A stretch of 64,000 nucleotides of DNA from an uncultured Pseudoruegeria sp. (GTDB taxonomy: Bacteria > Pseudomonadota > Alphaproteobacteria > Rhodobacterales > Rhodobacteraceae), in the NCBI GenBank assembly GCA_947498155.1, contig CANMJD010000001.1, positions 310,001 to 374,000 of the forward strand, read 5' to 3'. Positions 1 through 64,000 of this stretch are shown here, one piece after another; the first letter of the stretch is position 1, and each line of letters opens with the position of its first letter. The notes beneath the pieces were generated by a model. The model had not been told where the DNA came from, did no database searches, and saw nothing but the letters and a program-made list of their open reading frames with translations. Both the position numbers and the translations under genes were made by a program.

Positions 1-470
1 CCCAATTGCGGACCGATGCAAGGTGTCCAGCCAAAAGCAAAAGCCAGACCAAGGATATAGGCCCCAAAAGCAGAGCCCCCCTGATCCCCCGCATCCAGAC
101 GCGCCTCTCGGTTTAGGAAAGGAATACGTAAAATCCCCAGAAAATGCAGCCCGAACAGGACGACAACCACACCGGAAATCTGCGCGAACACATCCTGATT
201 TTTTAGAAAAAACGCCCCGAACATCGAGGCTGTAAAACCAAGGAACAGAAACACCGTCGACAAGCCCATGACAAAAAACAGCGCCGGTATGATGGCGCTT
301 TTCGGGGCCTCGCGATCGGTCATTTCTCCCATGGTCATCCCGCCCATATAGGCCAGATAGGGGGGAACAATCGGTAAAACACAGGGGCTTAGAAAGGACA
401 GAATACCGGCCACAAGGGCGACGATCATCGCCGGAAGCAACGCCGCGTCTATGATTTCAATGCCAAACAT
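1..470 (-). CDS. ccdA: Cytochrome c biogenesis protein CcdA family (partial, runs off window start)
   Basis: Reverse-strand translation from ATG at 470: MFGIEIIDAALLPAMIVALVAGILSFLSPCVLPIVPPYLAYMGGMT...; SPCVLPIVPPYL motif and hydrophobic segments typical of CcdA. Confidence 0.85.
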   Translation of the reverse strand, partial: MFGIEIIDAALLPAMIVALVAGILSFLSPCVLPIVPPYLAYMGGMTMGEMTDREAPKSAIIPALFFVMGLSTVFLFLGFTASMFGAFFLKNQDVFAQISGVVVVLFGLHFLGILRIPFLNREARLDAGDQGGSAFGAYILGLAFAFGWTPCIGPQL

Positions 471-581
471 GGCCGCTCCTTTGTTCTGATCCAATGCTTA
501 GCGGACCTGCGCGGCAAGGTCACGTCAACAATGGCTCACAATCCCGTGGACAAGGCAATTTCTGCCCCCTACATCTGGATC

Positions 582-809
582 ATGGATTTTGACCTTGAAA
601 TTGATGCCATTGGCCTGCTGTGCCCGCTACCGGTTTTACGTCTGCGCAAACGGATGCAACAGTTGAATGCAGGACAGATTGCCCAGCTTCTGGCCGATGA
701 TCCCGCCGCCATAATCGATGTACCGCATTTCTGCACGGAATCCGGGCATGTGTTTTTGGGCGTGACAGAGGCAGACACCCATCAGGTCTATCGCATTCGC
801 AAAACCTAA
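582..809 (+). CDS. TusA-family sulfurtransferase
   Basis: MDFDLEIDAIGLLCPLPVLRLRKRM: CPxP-type motif (LLCPLPVLR) of the TusA/SirA family; size ~75 aa. Confidence 0.85.
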   Translation: MDFDLEIDAIGLLCPLPVLRLRKRMQQLNAGQIAQLLADDPAAIIDVPHFCTESGHVFLGVTEADTHQVYRIRKT

Positions 810-855
810 AGGCCGGTTGCTTTATTCCGGGACTGTTTCAGACGTGCCGAAAACG

Positions 856-887
856 AAAAACGCCGAGGCAATGCCCCGGCGTTTTGT
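856..887. terminator. Bidirectional rho-independent terminator between tusA-like gene and rne
   Basis: aaaaacgccgaggcaatgccccggcgttttgtttttt: GC-rich hairpin flanked by A-run and T-run. Confidence 0.7.
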
Positions 888-890
888 TTT

Positions 891-3836
891 TTAGCCCAGT
901 GACCACCAGCCCTTGCGTTTGGGCTTGGGGGGCTCAGGATCTGCCATTTCAAGAACCGGTTCCGGTTCAGATGGCGCGGTGACCTCTTCGGCAACCGTTT
1001 CCGGTTCCAAAGCTGGCGCCACTTGCTCCGGTGCCGCGTCAGAGACCACTTCTAGCGACTCGGCAGGTGCCTCGGTTGGGGCTGCCGTAGCTTCTGGTTT
1101 GGCCTCTTCTAGCGAAACGTTGTCTTCCGTTTTGGGCTCTTCGGGCTTGGCCTCTTCAGGCTTTGCCTCTGTCGCTACAATCTCTTCCGCTTGTGGAGCG
1201 TCAGATGCCTTTTCAGCCACAACTTCCCCTTCAGCATCCGCAGACTCTGTCGGTGTTGCTTCGGTTTGTGGCTGCGCCTCTGCGACGTCGGCAACAGTGT
1301 CCAGTGTGGTTTCGGGCGCGGCGTCCGCTGCAGCTTCTACCGATGTTTCCGTAGCTGCCTCGGCAGTGGTATCGCTTTTCTTTTTGCGAGTCCGTGTACG
1401 GCGGCGTTTTGGCTTAGGTGCATCTTCCGCAGCGGCGGTCTCTGCCGTGTTCGTGGCTTCAGCAGGTTTTGCTTCGCCATCAGCTGCGGGTTTTACGGCA
1501 TCGCTGTCAGCTTTGGCCTCACCACCTTCGGCTTGAGACTGCGCCTCGCCCTCGGTGTTTTCACCAGTGCCATTCTCACCGTTGGACTCAGAATTCTGCC
1601 CACCCCGCCGACGCCGACGACGCCGACGGCGCTTTTTAGGTTGAGGCTCTTCGGTGGTGGTTTCAGGCGTTTCCTGCGCCTGTACCGGCGCTTCGCTCAC
1701 CGCTTCAGAGGCTTCCTCTTCGCGGTCCAGCTCTTCCATGATCTTTTGATCGGCGGACACAACCGGTGCAGAGGCCGGAGCCAAGACGCGGGTGGCGGTT
1801 TTGAACCGCTCCAGGGTGTAATCCGGGCTGACCAAATGCGGATCTGCTTCGATGCGCACCGACAGGCCGTAGCGTGATTCAATCTGGGCGATATGCTCGC
1901 GTTTCTGGTTCATCATGAAATTGGCGATGCCAACAGGTGCTTTGATCAGTACCTCACGAGAGCGGCGGCGCACGCCTTCTTCTTCCAACTGACGCAGGAT
2001 CGACAGGGCCAGATTGTCATCGGACCGGATCAGACCGGTGCCGTGACAGGCCGAACACGGCTGTGTTGTGGCCTCGATCATGCCCGGGCGCAGACGCTGA
2101 CGGCTCATTTCCATCAGACCAAAGCCGGAAATCCGGCCCACCTGAATGCGGGCGCGATCCGATTTCAGCTTGTCTTTCATCCGTTTTTCAACGGCTGAAT
2201 TGTTTTTACGCTCTTCCATGTCGATGAAATCGATCACGATCAGACCAGCCAGATCGCGCAGGCGCAACTGACGGGCCACTTCCTCGGCGGCTTCAAGGTT
2301 GGTTTTCAGCGCCGTATCTTCGATGCTGCCTTCCTTGGTCGCCCGACCGGAGTTCACGTCAATCGCCACAAGGGCTTCGGTCACGCCGATCACGATGTAG
2401 CCACCGGATTTCAACTGAACCGTCGGATTGAACATGCCGCCCAGATAGGTTTCGACCTGATAGCGTGCAAACAGCGGCAGCTGTTCGTTATACTGTTTCA
2501 CGTTTTTGGCATGGGACGGCATGATCATTTTCATGAAGTCCTTGGCCACGCGATAACCTGCCGCCCCTTCGACGAATACTTCGTCGATTTCACGATTATA
2601 CAAATCGCGAATGGAGCGTTTGATCAGGTTGCCCTCTTCGTAGATTTTAGCGGGCGCAATGGATTGCAGCGTCAGGGCGCGGATTTGCTCCCACATACGT
2701 TGCAGATATTCATAGTCGCGCTTGATCTCAGATTTAGTCCGTTTCGCACCGGCGGTGCGAATGATCAAACCAGCGCCATCGGGCACATCGATCTCATTGG
2801 CGATGTCTTTAAGCTTCTTGCGGTCCACTGCATTGGTGATTTTACGCGAAATACCACCACCGCGGGCGGTGTTAGGCATTAATACGCAATAGCGACCGGC
2901 CAGAGACAGATAGGTTGTCAGCGCTGCACCTTTGTTGCCGCGCTCTTCTTTGACCACCTGCACCAGCAGAATTTGACGGACCTTGATGACTTCCTGAATT
3001 TTATACCGGCGCGCACGCGGTTTGCGCGGGCGGCGGATTTCTTCGGTCACATCATCGTCGGCAACGGATTCAATCGAATCGTCTTTTTCGGTCGCATCCA
3101 GTTTGTCGTCTTCTTCGTCGTCTTCGTCGGGAGCCTCTGTATCGTCAGAACCCGTCAGAGACTCTGTCGGTGTCTCTGTTGCGCTGTCTTCAACAGCAGC
3201 AGAATCGGCAACTTCGGTCGCTTCTGCGGCCTGCGCTGGCTGTTCAACCTCTGCCTGTGTCTCCACTTGGGAAGTCTCAGCTGCGTCTTCTTCGCCCGCC
3301 GCAGGGGTCTCGATCGGCGTTTCGCCAACCAATTCCATCGGTGAGCTGCCTTCGATGCCGTCATCGACATCAATGTCGACAACATCCATACCCGGAATCA
3401 CAGAAGAACCCGCCTCAGGCTTTTCAGCCGCAACCTCTTTGGTTTCAACCACATCATCGGTTTTTGTTTCAGCCGCCTTAGAGCGCGAACGAGACCGGGA
3501 CCGACGTTTGGGCTTGGGCTTTTCGTCTTCTTCCTGCTGGGCTTTCACATAGGCGCGTTCTTCGGCCAACAAGGCCTCTCGATCGGCAACTGGAATCTGG
3601 TAGTAATCCGGATGGATCTCGGAAAACGCCAGAAAACCGTGGCGATTGCCACCGTAATCAACAAACGCCGCCTGCAGCGATGGTTCGACCCGTGTAACTT
3701 TTGCTAGATAGATGTTGCCAGCAAGCTGGCGTTTGTTTTCGGATTCAAAGTCAAATTCCTCAACTTTATTTCCGTCAACCACCACAACGCGGGTTTCTTC
3801 CGCGTGGGTGGCGTCGATGAGCATTTTCTTAGCCAT
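891..3836 (-). CDS. rne: Ribonuclease E/G family protein
   Basis: MAKKMLIDATHAEETRVVVVDGNKVEEFDFE..., QPCSACHGTGL zinc motif, RNase E/G catalytic core, long low-complexity C-terminus; start chosen at internal ATG 3836. Confidence 0.95.
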   Translation of the reverse strand: MAKKMLIDATHAEETRVVVVDGNKVEEFDFESENKRQLAGNIYLAKVTRVEPSLQAAFVDYGGNRHGFLAFSEIHPDYYQIPVADREALLAEERAYVKAQQEEDEKPKPKRRSRSRSRSKAAETKTDDVVETKEVAAEKPEAGSSVIPGMDVVDIDVDDGIEGSSPMELVGETPIETPAAGEEDAAETSQVETQAEVEQPAQAAEATEVADSAAVEDSATETPTESLTGSDDTEAPDEDDEEDDKLDATEKDDSIESVADDDVTEEIRRPRKPRARRYKIQEVIKVRQILLVQVVKEERGNKGAALTTYLSLAGRYCVLMPNTARGGGISRKITNAVDRKKLKDIANEIDVPDGAGLIIRTAGAKRTKSEIKRDYEYLQRMWEQIRALTLQSIAPAKIYEEGNLIKRSIRDLYNREIDEVFVEGAAGYRVAKDFMKMIMPSHAKNVKQYNEQLPLFARYQVETYLGGMFNPTVQLKSGGYIVIGVTEALVAIDVNSGRATKEGSIEDTALKTNLEAAEEVARQLRLRDLAGLIVIDFIDMEERKNNSAVEKRMKDKLKSDRARIQVGRISGFGLMEMSRQRLRPGMIEATTQPCSACHGTGLIRSDDNLALSILRQLEEEGVRRRSREVLIKAPVGIANFMMNQKREHIAQIESRYGLSVRIEADPHLVSPDYTLERFKTATRVLAPASAPVVSADQKIMEELDREEEASEAVSEAPVQAQETPETTTEEPQPKKRRRRRRRRRGGQNSESNGENGTGENTEGEAQSQAEGGEAKADSDAVKPAADGEAKPAEATNTAETAAAEDAPKPKRRRTRTRKKKSDTTAEAATETSVEAAADAAPETTLDTVADVAEAQPQTEATPTESADAEGEVVAEKASDAPQAEEIVATEAKPEEAKPEEPKTEDNVSLEEAKPEATAAPTEAPAESLEVVSDAAPEQVAPALEPETVAEEVTAPSEPEPVLEMADPEPPKPKRKGWWSLG

Positions 3837-4277
3837 TTTATCTCTTTGCACGCCGGCAATCGTCTGGCCCCTGGCGGAGCAAGTCGGTGCGGGTGGTGTC
3901 TTGTAAGGGCGACATTGGACGGCACACAACCGGCATTTACGGCCAAACTGGCCGCTTCTGCTCGTGTATTTCGTGTTGCGCGTCGCATCGCGTTTCTTCC
4001 TGAACGCCCGAAGGCGTCAATCAATCGCCCGGCGCTAAAAGGCGTCGCGGGCACATACGGGGGGTTATAAAAACCCTTTCTGACCGGTCCTGTCGCGTCG
4101 CGTTCCATTCGGAGAGGCGTCCAGATCACCGGAAAAACTCACGGGCGTTTTTGGTTTCAAACACAATACGCCGTATCGATGACATTAAGGGCAGTGGTTG
4201 GGAAAAGACAATGGCGAAAATTGTCCACAGGGCAAATCGGGGGCATTTAGCGGATGAATGCCCCCTTTCAGAGCTTC

Positions 4278-5609
4278 CTAAAGATAGTCAGAGCGCTGCA
4301 ATCCGTATTTCGCCATCTTTTCATTCAAGGTCCGGCGCGGAAGACACAGCTCATCCATCACACTGACAATAGAGCCTTTATGACGGCGCATGGTGTTATC
4401 GATCAACATGCGCTCAAAGGCTTCGACATATTCCTTGAGAGGCTTGCCTTCGGTGGTCATCACCGGCTGCATGTCTTCGGTATCGGCCATCAAGAGCGAG
4501 GTAATCGACCCCGTGCCCCGCCGGTTTTGCAGCACCGCGCGTTCGACCAGATTGATCAACTGCCGCACATTCCCCGGCCAGGGAGCTTGCAACAACTGCG
4601 CGGCCTCTTGGGCGGACACTTCCGGTGTTTCACAGCCATATTCATCGGCGAATTGTTCAGCCAGACGGGTAAAGAGCGTCAGGATATCCTCGCCCCGCTG
4701 GCGCAGGGGGGGCAGTGTAATCTTTAACGCGGCAAGGCGATAGAACAGATCGGGGCGCAACACGCTTTCACAGGTTTTGCCCTGTTCCTGCAGATTGGAA
4801 ATCGCCACGATACGGGTTTCTGCCGGATTGCCTTGTTCATTGATATAGCTCAGCAAACGCGCTTGATTCTGCTCGCTTAAGGCTTCGATGTCCTCAAGCA
4901 CTAAAGTGCCTCCGCGCGTTGCCTCTACCAAGGGAAGCTGTGCATCATCATCGACGGGGCCAAACAGACGTTTGCCCAATTCATCGTCTTCCAATGCCGC
5001 ACAGGACTGAACGGTGAATTTTTTCCCTGCCCGCGAACCCACCGCATGCAGCGCATGAGCGACCAAGGTTTTACCGGTGCCGGTTTCGCCGTCGATCAGC
5101 ACATGGCCATCGGCCTGCCCCAGATCAAGGATATCCTCGCGCAGACGATCCATCACCGGCGAGGTACCGATCAGCTTTTTCATCACCGCATCACCATCGC
5201 CCAATTCCTTGCGCAACGCACGGCTGTCCAGAGTATGCCGCCGCGCCAGCGTGGCCTTTTTGGACAATTCGGTCATGTTGTCAGGGTTGAACGGCTTTTC
5301 CAGAAAATCAAAAGCCCCCAGGCGCATCGCCTCTACGGCCATGGGCACATCACCGTGGCCAGTGATCATGATCACTGGCAGCGCGCTGTCGATCCCCATC
5401 AGACGTTTCAAAAACTGCATCCCGTCCATGCCGGGCATGCGGATGTCGCTGACCACAATGCCCGGATATTCCGACGACATTGCCTTTAGCGCATCTTCGG
5501 CGCTGGCAAAGGTTTCGGTGTCAAATCCGGACAGGGCCAGCCATTGGCTGATCGACTGCCGCATGTCCTGTTCATCGTCTACGATCGCAATTTTCATAGC
5601 TTGCGCCAT
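4278..5609 (-). CDS. dctD: Sigma-54 type response regulator, C4-dicarboxylate DctD-like
   Basis: Receiver domain (IVDDEQDMRQSISQWLALSGFD), AAA+ domain (GETGTGKTLVAHALH), C-terminal Fis-like HTH; adjacent DctB-like kinase. Confidence 0.8.
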   Translation of the reverse strand: MAQAMKIAIVDDEQDMRQSISQWLALSGFDTETFASAEDALKAMSSEYPGIVVSDIRMPGMDGMQFLKRLMGIDSALPVIMITGHGDVPMAVEAMRLGAFDFLEKPFNPDNMTELSKKATLARRHTLDSRALRKELGDGDAVMKKLIGTSPVMDRLREDILDLGQADGHVLIDGETGTGKTLVAHALHAVGSRAGKKFTVQSCAALEDDELGKRLFGPVDDDAQLPLVEATRGGTLVLEDIEALSEQNQARLLSYINEQGNPAETRIVAISNLQEQGKTCESVLRPDLFYRLAALKITLPPLRQRGEDILTLFTRLAEQFADEYGCETPEVSAQEAAQLLQAPWPGNVRQLINLVERAVLQNRRGTGSITSLLMADTEDMQPVMTTEGKPLKEYVEAFERMLIDNTMRRHKGSIVSVMDELCLPRRTLNEKMAKYGLQRSDYL

Positions 5610-5615
5610 ATGGCC

Positions 5616-7379
5616 TCACTCGGCTGCTTCAATTTCTTCGCTCAATATGGGGAGCTTCACTTCAAATACAGCCCCCTCCTCCTGTCCGTTCCGTGCCGTC
5701 AGTCGACCACCCAGATCCGACACAATCCCCGAAGAGATCGCCAGTCCCAAGCCAACCCCGTCGCCCGGCTGTTTGGTGGTGTAAAACGGCTCAAACAAGG
5801 CATCCAGATCCTCGATCCCGATGCCGTTGTCGCGCACCGACAGGGTTGCGGTCTCTCCGGCGGACAGAAGAATTTCGATTTCCGGATCGGCCACGCCCCG
5901 CGTCGCATCCAGCGCGTTGCGGAACAGGTTGATAATCACCTGTTCCAGCCGCACCCGATCCGCCATCACCATGACCGGCTCGGCGGGAATTGATTTTGTA
6001 ATCTTCACCTGTCGACTACGCAACTGTGGCTCCATCATCGACAGCGCCGAGAGCACGGCCTCTCGGGTATCGACCGGCACCAGTTGATCGCCACTTTTAC
6101 GGGCATAGCTTTTGAGCTGTTTGGTGATCGCCCCCATGCGCTCGATCAGATCATCGATCCGCTGAAACGACGCCACGGCCTCTTCGGGGCGCTTGCGCTG
6201 CATCAACAGTTTGGCCCCGGCCAGATAGGTTTTCATCGCTGCCAAAGGCTGGTTCAATTCATGGCTGACCGCGGCTGACATTTCACCAAGTGCGGCCAGT
6301 TTAGAGGATTGCGCCAAGGTCTGTTCGGCAACCTCAAGGCTTTTTTCCACCCGCCGGCGTTCGCTGACCTCGCGCTGCAACCGTTGGTTCAAATTGCGTA
6401 GCTCTGCGGATTCCTGTTGGAAAATCAAAGACCGGATCTGGGCTTTCCGGCTCACCAGATAAAAGGCAATCGCCAGTAACATGGCAAAGCCCATGATTTC
6501 CAGCGCCAGCACCCCGTTCACCCGTTCACGCACCGAATTATAGGTGGTGAACGAAGTCATCCGCCATCCCTGAAACGGGATACGCGTTTCCAGCCGCATC
6601 ATGCTGTCGCCCTGCAAATAGGCCTCTACCGGCAAGGAAGACCAATCGGTTGTGGCCCGCAAGGCGCGCACGATGGCCGACGGGGCGGAAAGCTCTGCCA
6701 AGGCTTCGATCTCTGTGCGGCCCCGCCAGCGCGGTTCGGTCGCAAGAATCACCACGCCTTCGCTGTCTGTAACAAGCACCGCATCCGAAATGCTCGACCA
6801 TGTCGATTCGAACTTGCGCAGATCAACCCCGACCACAATTACGCCGATGGCAGGCCCCGAAGCCTCCATCCGGCGGGAATAAGCAAAATCGGTGGCCCCG
6901 GTATCAAGCCGCGTGGCGGTAAACACCGTATCGTTGGAACGCAGCGCTTCAAAGTAGTAGGCCTCATTGGCAAAATTGCTGCCGATCAAGTTGCGATCAG
7001 AAGAGGCCACGACTCGCCCGCCTTGGTCCAGCAACATCAACGACCCGATGTCGATTTGATCGGCATAGGTAATCAGCCGCTGCGAGCTTTGGGAAAAATC
7101 GCCGGAATTCAGCGCCCCGATCAGGGAAGGATCACGGGCCAGAAGCTGGGGCACAATGGCGTTGCGGCGCAATTCACTCAGCAGGTTGCCGGAATAAAGC
7201 GCCTGCCTGACCTGCGACGTGTTGCGGGTGGTTTCGGTATAGCGTTCGGTCAGAAACAGATTGGTGAACCAAATCACCGAAATCGCCAAGACAACAAAGA
7301 CCAGCACCGCAACGCGCGCGCGCCATGTGGTTTTGCTTTCCTGAATGTTGTCTGAATCCGTAGTCAACGCCATGCCCAA
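5616..7379 (-). CDS. dctB: Sensor histidine kinase, DctB-like
   Basis: Periplasmic sensor region, HisKA (SAAVSHELNQPLAAMKTYL), HATPase (NALDATRG, DNGIGI, GVGLGLAIS). Confidence 0.8.
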   Translation of the reverse strand: MGMALTTDSDNIQESKTTWRARVAVLVFVVLAISVIWFTNLFLTERYTETTRNTSQVRQALYSGNLLSELRRNAIVPQLLARDPSLIGALNSGDFSQSSQRLITYADQIDIGSLMLLDQGGRVVASSDRNLIGSNFANEAYYFEALRSNDTVFTATRLDTGATDFAYSRRMEASGPAIGVIVVGVDLRKFESTWSSISDAVLVTDSEGVVILATEPRWRGRTEIEALAELSAPSAIVRALRATTDWSSLPVEAYLQGDSMMRLETRIPFQGWRMTSFTTYNSVRERVNGVLALEIMGFAMLLAIAFYLVSRKAQIRSLIFQQESAELRNLNQRLQREVSERRRVEKSLEVAEQTLAQSSKLAALGEMSAAVSHELNQPLAAMKTYLAGAKLLMQRKRPEEAVASFQRIDDLIERMGAITKQLKSYARKSGDQLVPVDTREAVLSALSMMEPQLRSRQVKITKSIPAEPVMVMADRVRLEQVIINLFRNALDATRGVADPEIEILLSAGETATLSVRDNGIGIEDLDALFEPFYTTKQPGDGVGLGLAISSGIVSDLGGRLTARNGQEEGAVFEVKLPILSEEIEAAE

Positions 7380-7417
7380 GTCTACGTCGCCCGCAAAGGG
7401 GCGACAAGCGCAAGGGG

Positions 7418-8086
7418 CTAAGCTACTGCCATCTCTTCCAAAAGCGAGCGGAAAAGCGCCGCCCCGTCGGTGCCACCATGGCCATCATCCGCCGCCCGCT
7501 CCGGATGGGGCATCATGCCCAGCACCCGACGGTTTTCTGACAGGATACCAGCAATATCCGCGGTCGAACCATTTGGATTGTCGCCATAGGTAAAGGCCAC
7601 ACGATCCTCTGCCTGAAGCTGGGTAATGACTTCGGAATCGGCGGTGTAGTTACCGTCATGGTGGGCAATCGGGATCATGATTTCCGACCCCTTTTCATAG
7701 CGCGCGGTAAAGGCGCTATCGGCTGTGGCCACGGTAAGCGGTACAGATTTGCAGATATATTTCAGGCCAGCATTACGCAGCAGCGCACCGGGCAAAAGAC
7801 CGGTTTCCGTCAACACCTGAAAGCCGTTACAGACGCCAAAGACGTATCCGCCCTTATTGGCAAATTCCACCACCGATTTACAGATCGGTGACTGAGCCGC
7901 AATCGCCCCGCAGCGCAGGTAATCGCCAAATGAAAAACCGCCGGGAACGCCGATAAAATCCAGCCCCGAAGGCAAGGCGGTTTCCTTGTGCCACACCATG
8001 GTGACATCTGCACCTGCAGCCTTGAGCGCAACGGCAAGATCACGGTCGCAGTTGGACCCGGGGAAAACAATGACGGCGGCTTTCAT
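7418..8086 (-). CDS. purQ: Phosphoribosylformylglycinamidine synthase I (PurQ)
   Basis: [21 protein letters not shown]..., GVCNGFQ glutaminase nucleophile motif. Confidence 0.95.
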
Positions 8087-8172
8087 ATCAGCAGATCTTT
8101 CTTATCGCGGCACCACGCAAAGGCAGCGCCCCTGCAAAATAATTGGTCAGGGACAGGCCCGACCAAACTGTT

Positions 8173-8412
8173 TCAGACCAATTCGACGGTGTAGCTTTCG
8201 ATCACCGTATTGGCCAAGAGCTTTTCACACATCTGGGTCACAGAAGCCTTAGCGGCCTCGGCGTCGGTTTCTGCCAGATCAAGCTCGATCACCTTGCCTT
8301 GACGCACACCGTCAACGCCCTCAAACCCCAAGGTCCCCAGCGCATGGCGCACCGCATCCCCCTGCGGGTCCAGAACACCGTTTTTCAGCATGACATGTAC
8401 ACGGGCTTTCAT
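8173..8412 (-). CDS. purS: Phosphoribosylformylglycinamidine synthase subunit PurS
   Basis: MKARVHVMLKNGVLDPQGDAVRHALGTLGF; adjacent to purQ and purC. Confidence 0.93.
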   Translation of the reverse strand: MKARVHVMLKNGVLDPQGDAVRHALGTLGFEGVDGVRQGKVIELDLAETDAEAAKASVTQMCEKLLANTVIESYTVELV

Positions 8413-8474
8413 CGTTTTCGCTTCCTTGCAAACTGCAGGACCTGCCCCGCCAGCGGCGGAGAGGTCCGGTTCAT

Positions 8475-9236
8475 TCAATTGACCAAAGTCGGTTTGGATC
8501 CGTTACCGGGCTTGTTGGGCATCACGCCAAGACGGCGGGCCACTTCGGAATAGGCATCGGCCAGATTGCCAAGATCGCGCCGGAACACGTCCTTGTCCAG
8601 TTTCTGACCTGTTTCATTATCCCACAAACGACAGCTGTCGGGGCTGATTTCATCGGCGACAATCAAACGCTGGAAATCACCTTCCCAAACGCGGCCGATT
8701 TCAATTTTGAAATCGATCAATTTGATCCCGACCCCATGCATCACGCCGGACATGTAATCATTGACCCGCAACGCGATGGCGATGATATCATCCAGTTCCT
8801 GCTGCGTGGCCCAGCCAAAGGCGATGATGTATTCTTCGGGCACCAGCGGATCGCCAAGATTGTCATCTTTATACGAAAACTCGACAATCGGGCGCGGCAG
8901 CTGTGTGCCCTCTTCGATTCCCAGGCGTTTGGACATGGACCCGGCAGCAAAATTGCGCACGATCACTTCCAGCGGCACAATCTCAGCAGAGCGGCACAGC
9001 TGTTCGCGCATGTTCAGACGGCGGATGAAATGCGTCGGCACCCCAATATTGGCCAAACCGGTCATGAAAAACTCGGACAGGCGATTGTTCAAAACGCCTT
9101 TGCCATCAATGACGCTCCGCTTTTCCGCGTTGAACGCCGTGGCATCATCCTTGAAATATTGCACGATGGTGCCGGGCTCCGGGCCTTCGTACAGGATTTT
9201 TGCTTTGCCTTCGTACAGCATTTTACGGCGTGCCAT
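8475..9236 (-). CDS. purC: Phosphoribosylaminoimidazole-succinocarboxamide synthase (SAICAR synthetase)
   Basis: [23 protein letters not shown]...; [11 protein letters not shown] motif. Confidence 0.95.
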
Positions 9237-9396
9237 TTTGTCTCCGATCCAATAGAGGGACATGTGAGTCCCCCCTTTAATCGCGCCCTATACGCCATGG
9301 TGAGAATTGTCGCAAGAAGCGCAATCCCCTTGCGACGATCCGTTACGATTGCCATATATAGGTCAACAGAGACCCAAACCCCCTTGAGGTGACACT

Positions 9397-9711
9397 ATGT
9401 CGACATTCGACGAACGCGAATCCGCCTTCGAAAACAAATTTGCCCATGACGAACAGATGCTTTTCAAAGCAACTGCCCGCTCCAACAAACTGTTGGGCCT
9501 CTGGGCCGCAGAGCTTCTGGGCAAAACCGGCGATGACGCAGCCGCCTATGCCGTCGACGTGGTGAAATCCGATTTCGAAGAAGCCGGCCACGAGGATGTC
9601 ATCCGCAAAGTTTCCGGTGATCTGGGTGATAAAGCCTCCGAAGACGAAATCCGCGCCAAGCTGGCCGATTGCCTGATCATCGCCAAGCAACAGGTTGCAA
9701 ACGAAGTTTAA
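9397..9711 (+). CDS. DUF1476 family protein, putative F1-ATPase inhibitor zeta subunit
   Basis: MSTFDERESAFENKFAHDEQMLFKATARSNKLLGLWAAELLG: characteristic DUF1476 start; ~104 aa. Confidence 0.88.
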   Translation: MSTFDERESAFENKFAHDEQMLFKATARSNKLLGLWAAELLGKTGDDAAAYAVDVVKSDFEEAGHEDVIRKVSGDLGDKASEDEIRAKLADCLIIAKQQVANEV

Positions 9712-9731
9712 GCCCTGCTGATCAACGGCCC

Positions 9732-9759
9732 AAGGCGCCCTTTAGCGGGGCGCCTTTTT
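9732..9759 (+). terminator. Rho-independent terminator
   Basis: aaggcgccctttagcggggcgccttttt hairpin plus T-run just downstream of the DUF1476 gene. Confidence 0.75.
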
Positions 9760-9907
9760 CATTCTCGAATCGCAAAAACACTTGCGCCCGCCTCATGATC
9801 TTTATGATCAATTTGAATTTGCACCCGCCGCGCTTGTCTGGCATGTGCCCTGCAACAGCGGGCCATCCCCAAAAGATCGGCACGCGCATTGCACTGAAAG
9901 GCACCCC

Positions 9908-10924
9908 ATGACAAACGCCCTCTCCCGATTGCTTGCCGACCGCGACTGGCTTCTGGCCGATGGCGCGACGGGCACCAACCTATTTAATATGGGTCTGTCC
10001 TCGGGCGACGCACCAGAGCTTTGGAACATCGACGAACCCGCCAAGATCAAAGCCCTGTACAGCGGGGCAGTGGATTCGGGTTCTGACATCTTTCTGACCA
10101 ACACCTTCGGCGGCAATGCCTCTCGTCTGAAACTGCATGATGCGCAAAGCCGGGTGCATGAGCTGAACAAAGTCGGTGCCGAGCTCGGACGCGAAATCGC
10201 CGATGCGTCGGGGCGCACGGTTGTTGTCGCTGGCTCTGTCGGGCCAACCGGTGAAATCATGGAACCCATGGGCTCGCTGACCTATGCGGGCGCGGTGGAA
10301 ATGTTTCACGAACAAGCCGAGGGTCTAAAGGCCGGTGGTGCGGATGTACTTTGGGTGGAAACCATTTCCGCTGCCGAAGAATTCAAGGCCGCCGCCGAAG
10401 CCTTTGCGCTAGCCGATATGCCGTGGGCGGGCACCATGAGCTTTGACACCGCCGGGCGCACAATGATGGGGCTGACCTCCTCTGATCTGGTCGATCTGGT
10501 TGCCAAAATCCCCAACACCCCTGTGGCTTTTGGGGCAAACTGCGGCGTAGGCGCTTCAGATTTGCTGCGCACGGTTTTGGGCTTCTCGGCCCATGGCACC
10601 GAGACGCCGATCATCTCTAAAGGCAACGCCGGCATTCCGAAATATCATGATGGTCACATCCACTATGATGGCACACCGGCGCTGATGGCGGATTATGCGG
10701 TTCTGGCACGCGATTGCGGTGCCACGATCATCGGTGGCTGCTGTGGCACCACCCCGGACCACCTGAAGTCCATGCGCGAAGCCCTTGAAACCAGACCGAA
10801 AACCGACAGACCCAGCCTTGAGGAAATCACCAAGGCTTTGGGTGGGTTCTCCTCGGCCTCTGATGGCACTGGCAAGGATGACACGCCACCCGCACGGCCC
10901 CGCCGCCGTCGCCGTAGCAGCTAA
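9908..10924 (+). CDS. bmt: Homocysteine S-methyltransferase domain protein (annotated betaine-homocysteine S-methyltransferase in related genomes)
   Basis: DWLLADGATGTNLFNMGL, GANCGVGASDLL, GGCCGTTPDHL zinc-binding motif of the homocysteine methyltransferase fold. Confidence 0.88.
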   Translation: MTNALSRLLADRDWLLADGATGTNLFNMGLSSGDAPELWNIDEPAKIKALYSGAVDSGSDIFLTNTFGGNASRLKLHDAQSRVHELNKVGAELGREIADASGRTVVVAGSVGPTGEIMEPMGSLTYAGAVEMFHEQAEGLKAGGADVLWVETISAAEEFKAAAEAFALADMPWAGTMSFDTAGRTMMGLTSSDLVDLVAKIPNTPVAFGANCGVGASDLLRTVLGFSAHGTETPIISKGNAGIPKYHDGHIHYDGTPALMADYAVLARDCGATIIGGCCGTTPDHLKSMREALETRPKTDRPSLEEITKALGGFSSASDGTGKDDTPPARPRRRRRSS

Positions 10925-10938
10925 TCGCACCCCGCGTG

Positions 10939-12027
10939 TCAGAACAGCGACAGCTGATCCCCGGCACGCGGAGGCACCCTGAATAAATCCCGTCGCAATT
11001 CAGGCAGCCTTTGCGCCAGCCCAAGGTTTTTGCACGCCCGATTAAACCGAGAGCCAAGCAGTTCCGCATGTACCCCCTCGCCGCGCATTCTTTTGCCCCA
11101 ATCGGCCGCATAAAGAGCCCCGCCGTGCATTTCACGCAGGCGACGCAGCACTTTTTCGGCACGCTCCGGCACATGGCGGCGCAGCCAGTCCTCCCACAGG
11201 GGGGCGACTTCATGGGGCAATCGCAGGGTAATATAGCTGGCCCCCACCGCTCCGGCCTCTTTGCTGGCGGTAAGTATGGCCTCCAGCTCATGATCGGTCA
11301 GCCCGGGCACCACTGGCGCAATCATCACCCGCACTTCGATACCAGCCGCACTCAGGCGGCGGATCATCTGCAATCGCCGCTTTGGCGCGGGCGCGCGCGG
11401 CTCCATGCTGCGGCTCAGCCCGGAGTCCAGCGTCGTCACCGACACCCCGACCCGTACAAGACCCCGCGCCGCCATCGACGTCAGAATATCCATATCGCGT
11501 TCAATCAGGCTGCCTTTGCTGACAATCGCGACGGGATGGTTGAAATCCGACAGCACCGTCAGAATCTCACGCATGATGCCATGGTGTTTTTCAATCGGTT
11601 GATAGGGATCGGTATTGGTGCCCAGGGCCACAGTCGCCACCTGATAGCGCGGGCGGCGCAATTCCTGCGCCAGCACCTTTGCGGCTTGCGGGCGGGCAAT
11701 CAGCTTGGTTTCAAAATCCAACCCCGGCGACAGCCCCAAATAGGCATGGGTCGGACGGGCAAAACAGTAGATGCACCCGTGCTCGCACCCGCGATAGGGG
11801 TTGATCGATCGATCAAAGGGCAAATCCGGAGATTTGTTATAGGTCAGAACCTTGCGCGGCGTTTCTATTGTGGTTTCCGTGCGCAATACCGACTGATCTT
11901 CTGCGCGGCTCCAGCCATCATCTTCGGCAACATGTTGGTAGGGTTCAAACCGGCCGGCCGCATTGCTTTGGGCAGCACGTCCAGCGGGCCGCGTGGTGGC
12001 TATGTCGGGGGCGTTCTGATAATCCAT
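10939..12027 (-). CDS. Radical SAM protein, PA0069 family
   Basis: NPYRGCEHGCIYCFARPTHAYLGL: CxxxCxxC radical SAM motif as in the PA0069/Rv2578c family. Confidence 0.88.
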   Translation of the reverse strand: MDYQNAPDIATTRPAGRAAQSNAAGRFEPYQHVAEDDGWSRAEDQSVLRTETTIETPRKVLTYNKSPDLPFDRSINPYRGCEHGCIYCFARPTHAYLGLSPGLDFETKLIARPQAAKVLAQELRRPRYQVATVALGTNTDPYQPIEKHHGIMREILTVLSDFNHPVAIVSKGSLIERDMDILTSMAARGLVRVGVSVTTLDSGLSRSMEPRAPAPKRRLQMIRRLSAAGIEVRVMIAPVVPGLTDHELEAILTASKEAGAVGASYITLRLPHEVAPLWEDWLRRHVPERAEKVLRRLREMHGGALYAADWGKRMRGEGVHAELLGSRFNRACKNLGLAQRLPELRRDLFRVPPRAGDQLSLF

Positions 12028-12199
12028 TCACCTAATTTAGAACATAATGAGAACATTTGGAATGGTGAAAACCAAACCCTTGAAATGCAACAGAGTCGGT
12101 GGCGCGACTGCCGGTGTCGCATTTTGCCTAGTTAAACCTGAAAAACATGCGCAAGAATAGCGCAACACCTGGCCTCGGCCTGCAATAGGAGAATTCGAA

Positions 12200-12904
12200 A
12201 TGTCAGAAGAAGAAGATGACATCATCCTGTCCGAACTGCCGGACGACGAGCTGGTCCAACAGATGTTTGACGATCTGTATGACGGTCTCAAAGAAGAGAT
12301 CGAAGAAGGCGTCAACATTCTTTTGTCCCGCGATTGGGCGCCCTACCGCGTTCTGACAGAGGCCCTTGTTGGCGGCATGACCATTGTCGGTCAGGACTTC
12401 CGCGATGGCATCCTGTTTGTGCCCGAAGTTCTGCTCGCCGCCAACGCGATGAAAGGCGGCATGGCAATCCTGAAGCCGCTGCTGGCGGAAACCGGTGCCC
12501 CGCGCGTCGGCAAGATGGTCATCGGCACGGTCAAAGGTGACATCCATGATATCGGCAAAAACCTTGTCGGCATGATGATGGAGGGGGCCGGATTCGAAAT
12601 TGTCGATCTGGGGATTAACAATGCGGTGGATTCCTACCTTGAGGCCCTCGCCGCCGAAGATGCCGATATTCTCGGCATGTCGGCCCTGCTGACCACCACG
12701 ATGCCCTATATGAAGGTTGTCATCGACACGCTGGTCGAAAAGGGCCTGCGCGACGATTATATCGTGCTGGTGGGGGGGGCGCCCCTCAACGAAGAATTCG
12801 GCAAAGCGATTGGGGCCGATGCCTATTGCCGCGACGCCGCTGTTGCCGTTGAAACCGCCAAGGATTTCATGTCGCGCAAACATAACCAGATGGCCGCTGG
12901 CTAA
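12200..12904 (+). CDS. Corrinoid (B12-binding) methyltransferase protein
   Basis: KMVIGTVKGDIHDIGKNLVGMMMEGAGFEIVDLG: DxHDxGKN-type cobalamin-binding motif plus helical cap domain. Confidence 0.93.
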   Translation: MSEEEDDIILSELPDDELVQQMFDDLYDGLKEEIEEGVNILLSRDWAPYRVLTEALVGGMTIVGQDFRDGILFVPEVLLAANAMKGGMAILKPLLAETGAPRVGKMVIGTVKGDIHDIGKNLVGMMMEGAGFEIVDLGINNAVDSYLEALAAEDADILGMSALLTTTMPYMKVVIDTLVEKGLRDDYIVLVGGAPLNEEFGKAIGADAYCRDAAVAVETAKDFMSRKHNQMAAG

Positions 12905-13002
12905 ACCGATTGTGCCGCCCTTCGGGGTGGCACCCCCTTCCCGACCCTTGGCAAACGCGCTGCAAAAGCCCATTTGTGATCTGTCAACACAGGGAAACCC
13001 CG

Positions 13003-13167
13003 ATGCCGCTGAAAACCTTTGCCCTACTTCTTGTGTCCGTCGCTCTGGCGGCGCTGCTGACCGTGGCATTGGCCTTTGGTCTTGGCGCCGGTGCGGCGGG
13101 CATGGGCACGCTTTTTGCCTTTGGTATCATCGCGCTTCTGGCGCGGCTTTTGTTATTGGCAAGGTAA
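13003..13167 (+). CDS. Small predicted membrane protein
   Basis: MPLKTFALLLVSVALAALLTVALAFGLGAGAAGMGTLFAFGIIALLARLLLLAR, two hydrophobic segments between two functionally linked genes. Confidence 0.5.
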   Translation: MPLKTFALLLVSVALAALLTVALAFGLGAGAAGMGTLFAFGIIALLARLLLLAR

Positions 13168-13173
13168 TGACCT

Positions 13174-13827
13174 GTGCAGCCGCTCGATGATACAACACTC
13201 ACCGACACCGGTCTGGCGCCAACGGGCAACGGCAAAATCCTGCTCTTGGCCTGCGGGGCGTTGGCGCGTGAAATTCTCGCGCTGATCGAGATCAACGGCT
13301 GGCACCATATGACACTCAGCTGCCTGCCGGCGATCCTGCATATCCGGCCCGAAAAAATCCCCCAAGCGGTAGAGGATGCGGTGCACAAACACCGCGATTC
13401 CTATGAGCAGATTTTTGTCGTTTATGCCGATTGTGGCACCGGCGGGCTATTGCAACAAAAATGCGCCGACCTTGGGGTGGAAATGGTGCAAGGCCCGCAT
13501 TGTTATTCGTTTTTCGAAGGCAATGCGCGCTTTGCCGAACTGGCCGAAGAAGAGTTCACCGCCTTCTATCTCACAGATTTTCTAGTCCGCCAGTTTGATG
13601 CTTTTGTGTGGAAACCCATGGGGTTGGACCGCCACCCTGATCTGCGTGATATGTATTTCGGCAATTATACCAAACTGGTCTATCAGGCCCAAACAGATGA
13701 TCCGGCCCTGACCGCCAAAGCCAAAGCCTGCGCCGCGCGGTTGGGACTGACCTTTGAGCGGCGCTTCACCGGCTATGGCGACCTCCAACATACGCTTGCA
13801 GCAACAGCCAATCCCCCTTCAGTTTGA
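13174..13827 (+). CDS. DUF1638 domain protein
   Basis: KILLLACGALAREILALIEINGWHHMTLSCLPAILHIRPEKI...VVYADCGTGG; downstream of a corrinoid protein as is common for DUF1638. Confidence 0.8.
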   Translation: MQPLDDTTLTDTGLAPTGNGKILLLACGALAREILALIEINGWHHMTLSCLPAILHIRPEKIPQAVEDAVHKHRDSYEQIFVVYADCGTGGLLQQKCADLGVEMVQGPHCYSFFEGNARFAELAEEEFTAFYLTDFLVRQFDAFVWKPMGLDRHPDLRDMYFGNYTKLVYQAQTDDPALTAKAKACAARLGLTFERRFTGYGDLQHTLAATANPPSV

Positions 13828-13886
13828 TAGAAATATCCCGGGGTGAATTGGCCAACCGGCCAAAAGGGGCAGCGCCCCTCTCTTTC

Positions 13887-14318
13887 TCAACCTTTTGCCA
13901 CTTCTGCTGCTGCCAACAGACGGATGCGTTCGACCATCGCGCGCACCCCGTTAGAGCGTTGGGCCGACAGATGCTCGTTCAATCCCAAACGTTCCAGCTC
14001 TGCCGCCGCATCAACCTTGCCGACTGCCCCGACTGACAGATCGTTATAAAGCGCCATCAGCACCGCAATCAGTCCGCGCACAATCATCGCATCGCTTTCG
14101 CCCTGAAACCGGAACGTCGCCCCTGCCCCTTCATTCTGGATCTGGGGCAGCAGCCAGACCTGACTGGCACAGCCGTCGACCTTGGTTGCAGGTACGCGAA
14201 AAGCCTCATCCAGCGGGTCCAGTGCTTTGCCCAATTCAATCACATAACGATACCGGTCTTCCCAATCGTCCAGAAATTCAAATGTGTCTGCAATCTCTTC
14301 AAAGGCGGCTGTAGCCAT
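13887..14318 (-). CDS. sufE: SufE family protein
   Basis: FEEIADTFEFLDDWEDRYRYVIELGKALDPL...KVDGCASQVWL: SufE motif with conserved Cys. Confidence 0.92.
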   Translation of the reverse strand: MATAAFEEIADTFEFLDDWEDRYRYVIELGKALDPLDEAFRVPATKVDGCASQVWLLPQIQNEGAGATFRFQGESDAMIVRGLIAVLMALYNDLSVGAVGKVDAAAELERLGLNEHLSAQRSNGVRAMVERIRLLAAAEVAKG

Positions 14319-14444
14319 GATTTTTGTCCTTTTTCGTGTCCCATATGACCTAAGTCTTCCACGGGAAAACGTCCAGCGGTTCAAAGCGGGTTTTCAAGCG
14401 GCTCTGTTTGGGCTAACCGAAAGAGGAACAACAAGGAGCCGATT

Positions 14445-14918
14445 ATGAAATCCGTCACCACCGCGTTGCTTACGTCTGCTGTGCTCCTGTCTGCCTGTGG
14501 TGGCACAGAGTCGACCCTTAATCCGTTTACATGGTTCACCGCCGGAGACGAAGAAGGCGTGATCATCACCGATCGCGATGGCAATTCTGTGGTTATCACC
14601 GATCCACGGGTTCTGGTCGATCAGACGCTCTCGGTAAAGGCCGATAAAACCAACGGCGGGATCATTGTGGGCGCCGTCGGCTTGCCCACGACCCAAGGCT
14701 TCTTTCGCGCCGGTCTGGTGCCGCTGAACAACGAAGAGCCTGTCGACGGCGTTGTGACTCTGGAATTCCGCGTGGTTGCGCCGCTGACACCGCAACCGGT
14801 GGGCACGCAACGCTCACGCGAAATTCAGGTGGCGCATTTTATTTCAGACGAGAAACTGCGCGGCATTCGCGAAATTCGTGTGACAGCCGCGCGCAATACC
14901 CGTTCCCTGCGCCCCTGA
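14445..14918 (+). CDS. Hypothetical lipoprotein
   Basis: MKSVTTALLTSAVLLSACGG: lipobox LSAC; no recognised domain. Confidence 0.6.
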   Translation: MKSVTTALLTSAVLLSACGGTESTLNPFTWFTAGDEEGVIITDRDGNSVVITDPRVLVDQTLSVKADKTNGGIIVGAVGLPTTQGFFRAGLVPLNNEEPVDGVVTLEFRVVAPLTPQPVGTQRSREIQVAHFISDEKLRGIREIRVTAARNTRSLRP

Positions 14919-16082
14919 TCAGTTCAGGCGCACAACTTTGACTTTTTGACCGTCTAGCCCCAGCGCCACTTCGCCTTTGCAAATCCGCAGAGCGTCATCG
15001 CCAAAGACTTCGGCACGCCAGCCGGAAAGCGACGGCAGATCCCGCTGACCCGAGGCAATTGCATCAAGTTCACTGGCCGTGGCGATCAGCTTTGGTGCCA
15101 CACCGGTGTTTTCGGATTTCGCCTTGAGCAAAACCCGCAGCAAATCTGCCAATGCCGGATTAACCTGCAGTTTATCCTTGCCGTTGGGCACTTTTGGATA
15201 GGTCGAGGGATCGGCTGAAACACCAGCTTTCACAGCCTTCAGGATTCCCTCGGCAATATCACCTTTGCGGGCCTCACGCAGCAACAGGCGCGAACGGTTC
15301 AGATCATCGTAATTGGCCGGTTTGGTCGAGGCCAGTTCCAGCAAGGCGTCATCTTTATACACGCGGTTGCGCGGTACGTTGCGGGTTTGGGCAAATTCTT
15401 CGCGAAACCGCGCTAACTCGCGGGCAACAGCCAGAAATTTACCGGAATTGGTCCGGGTTTTTAGACGCTTCCACGCATCTTCCGGCAGGATCGTATACGT
15501 GTCCGGATTGGTCAGGACCCGCAACTCTTCGCGCACCCATTTTTCACGACCAGATTTCTCAAGCTGGGCGGCGAGAAATTCATAAATGTCGCGCAGATGG
15601 GTAACATCGGCCAGTGCATAGGTTTTTTGCGCATCGGTCAGCGGGCGGCGGGACCAGTCGGTAAAACGGGATGTTTTATCCAGTGGCTGCTTGGCGATTT
15701 TGCGCACTAAAGTCTCATAACCGACCTGTTCGCCAAAGCCGCAAACCATCGCCGCCACTTGGGTATCAAACAGCGGCACCGGAAACGTATTGCCTTCGAC
15801 AAAAAAGATTTCCAGATCCTGACGCGCGGCATGGAATACTTTGACCACGCTTTCATCGCGGAACAGCGCATAAAGCGGCTCTTGGGAGAGCCCCTCGACC
15901 AGCGGATCAACCAGAACGGCATCCTCTTCGCCATTCGCGCCGCGATAGGCCATCTGGATCAGGCAGAGCTTGGAATAATACGTTCGTTCGCGCAGGAATT
16001 CGGTATCGATGGTGACGTAGTCATGGGCCGCAGCGGCCTGACAAAATTCGGCCAGTTCCTGCGTAGTGGTCAATGTTCTCAT
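14919..16082 (-). CDS. rnd: Ribonuclease D
   Basis: DYVTIDTEFLRERTYYSKLCLIQMA (DEDD exonuclease motif), HRDC-like C-terminal region. Confidence 0.93.
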   Translation of the reverse strand: MRTLTTTQELAEFCQAAAAHDYVTIDTEFLRERTYYSKLCLIQMAYRGANGEEDAVLVDPLVEGLSQEPLYALFRDESVVKVFHAARQDLEIFFVEGNTFPVPLFDTQVAAMVCGFGEQVGYETLVRKIAKQPLDKTSRFTDWSRRPLTDAQKTYALADVTHLRDIYEFLAAQLEKSGREKWVREELRVLTNPDTYTILPEDAWKRLKTRTNSGKFLAVARELARFREEFAQTRNVPRNRVYKDDALLELASTKPANYDDLNRSRLLLREARKGDIAEGILKAVKAGVSADPSTYPKVPNGKDKLQVNPALADLLRVLLKAKSENTGVAPKLIATASELDAIASGQRDLPSLSGWRAEVFGDDALRICKGEVALGLDGQKVKVVRLN

Positions 16083-16151
16083 AAAGATATGTCTTCGGCT
16101 CTTGCGCTAAGGTATCCCGTCTTAGGCCGTATTCACTCAGAAGGAAAGCGG

Positions 16152-16745
16152 TCAGCGCAAAACCACGGGCGCGCGGTCACCGTCGGCGTATCGACGCAAC
16201 ACTTGCGGATAGAGCTGATGCTCCAGCGGTAGAATGCGCGCCGCAAGGGTTTCCGGTGTATCACCGGTCAGGATCGGCACGCGCACTTGCCCCAGAATAG
16301 GGCCGCCATCCAGTTCAGCAGTGACCTCATGGACCGTGCATCCGGCTTCAGTGTCTCCGGCCTCAAGGGCGCGGGCATGGGTGTTTAACCCTTTGTACTT
16401 TGGCAAAAGCGAGGGATGAATATTCAGCGCCCGCCCTTCCCAATGGCGCACAAATGACGGGGTAAGCACCCGCATGAACCCCGCCAGACATAAGATATCG
16501 GGCTTGGCGGCCAACAGCTTTTCCATCAATGCAGCCTCAAAGGCTTCGCGATCCCCCTTAAACGGGCGATGATCCACAGCATCGGTGGCGATTCCCATGT
16601 CGGCAGCTTTTTGCAAGCCACCGGCGGCGGGATCATTGGACATCACCAGCACAGGGCGCGCCGGATGGTCTCCGGTCATCGATTGACACAGAGCCACCAT
16701 GTTGGACCCCCCGCCCGACAGCAGGATCGCGACGCGTTTGCTCAC
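16152..16745 (-). CDS. purN: Phosphoribosylglycinamide formyltransferase
   Basis: [21 protein letters not shown]..., [24 protein letters not shown]. Confidence 0.95.
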
Positions 16746-17788
16746 AGCAGCGCGCCCGTGTAGCGCACACCGGCCCCTTTTTGAACCGTGCCAAGGGTAT
16801 AAACGGTTTCACCTTCGGCCCGCAGCAAGGCAGCGATCTCATCGGCCCGCGCGGCATCCACTGACAGCACCATGCCCACACCGGCGTTAAAGGTTTTCAG
16901 AATTTCAGATTCGGCCATGCCGGCGGTTTCGGCCAGCCAGCGGAACACCGGCGGCAAATCCCAAGCATTCAGATCAATTTCGGCCCCCAGATCGTCGGGA
17001 AGCACCCGCGGCAGATTTTCGGTCAGACCGCCGCCCGTGATATGGGCCAGCGCATGCACGCCCCCTGCCCGCACCGCTGCCAACGACTGTTTGACATAAA
17101 GACGGGTTGGCGCCAGCAATGCCTCGCCCAAAGTGCCCTCGGAAAACGGGCAATCTGCGTCCCAGCCAAGGCCGGACAGTTCGACGACTTTGCGCACCAG
17201 TGAATAACCGTTGGAATGCACACCGTCACTGGCAAGCCCAAGCAAAACATCGCCCTCGACCACACCGGCAGGCAAATCGGCTCCGCGTTCCATCGCGCCA
17301 ACGGCAAAACCGGCCAGATCAAAATCACCGTCATGATACATACCCGGCATTTCAGCCGTTTCCCCGCCGATCAACGCACAGCCTGACAGCTCACACCCCT
17401 TGGCAATGCCCTCGATAATAGAGGTGGCGTGATCAAGTTCGAGTTTGCCCGTGGCAAAATAGTCCAGAAAGAATAGCGGCTCTGCCCCCTGACAAACCAG
17501 ATCATTCACGCACATGGCCACCAGATCAATGCCGATGCTATCGACCACACCGGTATCAATGGCGATGCGCAGCTTGGTGCCAACCCCATCGGTCGCGGCC
17601 ACAAGGATCGGATCGACATAGCCCGCGCCTTTGAGATCGAACAATGCCCCAAAGCCGCCAAGCCCGGCCATAACCCCCGAACGGGCGGTCTTTTTTGCCG
17701 CCGGTTTGATCCGGTCGATCAGGGCATTCCCCGCATCAATATCAACGCCGGCATCGGCATAGGTCAGTCCGTTTTTCTGAGAGGTCAT
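16742..17788 (-). CDS. purM: Phosphoribosylformylglycinamidine cyclo-ligase
   Basis: [65 protein letters not shown]. Confidence 0.95.
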
Positions 17789-18030
17789 GGAAAGCTCCAA
17801 CGCGGGGGGTTCATTTGGCGTGCCAATAGCGCAGATATGACAAAAGGAAAAGCGCCCCGTGCGGGTTTTAGGCGATAATCAGACTGCAAACCGCCCTTAG
17901 TAGCCGCTATTGGGCAATAAGATGGCCGAAAAACCCAAGGCGCAGGGTTACCGGTTTTGATCGACCCCGCAGATCAGGATCGCATTCCGCTTGACGCCCC
18001 CGCAGCGCTTGCCTAATCAACGCATCAGGC

Positions 18031-18107
18031 GGGCCTGTAGCTCAATTGGTTAGAGCAGAGCGCTCATAACGCTTTGGTTGGGGGTTCAAGTCCCTCCGGG
18101 CCTACCA
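18031..18107 (+). tRNA. tRNA with CAU anticodon (elongator Met or Ile2)
   Basis: gggcctgtagctcaattggttagagcagagcgctCATaacgctttggttgggggttcaagtccctccgggcctacca folds as a cloverleaf with encoded CCA. Confidence 0.9.
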
Positions 18108-18146
18108 TTTTTTGGTTTCCGCTTGCACTTCTTACCCTCCAAAGGG

Positions 18147-19469
18147 TTACCGCGCCAGCACCAGATCCACCTTCAGCCCCCCCAATGCTTCGCTGTCGCC
18201 CAAGCGCAAAGCACCCCCATGGGCGCGGGCAATATCAAGCGCGATGGCAAGGCCCAGCCCGACACCGGAGCCGCGATCCTGATTACGTGCCGAATCAAGT
18301 CGGGCAAAGGGTTTAAGCGCGGTTTCACGATCCGATTCGGGAATGCCCGGACCATCATCTTCGATGGAGAATACAACGGCACGCTCACTAACGGTGACGC
18401 CAACCACGCATCTGGCACCATAGCGCACCGCGTTGCCAACCAGATTTTCCAAGGCCCGCTGAATTGCCACCGGCCGCATCAGCACCAACACGCCCTCTCC
18501 GTCGATCTGACCTGCCTCTACATCCTGCCCCCCCCGCTGGGCGTTCTCAATCACGCGGCGCACCAATCCTGCCGGATCGGTTAGTTCGGACTCTTCTGCT
18601 CCCTGCCCGCGCGCAAAGCTCAGGAAGGCATCCAGAAGCCGTTCCATATCGCGCACGTCCCGTTCAAGTGCAGCTACATCGTCGTCCGGCTCCATCATTG
18701 ACAGCCCCAGCTTCAGGCGCGTTAGGGGGGTGCGCAAATCATGGCTGACACCGGATAAGAGCAAGGTTCGTTGTTCGATCTGCCGTTCAATCCGGTTGCG
18801 CATATCCAAAAACGCCTGCCCCGCGGCGCGCACCTCTAATGCGCCAGAGGGGTGGTATTTCACCGGCTGCCCGCGCCCAAATGCCGCCGACGCATCCCCC
18901 AGACGTTTGATCGGACGCAACTGATTGCGCAGGAAAAGATAGGCGATGATCGTCATTAAAACAGCTGTCGCTACCGTCAGCACCAGCAGTTGATGCGGAT
19001 TAGAGGCCGTGACACGCCGCCTTGGAAAGCGCACCTCAACCGGGCCGTATCGTCCCCCCATGGAGAGATGCACGAAATTATCGTTGCTCCTCAGATCCAC
19101 CCCCTGCAAATTGGGCAAACTGTCATAAAAGATCTCCAATGCGGTTTTACCGGTCAAATCGTAAAAAACCCGTGAATCGCCGTCGATTTTTTGCCCGGGT
19201 ACAGTGATATCAATGCCCAAGGGCGCTTGGAAATCGCTGACCTCTGCCTGTGCGGATTGGGCATCCGGTGCTGCTTCAATCAGGTCATAGATATAGCCCA
19301 GCTCCACCACCACGGTCTGGCTCATCTGAGTGGTAACCCCCTCGAAATGGCGCTGCAAAAACACGATCGACACCACAAGCTGTAGCGTCACGATTGGCAG
19401 GATCAGGATCAGCGCCGCCCGCTGATACAATCCACGCGGCATATATTGTTTCAGCCAAGCAAAATTCAT
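18147..19469 (-). CDS. Sensor histidine kinase, EnvZ-like (HAMP, HisKA, HATPase)
   Basis: LLSGVSHDLRTPLTRLKLGLSMM, NLVGNAVRYG, DDGPGIPESDRE, GSGVGLGLAI. Confidence 0.88.
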   Translation of the reverse strand: MNFAWLKQYMPRGLYQRAALILILPIVTLQLVVSIVFLQRHFEGVTTQMSQTVVVELGYIYDLIEAAPDAQSAQAEVSDFQAPLGIDITVPGQKIDGDSRVFYDLTGKTALEIFYDSLPNLQGVDLRSNDNFVHLSMGGRYGPVEVRFPRRRVTASNPHQLLVLTVATAVLMTIIAYLFLRNQLRPIKRLGDASAAFGRGQPVKYHPSGALEVRAAGQAFLDMRNRIERQIEQRTLLLSGVSHDLRTPLTRLKLGLSMMEPDDDVAALERDVRDMERLLDAFLSFARGQGAEESELTDPAGLVRRVIENAQRGGQDVEAGQIDGEGVLVLMRPVAIQRALENLVGNAVRYGARCVVGVTVSERAVVFSIEDDGPGIPESDRETALKPFARLDSARNQDRGSGVGLGLAIALDIARAHGGALRLGDSEALGGLKVDLVLAR

Positions 19470-19512
19470 GGCAATACCCTAGCTGTGCCCCTGATCAGAG
19501 GAAAGCCGCATA

Positions 19513-20418
19513 ATGACCCCTTTGGCTTTTGACCCGCCCATCGGTATTGCCGAGCGCCTGACCCCTTGGGTGGAGCGCGTTCTGGCCCCCAATGCCAGCC
19601 CGATGACCTTTCGTGGAACCAACAGTTATCTTTATGGACAGGACAGCCTGGCTCTGATCGATCCCGGTCCTGATTCTGCCCCCCATCGGCAGGCGTTGTT
19701 GGCGGCGATCAACGGACGACCCGTCACCGCCATTCTAGTGACCCACAGCCATCTGGATCATTCACCACTGGCCCGCCCCTTGGGTCAGGCGCTTGGCGTG
19801 CCGGTTTATGGTTTTGGTAACAGTAAGGCCGGACGCAGCGAGGTGATGCAGACCCTATCGCTGCCCGGCACCGAAGGGGGTGAAGGCGTTGACCATGATT
19901 TTACACCCGATATTCGCCTGTTCGATGGGGCGATCGTAACCGGCGACAACTGGTCCCTGACCGCCCTGCACACCCCGGGGCATTTTGGCAATCACTTGTG
20001 TTTTAGCGATGGTTTGCATTTGTTTAGCGGCGACCACGTCATGGGCTGGGCCAGCTCGCTGGTGTCGCCCCCCGACGGCGATCTCACACAATTCATGGCT
20101 TCCTGTCGTAACCTGTTGAACAGACCGGAATCGCAGTATTTCCCCGGCCATGGCGCGCCGATCAATGACCCTCAGGCCCGCCTGCGCTGGCTGATCGATC
20201 ATCGGCTGCAGCGTGAAAACCAGATTCTGCAGCAACTTCAAGCTGGCGTCACAAACGCCTATGAAATAACAGAAAACCTCTATTCGGATGTCCCCCGCGC
20301 GCTTCATCCTGCGGCCCTGCGGAATGTCTTTGCCCATCTGATCGATTTACACCAGCGCGGCCTTATCCACGCCCGGCCCAGCCTTGCTGTCACCGCAAAT
20401 TTTACCCCGGAGGGATAG
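19513..20418 (+). CDS. MBL-fold metallo-hydrolase
   Basis: VTHSHLDHSPLA (HxHxDH), HTPGHFGNHLCF, SGDHVMGW. Confidence 0.9.
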   Translation: MTPLAFDPPIGIAERLTPWVERVLAPNASPMTFRGTNSYLYGQDSLALIDPGPDSAPHRQALLAAINGRPVTAILVTHSHLDHSPLARPLGQALGVPVYGFGNSKAGRSEVMQTLSLPGTEGGEGVDHDFTPDIRLFDGAIVTGDNWSLTALHTPGHFGNHLCFSDGLHLFSGDHVMGWASSLVSPPDGDLTQFMASCRNLLNRPESQYFPGHGAPINDPQARLRWLIDHRLQRENQILQQLQAGVTNAYEITENLYSDVPRALHPAALRNVFAHLIDLHQRGLIHARPSLAVTANFTPEG

Positions 20419-20505
20419 CGCCCCAACTTTTTTTCGTTTTTCACATTTTTTGTGTCAAATCCCTCTGGACGTCCCCAAAACCTCTCGCTATATCACCCCT
20501 CGTGT

Positions 20506-20580
20506 TCCGGCGTAGCTCAGCGGTAGAGCAGTTGACTGTTAATCAATTGGTCGTAGGTTCGATCCCTACCGCCGGAGCCA
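20506..20580 (+). tRNA. tRNA-Asn (GUU)
   Basis: tccggcgtagctcagcggtagagcagttgactGTTaatcaattggtcgtaggttcgatccctaccgccggagcca; cloverleaf with CCA. Confidence 0.95.
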
Positions 20581-21051
20581 AAATCTCTTTAAGAGATCAA
20601 TGAGTTACAAGGGCGTCAGTCAATCTGGCGCCCTTCTCATTTTTTGCAGCCAGACATATGGCAGACATTGTGCAAGAGATGCGTCTCTACGTCTTAAGTT
20701 TCTGAAAGTTTGTATAGCGCCTCTTCAAAGCTTCTGTTTCTAAACAGACCAAGCATTCTTGATTACCTAGCAAACCTGGTTGTCGGAGACTTGAAGCGGA
20801 CATCTCTACCTATCTGTCAAAAAGCCCCCGCTCCAACTCTGTCACGCTAGATCTGAGCTTTCCGTCGCGCGCAACCATCTGAAATCATTATATTGTCACA
20901 GTGTTACCTGTGAAAACAGAAAAATGTTTCATGTGAATGTAAAACCTTGAATATGAACAAACATTGTAGGGCGGGATTGCGTGACAAACGTGACGTGAAC
21001 CTGGGTTCCTAAGGGTTTTGAATAGAGCTTTCACCCAACCAAGCGAGCTAT

Positions 21052-21520
21052 TTACTTATCGTCGCCGGTCAGCGGCTTGTATGCGGCATCGGGGATGTCA
21101 TCCTCCAGCATCTTAAGGTCGAACACCCCAAGCAGCGGATCTGCGCATCGAAGAAGCCAAGGGCAAGGCGGGGTTCACCATCTTGATCCAGAGCGCGACC
21201 TTAGTCAGCTGCACCGCCATCGGTTGCGGTTCACCCCGTGCAAGCAGGAGCGCACGACATCGCGAAGGGCAAGGCGGAAGTCGAACTGCGCGGATGTGCC
21301 CTCGGCCCGATGGTGAGCAAGGCGTGTGGCGATGCGGCGGGCGTGTAGTAGGAACCGGTGGTCTTGCGCTGGTTGGCCTTCTGCTCGGCCGCTTCGGAGG
21401 CGAAGCCGAGGGTCTTGCCGTCGTCACCTAGCTGGGGCTGCAGTTCGAGGAGGGATTCATAGATCGAGCCAAGTTCCTTCGTCTCTATCGCGCGTCAATT
21501 GACGGGGACCATGCCGGTTT
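21052..21520 (-). pseudogene. Decayed class I DNA methyltransferase remnant (Eco57I/PglX-like)
   Basis: Reverse strand reads, across frames, VPVN*RAIETKELGSIYESLLELQPQLGDDGKTLGFASEAAEQKANQRKTTGSYYTP / RRIATRLAHHRAEGTSAQFDFRLALRDVVRSCLHGVNRN / MAVQLTKVALWIK / PLGFFDAQIRC / GVFDLKMLEDDIPDAAYKPLTGDDK*; nonsense, frameshifts and an internal deletion. Confidence 0.8.
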
Positions 21521-21744
21521 TGTCTGAGAGCAACAAACGCATGTTTGGCGGCATCTTCTTGCGATGCAACCAGCGCAAGAGATATTTTCCAAAGTCATGC
21601 CTGAGCAGTTGCTAACGAGACGATCTGTCGGGGTACGTATGCTTGTCTTATAAGGTAGCCAACTGCGACACCAATGATGCCGTTGTCTCGTCAATATTGA
21701 GCGCAGGCGTATTCGTTAGTCTCATGGATCAGGATGTCGCAAAG

Positions 21745-21768
21745 AAAAAGGGGCGCCGAAGCGCCCCA
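21745..21768 (-). terminator. Rho-independent terminator of nrdJ
   Basis: Minus strand ctggggcgcttcggcgccccttttt. Confidence 0.8.
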
Positions 21769-21867
21769 GTTTAGCTGATCAGGCTCATCATTGATTACTG
21801 CCCGTTACATTTTTTGCCTGTGGCCTGATCCGCATCAAGGGCGAGCGCACCCGCCCCGATATACCTG

Positions 21868-24800
21868 TTAAGAGCAACCAGAAGTCCCTCCGCAGGTGTT
21901 ACATTTCATGCAAGTGCCATTCCGCACCAACGTGTAATTCCCGCAGTCGCCACAAGGATCGCCCTCATAGCCCTGCATTTTTGCTTTGGCACGGGCATCC
22001 ATCGTAATGGCCCCGCTGCTTAGTGCCGTCGACGCCTCGATATCAGCCGCCACATCCGGCACCAGTGTCTGCAGCGCTGCCACCGGATCACTTGCACCCT
22101 CTAGTGCCGTGCCGCCGATACCACCCTGTAATACCACCAGATCCTGTGGCACGCGTTTGCGCAAATAGCCGGTCGAGGAAATCTGTTTCAGTACTTCCAG
22201 CGAGCGCGAAGCGGCCGTTTCGCTGATCTCGGCCAGATTGGACACGCCCTCTTCTTCGCCCCGTCCGATATCATCAAAGGTCGCCCCTTGCGGTTTGACA
22301 TGGGCCAGATCGGTCCGATCCAGATAGGACACCGCCAGTTCACGGAAGATATAATCCAGAATGGAGGTGGCGTTTTTGATGCTGTCATTGCCCTGCACCA
22401 TGCCGGCGGGCTCGAATTTAGTGAAGGTGAAGGCGTCAACGAATTCCTCAAGCGGCACGCCGTATTGCAGACCAACCGACACCGCGATGGCGAAGTTGTT
22501 CATCATCGCCCGGAAACCGGCGCCCTCTTTGTGCATATCAATAAAGATTTCACCCAAAGAGCCGTCTTTATATTCACCGGTGCGCAGATAGACTTTGTGC
22601 CCGCCCACGATGGCCTTTTGTGTATAGCCCTTGCGGCGCTCGGGCATTTTTTCACGTTGGCTTTTGGCGACTTCCTTGATGACGATTTTCTCGATCACCT
22701 TTTCAGCCAGAACGACAGCTTTTTCCTGCACCGACCCCGTGGCAAGGATTTCTTCGGCTTCCTCGTCATCCTCAACCAACGCTGCAGCCAAGGGCTGGGA
22801 CAATTTGGAGCCGTCGCGATACAGCGCATTGGCCTTCACGCCGAGGCTCCAGGACAATTCATACGCCTCTTGGCAGTCCTCGATGGTGGCATCATTCGGC
22901 ATGTTGATGGTCTTGGAGATCGCGCCGGAGATAAAGCTCTGGGCCGCGGCCATCATGTAGATATGGCTATCAACACTCAGGAAACGCTTTCCTTTTTTGC
23001 CACAAGGGTTGGCGCAGTCAAAGATCGCGTAATGCTCTTCTTTCAGATGCGGTGCCCCTTCCAATGTCATGGTCCCGCAAACATGGTCATTGGCAGCGTC
23101 GATCTCTGCCTTGCTGAAACCAAGGTGGCGCAGCAGATCAAAGCTTGGATCATTTAGCTTGGCGGCCGGAATGCCCAGTGTTTTGGTGCAGAATTCTTCG
23201 CCCAAGGTCCATTGGTTGAACACAAAACGAATATCAAAAGCCGTTGGCAGCGCGGTTTCGATTTTCTTCAGCTCATCAGGACCAAAACCATGACCAATCA
23301 ACGACGTGCTGTTGATCACGGGCGCATTGCCAAGCGAGGCATGGCCAACAGCATGGGAAACGATCTCTTCGATCTGCGCAGATTTATACCCAAGCGTCTC
23401 AAGCGCGGCTGGAACAGAGCGGTTGATAATCTTGAAATACCCGCCACCGGCCAGCTTTTTGAATTTCACCAGCGCAAAATCAGGCTCAATCCCGGTGGTG
23501 TCGCAATCCATCACCAGACCGATCGTACCTGTTGGGGCAATAACCGTGGTCTGGGCGTTGCGATAGCCGTGCATCTCGCCTTGGGTCAGGGCTTTATCCC
23601 ATGTGCGTTTGGCGATCTCCACCAGTCGCGCATCGGGGCAATTGTCGTGATCCAAAGGCACCGGTTTCACCGCCAGTTCCTCGTAGCCATGGGTTTTGGT
23701 ATAGGCCGCCGCGCGGTGGTTACGCATGACCCGTAGCATGTGTTCGGCATTGCGGGCATAGCCATCAAAGGCCCCGAGTTCCGACGCGATTTCAGCGGAT
23801 GTCGCATAGGCTTCACCGGTCATGATCGCGGTCAGCGCCCCGCAAAGCGCACGGCCTTCGTCAGAGTCATAGGAATAGCCCATGTTCATCAGCAGACCGC
23901 CGATATTGGCATAACCCAGACCCAAGGTGCGGAAATCATAAGACAATTGCGCGATTTCCTTGGACGGGAACTGCGCCATAGTGACCGAAATTTCCAGCGT
24001 CAGCGTCCAGAGACGCGTGGCATGGATGTAGTCCTCAACTTGGAATTCGCCATCCTTGTAGAAAGTCAGCAGATTCATCGAGGCAAGGTTACAGGCCGTG
24101 TCATCAAGGAACATATATTCCGAGCACGGGTTAGAGCCGCGAATGGCCCCATCTTCGGGGCAGGTATGCCACGCGTTTACCGTGTCGTGGTACTGGATCC
24201 CCGGATCGGCACAGGCCCAAGCGGCATGGCCAACCTGTTCCCACAGATCACGGGCTTTGATGGTTTTGGCGACTTTACCGTCAGTACGGCGGATCAATTC
24301 CCAATCGGCGTCTTCCTTAACTGCCTTCAGGAAAGCATCGGTCACGCGGATAGAGTTATTGGAGTTCTGCCCCGACACCGAGGAATAGGCCTCTGAATCC
24401 CAGTCTGTGTTGTAAGTCGGGAATTCGATGCTGTCATAACCCTGCTTGGCATAATCCAGCACACGTTTGACATAAGTCTCGGGAATTGAAACCTTTTTGG
24501 CGGCTTTCACCGCAGCCTTCAGCGCGTCATTGACCTTGGGATCATAAGCGTCTTCGGCCTTGCCGTCCCATTTACCAATGGCGTCAAAAATCAGGTTCAG
24601 CTTCTCTTCGTGCATCTTGGAGCCCGCAACGATGCTCGCCACTTTCTGCTCTTCGATGACTTTCCAGTTGATGAATTCTTCGATGTCAGGATGGTCCGCA
24701 TCACAGATCACCATCTTGGCGGCACGACGGGTTGTACCACCGGATTTGATCGCGCCAGCCGCCCGATCACCGATTTTCAGAAAGCCCATCAGTCCAGAGG

Positions 24801-25551
24801 ATTTACCACCACCAGATAAGGTTTCGCCCTCGGCCCGCAGAGACGAAAAGTTCGTGCCGGTGCCGGAACCATATTTGAACAGCCGCGCTTCACGGACCCA
24901 AAGATCCATAATGCCACCTTCGCTGACCAGATCATCGGCAACCGACTGAATAAAACAGGCGTGGGGCTGGGGATGCTCATAAGAGGATTTGGATTTTGTC
25001 AGCTTGCCGGATTTATAGTCGACATAGTAATGCCCCTGCCCCGGCCCGTCGATGCCATAGGCCCAATGCAGGCCGGTGTTGAACCACTGCGGGGAATTGG
25101 GTGCTGCGCGTTGGGTCGCCAGCATATAGCGCATTTCGTCAAAATAGGTACGCGCATCTTCCTCGGTCGAGAAATAGCCGCCCTTCCAACCCCAATAGGC
25201 CCAAGCGCCAGCCAAACGGTCAAAAACCTGTTTGGCCGTTGTTTCGCCGCCATAACGCGCCTTTTCAGGCAGCTCGGCCAGTGCGGCCTCATCGGCGACA
25301 GAGCGCCAGAGGAATTCGGGAATTCCCTTTTCCTTGACTGTTTTCAGCCGCGCAGGAACGCCCGCCTTGCGGAAATATTTCTGGGCAATGACGTCAGAGG
25401 CTACCTGACTCCAAGTGCTGGGCACCTCTAGATCAGGCAGGCTGAAAACCACCGTCCCATCCGGGTTTTTGATCTCGGAAGAGGTTTTGATAAACGCCAG
25501 CGCCGCATAAGCGTCCTGACCGTTCTTTGTGAAACAACGTTCGATTTTCAT
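21868..25551 (-). CDS. nrdJ: Vitamin B12-dependent (class II) ribonucleotide reductase
   Basis: [32 protein letters not shown]...; [22 protein letters not shown]-terminal [28 protein letters not shown]. Confidence 0.95.
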
Positions 25552-25724
25552 GTCTGTCTGCCCCGTCGTGCAAAATGCTTGTTTGCGGTGAAAGACTTCT
25601 CCGTCCTTTTCCCGCACGCCCTGCCGATCCCCACGCAAAAGAAAAACCCTTCAGGCCGCTGACTTTGCGCCAACGTTCCCGCTCTTGAAGGCGGAATGCA
25701 ATATCAAAGGTGCTCTTGCGGGTC

Positions 25725-25740
25725 ACACTAAATGTAGTGG
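25725..25740. promoter_or_regulatory. Candidate NrdR box upstream of nrdJ
   Basis: acactaaatgtagtgg, near-palindrome matching 13/16 of acaCwAtATaTwGtgt as I recall the consensus, ~175 bp upstream of the nrdJ start. Confidence 0.4.
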
Positions 25741-25912
25741 TCACCTATTCGGCCCCCACAACCTGACGTATGAGGCCCTAGTAGGTCAACGGATATTTTT
25801 GAATTATCCACCGGTTTTTTCGGTTGACCCAAGGCTAACTGACGATTGCAATTCCTTAAGCTGAATGATTCAGTTCAGAAACAGATCGGGTTTTTGTCTC
25901 GATGGATGAATT

Positions 25913-25936
25913 AAAAAGCCGGGCTAAATGCCCGAC
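25913..25936 (-). terminator. Probable terminator downstream of the spike-like gene pair
   Basis: Minus strand gtcgggcatttagcccggctttttaa. Confidence 0.6.
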
Positions 25937-25969
25937 TGTCCTGCATTATTTAAATTAGACGATTAATGC

Positions 25970-26530
25970 CTATTGATAAACTCTTAAGGGGCTTGCCCAC
26001 GAATAGCTTGGAACGACATCTCCATATTCGTCTTGCGGTATTTTTCCGATTGACGAGGGGGAAAGATAGGCTCCATTTCCAGTTCCGGCCCAATGTGTCA
26101 CGGGAATGACACTCTGATGTGAATCAGTTTGCTGCCAACCATTCCAGAACACCGTGACTTCAAGATTGTTAACCATTGAGATGTTGACGAACAAAGTGCC
26201 GTTCCCATGAATGATTTCCTTGGGAAGCTCAACCAGCCCAACTTCTGGATTTGGGTAGGCTTCGCCAGCCCCCGCACGCGCAATAAAACGTCCGTCACTG
26301 CGAAATCCGATGTATGCCCCTGAACTTGTTCCGCCAAGCTCAAACAAAATGCCACCCAAAACTCCGTCCAATTCCACAAAATCCATGGCCAGCCCGATAG
26401 ATTGCGTTCTTTGGAAAACATCCGGTGATACATTTGCTGATTGGTTAAGTGTCAGAGTAGGCACCGAACCGGCTTCAGGATCTGGCGCTAATCCAGTGCC
26501 TTGCGCTGACAGAGAAGTACCAATAACCAT
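25970..26530 (-). CDS. Hypothetical protein, possible GTA head-spike fibre (GhsB position)
   Basis: 186 aa, beta-rich sequence; start overlaps the stop of the upstream gene (TAATG). Confidence 0.45.
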   Translation of the reverse strand: MVIGTSLSAQGTGLAPDPEAGSVPTLTLNQSANVSPDVFQRTQSIGLAMDFVELDGVLGGILFELGGTSSGAYIGFRSDGRFIARAGAGEAYPNPEVGLVELPKEIIHGNGTLFVNISMVNNLEVTVFWNGWQQTDSHQSVIPVTHWAGTGNGAYLSPSSIGKIPQDEYGDVVPSYSWASPLRVYQ

Positions 26531-26793
26531 TAGAATAGACCTCGGATATCCGTCGCTGTAGTACCTGTTGCCCAGACCTTACGAACCCGAAGCGGAAATA
26601 AAATCCCCGCTGCGATAAAGACCGAAGCGATGGCACCTTCAACGGTCGTAACCCGTACCATCCCAGACACCGAAACGTTCAGAGCCCGTGTCACATTGCC
26701 AAGTTCCGCAACATCATCCGGCGTGATGTCTTCGATATCTGTGGGAGGGCTTTCCAGGCCCAATGTGTGATCTTCGAATTTATCAATAGGCAT
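26530..26793 (-). CDS. Putative spike base protein, RCAP_Rcc01079 (GhsA)-like
   Basis: ITPDDVAELGNVTRALNVSVSGMVRVTTVEG...FPLRVRKVWATGTTATDIRGLF resembles small GhsA-type phage/GTA spike base proteins with the terminal RVxxVxATGTTAxxIxxL pattern. Confidence 0.55.
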   Translation of the reverse strand: MPIDKFEDHTLGLESPPTDIEDITPDDVAELGNVTRALNVSVSGMVRVTTVEGAIASVFIAAGILFPLRVRKVWATGTTATDIRGLF

Positions 26794-26881
26794 TCGAGCC
26801 TCCAATTACAGTTACAAGCGCGTGAAGCCGAACATTGGCAAAAAGAGTTAACCCTGCCTTGCGCCACCGTGCGCCCGAACC

Positions 26882-26908
26882 AAAAAGGCCGCCCCGAAGG
26901 GCGGCCTA
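26882..26908 (-). terminator. Rho-independent terminator of lysS
   Basis: Minus strand taggccgcccttcggggcggccttttt. Confidence 0.75.
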
Positions 26909-26933
26909 TTGGATGCTCGGGATAATGCGGACC

Positions 26934-28577
26934 CTACCCCAGTTCACCGGCTAAGGCGCGGTTGATCAGATCAATGGTTTCATCCACACCATACAGCGCG
27001 ATAAAGCTGCCAAAGCGTGGCCCCTGCGATGCTCCCATCAAGATTTCATAGATTGCCCCGAACCAGTCGCGCAGGTTGGCAAAGCCGTGATTTTTACCCA
27101 CGGCAAAGACCAGCGACTGCAAATCCTCAGCTGTCTCCAGCCCGTATGCGGTTAGATCCGCCTCATTGCCCATAGCGGCATTTTTCTTTTCGATCATGGC
27201 CTTAGCGACACCCACATCCTGTAGACCGGCGACCAGATCGACCAACGCGGCGCGTTCCTGCTCATTCGGCGCGCGGTAGGTTTTGCTCGGCTTCACAAAG
27301 TCATTGTAATAGCGCACGGCAAACCCCGCCGCATCATCCAGCTGAGGGTTATTCTCAGCCGACGCTTCGGGCGCATAGCGGCGGATATAGCCCCAGAGCG
27401 ATTCCTTATCTTCAGCCGCCGACACCGACGCCAGATTAAGCAGCATCGAGAAAGGCACCACCATATCAGAGGCAGGCACATTATGACCATGGAGATGGAA
27501 CACCGGGTTGGCCAGTTTCGCCTTTGCATCCTGATCCGCATAGGCCCGCAGCTGCTGATGATACTCATCCACCGCTTTGGGAATCACATCGAAATACAGG
27601 CGTTTCGCTGTCTTGGGTTTCAAGAACATGAAATATTGCAGGCTTTCAGGCGCGGCATAGGTCAGCCATTCTTCCATCGACAGACCGTTGCCTTTGGACT
27701 TTGAAATCTTCTGTCCCTGCTCATCATTAAACAGCTCATAGGTCAGCGCTTCGGGGGGACGTTCCCCCAACGCGCGGCAAATCTTGCTGGCTTGGGTGAC
27801 AGAATCGATCAGATCCTTGCCAGACATTTCATAATCCACACCCAGCGCGGCCCAACGAAGCGCCCAATCGGGCTTCCACTGCATTTTGACATGGCCGCCA
27901 GTTACCGGAATTTCCACCCGCTCGCCATCAGGCTCTTCGTAGACGATAGTGCCTTTTTCAACATTGCGCTCCAACGTCGGCACCTGCAACACATGGCCGG
28001 TTTTTGGGCTGATAGGAAGAAATGGCGAATAGGTCGCGCGGCGCTCTTCACCCAAAGTGGGCAGCATGATTTCCTGAATTTTGTCAAACCGCGCCAACGC
28101 GCGCAGCAGCATCTCATCAAAGCGACCCGAGGTATAATATTCGGTCGATGAGGCGAACTCATACTCAAAACCAAAGCTGTCCAGAAATTCGCACAGACGG
28201 GCGTTGTTGTGCTGGGCGAAACCTGCGTGCGTACCAAAGGGATCGCGCACTTTGGTCAGCGGCAGGTTCAGATCCTGCGCCAGCTCTTCCTGCATCGGCA
28301 CATTGGTCGGTACTTTGCGAAAACCGTCCATGTCGTCAGAAAAACAGATCAACTTGGTCGGAATGTCGGAAATCATTTCAAAAGCGCGGCGCACCATGGT
28401 TGTGCGCGCCACTTCGCCAAAGGTGCCGATATGCGGTAGACCCGATGGCCCGTATCCGGTTTGAAACAACACATATCCCTTCTTCGGTGGCTCTTTCGCA
28501 TAGCGTTTGAGCACCCGGCGCGCTTCTTCAAAGGGCCAGGCTTTCGAACTCAGTGCGGTGTCGCGAAGATCAGACAT
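26934..28577 (-). CDS. lysS: Lysyl-tRNA synthetase, class I
   Basis: FQTGYGPSGLPHIGTFGEVARTTMVRRAFE (HIGH-like) and KISKSKGN (KMSKS-like): class I LysRS. Confidence 0.93.
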   Translation of the reverse strand: MSDLRDTALSSKAWPFEEARRVLKRYAKEPPKKGYVLFQTGYGPSGLPHIGTFGEVARTTMVRRAFEMISDIPTKLICFSDDMDGFRKVPTNVPMQEELAQDLNLPLTKVRDPFGTHAGFAQHNNARLCEFLDSFGFEYEFASSTEYYTSGRFDEMLLRALARFDKIQEIMLPTLGEERRATYSPFLPISPKTGHVLQVPTLERNVEKGTIVYEEPDGERVEIPVTGGHVKMQWKPDWALRWAALGVDYEMSGKDLIDSVTQASKICRALGERPPEALTYELFNDEQGQKISKSKGNGLSMEEWLTYAAPESLQYFMFLKPKTAKRLYFDVIPKAVDEYHQQLRAYADQDAKAKLANPVFHLHGHNVPASDMVVPFSMLLNLASVSAAEDKESLWGYIRRYAPEASAENNPQLDDAAGFAVRYYNDFVKPSKTYRAPNEQERAALVDLVAGLQDVGVAKAMIEKKNAAMGNEADLTAYGLETAEDLQSLVFAVGKNHGFANLRDWFGAIYEILMGASQGPRFGSFIALYGVDETIDLINRALAGELG

Positions 28578-28694
28578 GTCATCCAACTTTATCTAATTAG
28601 GTTGCGGCCCCGTGCCACAACGCTCTGTCTCCTATTGCTCCCCCTGCTCCGCGTCAATATTCTGACCCGAAATATGCCCCGGAAAGGATGCACA

Positions 28695-29117
28695 ATGAGC
28701 CAGATTCCCCACCCAATGACCCCGCAGGATTGTTTGGTCGCTATTATGATCGCCGAATCCGTCTCTGACGAGGTGGTGCGCACCAGCGAATTGATGACAA
28801 TCCAGCGCATCGTAAACCACTTTCCGGTGTTTGCCGGCTATGACCAAGATCGGATGAGCACGGTCAGCAATGTGGTTTTTGATTTGCTAGAGGACGAAGA
28901 CGGGCTGGATGCGCTCTTTGGCCTGATCAAGGAAAACCTGCCCGAACAGCTGTATGAAACCGCCTATGCGATGGCCGTGGATGTGGCGGCGGCTGATGGT
29001 AAATTGCACGGGCCTGAACTGCGCCTGCTCGAAGAAATCCGCTATGAACTGAACATCGACCGCCTTCATGCGGCGGCGATTGAGCGTGGCGCGCGCGCCC
29101 GTCACATGACGGTTTAA
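28695..29117 (+). CDS. TerB-like (tellurite resistance TerB family) protein
   Basis: MTPQDCLVAIMIAESVSDEVVRTSELMTIQRIVNHFPVF...ETAYAMAVDVAAADGKLHGPELRLLEEIR. Confidence 0.8.
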   Translation: MSQIPHPMTPQDCLVAIMIAESVSDEVVRTSELMTIQRIVNHFPVFAGYDQDRMSTVSNVVFDLLEDEDGLDALFGLIKENLPEQLYETAYAMAVDVAAADGKLHGPELRLLEEIRYELNIDRLHAAAIERGARARHMTV

Positions 29118-29148
29118 AACCAAGGGGCGGCTTTAAGGCCGCCCGCTT

Positions 29149-29472
29149 TCAGTCGTCAAAGCTTTGCACCACATCATACATGACCGGCTCAAAGCTCTTG
29201 CACAGATCATTGATGACACGGTTGCGTTTGCGCATTTCGTCAGTACGCAACATCGCCTGAAAATCCTCGCGCTTTTGCCACTGTGAATAATTGGCAATCC
29301 GCGTCTGTGCGTCATTCACATGAAGACCGGCAGCAATAAAGCCGGGCTGATGGCGAATGACGTTTTCATAAGCGTCCTGAAGATGATCCATCAAATCCTG
29401 ACAAGATCCCGGCGTTACATCAAAAGTTGTAATCACCGTTTGCAACGGGGCGTTGGCTGTTATTTTTGGCAT
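29149..29472 (-). CDS. Antibiotic biosynthesis monooxygenase (ABM) family protein
   Basis: MPKITANAPLQTVITTFDVTPGSCQDLMDHLQDAYENVIRHQPGFIAAGLHVNDAQTRIANYSQW. Confidence 0.8.
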   Translation of the reverse strand: MPKITANAPLQTVITTFDVTPGSCQDLMDHLQDAYENVIRHQPGFIAAGLHVNDAQTRIANYSQWQKREDFQAMLRTDEMRKRNRVINDLCKSFEPVMYDVVQSFDD

Positions 29473-29533
29473 CGGCTCCTCCTCTGACTTCAGCATGCCT
29501 TAGGAGGATCGTCTTTGGCAAATGTCTTTGACG

Positions 29534-31042
29534 CTAAATCTCGTAAACCTCGGTCCAGCGCCGAATAAGCTGCTGTTGCAACCGGCGCGCGCGTCCCGCC
29601 CAGCTTGCCGCCCCTTTTGGACGTTCCCGATTGGCCCTGTCAATTTCGGCCCGCTTGTCCAGTTCCGCCGTGAAAATCGCAAAGATCAAATCCCGCCCTT
29701 TGGGCGTGGTCGCATAGCCGGATAGGGCTGAAACATAATTCAGCGTACCGGTTTTGGCGACGATTTTCACCGGATGGTTTTTCAGAACCTCGTTGCGGTC
29801 ATTCTTAACCGGAATGGATTTCAAAATCGGGCGCAACTGCCCCTTGGGGTGGGCCGACAACAGCACATCGACCATATCATAGGCCGAAATACGCGACTCC
29901 TCTCCGAGGCCGGAATGATCCACCAGCGCCGCATCTCGCGCGCCCATCTCTGCGCGTAGCCAGTCGCTCATGGCAGCGGCGGATTGCGGTAAATCCTGTG
30001 GCGCAACACCTGACTGTTCAGAGGCCGAAAGCCCTGCGACCTCTGCCGTCAAATTGGTCGAATAGCGCAGCATCCCCTTTAAAACATCAGGCAGCGCCGC
30101 CCCTTCATGCCGGGTGATTTCCTGACTGGTCGGAAGCGTTTCGATCATCCGTGCCTTGGGCAACACGATACCGTGCGAACGCGCAATGGTCTGAAACACC
30201 TCCCCGGCGTACAGCGCAGGATGGCGCACCGGAAGCCAGCGCGCCCCACCACTGCCCAACGCGCGTTGGGCAACGGTCCAATGATCCTCGGTTCCGGCGG
30301 CGGTATAGGTGTAAATCGGCGCAGATCGATCAACCACGGCCATTTTGGCAATCGAAACCGCCGGATTATAATATTTCGCCCGCGCATCCATAGAGACCGA
30401 ATACCGACCTGCAGCCTTCTTCCATTCAAAATGCACCCGGTTGAAATTCAGATTGAGCCCAGAGATCGCCGGATTATATCCCAGATGATCAGGCTGGGCA
30501 GTATCGATGCGATCGACATAGGGCAAGGCGTTGTCATAAACGTAAAAATCGCCAAGCACTTCAAGAATACCGGCGGCCTTCATCGCCTTTGCCATCTCAC
30601 CAAGCACATCTGTATTCAGGATAGGATCACCCCCACCCGCAAGGATCAAATCGCCGGTGATTTTGCCGCCCTCACGCTGACCTGTATGCAGTAGACGCGT
30701 CTGAAAACGATACCCCTCGCCCAGCCGATCCAGCGCATATAGCGCGGTCAGCGACTTGGCGACGCTCGCAGGCGGCAGCGGCAGAACCGCATTATGGAAT
30801 TCCAGCACGGCCCCGCTCTCGGCATCGGCAACCACAAAGCCAACATCGCCCCCCAATTTAGCCGAGCGGATCAACGCATCTGCCGAAACAACAGGCGCAG
30901 GCGGGGCACTGGTGCCACGCGGCCATGCCCGCAGGGATGTGGTGGGCGCATTGGCCAGTGCGGGCGATGCCAGTCCACAGGCAACGCTTCCTAGAAAAAA
31001 ACGACGGGTCAAAGATCTGCTCATGACAGTCTTAAAGCCCAC
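29534..31042 (-). CDS. dacB: D-alanyl-D-alanine carboxypeptidase/endopeptidase (PBP4-type)
   Basis: PPASVAKSLTALYAL (SxxK), KTGTLNYVSALSGYATT (KTG). Confidence 0.92.
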   Translation of the reverse strand: MGFKTVMSRSLTRRFFLGSVACGLASPALANAPTTSLRAWPRGTSAPPAPVVSADALIRSAKLGGDVGFVVADAESGAVLEFHNAVLPLPPASVAKSLTALYALDRLGEGYRFQTRLLHTGQREGGKITGDLILAGGGDPILNTDVLGEMAKAMKAAGILEVLGDFYVYDNALPYVDRIDTAQPDHLGYNPAISGLNLNFNRVHFEWKKAAGRYSVSMDARAKYYNPAVSIAKMAVVDRSAPIYTYTAAGTEDHWTVAQRALGSGGARWLPVRHPALYAGEVFQTIARSHGIVLPKARMIETLPTSQEITRHEGAALPDVLKGMLRYSTNLTAEVAGLSASEQSGVAPQDLPQSAAAMSDWLRAEMGARDAALVDHSGLGEESRISAYDMVDVLLSAHPKGQLRPILKSIPVKNDRNEVLKNHPVKIVAKTGTLNYVSALSGYATTPKGRDLIFAIFTAELDKRAEIDRANRERPKGAASWAGRARRLQQQLIRRWTEVYEI

Positions 31043-31107
31043 CCAAGGGCATCAAACAACCGTTATAAGATCACTTTTCATTGTTAAGTCGCGCATTACC
31101 TGCCTGC

Positions 31108-31707
31108 TTAGCCCCAACCGCCCTGCGCCCGGATTTCTGTTGATGAAATCGGAAGCATGGGGGCATTGACAAAACACCACGCTGGCGGCGCGGCATCCGG
31201 CAGGATTTGCGACATCCGCCCGTTGATGCGGTAGGCCTCGTAGCGCTTGGCCGCAGGAGAGAGCCGCGCTGAAATCCGGTCGCCGGGGCGGGCAATCACC
31301 CCAATCGGCAGGTTTTCCATAATCGTGGTCCATCGGTCCCATTTATGAAAACCGGCAAGGTTATCGGCCCCCATCAACCACGTGAATTTCAGCTCCGGAT
31401 AGGTGGTAAACAGCGCCTCAAGGGTTTTGGCCGTATATCGTGTGCCAACGCGGGCTTCAAAATCGCTGACCTTGATGCGCGGATGATCGACCATTGCCTG
31501 ACAGGCGGCCATGCGCTGCGCGAGCGGCGCCGGTCCACGGGTTTTCAGCGGATTGCCCGGGCTGACCAGCCACCAGACCTGATCCAGCCCAAAGCGCGCC
31601 AGCGCCACCTTAGAGATATGCAAATGCCCCGCATGGGGCGGATCAAACGATCCTCCCAACAGTCCAATCCGCTGTCCCCGTCCGGCAGTGGGCAATCCGA
31701 TGCGCAA
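31108..31707 (-). CDS. nadD: Nicotinate-nucleotide adenylyltransferase
   Basis: RIGLLGGSFDPPHAGHLHISKVALARFGLDQVWWLVSPGNPLK; ISSTEIRAQ. Confidence 0.93.
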   Translation of the reverse strand: MRIGLPTAGRGQRIGLLGGSFDPPHAGHLHISKVALARFGLDQVWWLVSPGNPLKTRGPAPLAQRMAACQAMVDHPRIKVSDFEARVGTRYTAKTLEALFTTYPELKFTWLMGADNLAGFHKWDRWTTIMENLPIGVIARPGDRISARLSPAAKRYEAYRINGRMSQILPDAAPPAWCFVNAPMLPISSTEIRAQGGWG

Positions 31708-31859
31708 TGTTATGGCTCCTGTTGCAATCAGACCGTAATGCCACGCCCGTGCAAAAGATCAATGCATTTCCGCTGCCGCCTGACGCGATCCCACCTTGGT
31801 CTTGCACTTTGCCGCGTCCTTTGACCCTATAGTAAGATGAAAACAAGCAAGGCCCCGAC

Positions 31860-32504
31860 ATGAGCACCTTTGATCCCAAAGCCGCCGCCAAAGCGCACCA
31901 GCATTTGCACAGCCATTTGCCTTCAGAGCCTGCCTTGCGGGTAAAATCGCTGGAAAGCCTTGTGATCGAGCGTGGGCTGATCGCGGCCGAAACCATCGAC
32001 AATTGGGTCGAAGCCTATCGCGAAGAGATCGGCCCCAAACGCGGTGCAAAGGTGATCGCGCGGGCTTGGGTTGATCCAGACTTCAAGGCCCGCCTGCTGG
32101 CAAATGCCGCCGCAGCGATCAAGGAGTTCAAATTCGAGGGCAATGCGACCGGTCATTTGCAAGCGGTTGAAAACACCGAGACAGTGCAAAACATCGTCGT
32201 TTGCACGCTCTGTTCCTGTTATCCGTTTTCGATCCTTGGCATGTCGCCGGTCTGGTATAAATCCGCCGCTTACCGTTCACGCGTGGTACGCGAACCCCGC
32301 GCGGTTCTGGCCGAATTCGGCGTCACTCCTGATGAAGAGATCGCCGTAAAGGTTTGGGATAGCACAGCAGAATTACGTTTCATTGTCATCCCGCAGCGCC
32401 CCGCAGATACCGAAGGTTGGAGCGAAGACGCCCTTGCCGCCATCGTCACCCGTAATGCGATGATCGGCTCCCAAAGGGTGCTCGACCCACGCGGGGTCGC
32501 CTGA
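31860..32504 (+). CDS. nthA: Nitrile hydratase subunit alpha, cobalt-type
   Basis: VCTLCSCYPFSILGMSPVWYKSAAYRSRVVREPR: metal-claw CTLCSC motif (Co-type signature). Confidence 0.95.
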   Translation: MSTFDPKAAAKAHQHLHSHLPSEPALRVKSLESLVIERGLIAAETIDNWVEAYREEIGPKRGAKVIARAWVDPDFKARLLANAAAAIKEFKFEGNATGHLQAVENTETVQNIVVCTLCSCYPFSILGMSPVWYKSAAYRSRVVREPRAVLAEFGVTPDEEIAVKVWDSTAELRFIVIPQRPADTEGWSEDALAAIVTRNAMIGSQRVLDPRGVA

Positions 32505-33157
32505 TGGACGGGATACATGATCTTGGCGGCAAACAGGGCTATGGCCCCGTTGATGTGCACGAAAAAGATGAGCCCTTTCACGCCGATTACGAAGGGCGCA
32601 TGTGGGCGATATCACGGCTTTGCGGGGCCCCGGACTGGACCATCGACTGGTGGCGCAACGTGCGCGAACATATTGAACCGGTTGATTATTTATCCAGACC
32701 CTATTTTGACAGCTGGATGCAGACCTATGCGGCCGCCTATATCTGTTCGGGCATCTTTACGCCCGACGAAATCATTGCCGGTCACACCCACCACAAAGGC
32801 CCGCCCGCGACGCCCCTGTCCTATGACGAGGCCATCGAGACCCAGCGCAAATCCTGTTTGGATTTTAGCCTGCCCAGCGATGGACCTGCCCGTTTCAACG
32901 CCGGTGATCTGGTCCAAACCGTTGAATTTATTGACGCAGCCCACACCAGATTACCGCAATATGCCCGCAACAAGCCCGCCGTGATCCGCGCCTATACCGG
33001 CAGCCACCTTTTTCCGGATGACTCAGCGCGCGGCATAGAGCGCGGCGAGCATTTGTATTCGGTCACGTTCCGTGCGCAGGATCTTTGGGGACCTCGTGCC
33101 AATCCCAAGGACTCTGTTATCCTTGATCTGTGGGAGAGCTATCTTGAGCCCCGTTAA
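32504..33157 (+). CDS. nthB: Nitrile hydratase subunit beta
   Basis: MDGIHDLGGKQGYGPVDVHEKDEPFHADYEGRMWAI...; start overlaps the nthA stop. Confidence 0.95.
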   Translation: MDGIHDLGGKQGYGPVDVHEKDEPFHADYEGRMWAISRLCGAPDWTIDWWRNVREHIEPVDYLSRPYFDSWMQTYAAAYICSGIFTPDEIIAGHTHHKGPPATPLSYDEAIETQRKSCLDFSLPSDGPARFNAGDLVQTVEFIDAAHTRLPQYARNKPAVIRAYTGSHLFPDDSARGIERGEHLYSVTFRAQDLWGPRANPKDSVILDLWESYLEPR

Positions 33158-33506
33158 TCCAACCGTTTCCCCTTTTACCCAAGATGATGAGGTGATCTTT
33201 CACGAACCTTGGCATGCGCAAGTACTGGCGATCGCGGATTCGCTTGTGCAAGCGGGTCAATTTAGCGCAAAGGATTGGGCGCAAACTCTTGGTAAAGAAC
33301 TAAAAAACGCCGAGATCAACGGGGCAGCGGATGTGCCCGACACCTATTACACCTGCGCCCTGCACGCGCTTGAGACTCTGACCGCAAACACCACCGCAAT
33401 CACCCCTGATGACATGCAGCAACGGCGCGATGACTGGGCCAAGGCCTATTTAACCACGCCCCATGGTCAACCGGTGAAGTTGGCGACAAAAGGCGGGTCT
33501 GCATAA
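33144..33506 (+). CDS. Nitrile hydratase accessory/activator protein
   Basis: Third gene of operon, likely TTG start at 33144; VIFHEPWHAQVLAIADSLVQAGQFSAKDWAQTLGKEL resembles nitrile hydratase accessory proteins. Confidence 0.85.
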   Translation: MSPVNPTVSPFTQDDEVIFHEPWHAQVLAIADSLVQAGQFSAKDWAQTLGKELKNAEINGAADVPDTYYTCALHALETLTANTTAITPDDMQQRRDDWAKAYLTTPHGQPVKLATKGGSA

Positions 33507-33577
33507 CGGCGGCAATTGTCTTTCAGAACTTAGAAGCGTAAAACCCCTCGACCGAGATTTTGCAGGGAATCCTTCAC

Positions 33578-35233
33578 ATGGCTGCTTACCAATACGTTTA
33601 TCACATGGACGGCGTGTCCAAGACCTACCCCGGTGGGAAAAAATGCTTTGAAAACATCCGGCTGAGCTTTTTGCCCGGTGTGAAAATCGGTGTTGTTGGT
33701 GTCAACGGCGCGGGTAAATCGACCCTGATGAAAATCATGGCCGGACTGGACAAGGACTTCACCGGCGAGGCCTGGGCTGCCGAAGGGGCCAAAGTCGGCT
33801 ATCTTCCGCAGGAACCGACGCTGGACGAAACCCTGAATGTACGTGAAAACGTCATGCTGGGCGTGGCCGAAAAGAAAGCTATTCTGGACCGTTACAACGA
33901 ATTGGCGATGAATTATTCTGATGAGACCGCCGATGAAATGGCGACACTTCAGGATGAGATCGACGCCCAGAACCTCTGGGATCTGGATAGCCAGATCGAT
34001 GTTTCCATGGAGGCCCTGCGCTGCCCCCCAGATGACGCCGATGTCGCCTCGCTCTCGGGCGGTGAAAAACGCCGCGTGGCGCTGTGCAAACTGCTGCTTG
34101 AAGCGCCGGACATGCTGCTGCTCGATGAACCGACCAACCATTTGGACGCCGAAACCATCGCCTGGCTGCAACAGCATCTGATTGATTACAAAGGCACAAT
34201 CCTGATCGTCACCCATGACCGGTATTTTCTGGATGACATCACCAGCTGGATTCTGGAATTGGACCGTGGCGCGGGTGTGCCATGGGAAGGCAATTATTCC
34301 AGCTGGCTCGAGCAAAAAGCCAAACGTCTTTCGCAAGAGGCCCGCGAAGATAAGTCCAAACAGAAAACGCTGGAACGCGAACTGGAATGGATGCGCGCCT
34401 CTCCCAAAGCCCGTCAGGCCAAATCCAAGGCCCGGATCAACGCCTATAATGATCTGGCAAACCAGTCCGAACGTGAAAAGCTAGGCCGCGCCCAAATCGT
34501 CATCCCTAACGGCCCGCGCCTTGGCAACAAGGTGATCGAGGTCGCAGGGTTGAAAAAAGCCATGGGCGACAAGCTTCTGGTCGAGGGGCTGGAATTTTCG
34601 CTACCCCCCGGCGGAATCGTTGGTGTGATTGGCCCCAACGGAGCGGGTAAAACCACCCTGTTCAAAATGCTGACCGGTCAGGAACAGCCCGATGAAGGCA
34701 CGGTTGAATATGGCGACACGGTGCAGCTGTCCTATGTCGATCAGTCCCGTGATGATCTGAACGACAATGACACGGTCTGGGAGGCCATCGCCGATGGGTT
34801 GGACGTGATCCAACTGGGCGACGCCGAAGTCAACGCCCGCGCCTATTGTTCGTCCTTTAACTTCAAAGGCTCGACCCAGCAGAAAAAAGTATCGCTGCTG
34901 TCAGGCGGGGAACGCAACCGTGTGCATATGGCACGGCTGCTACGCGCGGGGGGCAATGTGTTGCTGCTCGATGAACCGACAAATGATCTGGATGTCGAAA
35001 CCCTTCGCGCCCTTGAAGATGCTTTGGTTGATTTCGCTGGCTGTGCTGTTGTGATCTCGCACGACCGTTTCTTTCTGGACCGGATTTGCACGCATATTCT
35101 GGCCTTTGAGGGCGATGCCCATGTGGAATGGTTCGAAGGCAACTTTGAAGACTACGAAGAAGACAAGAAACGCCGTCTGGGTCCCGATGCACTGGAACCC
35201 AAGCGCATCAAGCACAAGAAATTCGTGAGATAA
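33578..35233 (+). CDS. ettA: Energy-dependent translational throttle protein EttA (ABC-F)
   Basis: MAAYQYVYHMDGVSKTYPGGKKCFENIRLSFLPGVKIGVVGVNGAGKSTLMKIMAG; two ABC domains, LSGGEKRRVALCKLLL. Confidence 0.94.
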   Translation: MAAYQYVYHMDGVSKTYPGGKKCFENIRLSFLPGVKIGVVGVNGAGKSTLMKIMAGLDKDFTGEAWAAEGAKVGYLPQEPTLDETLNVRENVMLGVAEKKAILDRYNELAMNYSDETADEMATLQDEIDAQNLWDLDSQIDVSMEALRCPPDDADVASLSGGEKRRVALCKLLLEAPDMLLLDEPTNHLDAETIAWLQQHLIDYKGTILIVTHDRYFLDDITSWILELDRGAGVPWEGNYSSWLEQKAKRLSQEAREDKSKQKTLERELEWMRASPKARQAKSKARINAYNDLANQSEREKLGRAQIVIPNGPRLGNKVIEVAGLKKAMGDKLLVEGLEFSLPPGGIVGVIGPNGAGKTTLFKMLTGQEQPDEGTVEYGDTVQLSYVDQSRDDLNDNDTVWEAIADGLDVIQLGDAEVNARAYCSSFNFKGSTQQKKVSLLSGGERNRVHMARLLRAGGNVLLLDEPTNDLDVETLRALEDALVDFAGCAVVISHDRFFLDRICTHILAFEGDAHVEWFEGNFEDYEEDKKRRLGPDALEPKRIKHKKFVR

Positions 35234-35235
35234 AA

Positions 35236-35982
35236 ATGGAAAGTTTGGATTGGTTGGAAACGGAGTTTGTGGCGTTCCTCGAACAACTCCAACATATCCA
35301 ACTTGTAAAGATTAACAAAGGGCATCGGTTTCGCGTTGGCATAGATGGCCGACGCGGAAGCATCTGGTTCCAGCCAAGACCAGATGGCGTACAAATGTGC
35401 CCTCATGGGGCAACTGTAAATGAAGTTTTATTGCCAATCGCAACGCGGCTGGCCGGCGAACCCGAGTTAGAAAGTCGCGGCTACTTTATATGGCGCATTC
35501 TCCCCCACAAAACTGTCAAAGCTATTTTGGCCAGCATAGATGTAGAAATAAATCTATCCCACGGAGATTATTCTCCAACATCGGATTTTAAGAGCTTGGA
35601 GACCAAGGTCCAAGAGCTCTACAGACACGGTTTTCATCCGCACTATATACCCAAAGGCAAAATACGACCTGAGATCGTCGAAACCATGTCACGTTCGATC
35701 AAACGCGACCCCCAAATTGTTGCTTGGATTAGATCAAATGCCCAAGGGAAATGTGAGCTTTGTTTACAACCTGCACCATTCAAAGACCAATTTGGCAAGC
35801 CATATCTCGAAGTCCATCATGTAATCGAGCTATCCAAGGGAGGGCATGATACCATTAAAAATACTGTCGCTCTCTGTCCAAATTGTCACAGAGCTGTACA
35901 TCACGCAGCCGATACAACTTTTCTGCAAGAGCAACTGTACCTTAAGGTTGAACGATTAAGAACGGATGCATTTTTCGGATAA
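35236..35982 (+). CDS. HNH endonuclease domain protein
   Basis: CELCLQPAPFKDQFGKPYLEVHHVIELSKGGHDTIKNTVALCPNCHRAVHH: complete HNH motif with two CxxC pairs. Confidence 0.9.
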   Translation: MESLDWLETEFVAFLEQLQHIQLVKINKGHRFRVGIDGRRGSIWFQPRPDGVQMCPHGATVNEVLLPIATRLAGEPELESRGYFIWRILPHKTVKAILASIDVEINLSHGDYSPTSDFKSLETKVQELYRHGFHPHYIPKGKIRPEIVETMSRSIKRDPQIVAWIRSNAQGKCELCLQPAPFKDQFGKPYLEVHHVIELSKGGHDTIKNTVALCPNCHRAVHHAADTTFLQEQLYLKVERLRTDAFFG

Positions 35983-36054
35983 GCGGATTTTCGTAATTCA
36001 CCAGTTTTAAATTCCGAAATGAGACCATTTTGAAACTACCTTAACCAGCCTAAC

Positions 36055-36504
36055 TCAATAGAGTTCATCTGGCGCGTATACTTCGTCTGGATACCCTTCA
36101 TCACTTGGATAGCCTTCGTCCGGATCACCTTCATCAGGGTCAGTGGCTGCAGGTGTGTCATCATCATCGCTATCAAGTGGACCAATGCCGATGCCGACAT
36201 TCACTTGCGAGAAATCAGAGTTGAGAACGCCAACATTCAGGTCGATGAAAAAGTCGTCATCCAAATAGGCAACACCGACATTCGGGCGCCATTCTTCGGC
36301 CGCGAAAAGATAATCCAGCCCCAACGTCGCCGCCGCTTTTCCGGATTCATCATTTGAAAAGGCTTTGACACCAATCGCGAACCCCTCTCCGAACACCCAT
36401 GAAAAGGCGATCGACGCGGTCGGGTCCGCATGCGACTGCATTGGCATCAGCAGAGCCGCGAAAGCGGTTCCGCCAAGCAGTTTTCGCAGTGGTTTCTTCG
36501 TCAT
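36055..36504 (-). CDS. Hypothetical exported protein with acidic C-terminal DEGYP-type repeats
   Basis: Signal peptide MTKKPLRKLLGGTAFAALLMPMQSHA; C-term DEGDPDEGYPSDEGYPDEVYAPDELY. Confidence 0.6.
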   Translation of the reverse strand: MTKKPLRKLLGGTAFAALLMPMQSHADPTASIAFSWVFGEGFAIGVKAFSNDESGKAAATLGLDYLFAAEEWRPNVGVAYLDDDFFIDLNVGVLNSDFSQVNVGIGIGPLDSDDDDTPAATDPDEGDPDEGYPSDEGYPDEVYAPDELY

Positions 36505-36682
36505 TACAAATCTCCGATAAACTTCTTTCTTTGAAAAATATTGAGGCGAAACTATCATGAAATCGGTTGAAAATATAGTATTCCATGATTTTACCGATCC
36601 CGCCGCCGCTTGGCCCTTTCAGAAGTGCGGGTTTTTTTCAGCACCGGCGCAAAGCCGCGTTGCATCACAAAAAGGATAACCG

Positions 36683-37387
36683 ATGGATGAAAAATCACCC
36701 GACTTTTTGAAGGCCGTCGGCACCGAGCCAGTCCCAGCAGCAGAAAAAACCGATCTGTTTTCAACGCCGATCTATGCGTACCAACTCTCCCCTGAAATCG
36801 CCGCCCCCCTGAATGCGCAACTTTTGTTTGCCATTGAACAGGAACATCAAGAAGATCGTGCGGGTCTAGTGCGATCCAATCTGAAACCCCTTGGCGGCTG
36901 GCATAGTCGCACGGATCTTCAACAGGATCCGGACTACCACGCGCTGGTACTGCATATCGCCAGCTGCACAGCGCTGATTGAAGCCGACAACAACTATGAT
37001 CCGGATTATCCGCTGACCCCGACAGCGCTTTGGGCCATCGTCAATCCACCGGGCAGCGCCAATCGTGCCCATGTTCACCCCAGCGCACTCTGGAGCGGGG
37101 CCTATTACGCCAAGGCGCCAGATCAGGCAGGCGATATCGAATTTACCGATCCACGAACCGCCAATATCATGCTGCGCCCTCGATACAGCCCAACATCGGA
37201 CGGTGCACGCAATGGGCGCACAACCCATCGCGTCACGCCAAAAGCCGGTAAGCTGCTGATTTTTCCAAGTTGGCTCTATCATAGCGTGGCCCCGAACCTT
37301 TCAACGGCACAAGGGGCAGCGGCAGACCGCGTGGTGTTTAGTTTCAATCTGTCGCAACGGGCCCGCCCCGCGCAAGAGCGTGGCTGA
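36683..37387 (+). CDS. TIGR02466 family protein (putative 2OG-Fe(II) oxygenase)
   Basis: DLFSTPIYAYQLSPEIAAPLNAQL...; RAHVHPSALWSGAYYAK; LLIFPSWLYHSVAPN. Confidence 0.8.
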   Translation: MDEKSPDFLKAVGTEPVPAAEKTDLFSTPIYAYQLSPEIAAPLNAQLLFAIEQEHQEDRAGLVRSNLKPLGGWHSRTDLQQDPDYHALVLHIASCTALIEADNNYDPDYPLTPTALWAIVNPPGSANRAHVHPSALWSGAYYAKAPDQAGDIEFTDPRTANIMLRPRYSPTSDGARNGRTTHRVTPKAGKLLIFPSWLYHSVAPNLSTAQGAAADRVVFSFNLSQRARPAQERG

Positions 37388-37453
37388 ATTTGACATTTTG
37401 CCGACGCTGACGCAGAATTTTTGAATAAACCTCAGCAATTTAAGGACATTCAC

Positions 37454-38020
37454 ATGTTCACCCGAAGATCCTTTATCGCCTCTGCCTCCGCCGTCATTGG
37501 CACGCCCGCCATCGCCCAGCAGACGCAACAGCCCTTTGTGCTCCCCCCCGAATTCAAACCGCAATATGTCGAAGTCAAAAAGGAATACGCACCGGGTCAA
37601 ATCCTGATCGTGCCGCAGACGCATTTTCTCTATCACGTCGTCGCCCCCGAAAAAGCCGTACGCTACGGCGTCGGGGTCGGGCGGGCCGGATTGGCTTTTA
37701 AGGGTACCGCCACCATCGATGTTAAAAAAGAATGGCCAACTTGGCGCCCGACTCAGGAAATGATCGAGCGCGAACCCAATACCTATGCGCGGTTCAAAGA
37801 GAATGATTACGCCCAGCCCGGAGGGCCGCGGAACCCCTTGGGCGCGCGGGCGCTATATCTGTTCCAGAACGGGGTGAACACTTTTTATGCAATTCACGGC
37901 ACCACCCAACCCAGTTCCATCGGCCGATCTGTGTCCAACGGCTGCATCCGCATGCTGAATTCTCACGTGACCCATCTGTATGACCACGTGACAATCGGCA
38001 CCCCGGTGACCGTCTTTTGA
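37454..38020 (+). CDS. L,D-transpeptidase (YkuD domain)
   Basis: Signal sequence MFTRRSFIASASAVIGTPAIAQ; YAIHGTTQPSSIGRSVSNGCIRMLNSHVTHLYD (HGT...SNGCIRM). Confidence 0.93.
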   Translation: MFTRRSFIASASAVIGTPAIAQQTQQPFVLPPEFKPQYVEVKKEYAPGQILIVPQTHFLYHVVAPEKAVRYGVGVGRAGLAFKGTATIDVKKEWPTWRPTQEMIEREPNTYARFKENDYAQPGGPRNPLGARALYLFQNGVNTFYAIHGTTQPSSIGRSVSNGCIRMLNSHVTHLYDHVTIGTPVTVF

Positions 38021-38049
38021 TTCAAAAACCCTTTGGCCATAATTGAAAA

Positions 38050-38077
38050 AGGGAAGCCTCCCCAGGCTTCCCTTTCT
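38050..38077 (+). terminator. Rho-independent terminator
   Basis: agggaagcctccccaggcttccctttct hairpin downstream of the L,D-transpeptidase. Confidence 0.75.
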
Positions 38078-38511
38078 CCGATCGAGTGAGTGAGTTCATA
38101 ATCCGATCGTTATAACCTGTCTGCACAGGGATCCGTCAAAAAAGGGGCGCATACCTCCCAATACAACACCCAGTTCCATCATTTGGCATAGAGAACAATC
38201 GGTTAAAGTGACTGTTTTTCTGCTCCAAGTGACGAATGCCTTTTTGCGTCTCGTCAGTGAAATCGATTACCTTTATCCCCAGGCTTTACCGATCTCCTAG
38301 GGCTACAATCCATGATCTGTCGCAAAGGTGCAATTTTCCCATGGCATATTGGTAAGGCGCATTTGGGTAGGCAGCCATATCCTAAAGTATAGGTTCAATC
38401 CGAGAGGCTGTTTTAAGAAATCCGGTACAGGACCATAAACGGGGCTATACATTCCCGTCATTTACCCCAGACTGAAACCGTCTCCCGCGCTTCAGCCCGA
38501 ACAGGAATCCC

Positions 38512-41500
38512 ATGTCGATACTCGCAAGTCTACATCACCTGACACACTACAAATATGACCGTCCCGTCACCCTTGCCCCGCAAATCATCCGCCTGCGCCC
38601 CGCCCCACATGGTCGCACCCCGGTGATTTCGCACGCTTTAAAAGTATCCCCCGAAAAGCATTTTGTGAATTATCAGCAAGACCCCTACGGCAACTGGATG
38701 GCCCGCTTTGTGTTTCCCGAACCCGTGCGCGAATTCAAAATCGAAGTCGATATTGTCGCCGACATGAGCGTCTACAATCCCTTTGACTTTTTTGTCGAAG
38801 AAAGTGCCGAGGCTTTTCCATTCGACTATCCCGAAGACTTGCTGGAGGATCTGTCGATCTATCGCACCCCCGAACCGGCGGGCGAATTGTTGCAGGCCTT
38901 TCTGGACAGGTTGCCCAAAGAAGCCCCCAATACCGTTGACTATGTGGTTGATCTGAACGCGCAGCTTTCCAATGAGATCAACTACGTGATCCGCATGGAG
39001 CCCGGTGTGCAGACACCCGAAGAAACCCTGCAGTCGGTCAAAGGCTCCTGCCGCGATACAAGTTGGCTGCTGGTGCAAATCCTCCGCCATCTCGGCTTGG
39101 CGGCGCGGTTTACGTCGGGTTATCTGATCCAGTTGAAACCTGACTTAAAGGCCTTGGATGGGCCGGAAGGAACGGATCACGATTTTACCGATCTTCATGC
39201 CTGGTGCGAGGTATATATTCCCGGCGCGGGCTGGATCGGACTAGATCCGACCTCAGGCCTTTTGACCGGCGAAAGCCATATCCCGCTGGCCTCAACCCCG
39301 CATTATCGCAATGCCGCCCCGATCAGCGGTATGGCCAGTTTTGCCGAGGTCGAATTTGACTTCGACATGAGCGTCACAAGAACGGCGGAACATCCGCGCA
39401 TAACAAAACCGTTTTCCGACGACAGTTGGGATGCACTGAACAAACTGGGCGAAAAAGTAGATCAAGAGCTTCAGCAAGCAGATGTACGCCTGACCATGGG
39501 CGGCGAGCCGACTTTTGTCTCAATTGATGATTTTGAAGCCGGTGAATGGAATACCGACGCCGTCGGCCCGACAAAACGCGGTTTTGCCGATCAGCTAATC
39601 CGGCGCCTTCGGGATCGCTTCGCCCCCGGTGGTTTTCTGCATTACGGACAGGGTAAATGGTATCCCGGCGAAACCCTGCCGCGTTGGACTTTTTCGCTTT
39701 ATTGGCGCGATGATGATAAACCGGTTTGGCAAAACGCCGACCTGATCGCCTCCGAGGGCGCGGATAATGATCCGACACCCGAACAGGCCAATGGCTATTT
39801 GCAAGCAGTGGCCGGGCTGCTCGGCGTGGCGCAGGATAATGTTTCCCCGGCCTATGAGGACCCCGGCGAATGGCTCCTGAAAGAAGCCAATCTGCCCGAT
39901 AACGTCAGCCCGTCAAACTCCAAACTCAAAGACGCCGAAGAACGACACAGATTGGCCAAGGTCTTTGAACGCGGGTTAACCGAACCCTCTGGTTTTGTGC
40001 TGCCGATCCAGCGCTGGCAATCCAAGGCGACCGGTCCAGCATGGATGTCGGAACGCTGGAAAACACGGCGGGGGCATCTGTTTCTGGTGCCCGGTGACAG
40101 TCCCGTAGGCTACCGCCTGCCACTGGGCACCCTGCCCCATGTCGGCGAATCCGATTTTCCCTATATCAATGTCGCTGACCCCACCGAGGATCGCCCGCCG
40201 CTTCCGGATGTGCCAAAACCCACGGCGGCGCAATCTCGCGGGTCCGCAGGCACGCAACCGGCGGCGCAGTTCACCGCAGCCACCCCCACCCAGTCCCGCA
40301 ACGAGCAATCGATCAAAGAACTGGAAGGCACTGTGCGCACCGCCATTTCGGTCGAACCACGGGACGGGCATCTCTGTGTGTTCATGCCGCCAGTGACACG
40401 GATCGAGGATTACCTTGAATTGATCAGTGCGGCAGAAACCGCCGCTGAACAGATGGGTCTGCCGGTCCACATCGAAGGCTACGCCCCGCCGGATGATCCG
40501 CGCATGAACGTCATCCGCGTTGCGCCGGACCCTGGTGTGATAGAGGTGAATGTGCATCCTGCAAGCAGTTGGAAAGACTGTGTTATCACCACCGAAGCGA
40601 TCTATGAAGAAGCCCGCCTAACCCGTTTGGGGGCCGAAAAATTCATGATTGATGGCCGTCATACCGGCACCGGTGGTGGCAATCACGTGGTGGTCGGCGG
40701 CAAAACCACCAACGACAGCCCGTTTTTGCGCCGCCCTGATCTGCTGCGCAGCCTGATCACCTATTGGCAGCGCCACCCGAGCCTGTCCTATCTGTTCTCT
40801 GGCCTATTCATCGGCCCTACCAGTCAGGCGCCGCGCATCGATGAGGCCCGCAACGATAGCCTCTATGAACTTGAAATGGCACTGTCGCAAATCCCGCACC
40901 CGTCAAACGGCACTCCACCTCAGCCGTGGTTGCTGGACCGATTGCTGCGCAACGCGCTGATTGATGTTACCGGCAACACCCACCGTGCCGAAATCTGCAT
41001 CGATAAGCTTTATTCGCCCGATGGCCCGACGGGGCGCTTGGGTCTTGTCGAATTTCGCGGTTTTGAAATGCCGCCGAATCCGCGCATGAGCCTTGCGCAA
41101 CAACTCTTGATCCGCGCCATCGTCGCGCGCTGCTGGAAGGCTCCCGTCACCGGAGAACTAACCCGTTGGGGTACAACGCTGCACGACCGCTTTATGCTGC
41201 AGCACTACGTCTGGGAGGATTTTCTCAGCATTCTGGACGATCTGACCGCCCATGGCTTTGCCATGCAGGCCGAATGGTTCAAAGCGCAGGCCGAGTTCCG
41301 TTTTCCTTTCTGCGGCGAGGTCACCTACGAGGGTGCAACGCTTGAAATCCGCCAAGCGCTGGAGCCGTGGCACGTGCTGGGCGAAACCGGTGCGATTGGG
41401 GGCACCGTGCGTTATACCGACAGTTCCGTAGAGCGGCTGCAGGTCAAGTTGACCACCAACACCCCCGAGCGGTATAAAGTCGCCTGTAATCAACGCCCTG

Positions 41501-41850
41501 TACCGCTGCAACGCACATCATCGGCGGGTGTGTCTGTCGGTGGGGTGCGGTTTAAAGCCTGGCAACCGTCCTCAGCCCTGCATCCGGTGCTGCCGGTGAA
41601 TGCGCCGCTGACCTTTGACATTTATGATACGTGGACGGGGCGGCCTTTGGGCGGCTGTGTCTATCACGTTGCCCATCCGGGCGGGCGCAATTATGACACC
41701 TTCCCGATCAACGGTAACGAGGCGGAATCTCGGCGGTTGTCGCGCTTTTTGCCCCATGGTCACACGCCGCACGGCTATGTGCTGCAAAGCGAAATGCCCC
41801 ACCGCGAATTTCCGATGACCCTTGATCTTCGACGGGCCCCGTGGATGTGA
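38512..41850 (+). CDS. Transglutaminase-like plus DUF2126 protein
   Basis: N-term [24 protein letters not shown], core [50 protein letters not shown], long DUF2126 C-terminal half. Confidence 0.92.
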
Positions 41851-44225
41851 ACTGGATTTCGACCACAGACCCGCAGCAGGCGCTCCAGCGCCTGCTGCAA
41901 GACTATACGACCCTGATCGATGTGCCGGATGAGCTGATGACTCCGGACGGCGAAATGCGTCCGGCGTGGCGTGATATCATGCACCATATCGCGCAACTGG
42001 GGCCGGATTCTTTCGCGCAGGCCATTGCCCAAGGTGAACGCTATTTGCGCGAAGCGGGTGTTCATTTTGTCAAACCCGACAAGGATCGCATGGCGCAACG
42101 GGACTGGCCACTCTGCCCCTTGCCGATCCAACTCTCCGAAAGCGAATGGCAGACAATCTCTAACGGGCTGATCGAACGCGCCAATTTGCTAGAAGCCGTA
42201 ACCGCAGATCTTTATGGCGACAATCGCTTGGTGGCCGAGGGCCATTTGCCCGCCAGTTTCATTGCCCGCAATCCCGGATGGTTACGTCCTCTGGTCGGGG
42301 TACCGCCCCGCGGCGGGGCGCATTTGCATTTTGTCGCTTTCGAGCTTGGACGCGGGCCGGATGGGCGCTGGTGGGTGCTGTCCGATCGCACACAAGCGCC
42401 CTCTGGTGCCGGATTTGCGCTGGAAAACCGCGTCGCCACCAGCCGGATTTACGATCAATTCTATCAACAGTCGCAGGTTCAGCGTCTTGCCGGTTTTTTC
42501 CGTGCCTTTCGCAATGCTTTGCAGGGGCAATCCGGTTTGCCCAATGGTCGTGTTGGGGTGCTCAGTCCCGGTCCGATGACAGAAACCTATTACGAACACG
42601 CCTATATCGCCCGCTATCTGGGCATGGTGCTGCTGGAGGGCGGCGATCTCACGGTTGAAAACGGCAATGTCTATGTGCGCACGGTGTCGGGCCTTGTGCC
42701 GATTGATGTGCTCTGGCGGCGCATTGATGCGTCTTGGGTCGATCCGCTGGAGTTGAACAGCGACTCCCGTCTTGGCACTGCCGGCCTGCTTGAGGCCCTG
42801 CGCGCCGGCTCGCTCTCGATGATCAACAGCCTTGGCGCGGGGGCCGTAGAGGCGCGCGGTATGCTGGCCTTTCTGCCGCAGATCCAGAAAGTGCTGCACG
42901 GAAGCCCATTACAAATGCCCAATATCGCCACTTGGTGGTGCGGATCAGAAAGCGCACTAGACCATGTCCTGCAGACCGCCGATACGATGGTCATCGGCGC
43001 GGCGCAATCCACCGGCCTTCCGTTTGAACAGACCGGCCCCCACGCCATTGGCGGGCAGATGATCAATACAGAGGGTCAAAGTCTAACCGATTGGATTACG
43101 GCAGAAAAAGGCGGTTTGGTCGGGCAAGAGATTGTCACGCTTTCCACCACGCCCAGCTTTGAAAACGGCAGGCTCATCCCACGTCCCATGGCGCTTCGAG
43201 TTTTTCTGGCCCGAGGCCCGCAGGGCTGGCACGTTATGCCCGGCGGCTTTGCCCGCATCGGTGCGCAGCAGGACGCAACGGCGATTGCCCTGCGGCAGGG
43301 CTCCTCTGTTGCAGATGTCTGGGTGCATCAGGAAATCGCGCAAGCCAAGGCCCCGTTCCTGCGCCCGGATCGGGATACGCCGGTGCTGCCGCTGGGCGAC
43401 ACATTGCCCAGCCGAACCGCCGATAACATGTTTTGGCTGGGACGCTATGTAGAGCGCTCCGCCCATATCCTGCGGCTGATGCGGGCCATTCAACGGCGGG
43501 CAGCGACGCCTTCTGATGCCGATGTGGTTGCCATGGCCAGCGGTTTGCTGCGCAGCTTTGGCGAAACCCACGGGCAGCTGCCCATTGAGCTCTGGCAACG
43601 CGCCATGGGCTGTGCCCGTCAGGTGCGTGACCGCTTGTCGGTTGACGCATGGAGTGCCCTGCGCCGGACCGAAGACGCGCTGCACCCCGAAGCCGCGCAA
43701 TTTCCGGTCGGAGAAGCGGGCGTCGAAATGCTGTCGGAAAACCTGCGGGTGATCGGTGGCTTTGCCGGGCTGGTCCATGAAAGCATGTATCGTTTGAACG
43801 GCTGGCGCTTTCTGTCCTTGGGCCGCTCGCTGGAGCGCACGGCCAATACCGCTGCGCTTTTGGCGGAGGCCATCGGCCAGACGGCACCCGACGGGGCGAT
43901 GGAAATGGCACTGGAGGTTTGCGACAGTACAATGATCCATCAACAGCGGTATTTCCTGCAAGATGATCCTGCAACGCTGTGCGATGTTTTGGGACTGGAT
44001 GCCAGTAACCCGAGCGGGTTGCTGTTCAATCTGGAACGCCTGCTGAATATTGCCAATTCCTTACCAGCACGGGGAGAAGGCATGGATTTCGCCGCAGAAT
44101 GTCAGGCGATCTACACAGGATTTGCGATGCAGACGGCCACCACGGTAACACCGCCCCTCCTGACTGCGCTGCGCGACAGCTGCTTTGCGCTGTCAGACCA
44201 GCTTTCCAAAAGCTATCTCAGGTGA
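41841..44225 (+). CDS. Circularly permuted ATP-grasp type 2 plus alpha-E domain fusion
   Basis: [46 protein letters not shown]-grasp half followed by alpha-E domain ([23 protein letters not shown]); likely GTG start overlapping upstream stop. Confidence 0.9.
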
Positions 44226-44228
44226 CCC

Positions 44229-45110
44229 ATGCGCTATAGTATCACCTTGAAAATTAATTATGATTATCCCGACGGGGCAAGCGGCGGACGGCAGTTGCTG
44301 TACCTGACCCCTGCGGACCTAGGGGCGGAACAACAACTGCTCTCAGCCCAGCTCAGCAGTATTCCGGCCGCAGCAGCGAGCAGCCGACGGTTTGATTTTT
44401 TCGGCAATACCGTGCAGGCATTTCAATACCCCGGCCTTGCAACCCGCATGACCCTGCATATGCAGGCGCTCGTCAACCGCAGTGCCCTGCTGCACCCGCA
44501 GGGCTATATGCCCCAAGTGTCAGCCCTTGCGATGTTGATTGACGGCAGCCGTTCGCTTGCGCCCGACTCGCCGCATCACTTTGACCATGCCCAACCGGAA
44601 TTGCCCGAGGTCCCCGCAATTTCTGCCTATGCGCGCGCGATTTGCAGACCCGAATTACCCGTCATCGAGGCCCTGCGCCTGTTTGGCGAATCCCTGCATC
44701 GCGATATGCAGTTTGATGCGCAGGCGACAGATGTCAGCACCCCGCCAGCGCGGGCCTTTGCCCAGCGAAAAGGGGTTTGTCAGGATTTTTCTGGTATCAT
44801 GATCACCGGCTTGCGCGCCTGTGGCATCCCTGCCGGCTATGTCAGCGGCTATCTCAGAACCCTGCCGCCACCGGGTCAGCCACGACTCGAAGGGGCGGAT
44901 GCCATGCACGCCTGGGTGCGGGTCTGGTGCGGGCCAGAAGTGGGTTGGGTTGAATATGATCCGACAAATGCGGTTTTCGCCAATAACGATCATATCGTTG
45001 TCGCGCGTGGTCGCAGTTATCAGGACGTGGCCCCCGTTAGCGGGATTCTGCAAGCCGCAGGTGCTCAAAGCAGCACGCAAATGGTGGATGTGAAACCAGT
45101 TGCGGAATGA
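44229..45110 (+). CDS. Transglutaminase family protein
   Basis: MRYSITLKINYDYPDGASGGRQLLYLTP..., KGVCQDFSGIMITGLRACGIPAGYVSGYL, DAMHAWVRVWCGPEVGWVEYDPTN. Confidence 0.92.
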   Translation: MRYSITLKINYDYPDGASGGRQLLYLTPADLGAEQQLLSAQLSSIPAAAASSRRFDFFGNTVQAFQYPGLATRMTLHMQALVNRSALLHPQGYMPQVSALAMLIDGSRSLAPDSPHHFDHAQPELPEVPAISAYARAICRPELPVIEALRLFGESLHRDMQFDAQATDVSTPPARAFAQRKGVCQDFSGIMITGLRACGIPAGYVSGYLRTLPPPGQPRLEGADAMHAWVRVWCGPEVGWVEYDPTNAVFANNDHIVVARGRSYQDVAPVSGILQAAGAQSSTQMVDVKPVAE

Positions 45111-45296
45111 ACCGCGATCTCAGTGTTTTGGTTGAAGAATCCTCAGAACATTTTGTTTCTTTACGATTTTTAAACGTAATGTAGCTCCAACCAATCGCTG
45201 ATGGAAAATACATAGATCGGAGCACCCCCTCATGGTACGCTCTGATTAAATAAGGGCGATTTACTTTGCCGCTACAAGCCGAAAGGACCAAACAAT

Positions 45297-46406
45297 ATGG
45301 TTATCATTCTAGCTGCCTATTTCGGACTGGTTTGGTTGATTTTCTCTAAGTTGAAGCTTTTGCCTTGGAATGCGCTCTCGAAAACTGTTGTTTACGGCCT
45401 CGCCGGGGGCATCACCCTCGTTGTTCTTGGCGCCCTGAGCCATACAACCCCTACTGGCCCGGTCTCGATAAAAGCCGTCTTGACAAATGTTGCCCCTAAT
45501 GTTGCCGGTACGGTAATTGATGTTTCGGCGGAACCCAATCAAACGGTCATCAAGGATCAGGAATTGTTTCGGATTGATGACACGGTTTATGCAGCCGATG
45601 TTGCGCGATTGGAGGCCAAAGTAGAAACCGCAAAATACTCTGCCGACAAACTACAAAGTGATTTGGAGGTCGCTCAGGCCGAGCTTGATTCCCTGAATGT
45701 CCAGCTTACCTTTGGCACGCAACGGCGCAATGATATCACACGGCTCGAGGACCGTGGCGCAACGACCACCTTCCAATTGCAGGAAACCGTGGCCACCATC
45801 GATCAATTGAGCGCCAATATTCGTGCCGCAGAGGCGCGTATCGATGCGATTGAACGCCGCATTGCCACAAAGATCAATGGTCGAGATGCCTCCGTTGTGG
45901 AGGCAGAGCAAGCCCTCGCTCAAGCAGAATGGAGCCTAGAACAAACGATCATACGCGCACCTCAAGACGGGCGCGTCGTTGGCGTGTCTCTTCGCCCGGG
46001 CAACCGCGTTTCGCCCTTTCAAGGTGCAATTAGCTTCATCGATCCAACCGACTACGTCATGCTCGCCACCCTTCCTCAGTCCAGCCGACCCAATGTCGCG
46101 ATTGGCGATGAAATTCGAATTGCACTCAAAACCATGCCGGGGTCGGAAATTACCGCGACCATCAAGGACATTGCAATTTCATCAGGGGAAGGCACCCTTG
46201 ATCTACGGGCCGGTCTCCCTTCCCTGAGGGAGGTCATCGGCACGTCTTCTTATGTCGTAGTCGTACAATTGCCCGAAGAATTTGATGTCAGTCAAATGCC
46301 CTTCGGAACTTCTGGCAAGGCCCTTGTGCTGACCGACAAAGCCGGTCCGATTGGCGCTTTAGCCAACGTACTTTTCTGGGTGACCAAACAAATGAACTAC
46401 CTTTAA
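45297..46406 (+). CDS. HlyD family membrane-fusion/secretion protein
   Basis: N-terminal TM segments, coiled coil region, biotinyl-lipoyl-like NVAPNVAGTVIDVSAEPNQTVIKDQELFRID, IIRAPQDGRVVGVSLRPGNRV. Confidence 0.85.
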   Translation: MVIILAAYFGLVWLIFSKLKLLPWNALSKTVVYGLAGGITLVVLGALSHTTPTGPVSIKAVLTNVAPNVAGTVIDVSAEPNQTVIKDQELFRIDDTVYAADVARLEAKVETAKYSADKLQSDLEVAQAELDSLNVQLTFGTQRRNDITRLEDRGATTTFQLQETVATIDQLSANIRAAEARIDAIERRIATKINGRDASVVEAEQALAQAEWSLEQTIIRAPQDGRVVGVSLRPGNRVSPFQGAISFIDPTDYVMLATLPQSSRPNVAIGDEIRIALKTMPGSEITATIKDIAISSGEGTLDLRAGLPSLREVIGTSSYVVVVQLPEEFDVSQMPFGTSGKALVLTDKAGPIGALANVLFWVTKQMNYL

Positions 46407-46504
46407 CCTGTCTGAAACCATAACCAACTTTAAGAGGTAAAATGGGTTTTTGTTCCGCTGACTGGCGGCAACAGCAGCAAGAAAAAGTGCTCAAACGGTC
46501 ACGG

Positions 46505-46560
46505 GAGAGCATGAGAGCATGAGAGCATGAGAGCATGAGAGCATGAGAGCATGAGAGCAT
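46505..46560. repeat. 8-bp tandem repeat, 7 perfect copies of GAGAGCAT
   Basis: Direct count: gagagcat x7 between the HlyD gene and the partial tRNA-Pro copy. Confidence 0.97.
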
Positions 46561-46607
46561 GGCGCGTTTTGCCTTAACTCTCAACAGGATCTATTTAGAT
46601 ACAGGTA

Positions 46608-46660
46608 AAATGGTCGGGACGGCAAGATCCGAACGTGCGACCTACGGTACCCAAAACCGT
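46608..46660 (-). repeat. Partial tRNA-Pro (3' half) direct duplicate, putative distal att site
   Basis: 53 bp, 51 identical to 62684-62736; covers CCA end to anticodon loop of tRNA-Pro, then diverges. Confidence 0.92.
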
Positions 46661-47232
46661 TTAGGATATTTGGTATACATAAATAAATTTGTAAACTTAC
46701 CCGAAAACGACTTCCAAAGAACAAAGACTTTGAAGGCGTTTGCAAACTATATTTAGGGACCGCAACCATCAAAAATTTTGACGACGATTGGTTCGTGATT
46801 ACGGAACAAGTATTTTTGATTGCCTGTAAGGTATTTCCCCAAACGGAAGTGTTTCATTTGGGGCAGGCATTCCGGCGGTTATCACACGGGACGCCGCTGC
46901 ACATTGCGGGTTTCTTGAAACACGCCTCGCGGCACCAGAACCGAAATTAGGCGAAAATTGTTGTGCATCAGAGGCTTGAGCTCTAAATTTCTCTCGACAA
47001 AGCGGAAACAAAACGAGAAACGGTGAAACTCCGTAAATGTTGATAATAGGCTGACAGTTTTCTGGCAGGCTGGGACAAAAGCGGCCCAAACCGGACCTTC
47101 ACCTATCCTCGGCAATGGTGCGATGCGGCCCGTCATTGCGGACTTTCGCGGCAACTGCAAAATCAATCGCTAGGCGAATTCATAGTTCGCGAACAAAACT
47201 GTCCTCCAAATAAATCGAGTAGATGTCCGCTA

Positions 47233-47676
47233 TCAGGATTTCTCATCCTTGATTACCCTTGTGTCCCGCTTGCCAGACGCCATCAGCCACAAAGCAAGCA
47301 GCGGAAAACCCACCAGCTCAAATGCCAGTGACGGGGCAATCGCTGCGCTAAATATGACCTCAGTGTCCATGCCGTTAAGTCGAAACAGACCCGCGATTGC
47401 GACCATAGCCGACAGAATAATCAAAGTTGAGCGAAACATGCGCATTGCAAAGCCGCCAATCATGAACGCAGCACCGACGCCAAACCAGACCCCACCAATG
47501 AACCGAATGTGGCTATCTTGAGCATGGAATGTTGCAGCATCTGTGATCGAAACAAAATCGCGCGTCGATTGCCATCCCAGCGTCATTATCCCGCCTAGGC
47601 CGACATTCAAACCTAGGAAGACGATTACAGCACCAACGATCACAACAACCGAGTTCAATAAGTTTGTCTTGTTCAT
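47233..47676 (-). CDS. DUF4345 domain protein
   Basis: Four-TM small protein LGLNVGLGGIMTLGWQST...DSHIRFIGGVWFGVGAAFMIG. Confidence 0.75.
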   Translation of the reverse strand: MNKTNLLNSVVVIVGAVIVFLGLNVGLGGIMTLGWQSTRDFVSITDAATFHAQDSHIRFIGGVWFGVGAAFMIGGFAMRMFRSTLIILSAMVAIAGLFRLNGMDTEVIFSAAIAPSLAFELVGFPLLALWLMASGKRDTRVIKDEKS

Positions 47677-47714
47677 TTCACGTTTCCTAAATGCACGCCT
47701 GTGGGTCCATAATA

Positions 47715-47780
47715 ATTAGTACGCGTTCTATATTAATGTGACCTTGACAAGGCAAGCATTATTTGGGACGCGTTCTAAAA
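47715..47780. promoter_or_regulatory. Candidate TetR operators, two copies of ACGCGTTCTA
   Basis: TTAGTACGCGTTCTAT (47721-47730 core) and GGGACGCGTTCTAA (47768-47777 core) in the divergent intergenic region; each an imperfect palindrome around ACGCGT. Confidence 0.6.
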
Positions 47781-47801
47781 TAAATTGAAGAGGGCCTAAC
47801 T

Positions 47802-48398
47802 ATGGCTAGAACCGCTGGCAGGCCGCCCCGCAGCAAGGCTGAAATTCTGGAGTTCCGATCAAAGATCGGGAAACACGCGCTTGAGATTTACCGAACGGAA
47901 GGCTTCGGGGCGGTTTCAATGCGCCGTTTGGCCAGAGAGGTCGGATGCGCGCCGATGACAATCTACGCTCATTTTGAGGGCAAGACCGATATTCTACGAT
48001 ACCTATGGGCAGACATCCTTGCGGACATGTCCAATGACATCGAGACAACGCTGAATTCGGTCGATGGTGCGCGAGAACGGCTGCAATCAGCTGCACAAAC
48101 CTTCCTCGCCTATTGGATTGACCACCCCGATCATTTTCGACTTGTATTTATGTCCAACGACGTGACGCGGGCGGATGTCAGTAAGTTCGTTATGGACGAA
48201 GACACCTTGGCCCACTTCCGGGTGTTTTCGGGTTTGATCAGAGAGGTTCATCCGGAAGGACATGACGTCAAAGTGAGTTCTGACACGCTCATATCTGGAT
48301 TGATCGGCATTGCTCTGTGTATGAACACCGTTGCTGATTACCCATGGTCCAACGCGACCTCGATGACCAACCAGTTACTATCAAGCATCACTGCGTAA
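47802..48398 (+). CDS. TetR/AcrR family transcriptional regulator
   Basis: HALEIYRTEGFGAVSMRRLAREVGCAPMTIYAHFEGKTDILRYLW. Confidence 0.9.
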   Translation: MARTAGRPPRSKAEILEFRSKIGKHALEIYRTEGFGAVSMRRLAREVGCAPMTIYAHFEGKTDILRYLWADILADMSNDIETTLNSVDGARERLQSAAQTFLAYWIDHPDHFRLVFMSNDVTRADVSKFVMDEDTLAHFRVFSGLIREVHPEGHDVKVSSDTLISGLIGIALCMNTVADYPWSNATSMTNQLLSSITA

Positions 48399-48904
48399 AC
48401 CGTTTCGCAATTGAGGAAAAGCTGACGTTCGTGCATCTTGCAGCATCGGTGAGTGTGGACTCTTTTCAGTCGTTCTCTGCAAGTTATCCGAATGCCAGCT
48501 ATGGGCCGTTCTCGACGATCTACACGACGGGCGTAAACCGGACCTGCGCTGCAGCGCTTTCCACAGGCTGCCAACGCGCAAAAGCGGACTCTGCAAGTTC
48601 AAAGATGGCGGCCCATCATTTGATGTCCAGTCGCTGATTCGGGAAAGTTCGGTATCGGTCGGGTGGCTGGTGCTAAAATGCGTGAAGTAACCTCGAAAAA
48701 ATAGCGTTCATAACAAGGGTCCAAAACGGTCGCACTAGCATGACCACAATCCCTTGCTTCGATATGTCGAACATCAGATGGAAGTATATCGCCAACCTTC
48801 CACCACCAACCAGACAAAGCCAACGAAAGATTTGGGCCTAAATATTTTTGAATTCGAAGTTCTCTTGTCTTAACTTGCAAAAATGGAGATTAGGATTTTT
48901 AGTT

Positions 48905-50449
48905 ATGTTAAGAATTTGTGGAATACTGGGGCTCTCAATCGCACTTGCAAGTCCCTCAATTGCAAATGATGTCGCTATTTTGAATGGCAGGGTGATAGAT
49001 CCTGAAACCGGTCTGGATGCTGTCCGCAACGTCGCAATCGAAAGTGGCAAAATCACAGCAATTAGCGAGTTCGCGTTGACCGGTGAAACCGTGATAGACG
49101 CTTCGGGCCATGTCGTCTCTGCGGGCTTCATCGATCTGCACGCTCATGGGCAAAACATTGGCGACTATAGGATGCAAGCGATGCAGGGCGTGACTACCGC
49201 GCTCGAATTGGAGTCCGGGGTGTTGCCGATCAAGGACTGGTATGCCACTCAAGAGGAAAAGGGGTTGCCGATCAACTTTGGCGCTTCGGCAGCCTGGACC
49301 TTTGGGCGCATTGCGACGTTTACCAACACCGATCCGCTGGCCACGCCTGGCTATTTTCAGGACGTGCAGGGGCGAGATGACTGGAAACTCGACATAGCAA
49401 GCGCCGAGCAAACCGACCGCATTCTTGCGCTCGTCGAAGGAGGGTTGCGCGAGGGCGCCTTGGGAATCGGGATCAATGCCGGATACGCTCCAGGATATGG
49501 CCAGAAAGAGTATTTCGCGCTGGCAAAACTGGCGGGCAAGTACGGTGCGGCGACCTTTACCCATGTGCGCTATGCCAGCAATCTTGAGCCGCAGAGCTCA
49601 TTTGAGGCAGTGAAGGAGCTCATAGCAAACGCAGCACTCACCGGCACCCACATGCACATCTGTCACATCAACAGCACGTCTTTGTCCGACATTCACGCAA
49701 CTCTCGAACTGGTGAACGATGCCAAGGCGAAAGGTATCAATATTTCTGTGGGTGCCTACCCTTACGGAGCTGCAAACACAGTTGTGGGCGCGGCGATGTT
49801 CAGTGGCGAAAACTGGCGCGAAAGAATGTCGTCTACGGCAGAGAATTTTCAACTGGGTGCTGACCGCATGACCGAGGAAGAATTGGCAGATTATCAAGCC
49901 AACAAGCCCGGCACCTTCATCACATGGCATTTCCTTGACGAGGAAAACCCGACGGATCTCGCTCTGCTCGACGCGTCCATCACGCACCCCGAAATACTGA
50001 TCGAATCCGATTCAGTTTTCTGGTCCTACTTTGACGAAAACGGTGGGATATCCAATTACGAAGGGGATGCATGGCCCTTGCCTGACAACGTGTTCAGCCA
50101 CCCCAGATCGTCTGGCACCTTTGCAAAGATCTTGCGTGAATACGTGCGTGAACGCGGGTTGATGTCGCTGGAAGATGCAATTCGCAAGATGTCCCTAATG
50201 CCCGCGCAGACGCTGGAGGATTTCGTCCCGCAAATGCGCAACAAGGGGCGCATCCAGATCGGGATGGATGCCGATATCGTTGTATTTGATCCAGCAACCA
50301 TTACTGACAACGCGACGTTTGAGAATGCCAACCAACCGGCAACGGGGGTGCAGACGGTTATAGTGAACGGCGGCGTTGTCGTACGCGACGGAGAATTGGT
50401 TCTCGATGCCCCTCATGGCCGCCCGATCCGCCGTCCTCTCGCGGACTAG
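48905..50449 (+). CDS. Exported amidohydrolase, D-aminoacylase-like (paralog 1)
   Basis: Signal peptide; NGRVIDPETGLDAVRNVAIESGKI; GFIDLHAHG (HxH); C-term GRIQIGMDADIVVFDPATITDNATFENANQPATGVQTVIVNGGVVVRDGE. Confidence 0.88.
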   Translation: MLRICGILGLSIALASPSIANDVAILNGRVIDPETGLDAVRNVAIESGKITAISEFALTGETVIDASGHVVSAGFIDLHAHGQNIGDYRMQAMQGVTTALELESGVLPIKDWYATQEEKGLPINFGASAAWTFGRIATFTNTDPLATPGYFQDVQGRDDWKLDIASAEQTDRILALVEGGLREGALGIGINAGYAPGYGQKEYFALAKLAGKYGAATFTHVRYASNLEPQSSFEAVKELIANAALTGTHMHICHINSTSLSDIHATLELVNDAKAKGINISVGAYPYGAANTVVGAAMFSGENWRERMSSTAENFQLGADRMTEEELADYQANKPGTFITWHFLDEENPTDLALLDASITHPEILIESDSVFWSYFDENGGISNYEGDAWPLPDNVFSHPRSSGTFAKILREYVRERGLMSLEDAIRKMSLMPAQTLEDFVPQMRNKGRIQIGMDADIVVFDPATITDNATFENANQPATGVQTVIVNGGVVVRDGELVLDAPHGRPIRRPLAD

Positions 50450-50493
50450 GCATCACCAGAAGCATTTAAGTAATTGGTTTTAAGGAGAAGATT

Positions 50494-52119
50494 ATGAAGC
50501 AAAGCCCTGCTTTCGCCCTTGCATTGTCAGTTCTGGCACTGAGTACATTTTCTGCCCAGTCGCAGGAGTTCGATATTGTCATCAGCAACGGTCGGGTGAT
50601 GGACCCCGAAACCCTCTATGATGGCGTTGCGAATGTCGGCATCAAGGAGGGTCGGATTGCAAAGATCTCCAGGCAGCCTCTTTCCGGCACATCCGAGATC
50701 GACGCGACTGGTCATGTCGTGGCGCCTGGCTTCATCGATACGCATTTCCATTGGCAGGCGCCGCTCGGCTATGCGCTTGGCCTGCGCGATGGGCTGACCA
50801 GCAGCATGGACATTGAGGAAGGCTGTGCCGGAACTGTCATCGCCAAGTGGTACGACTTGCGCAAGGATGTCACCCAAGCCAACTATGGCTGTGCTTCAAG
50901 CCACGAACAGGCGCGTGCCATGGCCATTGACGGGTTCGACAATGAGGACGTCTTGGTGATGGGGCCAGCGGCCGCCTTAGAGACGCGAAAAGACTCGGGC
51001 TGGAGCCTTGGGAAGGCGGATTTCGACAGCGGAAACGAGATTTTGCGGATCATCGACAAGGGCTTGCAGGATGGTGCTCTGGGCATCGGCAGCACGGTTG
51101 GGTATATGCGGGATGGGGTCACCACCCGCGAAATGTTTGAAGTGCAAAAGGTTGGCGCGCGATACGGTCGACACACGGCCGTTCATACCCGCTTCACGCC
51201 AGACGATTCAGTCCACGAGAACCTGGGAGCGCAGGAGATCATCGCCAATGCGCTCGCTCTGGGTGCACCGGCCACAATTAACCACTACAACAATCCCGGT
51301 TGGCGTCTGGCCCATGAGATCATCCAACGACTTCAGAAACAGGGTCACAACATCTGGGGTGAAATCTATCCCTATGCTGCCGGCTCGACGGCTTTGAACG
51401 CTGTGTTTATTCAGCCAGAGAATTGGGTGGATCGTCTTGGCCATCGGTTCGAAGACACATTGCAAGATCCAATCACAGGTGATTTCTACACCGAGAAATC
51501 CTACACTGAGGGCGTGGCGAGCGACCCCACAAAAGAAATTCTCCTGTGGAAAATGCCGGCGGAGGACTCGGTAAAATGGCTGACGCTGAAAGGCACGACC
51601 ATGGCGAGTGACGCCATGTTTGCCGAACCGCTCTTCGGACCATGGGACACCCCATTCGAGCAGCTCAGCAATACCCATCCGCGTGCCGCGGGAGCTCGGA
51701 GTATCTCTCTGCGTCTGGGTCGTGAGAATGACATCCCGCTCATGCAACTGCTATCCATCCTGAGTTACAATGCAGCAAAGCACTTGGGAGACACTGGTCT
51801 CAAGGCCATGCAGGAACGCGGCCGCATGCAAGAGGGCATGATCGCAGACATCGTAGTCTTTGATCCCGAAACGGTGACCGACAACGCCACCTATGAACGG
51901 GGCGTGATCCCGTCGACGGGCTTCAAGGCTGTAATCGTGCATGGCACGGTCACAGTGCGGGACGACGAATTGCTCGAAGTTTTCGCGGGTCAGCCAATCC
52001 GCTTCGATCCTGAAGCCAAACCACGGTTTGAGCCGGTTTCAGAGGAAGCCTGGAACCTCGATTTTTCCACCGGCATGCCAGATGTTGCGCCCGGCATTCC
52101 GCCTAAGGGTGGGAACTGA
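50494..52119 (+). CDS. Exported amidohydrolase, D-aminoacylase-like (paralog 2)
   Basis: Signal peptide; [73 protein letters not shown]. Confidence 0.9.
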   Translation: MKQSPAFALALSVLALSTFSAQSQEFDIVISNGRVMDPETLYDGVANVGIKEGRIAKISRQPLSGTSEIDATGHVVAPGFIDTHFHWQAPLGYALGLRDGLTSSMDIEEGCAGTVIAKWYDLRKDVTQANYGCASSHEQARAMAIDGFDNEDVLVMGPAAALETRKDSGWSLGKADFDSGNEILRIIDKGLQDGALGIGSTVGYMRDGVTTREMFEVQKVGARYGRHTAVHTRFTPDDSVHENLGAQEIIANALALGAPATINHYNNPGWRLAHEIIQRLQKQGHNIWGEIYPYAAGSTALNAVFIQPENWVDRLGHRFEDTLQDPITGDFYTEKSYTEGVASDPTKEILLWKMPAEDSVKWLTLKGTTMASDAMFAEPLFGPWDTPFEQLSNTHPRAAGARSISLRLGRENDIPLMQLLSILSYNAAKHLGDTGLKAMQERGRMQEGMIADIVVFDPETVTDNATYERGVIPSTGFKAVIVHGTVTVRDDELLEVFAGQPIRFDPEAKPRFEPVSEEAWNLDFSTGMPDVAPGIPPKGGN

Positions 52120-52125
52120 CCTGAA

Positions 52126-52887
52126 ATGTTTGGAAAAAACTGGATGCACTATCCCGTTGCTGCCTTTGCGGTTGTGATCATGAGCTCACAGGCCATGGCC
52201 GAACCGCAGGGCATCAGTTTTTCAGAGCTGCGGGATCCTGCAGCTCTGATATACGAAGACCCGTTCCAGGACATGGGCCTCCAAATGCTGGAGGAGCTTC
52301 GGACTGTCGTCAGGCTTGAGGCTAGGTTTGAGCAAGGCGACATTCCGGAAGACGCGCAAGAACGCCTAATGACCAGCCTTGAAGATGCCCGAAAACGGCT
52401 TCGGGACAATGGACATGATATCGAAGCTCTTTTGACGCAGCGTTGGACAGTTGCAGAAAACCGTAAGCGTGCCACCACCGCGACGAACCCCGAGCTTGAG
52501 AATGCGTACGTCAGAATGAATGGCTTTCTTATTCCGGCGGGATCCAATGACGCAGGGTTCCCGATTGCATATCTCGTTCCAGAAATTGGCATGTGCAGCC
52601 ATAAACCCGCGCCTCCTCCGAACCAACTTGTCCGTGTCCTGCTTAAAGAACTGTCTCCAGTCAACACACCCTACGTTATGGTACAGGTTTCCGGGACTCT
52701 TCGGGCGCACCCCAGCGATGAGACCATCTTTATCTCAGATGGAGAAACCCGAATGCACAGTATGTGGCAACTCAATGCAAAGGATGTTGTTGCGGCCACC
52801 GGATTTGCGAACAGGGTTACTCTTGATGGATGGCAGGAGCTTTTGCAGACGAAAACACTCGCACGGACGTCACCAGACGCAGACTGA
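52126..52887 (+). CDS. DUF3299-like exported protein
   Basis: Signal peptide; VRMNGFLIPAGSN...FPIAYLVPEIGMCSHKPAPPPNQLVRV resembles the DUF3299 CxHxPPPPPNQ segment. Confidence 0.65.
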   Translation: MFGKNWMHYPVAAFAVVIMSSQAMAEPQGISFSELRDPAALIYEDPFQDMGLQMLEELRTVVRLEARFEQGDIPEDAQERLMTSLEDARKRLRDNGHDIEALLTQRWTVAENRKRATTATNPELENAYVRMNGFLIPAGSNDAGFPIAYLVPEIGMCSHKPAPPPNQLVRVLLKELSPVNTPYVMVQVSGTLRAHPSDETIFISDGETRMHSMWQLNAKDVVAATGFANRVTLDGWQELLQTKTLARTSPDAD

Positions 52888-53032
52888 AATCAGGAGAAGC
52901 AGCCGTCTTAATATGGGCAAGGTGTCAGACGGCAGCGTGAAACAGCGATGCGCATAAACTAGCTCCCCGACTTTAATCCGAGGAGCATGCTTGCGTGTGG
53001 TTTTCAGTAGGGTCCCTTTTTACCAAAAGCGA

Positions 53033-53075
53033 TCTGTTCACGCCGTGGTGGGTTCCTTACCACGGCGTGAACAGA
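53033..53075. terminator. Perfect 17-bp inverted repeat between convergent genes (terminator-like)
   Basis: TCTGTTCACGCCGTGGT-GGGTTCCTT-ACCACGGCGTGAACAGA. Confidence 0.6.
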
Positions 53076-53098
53076 GTCAAGATAACTGACGTTAAACG

Positions 53099-54790
53099 TT
53101 ATTCTGACGCGCTAGAGTCAGCCTCTGCCGGGCTGTCCGCGCCGGATTGGTCGACGGTGAAGGGTTTGATCGCGAAATTCTCCAACCACTCCTTAACAAC
53201 GATAGGCTCAAATCGGCCGCGATCTTCTACTGGAAAGCGGATGGGTTGGCCGGCCCATACTTTTCGGAACGCTCCATCCTTGACCACCAGTTGACCGTTG
53301 ACGATGACGTAGGGAATACCTGTTGTCGGATTACCCTGTTCACCAGCTTTGTAAGTAGCATTGTCACGAACGCGCTCTGGATCGAATATGGTGATATCAG
53401 CCACCATCCCTTCCTGCATACGACCACGCACCTTCATGTCTTGGAGACCTGTATCGCCTAGGTGTTTCGCCGGCCAATACGACATTTGCGCAATGGTAAA
53501 CATGAGCGGAACACCTTGTTCGCGCCCAAGCCGAAACACCGTTCCGCGGGTGCCAGCCGTTCTTGGGTGCCCCTGATACTCAGACGGATCAAGATCCCAA
53601 CTATCGAGACCTTTGCCAGAGTAGATCGAGTCAGAGGCGACAATCATGTGCGGCATCCGCAGCCAATAGGGCAGCCATATTTCGCGGGAGGGGCTGAAGA
53701 CCACCACAAGGCGGCTTGGGTCAGAATCCCGCGTTGACTCATATTCCGCCTGCGTAAGGAACTTGTCGGCGATGGGATCGTACATCGAGTCTTCGTACGG
53801 AACGCCGAAGGTTGCGTAGACTTCGGGCTTGAAGAAGTCGGAGGAAATTGACGTCGAAGCTGCGGTGTACGGATAGTACTCTGACCAAACATTGTACCCT
53901 TGGGCTCTGGCGGCTTGCAGCTTTTCCTCGTTCTCCCACCAGCCATAATCATTATTGTGCAACAGGCTTACAGGTGCATCAAGCGCCATCGCGTTGGCCA
54001 GAATTTCATCAAAGCCCAAAGGCGCTTCAGGTGTCACAGGACTACCGTGGAAACGAACATGCGCCCCAAGGTAACGGCCGTAGATTCCACCAATCTCTTG
54101 CGTCTTGAACATCTCGTAGGTTGTAAGGCCATTGGCCATATAGCCCACAGTAGAAGAAATATTGAGTGCGCCTTGACGAAGCTCTTCATCGATAAGAGAC
54201 AAAACCTGATTCAACTGATCCAGATCGCTGCGTCCGTCCTGCCAACCGCAGAACCCGTCCGAACAGGCCTCTGCCCGAAGACCGCCCAGTATAAGCGGCG
54301 CATCATACCAGCCGTCAATCTCGACTTCTGGGTCGTGCACCCGCAATCGAGCGCCTTCTTGGCTAACACCAGTGCCATAGTTCAATGGCCACGCGCCTTC
54401 TTTGGCGCTGTACCATTCGCCAACGTTTATGGCCCCGATCTCAAGGTCCATACCGGTCGTAACGCCGTCCAAAGCAGCCAACTTCAACGACAGACCGTCT
54501 AGTGCATGAAAATGGAAATCGATGAATCCTGGCGACACGACATGCCCTTGCGCAAAGATCGTCTCGCTACCGGTAATCTCGTCCGCCGTGATCGTCTGGA
54601 TGATGCCATCCGTGATACCCACATTAAGGACGGCGTCCAACATCGTTTCAGGGTCCATGACGCGACCATTGAGGATTACTAAGTCATAATCCTGCGCAAA
54701 AACCGGTTGGCCGAAAACCAATCCGGCCGTTAGGGCCAACGCGGAATACGCCGTGAATTTACCTCTGATTTTCTTGATGGGAATTGACAT
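53099..54790 (-). CDS. Exported amidohydrolase, D-aminoacylase-like (paralog 3)
   Basis: Signal peptide; [76 protein letters not shown]. Confidence 0.9.
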
Positions 54791-54822
54791 CCAAAAACTC
54801 TCCTTTTTGCCTAAAGTCATGG

Positions 54823-55188
54823 TTATTCAAGTGCAAGCGGGTCATAGGATCCGCGTTTCGGCGTGTTCGTACGTGAAAAATTTAGGGCAACGGACCGGCT
54901 TTCAAAGCGCTGATGCGTGCCACAGAACACTTGAGAGATGCTTGCGCCGTTGCTACTGGGTGCCCCGCCTTTTCCCAGCGTCGCGCCAATCGTGCTAAGG
55001 TCGAGCGCAGCCGAGCGCACAAGATCATCAAAAGCAGTGGTGCCTGTCCCCGAGTTGATATTCTCGGCCTCCGTTTCTAGGGAAGTGTTGGAAATCAGAC
55101 CATTCAGATCGATTGCGTTAATGGTCTCTGCGCCGGATAGCGTTGCAGACGCGGAAAATATCGTCGCAGTTAGTATGTGCCGTAACAT
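54823..55188 (-). CDS. Small exported hypothetical protein
   Basis: [49 protein letters not shown]...; signal peptide; between paralog 3 and a barrel gene on the same strand. Confidence 0.5.
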
Positions 55189-55255
55189 AGTGTTTCCAGT
55201 ACTAGTTCTAGTCAAATTCTTGATTGGTTCAATGTCGCGCCAATTGCGAAAAGCC

Positions 55256-56122
55256 TCAAAAGTTCAAAACTTTGAAGCCGACTTCAAACGACCAGTCGAT
55301 CGGAGCGTCCTTGCCAATTCCTACGCCGGGCTTGATAAAAACTTGGCTGTCTCCGCCAAAAAGCTTACCCGTTAACATTCCGAAGGTGACCTGCAGGCTG
55401 CCAAACGTTTCGTCGCGTTCCCAGTCATGGACAATGGCAGGGTCAAAGGTCATGAATAGTTTCGGATTGGACAGCTTGGGCACGTAGTAGAAATCCAACG
55501 TAGTTGTGTTGAGTTTGTTTCCAGCACTATTGCCGCCCTCCAAACCAAAGGTCTGCACCCAAGCCGGAGCAAAAATTGAGCCATTGTCGAGGAACATCGC
55601 ATAAAATAGCGAAGTCTCGAGCGCCATTTGACCATAGCCGGCATCATTGCTTGCCGTGTCAAAAAACAGCTCTGCGGTGTAGGCGGCACCCGCCTTTGGA
55701 GTCAGGTGGAAGACATTGAGAAACGTCAGGCTGACGTCCCCGTATGTAGTATCTTGAAACAGGTTCGAGTTTGGACGGAGGTTCGGGTTGTCCGCAAACG
55801 GAACAGTAAGCTTCAATGCCTTGGAGCCATCCCCGATCGGGCGTTGGTAGAAAAACTCCAGTAGTCCGTTGTTCAAGCTCGGGTTTATTTTATTATACGA
55901 ATATTGCAGACCCATCTGTGTGGTCAACTTGGTGGGGTTAGTCCCATTTTCGGCATCTGCCGTGTCGCCAAGTTGTCGTTGAATGTTATCAAGATTTGCA
56001 CCGTCCTGAGCCGACGTCGGCACCGAAAGAAACAGGGTGACCGCAAATACTGTTGATGCGACAAATGTAAAGCTTTTGGAGAATGCTATGACACCGCTGA
56101 GTTGTCTCTGTTTCCCAGTCAT
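55256..56122 (-). CDS. Predicted outer-membrane beta-barrel protein of unknown function
   Basis: Signal peptide ending SVPTSAQ; alternating-hydrophobicity strands; C-terminal aromatic residue (FKVLNF). Confidence 0.6.
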   Translation of the reverse strand: MTGKQRQLSGVIAFSKSFTFVASTVFAVTLFLSVPTSAQDGANLDNIQRQLGDTADAENGTNPTKLTTQMGLQYSYNKINPSLNNGLLEFFYQRPIGDGSKALKLTVPFADNPNLRPNSNLFQDTTYGDVSLTFLNVFHLTPKAGAAYTAELFFDTASNDAGYGQMALETSLFYAMFLDNGSIFAPAWVQTFGLEGGNSAGNKLNTTTLDFYYVPKLSNPKLFMTFDPAIVHDWERDETFGSLQVTFGMLTGKLFGGDSQVFIKPGVGIGKDAPIDWSFEVGFKVLNF

Positions 56123-56166
56123 ATTCTTTCCTCGAGGATTAACCATCTTCAGGACTCCGCACTGCT

Positions 56167-57453
56167 TTAAAAAGCTATTCGCGCGCGAAGTCCGACCATG
56201 GCGATCGTATCCTTGTTTGGATTAAATGCAGGATTATGAATAATCTGGATGCTTGGTGTGAGCTCGAAGCCCTGCGTTAACTGCCATTTTTGAAAAGCTT
56301 CAACCGTGATTTGGTCGTCTAGCCCAGCTCCAAAGGTATCTTCGTTAGGACGGCTCCAGTTGACACCCAAACCTAGGATGCTTCGACTTGGATCCTGCGT
56401 GTAGCCAAATCCAGCGCTCAAAGCAGCTTCATAGAGGCTCCCGCCCCCATCCGACCAGCCCCCGCGCAGAAATGGGAACCAGCTATCGTTCACGATTTTG
56501 CTCAGACTGAAGGCAACACCATGCCCCTTAGGAGTTCCGGCTTTTTCGCGTTCATCAATCTGCCAAAACGTCAAATGTGCATTATTTACGAAACGAGCGC
56601 TTTGCTCCGTTGTCCAGCCGATTTCAACAGACTTAAACGTCTCACCTTCGCCGAAAAGCGTATCCCATCCAGCAAGTGGATCCGCAGCGTCAGCGTTGGC
56701 GTCCGCAATGCCCGCGGCCACGTAGACGTTGTCGTTCAAAAAGTAACCCGCTGCCACACCAAGGGAACCATCCGGCAATCCACCAATCGTGCCGGAGCCG
56801 GTCTGAAATGCGAGATTGGAGAAACCGCTCCAAGGACTCGCTAGAGCATAGACATCAACATAATCGGTTACATCCAGCCAGCCGACGTAGGCAACGCCCC
56901 GACCCTCGGCAAAATTTTGTTCCCAGTAGAGATGCGTGGTGCGCCATCCCTGATCACTGAATACAGAACTGACGAGACCTGCATAGCCCAACTCCAAACC
57001 GAAGTCGGTGAGGGCTACATCTCCGTATTTGTGCCGGTGTTCGAATTTGAACACAAGGCTGCCGCTGTTCTCGGTCCCACGGCCTGTCAGCTCCCAAGAA
57101 CCAAAAAAACGAAATGCGCCGCCGCCAGCCGAATCTTCACCAAGGCTACTAGACGCAGTAAATCCTAAGGCATTGTAGTCAAAGCCGATATCTAGGCCGG
57201 TTCTTTCCTTTAGGTCAGCCTTTTTGTCTGACCACGTTTCAAGAAGATCGGTATCCAAAACATCATTCTTGTCCTGACTCCCGGACGCCAGCAGGGACGG
57301 TGTAGAATCCGGTCCGGAAAGCGCTTCTTTGGCGGATTTTGCCTGGAGCGCCATTGGAAAGGAGGACATGAGGACCGTAGCACACAATCCAAATGTTGCT
57401 TGGTTCACTAAAGAGAAGGCTTTCATGTGCTTTTGTTTGTGTGGGGTAATCAT
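56167..57453 (-). CDS. Carbohydrate-selective porin (OprB family)-like
   Basis: Signal peptide; LTGRGTENSGSLVFKFEHRHKYGD, GWLDVTDYVDVYALASPWSGFSNLAFQTGSGTIGGLPDGSLGVAAGYFLNDNVYVAAGIADANAD; C-term ...VGLRARIAF. Confidence 0.78.
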   Translation of the reverse strand: MITPHKQKHMKAFSLVNQATFGLCATVLMSSFPMALQAKSAKEALSGPDSTPSLLASGSQDKNDVLDTDLLETWSDKKADLKERTGLDIGFDYNALGFTASSSLGEDSAGGGAFRFFGSWELTGRGTENSGSLVFKFEHRHKYGDVALTDFGLELGYAGLVSSVFSDQGWRTTHLYWEQNFAEGRGVAYVGWLDVTDYVDVYALASPWSGFSNLAFQTGSGTIGGLPDGSLGVAAGYFLNDNVYVAAGIADANADAADPLAGWDTLFGEGETFKSVEIGWTTEQSARFVNNAHLTFWQIDEREKAGTPKGHGVAFSLSKIVNDSWFPFLRGGWSDGGGSLYEAALSAGFGYTQDPSRSILGLGVNWSRPNEDTFGAGLDDQITVEAFQKWQLTQGFELTPSIQIIHNPAFNPNKDTIAMVGLRARIAF

Positions 57454-58802
57454 AAAGTGTCCTTAAAAACTTTTCCGCCCTTCATAATGAGCCCAAGCCC
57501 AGTTTCAGGTTCCGCCATAAGTGAGATGTCTTCCAATGGATTTCCGTTAACCAAGAGGAGGTCTCCGTATGCGCCCTCCCTGATCCTGCCTAACGGACCA
57601 TCAAGATAAGGGTGGCGTCGGCCAGACCGTTCAAACAGCTCCGCATTCAAGGAAGTCGCTTGACGAAGAATGTCGACAGGCTCGTAATACGCAGTACGTG
57701 CCACAAATTCCTGACTCTGGAACGGGCCCAAGTCGATCGTGCCCAAAATATCAGTCCCGAAGGCCATTTTCAGTCCAAGCGCCTTAGAGCGTTCGTATCC
57801 GTTGGTCGCTCCTGCCTGTGCCTCAAGGTATTTTGGAACGGAGCTCCCAGTCATCCCGGCCTGTTCAGGCCCCACGCTGAAAGACAAAAACTGGGTAGAA
57901 AAGAAGATGTCGGCGTCTTTCATCATTTGCATCGTTTCTTCGGACGCAAAGAGGCCATGTTCGATTGATCGTACGCCAGCTTTGATAGCTGTTTGTATCG
58001 CCACATCGGTATAGGCGTGGATCGTCGCATAGGTGCCCCAATTTTTGGCGGCCTGAACGATCGCGGAGAGCTCTTCCTGAGTGTATTCTGTGACGTCTAG
58101 AGGGTCATGTGCACCAGTAATCGAGCCAGAGCCCATGATCTTTATCTGGGTCGCGCCATATCTAAGTATTTCCCGGGCCGCTTTCTGCACCTCGGGCACA
58201 CCGTCGGCAATAATCGTCCAACCCCGCAAATATGCGGGGTCTATCTGGTTGGTGAAATGCGGCGAAAGATAATTCATCCTTGGGTCGAAGTCACCATGGC
58301 CAGATGTCTGAGAAATGAAGAACCCTGACGGAAGTATTCGGGGACCAGGGACGACGCCGCTGTCAATTGCCTGTTTCAGCCCGAAGGACGGACCGCCCAT
58401 GTCGCGTACAGTTGTGAAACCGCGCATCAACATGCGCTCTGCACTTTGAGCTGCCATGGCCCCCGTGTATTCTTGGGGGGACTTATAAATCAGATTTTCA
58501 ATGGTATCGTTCCACATGATGTGGACATGTGCGTCACTCATTCCGGGCGTCAGAGTTCGCCCGTCGGCATCGACCACAGTGGCATCAGCGTCTGACAATG
58601 CCTCGCCTACCTCGGCGATCATCCCATCGCGCACCAAAACGTCGAGCCCGGTCATCAACTCTTCTGATGTTCCGTCAAAGATTTTTGCACCGCGGATAAG
58701 CGTAGCTTTGGCCGAAGAGACCTGCGCGCGTCCGGTGTTTGGAAAAACAGTCGCTGCGGCACTCCCCGCAACAAAGGCTCTTCGATTAAGCTTCAACATC
58801 AA
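57450..58802 (-). CDS. Exported amidohydrolase, imidazolonepropionase/prolidase-like
   Basis: MMLKLNRRAFVAGSAAATVFPNTGRAQ (Tat-like leader), GMSDAHVHIMW (HxH), GVRSIEHGLFASEETMQMMKD, AFGTDILG. Confidence 0.88.
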   Translation of the reverse strand: MMLKLNRRAFVAGSAAATVFPNTGRAQVSSAKATLIRGAKIFDGTSEELMTGLDVLVRDGMIAEVGEALSDADATVVDADGRTLTPGMSDAHVHIMWNDTIENLIYKSPQEYTGAMAAQSAERMLMRGFTTVRDMGGPSFGLKQAIDSGVVPGPRILPSGFFISQTSGHGDFDPRMNYLSPHFTNQIDPAYLRGWTIIADGVPEVQKAAREILRYGATQIKIMGSGSITGAHDPLDVTEYTQEELSAIVQAAKNWGTYATIHAYTDVAIQTAIKAGVRSIEHGLFASEETMQMMKDADIFFSTQFLSFSVGPEQAGMTGSSVPKYLEAQAGATNGYERSKALGLKMAFGTDILGTIDLGPFQSQEFVARTAYYEPVDILRQATSLNAELFERSGRRHPYLDGPLGRIREGAYGDLLLVNGNPLEDISLMAEPETGLGLIMKGGKVFKDTL

Positions 58803-59394
58803 CTGTCTCCGGAAAAAAAATCAACAATCAGGAAACGGTAACCGGCAACCACGTATTAAGCGCCATATTTCAAGGCCCAAATCTTTCACCTCGCCAACCA
58901 ATATGAAAACTTCATGTGGCGAACCTCTAAGTCACACAAGTGCAATCCGCAGTGTCCGAGGGACCCGAGGACCATCCTTTGCGTCAAGTTCGTGCCCCGA
59001 CAAGGCGCTGCAGTGCAGATTCCGGAAGTGGAACCAATATCGAAACCTAAGTTGAAGTTCAGAATGAACCGCATTTAGAATCAGTGACCAAACGAAATTC
59101 CGTTTTGTCACTAAGCCAAATTTTGAGCATGAGCGCTTGAAGCGACCATTCCGCAGGGAATTTGTATTTGCGCAATCTACGACACCAGCAGCTGCTCAAA
59201 TCCGGAGACCGAAGAAGGGGATCATCTCCTTATCAGTCCCCCCCTCGAGATCTTCACACGATTTTTTGTTGTGACAGATATCAAGGCATGCTCAACTATC
59301 AGCAAACATAATATTGTTCGCCGTGTGCGTATCTATCTTGCGCAGGTTTTTCGGCTTGTTTTTGATTGAGGTAGCGATTGGTTTTTGATCTTCT

Positions 59395-60417
59395 GTGAAA
59401 AGTGATTTCGATACACTATCGGGTTTGCTTGCCCCTTCGGACCTCGGGAGGACATTGGGCCTGCGCCCAATAACAACTATGCGCGAGCAAAACATCGGGC
59501 TGCCGATTGTCGAAGGCGGTATCGTTTTTTTGGGTAAACGCCCCCCAGCGATGCGCGCCTTCAAGATGGCTGGTCGGCATTGCGTGATCACGCGCATGCA
59601 TGTGCCACAAGCTTATACAGCTTACAATGTTCCGGATCCAAATTGGATCACCCTGCATATCCCTCTTACTTGGAGCGGGGACTATGTTTTTGATGGATGC
59701 CAGGTCCGCGAGGGCGACGCCTTTCTTGCAGACTGTTTAAACGGCTATTCGACAGCGGGCGAGAACCGAGATGCCATCACTTTGGGCGCAACACGCGAAG
59801 CAATTGAATCTGCGATGCGCTCCATGAATGGCGGGTGTGATAGTGCTTTCGAATTTTGCGCATCGATTATTCAGCCAAGCCCCGTCCTGTTACAAGCCGT
59901 TGCGGGGCAGATCCACGCCGCCATAGAGGTGGAGCGTTCACTAGGCACTCGCCGAGAACTACATTTTATGCCTGAAGTTGTTGAGCGCGACTTCATAGAT
60001 ATTTTAGCTATGGAATTCCGTTCGGCCGAAAGTACGAACGTAGTAACAAGTGGACTGAGCCGTCGAGCCGTCGATGTAGTTGCCGAGGCACGGCAGCTTA
60101 CACTCTCGCACTCTAGTTCCGTACCTAGTCTTTCGGAAATCTGCGCGATAACGGGTGTAGGTCAAACCCGTCTTTTTGAGTGCTTTCAAGAGGTGCACGG
60201 CTTGTCCCCATACAAGTGCCTTATGGCGTTCAGGTTGAGTGCCGCGCACGAAAGATTAACCGACAAAGACAATCCGCCGCACTCGGTGAAGCAAGTCGCA
60301 CTGGACTCGGGCTTCGTTAAACCAGGACGTTTTGCAGAGAGTTTTCTCAGGCAATTCGGTGAACTCCCATCTGAGATTCTTAAACAAACCCAACACGAGG
60401 CGTTGATGAACAAATGA
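59395..60417 (+). CDS. AraC family transcriptional regulator
   Basis: C-term HTH: SLSEICAITGVGQTRLFECFQEVHGLSPYKCLMAFRLSAAHERLTDKDNPPHSVKQVALDSGFVKPGRFAESFLRQFGELPSE; likely GTG start. Confidence 0.9.
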   Translation: MKSDFDTLSGLLAPSDLGRTLGLRPITTMREQNIGLPIVEGGIVFLGKRPPAMRAFKMAGRHCVITRMHVPQAYTAYNVPDPNWITLHIPLTWSGDYVFDGCQVREGDAFLADCLNGYSTAGENRDAITLGATREAIESAMRSMNGGCDSAFEFCASIIQPSPVLLQAVAGQIHAAIEVERSLGTRRELHFMPEVVERDFIDILAMEFRSAESTNVVTSGLSRRAVDVVAEARQLTLSHSSSVPSLSEICAITGVGQTRLFECFQEVHGLSPYKCLMAFRLSAAHERLTDKDNPPHSVKQVALDSGFVKPGRFAESFLRQFGELPSEILKQTQHEALMNK

Positions 60418-61313
60418 CAAACGAGGCAACAGTTATTTGCGAGGGCTTAGTTTGGCCTGAAAGCCCGCGCTGGCATGCTGGAGAGCTCTGGATAACGGAG
60501 GCCTTTGCAGAAAAATCTGGAGTCAGCTCTGTCTCTATAGATGGTACGCAAACACTACATATCCCGGTCTCCGGTGGCCCCGCTGGAATGGATTTTCTGT
60601 CCGATGGTACGGCGGTGTTAGCTGCTGCGTTCGATCGAAAAGTCCTCAAGCGCCACCCTGATGACGAAGCGTTTTCAACCTTTCTTGATCTTGACGGCAT
60701 TGCGGCTTACCCCAATGAATTGATTGTTGGGCCAGGCGACCGGATTTTCATCGCGGATAGCGGCTTTCAGGTCGGCGTCGATCCTTACCAGTCAGGGCGA
60801 CTTATTGTTGTGGAAACCGACGGAACCACAAGTGTTCTCTGCGACGAACTGCCCTTTCCAAACGGCCTTGCAATCACACCCGACGGTCAAACCCTGACCT
60901 TTGCAGAGTCATTTGCAGGCCGCCTGTCACAATTGAAGTTTGGCTCAGAGAACAATCTTCTGGAGCACTATGTACACGTTGCCTTTGATACCCTGGGCGT
61001 GATTGAAGACTTTGAAGCAACCTTCACACGCAAGTCCGCTCCAGATGGAATATGTCTAGACGAAATCGGTAACATATGGGTCGCTAACCCGCTTGAGGCC
61101 AAAGTCCGATGTTTTTCTCCCACTGGAGAGCAGGTTGATGAGGTTGTAATCTCTCAAGGTGGAATTGCATGTATGCTCGGTGGCCAAAATGGCAGAACCC
61201 TCTTTGTTTGTACCGGTGATCCATTAGCGATGGCGCAACAAAACGGCCGAATAGAGATAGCAGAAGTCGATGTTCGCGGCGCGGGCTATCCGCGATCTGT
61301 CATGCCCCAATAA
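60414..61313 (+). CDS. SMP-30/gluconolactonase/LRE family protein
   Basis: CEGLVWPESPRWHAGELWITE; LPFPNGLAITPDGQTLTFAESFAGRL; APDGICLDEIGNIWVANP. Confidence 0.88.
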   Translation: MTNEATVICEGLVWPESPRWHAGELWITEAFAEKSGVSSVSIDGTQTLHIPVSGGPAGMDFLSDGTAVLAAAFDRKVLKRHPDDEAFSTFLDLDGIAAYPNELIVGPGDRIFIADSGFQVGVDPYQSGRLIVVETDGTTSVLCDELPFPNGLAITPDGQTLTFAESFAGRLSQLKFGSENNLLEHYVHVAFDTLGVIEDFEATFTRKSAPDGICLDEIGNIWVANPLEAKVRCFSPTGEQVDEVVISQGGIACMLGGQNGRTLFVCTGDPLAMAQQNGRIEIAEVDVRGAGYPRSVMPQ

Positions 61314-61407
61314 CGTGTTAAGTCCTTGGTCTGGACCAGACTGCATGATCCAACGAGATATATTCCCTAAAAGTAGCTCGCACGTGACCTGCTCCCCTTT
61401 GAGTCCG

Positions 61408-61902
61408 CTAATTTAGGTTAGCTCTGTTCAGGTTTTGGTCTTCCTTTGACCTGTTAGCATATTCTGCTGGCGTCAGGCCAGCGAGGCTTGTGTGCGGGCG
61501 GTGATTGTCGAAGTCGTTGCGCCACGCTGTGATCAGACTGTGTGCATGCCGTAGACTGTTGAAGATGTGTTCGTTCATTGGTGTTCTGGTGCCCACTGCA
61601 CGCTTGCGCCCGCTACGCTTACGAACCGTTAACCCTTCTTCGCGGTAGATCCGGTAAAGCTTCTTCCAGTTCACACGCCAGCCCTCCCGCTTGAGCAAGA
61701 TGTGCAGTCGACGATACCCAAACCGCCGCCTCTCGGACGACAGCTCCGTCAACCGATCCCGCAAATCAGTGTCCGCTGGCCGCTTTGATGTCCGCCGATA
61801 GACACGTGGATCAATCCCGGCCAAAGCGCAGGCCCGCTTCTGACTATATCGTTTCTCTTTCATGGCCCAGGTCGCAGCGTTGCGTCGCGATCCGGGCCTC
61901 AA
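61408..61902 (-). pseudogene. IS3-family transposase OrfB with in-frame deletion of the DDE core
   Basis: ...LYRIYREEGLTVRKRSGRKRAVGTRTPM|NEHIFNSLRHAHSLITAWRNDFDNHRPHTSLAGLTPAEYANRS: joins N-terminal HTH_21 part directly to the C-terminal tail. Confidence 0.88.
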
Positions 61903-62165
61903 AAGTTTTTTCCCCGCATTTCCTTCAGCGTCGACACATCCATCATCTGCTCAGCAAGCAACTTCTTCAGCCTGGCATTCTCGGCTTCAAGCGCCTTCAG
62001 CTCTCTTGCGTCAGACACTTCCATCCCGCCATACTTGGACCGCCATTTGTAAAACGTCGCATCGCTGACACCGTGCTTGCGGCATAGCTCCGCAGCTGTC
62101 GCGCCCGTCTGATGTTCCTTCAGTATCCCGATAATCTGCTCTTCGCTGAAACGGCTTCTCTTCAT
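61899..62165 (-). CDS. IS3-family transposase OrfA
   Basis: MKRSRFSEEQIIGILKEHQTGATAAELCRKHGVSDATFYKWRSKYGGMEVSDARELKALEAENARLKKLLAEQMMD. Confidence 0.95.
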   Translation of the reverse strand: MKRSRFSEEQIIGILKEHQTGATAAELCRKHGVSDATFYKWRSKYGGMEVSDARELKALEAENARLKKLLAEQMMDVSTLKEMRGKNF

Positions 62166-62239
62166 CGTCTATCTCCTAAGTTGGAGAACAGGCTAACAAT
62201 AAACGCCGGACATTTCAGGGGAGCAGGACACGCGTCACA

Positions 62240-62625
62240 CAGAAGATGGCCAAACTAATCGACGCGACTCCTAGCGATCAGAAAACTTTTTTGTCGAACA
62301 ACGTGGCAAGTCTTACAAACACGAAAACTATCTTGGCGATGCAATTTCATCAGAGCGAGACCAGATTCTAAGAGCATTTGAAGCTAGGAATCTCCATGCC
62401 CCATTTCGTAAAGACCTGCGCCTATATGATGCACGCGGCACAGCCGCCACCAGGTTGCTAAAAGCCAACGCCAAAATCTCAGAAATCGCCACAGCTATGG
62501 GCTGGTCCATCAAGCAGGCCACGACAATAATTGAAAGCTACGCGGCTTTGCATCCTGACATGGTCGATTCCCTAGGCGAGAAAATACGTCTATTTGAAAA
62601 GGGTAAAACCGGAACGAAACTGTAA
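62240..62625 (+). pseudogene. Decayed tyrosine recombinase/integrase C-terminal remnant
   Basis: Reads VEQRGKSYKHENYLGDAISSERDQILRAFEARNLHAPFRKDLRLYDARGTAATRLLKANAKISEIATAMGWSIKQATTIIESYAALHPDMV...*; N-terminus missing, frame broken upstream; abuts the IS3 element. Confidence 0.75.
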
Positions 62626-62686
62626 ACCATTGTGTAAACCGGCCCAATTTCGGAACCAACAGCATCCGCTAAGTTGTTGATTTAAA

Positions 62687-62763
62687 TGGTCGGGACGGCA
62701 AGATTCGAACTTGCGACCTACGGTACCCAAAACCGTCGCGCTACCAGGCTGCGCTACGCCCCG
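62687..62763 (-). tRNA. tRNA-Pro (UGG)
   Basis: Minus strand cggggcgtagcgcagcctggtagcgcgacggttTTGGgtaccgtaggtcgcaagttcgaatcttgccgtcccgacca; 77 nt with CCA. Confidence 0.95.
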
Positions 62764-62815
62764 ACTGAGGGGCTTCTACAAAGCCCGCTCGGGAATGAAA
62801 ACCCCAAAAAACACC

Positions 62816-63319
62816 TTAACAGGGCCACAGTGCATTTTTTTGATCAACAAGCGGATGCCGCAACTCTGATCCTTCTGAAATTCCGATTGCACGGGCCAGA
62901 CCACCATTGATTTCAAGCACCAATTGCACGCCTTCCCCACCCGAAATCGGCGTCAGATCACCCGGCACGGCATTTTCATGGATTCGCGAGACCCGGCCAT
63001 CCGGTGTCATAAAAATCATATCGAGGGGAATCAGAGTGTTTTTCATCCAGAAGGAAACAGATTGTGCCCGCGGATAAAAAAACAACATGCCCACACTGCG
63101 CGGCATCTCGGCGACATGCATCAGCCCCTGCGCCCGCTCGGCAGAATCATCGGCCACCTGAACCGTAAACTGCGCCTGTCCCCAATCCCCGCGCAATTGC
63201 ACAAGATCGGCGCGACACTCTGCAGCAAAACCCGCCACCGCATAAAACGCGCTAGCGGCACATGTTATAAACCCTAAACGGAAATGTTTCAGCTGTCCGA
63301 CCGCGCCGCGGCCTCCCAA
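62816..63319 (-). CDS. DUF192 family exported protein
   Basis: [50 protein letters not shown]. Confidence 0.9.
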
Positions 63320-63828
63320 GAAGTGACCTGCGTGGCCATGCGCCCGCGTGCGCCATCGACAACCCTTAGGCCGATGGCCTCACCGGGTTGTAAATCGGCC
63401 AAGCCAGAATGGCGCAAAACTTCAACATGAACAAAGACATCGTCTTCTGTGCCAAAGATATTGGCAAAGCCGAACCCCTTGCCCTTATCAAACCACTTCA
63501 CCCGCGCCGGATGGAGCGGCGATGATTTCAATTCATCCAGATTGAACCCTGCCAGATCTTCCAACGCAGGTTCATCGCCATTGTCAGGTGGCGATATGGA
63601 TACAATTTCGACAGCCTGTGCGCCACGGTCAGTGAGTTGCACCATGACTGCGATGGCGGATGCATCCGCCACCGAACTCTGTCCGAAATTCCTTAATACA
63701 TTGGCATGCAGTAGAATATCGGGGCCGCCCTCATCAGAGACGACGAACCCAAATCCCTTACCGGGATCAAACCACTTTACATGACCTCGGACCAATTGCC
63801 CCAAGTTCTTTTGTTCTGTCATCCCCAT
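63289..63828 (-). CDS. Tandem cold-shock domain protein
   Basis: Two CSDs: GHVKWFDPGKGFGFVVSDEGGPDILLHANVL and ARVKWFDKGKGFGFANIFGTEDDVFVHVEVL. Confidence 0.93.
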   Translation of the reverse strand: MGMTEQKNLGQLVRGHVKWFDPGKGFGFVVSDEGGPDILLHANVLRNFGQSSVADASAIAVMVQLTDRGAQAVEIVSISPPDNGDEPALEDLAGFNLDELKSSPLHPARVKWFDKGKGFGFANIFGTEDDVFVHVEVLRHSGLADLQPGEAIGLRVVDGARGRMATQVTSWEAAARSDS

Positions 63829-64000
63829 ACGCCATTAGCGTTAAATTTCATTTCCTGCCCACGTTGATTACAACTTCTACCGGCATTTGTTTCAAGGGTT
63901 AATTTATTGACAGGGTCAATCAATCGCACTGCGTGGCATGAATTCAAGGATTCAGCCGTGAAATTTCCCATGTCGACTCCTCTGAATGACGGCGCCAGCG

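Follow-up and report, generated by a model that had tools for sequence, protein, structure and literature searches.

Genes and borders of the island

The window analysed here is a stretch of 64,000 nucleotides from the 3.71-Mb draft genome of an uncultured Pseudoruegeria sp. (contig 1, 310001–374000), for which the nearest named matches, like the relatives picked up in the searches, were Rhodobacteraceae-type bacteria. Within it lies a cluster of ten genes, all of them open and in place as originally predicted, with two operons, A1-A2-DUF3299 and A4-OprB-barrel-small protein-A3. The four amidohydrolases (A1–A4) match the amidohydrolase Pfam families PF07969/PF01979, and Pfam searches also confirmed the DUF3299 (PF11736), OprB (PF04966), AraC-type (HTH_18) and SMP-30 (PF08450) proteins.

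The genes had been described as the cargo of an island, and this was borne out by a direct repeat and an empty site. The island spans 46608–62736 (16.1 kb), its ends being set by a direct repeat of the 3' part of a tRNA-Pro gene. ARAGORN placed this gene, the integration site (tgg), at 62687–62763 on the minus strand; the right repeat lies at 62684–62736, and the left attachment-site copy, a partial duplicate of 53 nt at 46608–46660 (plus strand), is a 96% match to it. Only these two copies occur within the window. Two genomes of the same genus (G298 and G299) carry the tRNA-Pro gene with neither the duplicate nor the island genes. To the left of the island (about 27–46.6 kb) the sequence of G298 and G299 is likewise different, and so represents a variable stretch adjoining the island. 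Besides the entire amidohydrolase cluster, the island contains a small membrane protein, a TetR-type regulator (47802–48398, plus strand; PF00440) and, near its right end, an IS3-type transposase fragment (61408–61902, minus strand; PF13276 and PF13683). No integrase was found among ORFs of at least 100 amino acids in 46608–62736, the IS3 fragment being the only such remnant there.

Three old subfamilies of D-aminoacylase-like enzymes

A1 (48905–50449, plus strand) is an exported amidohydrolase of the D-aminoacylase/PRK09061 type; its ORF opens at TTG 48848, but the likely start is the ATG at 48905. A2 (50494–52119, plus strand) and A3 (53099–54820, minus strand; 87% to L116/G126) are exported members of a second and a third subfamily, assigned by PF07969/PF01979 and by tree, and in A2 also by its invariant metal-site residues. 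In a PDB search the nearest structures to all three were D-aminoacylase and N-acyl-D-glutamate deacylase. Against the NCBIfam model for PRK09061 (NF006560, cut-off 340 bits) A1 scored well above the threshold (701), whereas A2 (315) and A3 (322) fell just below it. The original prediction of three paralogous D-aminoacylase-like enzymes was therefore right as to enzyme type, but these are not recent duplicates: they are 32–43% identical to each other, and in a tree of 112 amidohydrolases they fell into three separate, well-supported groups, each extending past the host's family.

The resemblance to the D-aminoacylases extends to the fold and to the HxH, the two His and the Asp of the metal site, which A1–A3 keep. 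An Arg in an HPR motif and a Tyr are invariant in A2 and A3 (R397 and Y204) and present in A1 also; in D-aminoacylase these residues bind the substrate carboxylate. In A1–A3 other residues take the place of two found in D-aminoacylase, Cys96 at the metal site and Lys252 on the carboxylate side, suggesting that specificity has changed, and all three proteins differ further in being exported. Together with the motifs of class-A-fold proteins in relatives (see below), these conserved and replaced residues favor amide or peptide hydrolysis of carboxylate-bearing substrates, perhaps with D-residues.

A fourth amidohydrolase, outer-membrane channels and a small protein

A4 (57450–58802, minus strand) belongs to the Xaa-Pro dipeptidase/ochratoxinase group. 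The amidohydrolase-superfamily prolidases 3mkv (252 bits) and 3feq and the ochratoxinase 4c5y match it over its full length. It differs from them in its Tat-like export leader, and it scores below the equivalog cut-off of the amidohydrolase-type Xaa-Pro dipeptidase model NF051886 (233 bits against 500).

The OprB-family porin (56167–57453, minus strand) matched PF04966 with 66 bits. The neighboring barrel (55256–56146, minus strand), predicted as uncharacterised, matched no Pfam family, and nor did the small exported protein (54823–55215, minus strand). An AlphaFold model of the barrel, of low confidence (pLDDT only 58.7), showed 12 strands and an N-terminal helix, with FapF and the COG4313 channel as best PDB matches. 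The small protein proved to be real, as its one homolog adjoins an A3 gene in Pseudophaeobacter (L119, 11916–12128; 35% identity, E 5e-8).

Signal peptides were called by eye and with a hydropathy heuristic rather than a trained predictor. On this basis A1, A2, A3, the DUF3299 protein, the small protein, the barrel and OprB have signal-peptide-like N-termini, and A4 has a twin-Arg leader (NRRAFVA). These N-termini, taken with the protein families, lead to the prediction of hydrolysis outside the cytoplasm, served by channels in the outer membrane.

A sugar porin beside D-aminoacylase-like enzymes might also point to handling of amino sugars or peptidoglycan, with the enzymes acting as OngB-like N-deacetylases or deacylating muropeptides. 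OngB, which N-deacetylates carbohydrates in chitin oxidation, was indeed among the PDB matches of A1 and A2, and OprB is a sugar-porin family. However, OngB scored below D-aminoacylase and N-acyl-D-glutamate deacylase for A1 and A2 alike, and glycosidases, sugar kinases and sugar transporters were all absent from the Pfam-scanned neighbor families, which makes this explanation quite improbable.

A 15-bp element shared by the two operons

The sequence GAAAGATTTGGGCCT occurs at 48825–48839 (plus strand), 66 nt before the A1 ATG, and as a second exact copy at 58873–58887 (minus strand), 71 nt before A4, in the same orientation relative to both operons. Across the 3.7-Mb genome these were the only exact copies, and none with one mismatch was found. 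We estimate the chance expectation of an exact 15-bp match between the two regions (507 and 592 bp) at about 0.0006. A search of the two promoter regions for repeats revealed nothing remarkable besides this 15-mer. In the homologous cluster of a second genome (L039; A4 identity 87%) a copy carrying one mismatch precedes A4 by about 72 nt. We infer that GAAAGATTTGGGCCT is a candidate operator or promoter element common to both operons, and it is probably read by the adjacent AraC-type protein (59395–60417, plus strand; PF12833; 70% in L039). The following gene (60414–61313, plus strand; PF08450; 69% in L039) encodes an SMP-30/gluconolactonase-like protein. Both genes are present as predicted, but as parts of the module they are peripheral, SMP-30 lying beside the cluster in only one other organism.

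Related loci in other genomes

A scan of named genomes yielded 78 related loci, all found only through relatives of A2 and A3, in Alpha- and Gammaproteobacteria, Bacteroidota, Planctomycetota and others. An apparent extra family (c15) seemed to be an ORF antisense to the class-A-fold gene, as on our reading the two families replace each other at one position in sister clusters, and locus counts were therefore redone by tblastn; another family label (c17) was dropped, being a mislabelled amidohydrolase at several loci. By these counts A4 was present at 31 of the 78 loci, DUF3299 at 26, a class-A-fold hydrolase at 25, OprB at 19, a PF00144 hydrolase at 17, and an M81 peptidase and a DcaP porin at 12 each. 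The absence of an ABC transporter, noted originally, is true of the island, but an ABC ATPase was found at 24 of the 78 and a MacB-type permease at 13. The relatives' loci recombine the island's families with others, namely a LolD/MacB-like ABC transporter, an MlrC-like M81 metallopeptidase and additional exported hydrolases of the SxxK type, so that the originally listed genes, though present, are a subset of the module as it is found elsewhere.

The coherence claimed for the cluster held up, in that its genes co-occur elsewhere and the unique 15-bp element precedes both operons. An uncultured Roseibium (L050) carries A1 (80%), A2 (86%), DUF3299, A4, A3 (70%) and OprB in a single collinear run, and at L039 A3, OprB, A4, AraC and SMP-30 are syntenic with 69–87% identity. 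An A3-type relative was found in 23 of 298 genomes of the family; four of these 23 have A1-A2-DUF3299 (L031, L032, L035 and L036), one has A2-DUF3299 (L037), and the genome with L039 is also among them. The host genome itself contains two further units, barrel-A4-DUF3299 (L130, with a related barrel) and A4-DUF3299-OprB (L131), of which L131 has genes for a relaxase and a T4SS coupling protein nearby. Nine relatives have some 30 DUF3299 genes between them, and about a dozen of these, judged by eye, are no more than about 10 kb away from an amidohydrolase of this kind, where a rough estimate of the expectation is well below one.

Relatives of A2 were also found in 14 plasmid records, mostly at less than 46% identity; the PF00144 protein was absent from all 14. 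Its identity across phyla is 81–93%, and the M81 proteins of Pseudohalioglobus and Robiginitalea are 91% identical, values that are hard to explain without recent transfer. On the amidohydrolase tree (112 sequences) the phylum labels need at least 19 changes, a count to which paralogy can add. The presence of the kit in several phyla, with up to 91% identity for one component, suggests that transfer was recent and that one chemistry has been strongly selected for.

The class-A-fold proteins of the relatives have the SxxK, SDN and KTG motifs, and there are proteins in the related loci that score above the NCBIfam class A beta-lactamase cut-off (NF033103, 233 against 200). A similar lineage-specific block in Vibrio vulnificus L4 has an ABC permease and ATPase, two DUF3299 genes, a D-aminoacylase, a PER-like bla (annotated as PER-1-like) and Dag side by side, as in the relatives' blocks; it was annotated for PCR design only, with no system proposed, and A4 and a porin are not listed (PMC12777771). 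Such genes could indicate degradation of, or resistance to, beta-lactams, in which SxxK enzymes of class A and class C fold would open or acylate the ring and amidohydrolases would remove the side chains. However, Glu166 is replaced in all but one of 21 class-A-fold members: 20 of the 21 aligned sequences have a VDRxTxEI-like sequence in its place, and all 21 have a long omega-region insertion. A high-scoring gene of this kind is also absent from the window and from the host genome, and the class-C-fold protein is nearest to an entry named IS11, followed by D-peptidases. We therefore regard a beta-lactam function as very unlikely.

The DUF3299 protein and zinc

The island's DUF3299 protein (52126–52887, plus strand) matched PF11736 (56.6 bits) and PDB 4hsp, and its GMCSHKPAPPPN motif is conserved. 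DUF3299 is known as ZrgE in Vibrio (PMC9817125) and as PA4066 in Pseudomonas (PMC11481552), which raises the alternative that the genes are accessories of metal acquisition: DUF3299 and the MacB-type transporter would be parts of the Zur-controlled Zrg/PA4063-PA4066 systems, with the exported zinc hydrolases either releasing ligand-bound metal or acting in zinc starvation. Consistent with this, DUF3299 proteins of the amidohydrolase clusters retain a G-x-C-x-H motif, an A1 gene adjoins the Zrg operon in G201/L042, and the surroundings of one plasmid-borne A3 relative include genes for a CobW-type GTPase and a DUF1826 protein. Against it, ZrgA (PF10986) was found only in the host's separate Zrg operon (L128) and at L042, the one amidohydrolase locus to have it, and a scan for Zur boxes detected none in the window and no excess above chance in the related loci. 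The host's own Zrg operon (L128; ZrgA, ABC, MacB and two DUF3299) sits elsewhere with a Zur-like palindrome in front, and the MacB proteins of the amidohydrolase clusters are just 35–42% identical to its MacB. For the island the zinc (Zrg/Zur) reading fails, as there is no ZrgA and no Zur box, and we consider metal acquisition an unlikely explanation. The clusters share DUF3299 (in the island) and a LolD/MacB-like pair (in relatives) with the zinc-starvation operons, but differ in their AraC-type regulators and added exported amidohydrolases. A better view of them is as a distinct branch of the Zrg-type envelope machinery, under AraC-type control.

A proposed kit for stepwise amide hydrolysis

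We lean towards the island being a laterally acquired, jointly regulated extracytoplasmic kit that probably hydrolyses, step by step, the amide bonds of an N-acyl-amino-acid or (D-)peptide-like substrate. The substrate would be a small peptide-like or N-acyl-amino-acid compound that probably bears a free carboxylate and contains D-residues or other unusual ones, and OprB and the 12-stranded barrel would let it across the outer membrane. Once in the periplasm it may lose N-acyl or N-terminal groups to A1–A3, which are of the D-aminoacylase type, and a C-terminal residue could be freed by A4, of the prolidase/ochratoxinase type. The DUF3299 protein might serve as an envelope helper of the metalloenzymes A1–A4, perhaps in metal loading or assembly, and the AraC protein would switch both operons via the 15-bp element. 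In relatives the kit appears to be extended by two SxxK hydrolases, the MlrC-like M81 peptidase and the MacB-type transporter.

With these additions the succession of enzyme types is similar to that of the microcystin mlr cluster. MlrB is a PF00144-type serine hydrolase. The mlr cluster pairs MlrC and MlrB with the dipeptidase MlrE and the D-aminoacylase MlrF (PMC4520899, PMC6256522). Like the microcystin/nodularin cluster (mlrCADB with mlrE and mlrF), the relatives' loci combine M81, PF00144-type, dipeptidase and D-aminoacylase types, and both are horizontally acquired; A1–A3 are, by family, of the D-aminoacylase type to which MlrF is assigned. Unlike it, the window has no M81 or PF00144 gene (and the host genome no M81 gene at all), whereas DUF3299, porins and MacB are extra. 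As the island also has no class-A-fold enzyme, the likeness is strongest in the relatives, where the M81 protein reached only 129.6 bits against the MlrC model NF041767 (cut-off 999). On this view the kit would work like the mlr cluster but does not belong to it.

More broadly, these loci may belong to an unnamed mobile periplasmic amide-degradation system of several phyla whose target is a widespread peptide-like compound, either non-ribosomal or containing D-residues, with DUF3299 as a general helper of exported metallo-hydrolases and not a zinc-uptake part; we put this forward tentatively, at slightly less than even chances. The same tentativeness applies to its suggested parts, namely exported amidohydrolases, Glu166-less beta-lactamase-fold hydrolases, an MlrC-like peptidase, dedicated outer-membrane channels and a DUF3299-MacB envelope machine. 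Such a system would give a functional context to DUF3299, so far just an unexplained part of a zinc-starvation operon, and cautions that the PER-like ‘beta-lactamases’ of these blocks need not confer resistance. The cluster had been called undescribed, and in the open literature searched none of the four papers naming DUF3299 describes such a system; nor did we find anything there linking M81, amidohydrolase and class A enzymes. Being compact and having a unique operator candidate common to both operons, the island lends itself to direct tests of what the substrate is.

Many of the bacteria that carry the kit, among them Pseudomonadota, Bacteroidota, Planctomycetota and others, came from marine or tidal sediments.

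Related loci in the same genome and in relatives

A second A4-DUF3299-OprB unit, A4 being the Xaa-Pro dipeptidase/ochratoxinase-group amidohydrolase of the island, was found elsewhere in the genome (L131, contig C1 1282001-1296000, at 5077-13036 of the locus). The unit adjoins genes for a T4SS coupling protein and a relaxase of the MobA/VirD2 type, which points to a conjugative element. On an Alisedimentitalea plasmid (L137, 7935-12481), an A3-type (D-aminoacylase-type) amidohydrolase with a divergent AraC regulator lies close to DUF1826 and a CobW-type GTP-binding protein, both from families frequently associated with zinc. The Pseudoruegeria genome also carries a zinc-starvation-type operon, ZrgA-ABC-MacB-DUF3299-DUF3299 (L128, contig C3 452001-466000, at 3797-7680). 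The sequence TGTTATAGAATAACA, which resembles a Zur box, lies 23 nt upstream of its ZrgA ORF.

Among further components of related amidohydrolase loci, the M81 peptidases of one gammaproteobacterium and one Bacteroidota species (L056:15746-17410 and L079:13047-14711) share 91% identity, and PF00144 proteins share 81–93% across phyla. In class-A-beta-lactamase-like proteins (L032:6077-7156, L064:11747-12745 and 18 similar), Thr or a comparable residue takes the place of Glu166, and the omega region contains an insertion. Despite scoring above the NCBIfam class A beta-lactamase cut-off, these proteins are unlikely to be products of resistance genes.

Left flank of the island

The island adjoins an operon encoding a DUF2126 transglutaminase-like protein, a circularly permuted ATP-grasp protein and a transglutaminase (38512-45110), in which the gene at 44229-45110 had no match in either of two same-genus genomes. 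Immediately left of the island's left repeat is a tandem repeat of the 8-bp unit GAGAGCAT (46505-46569).
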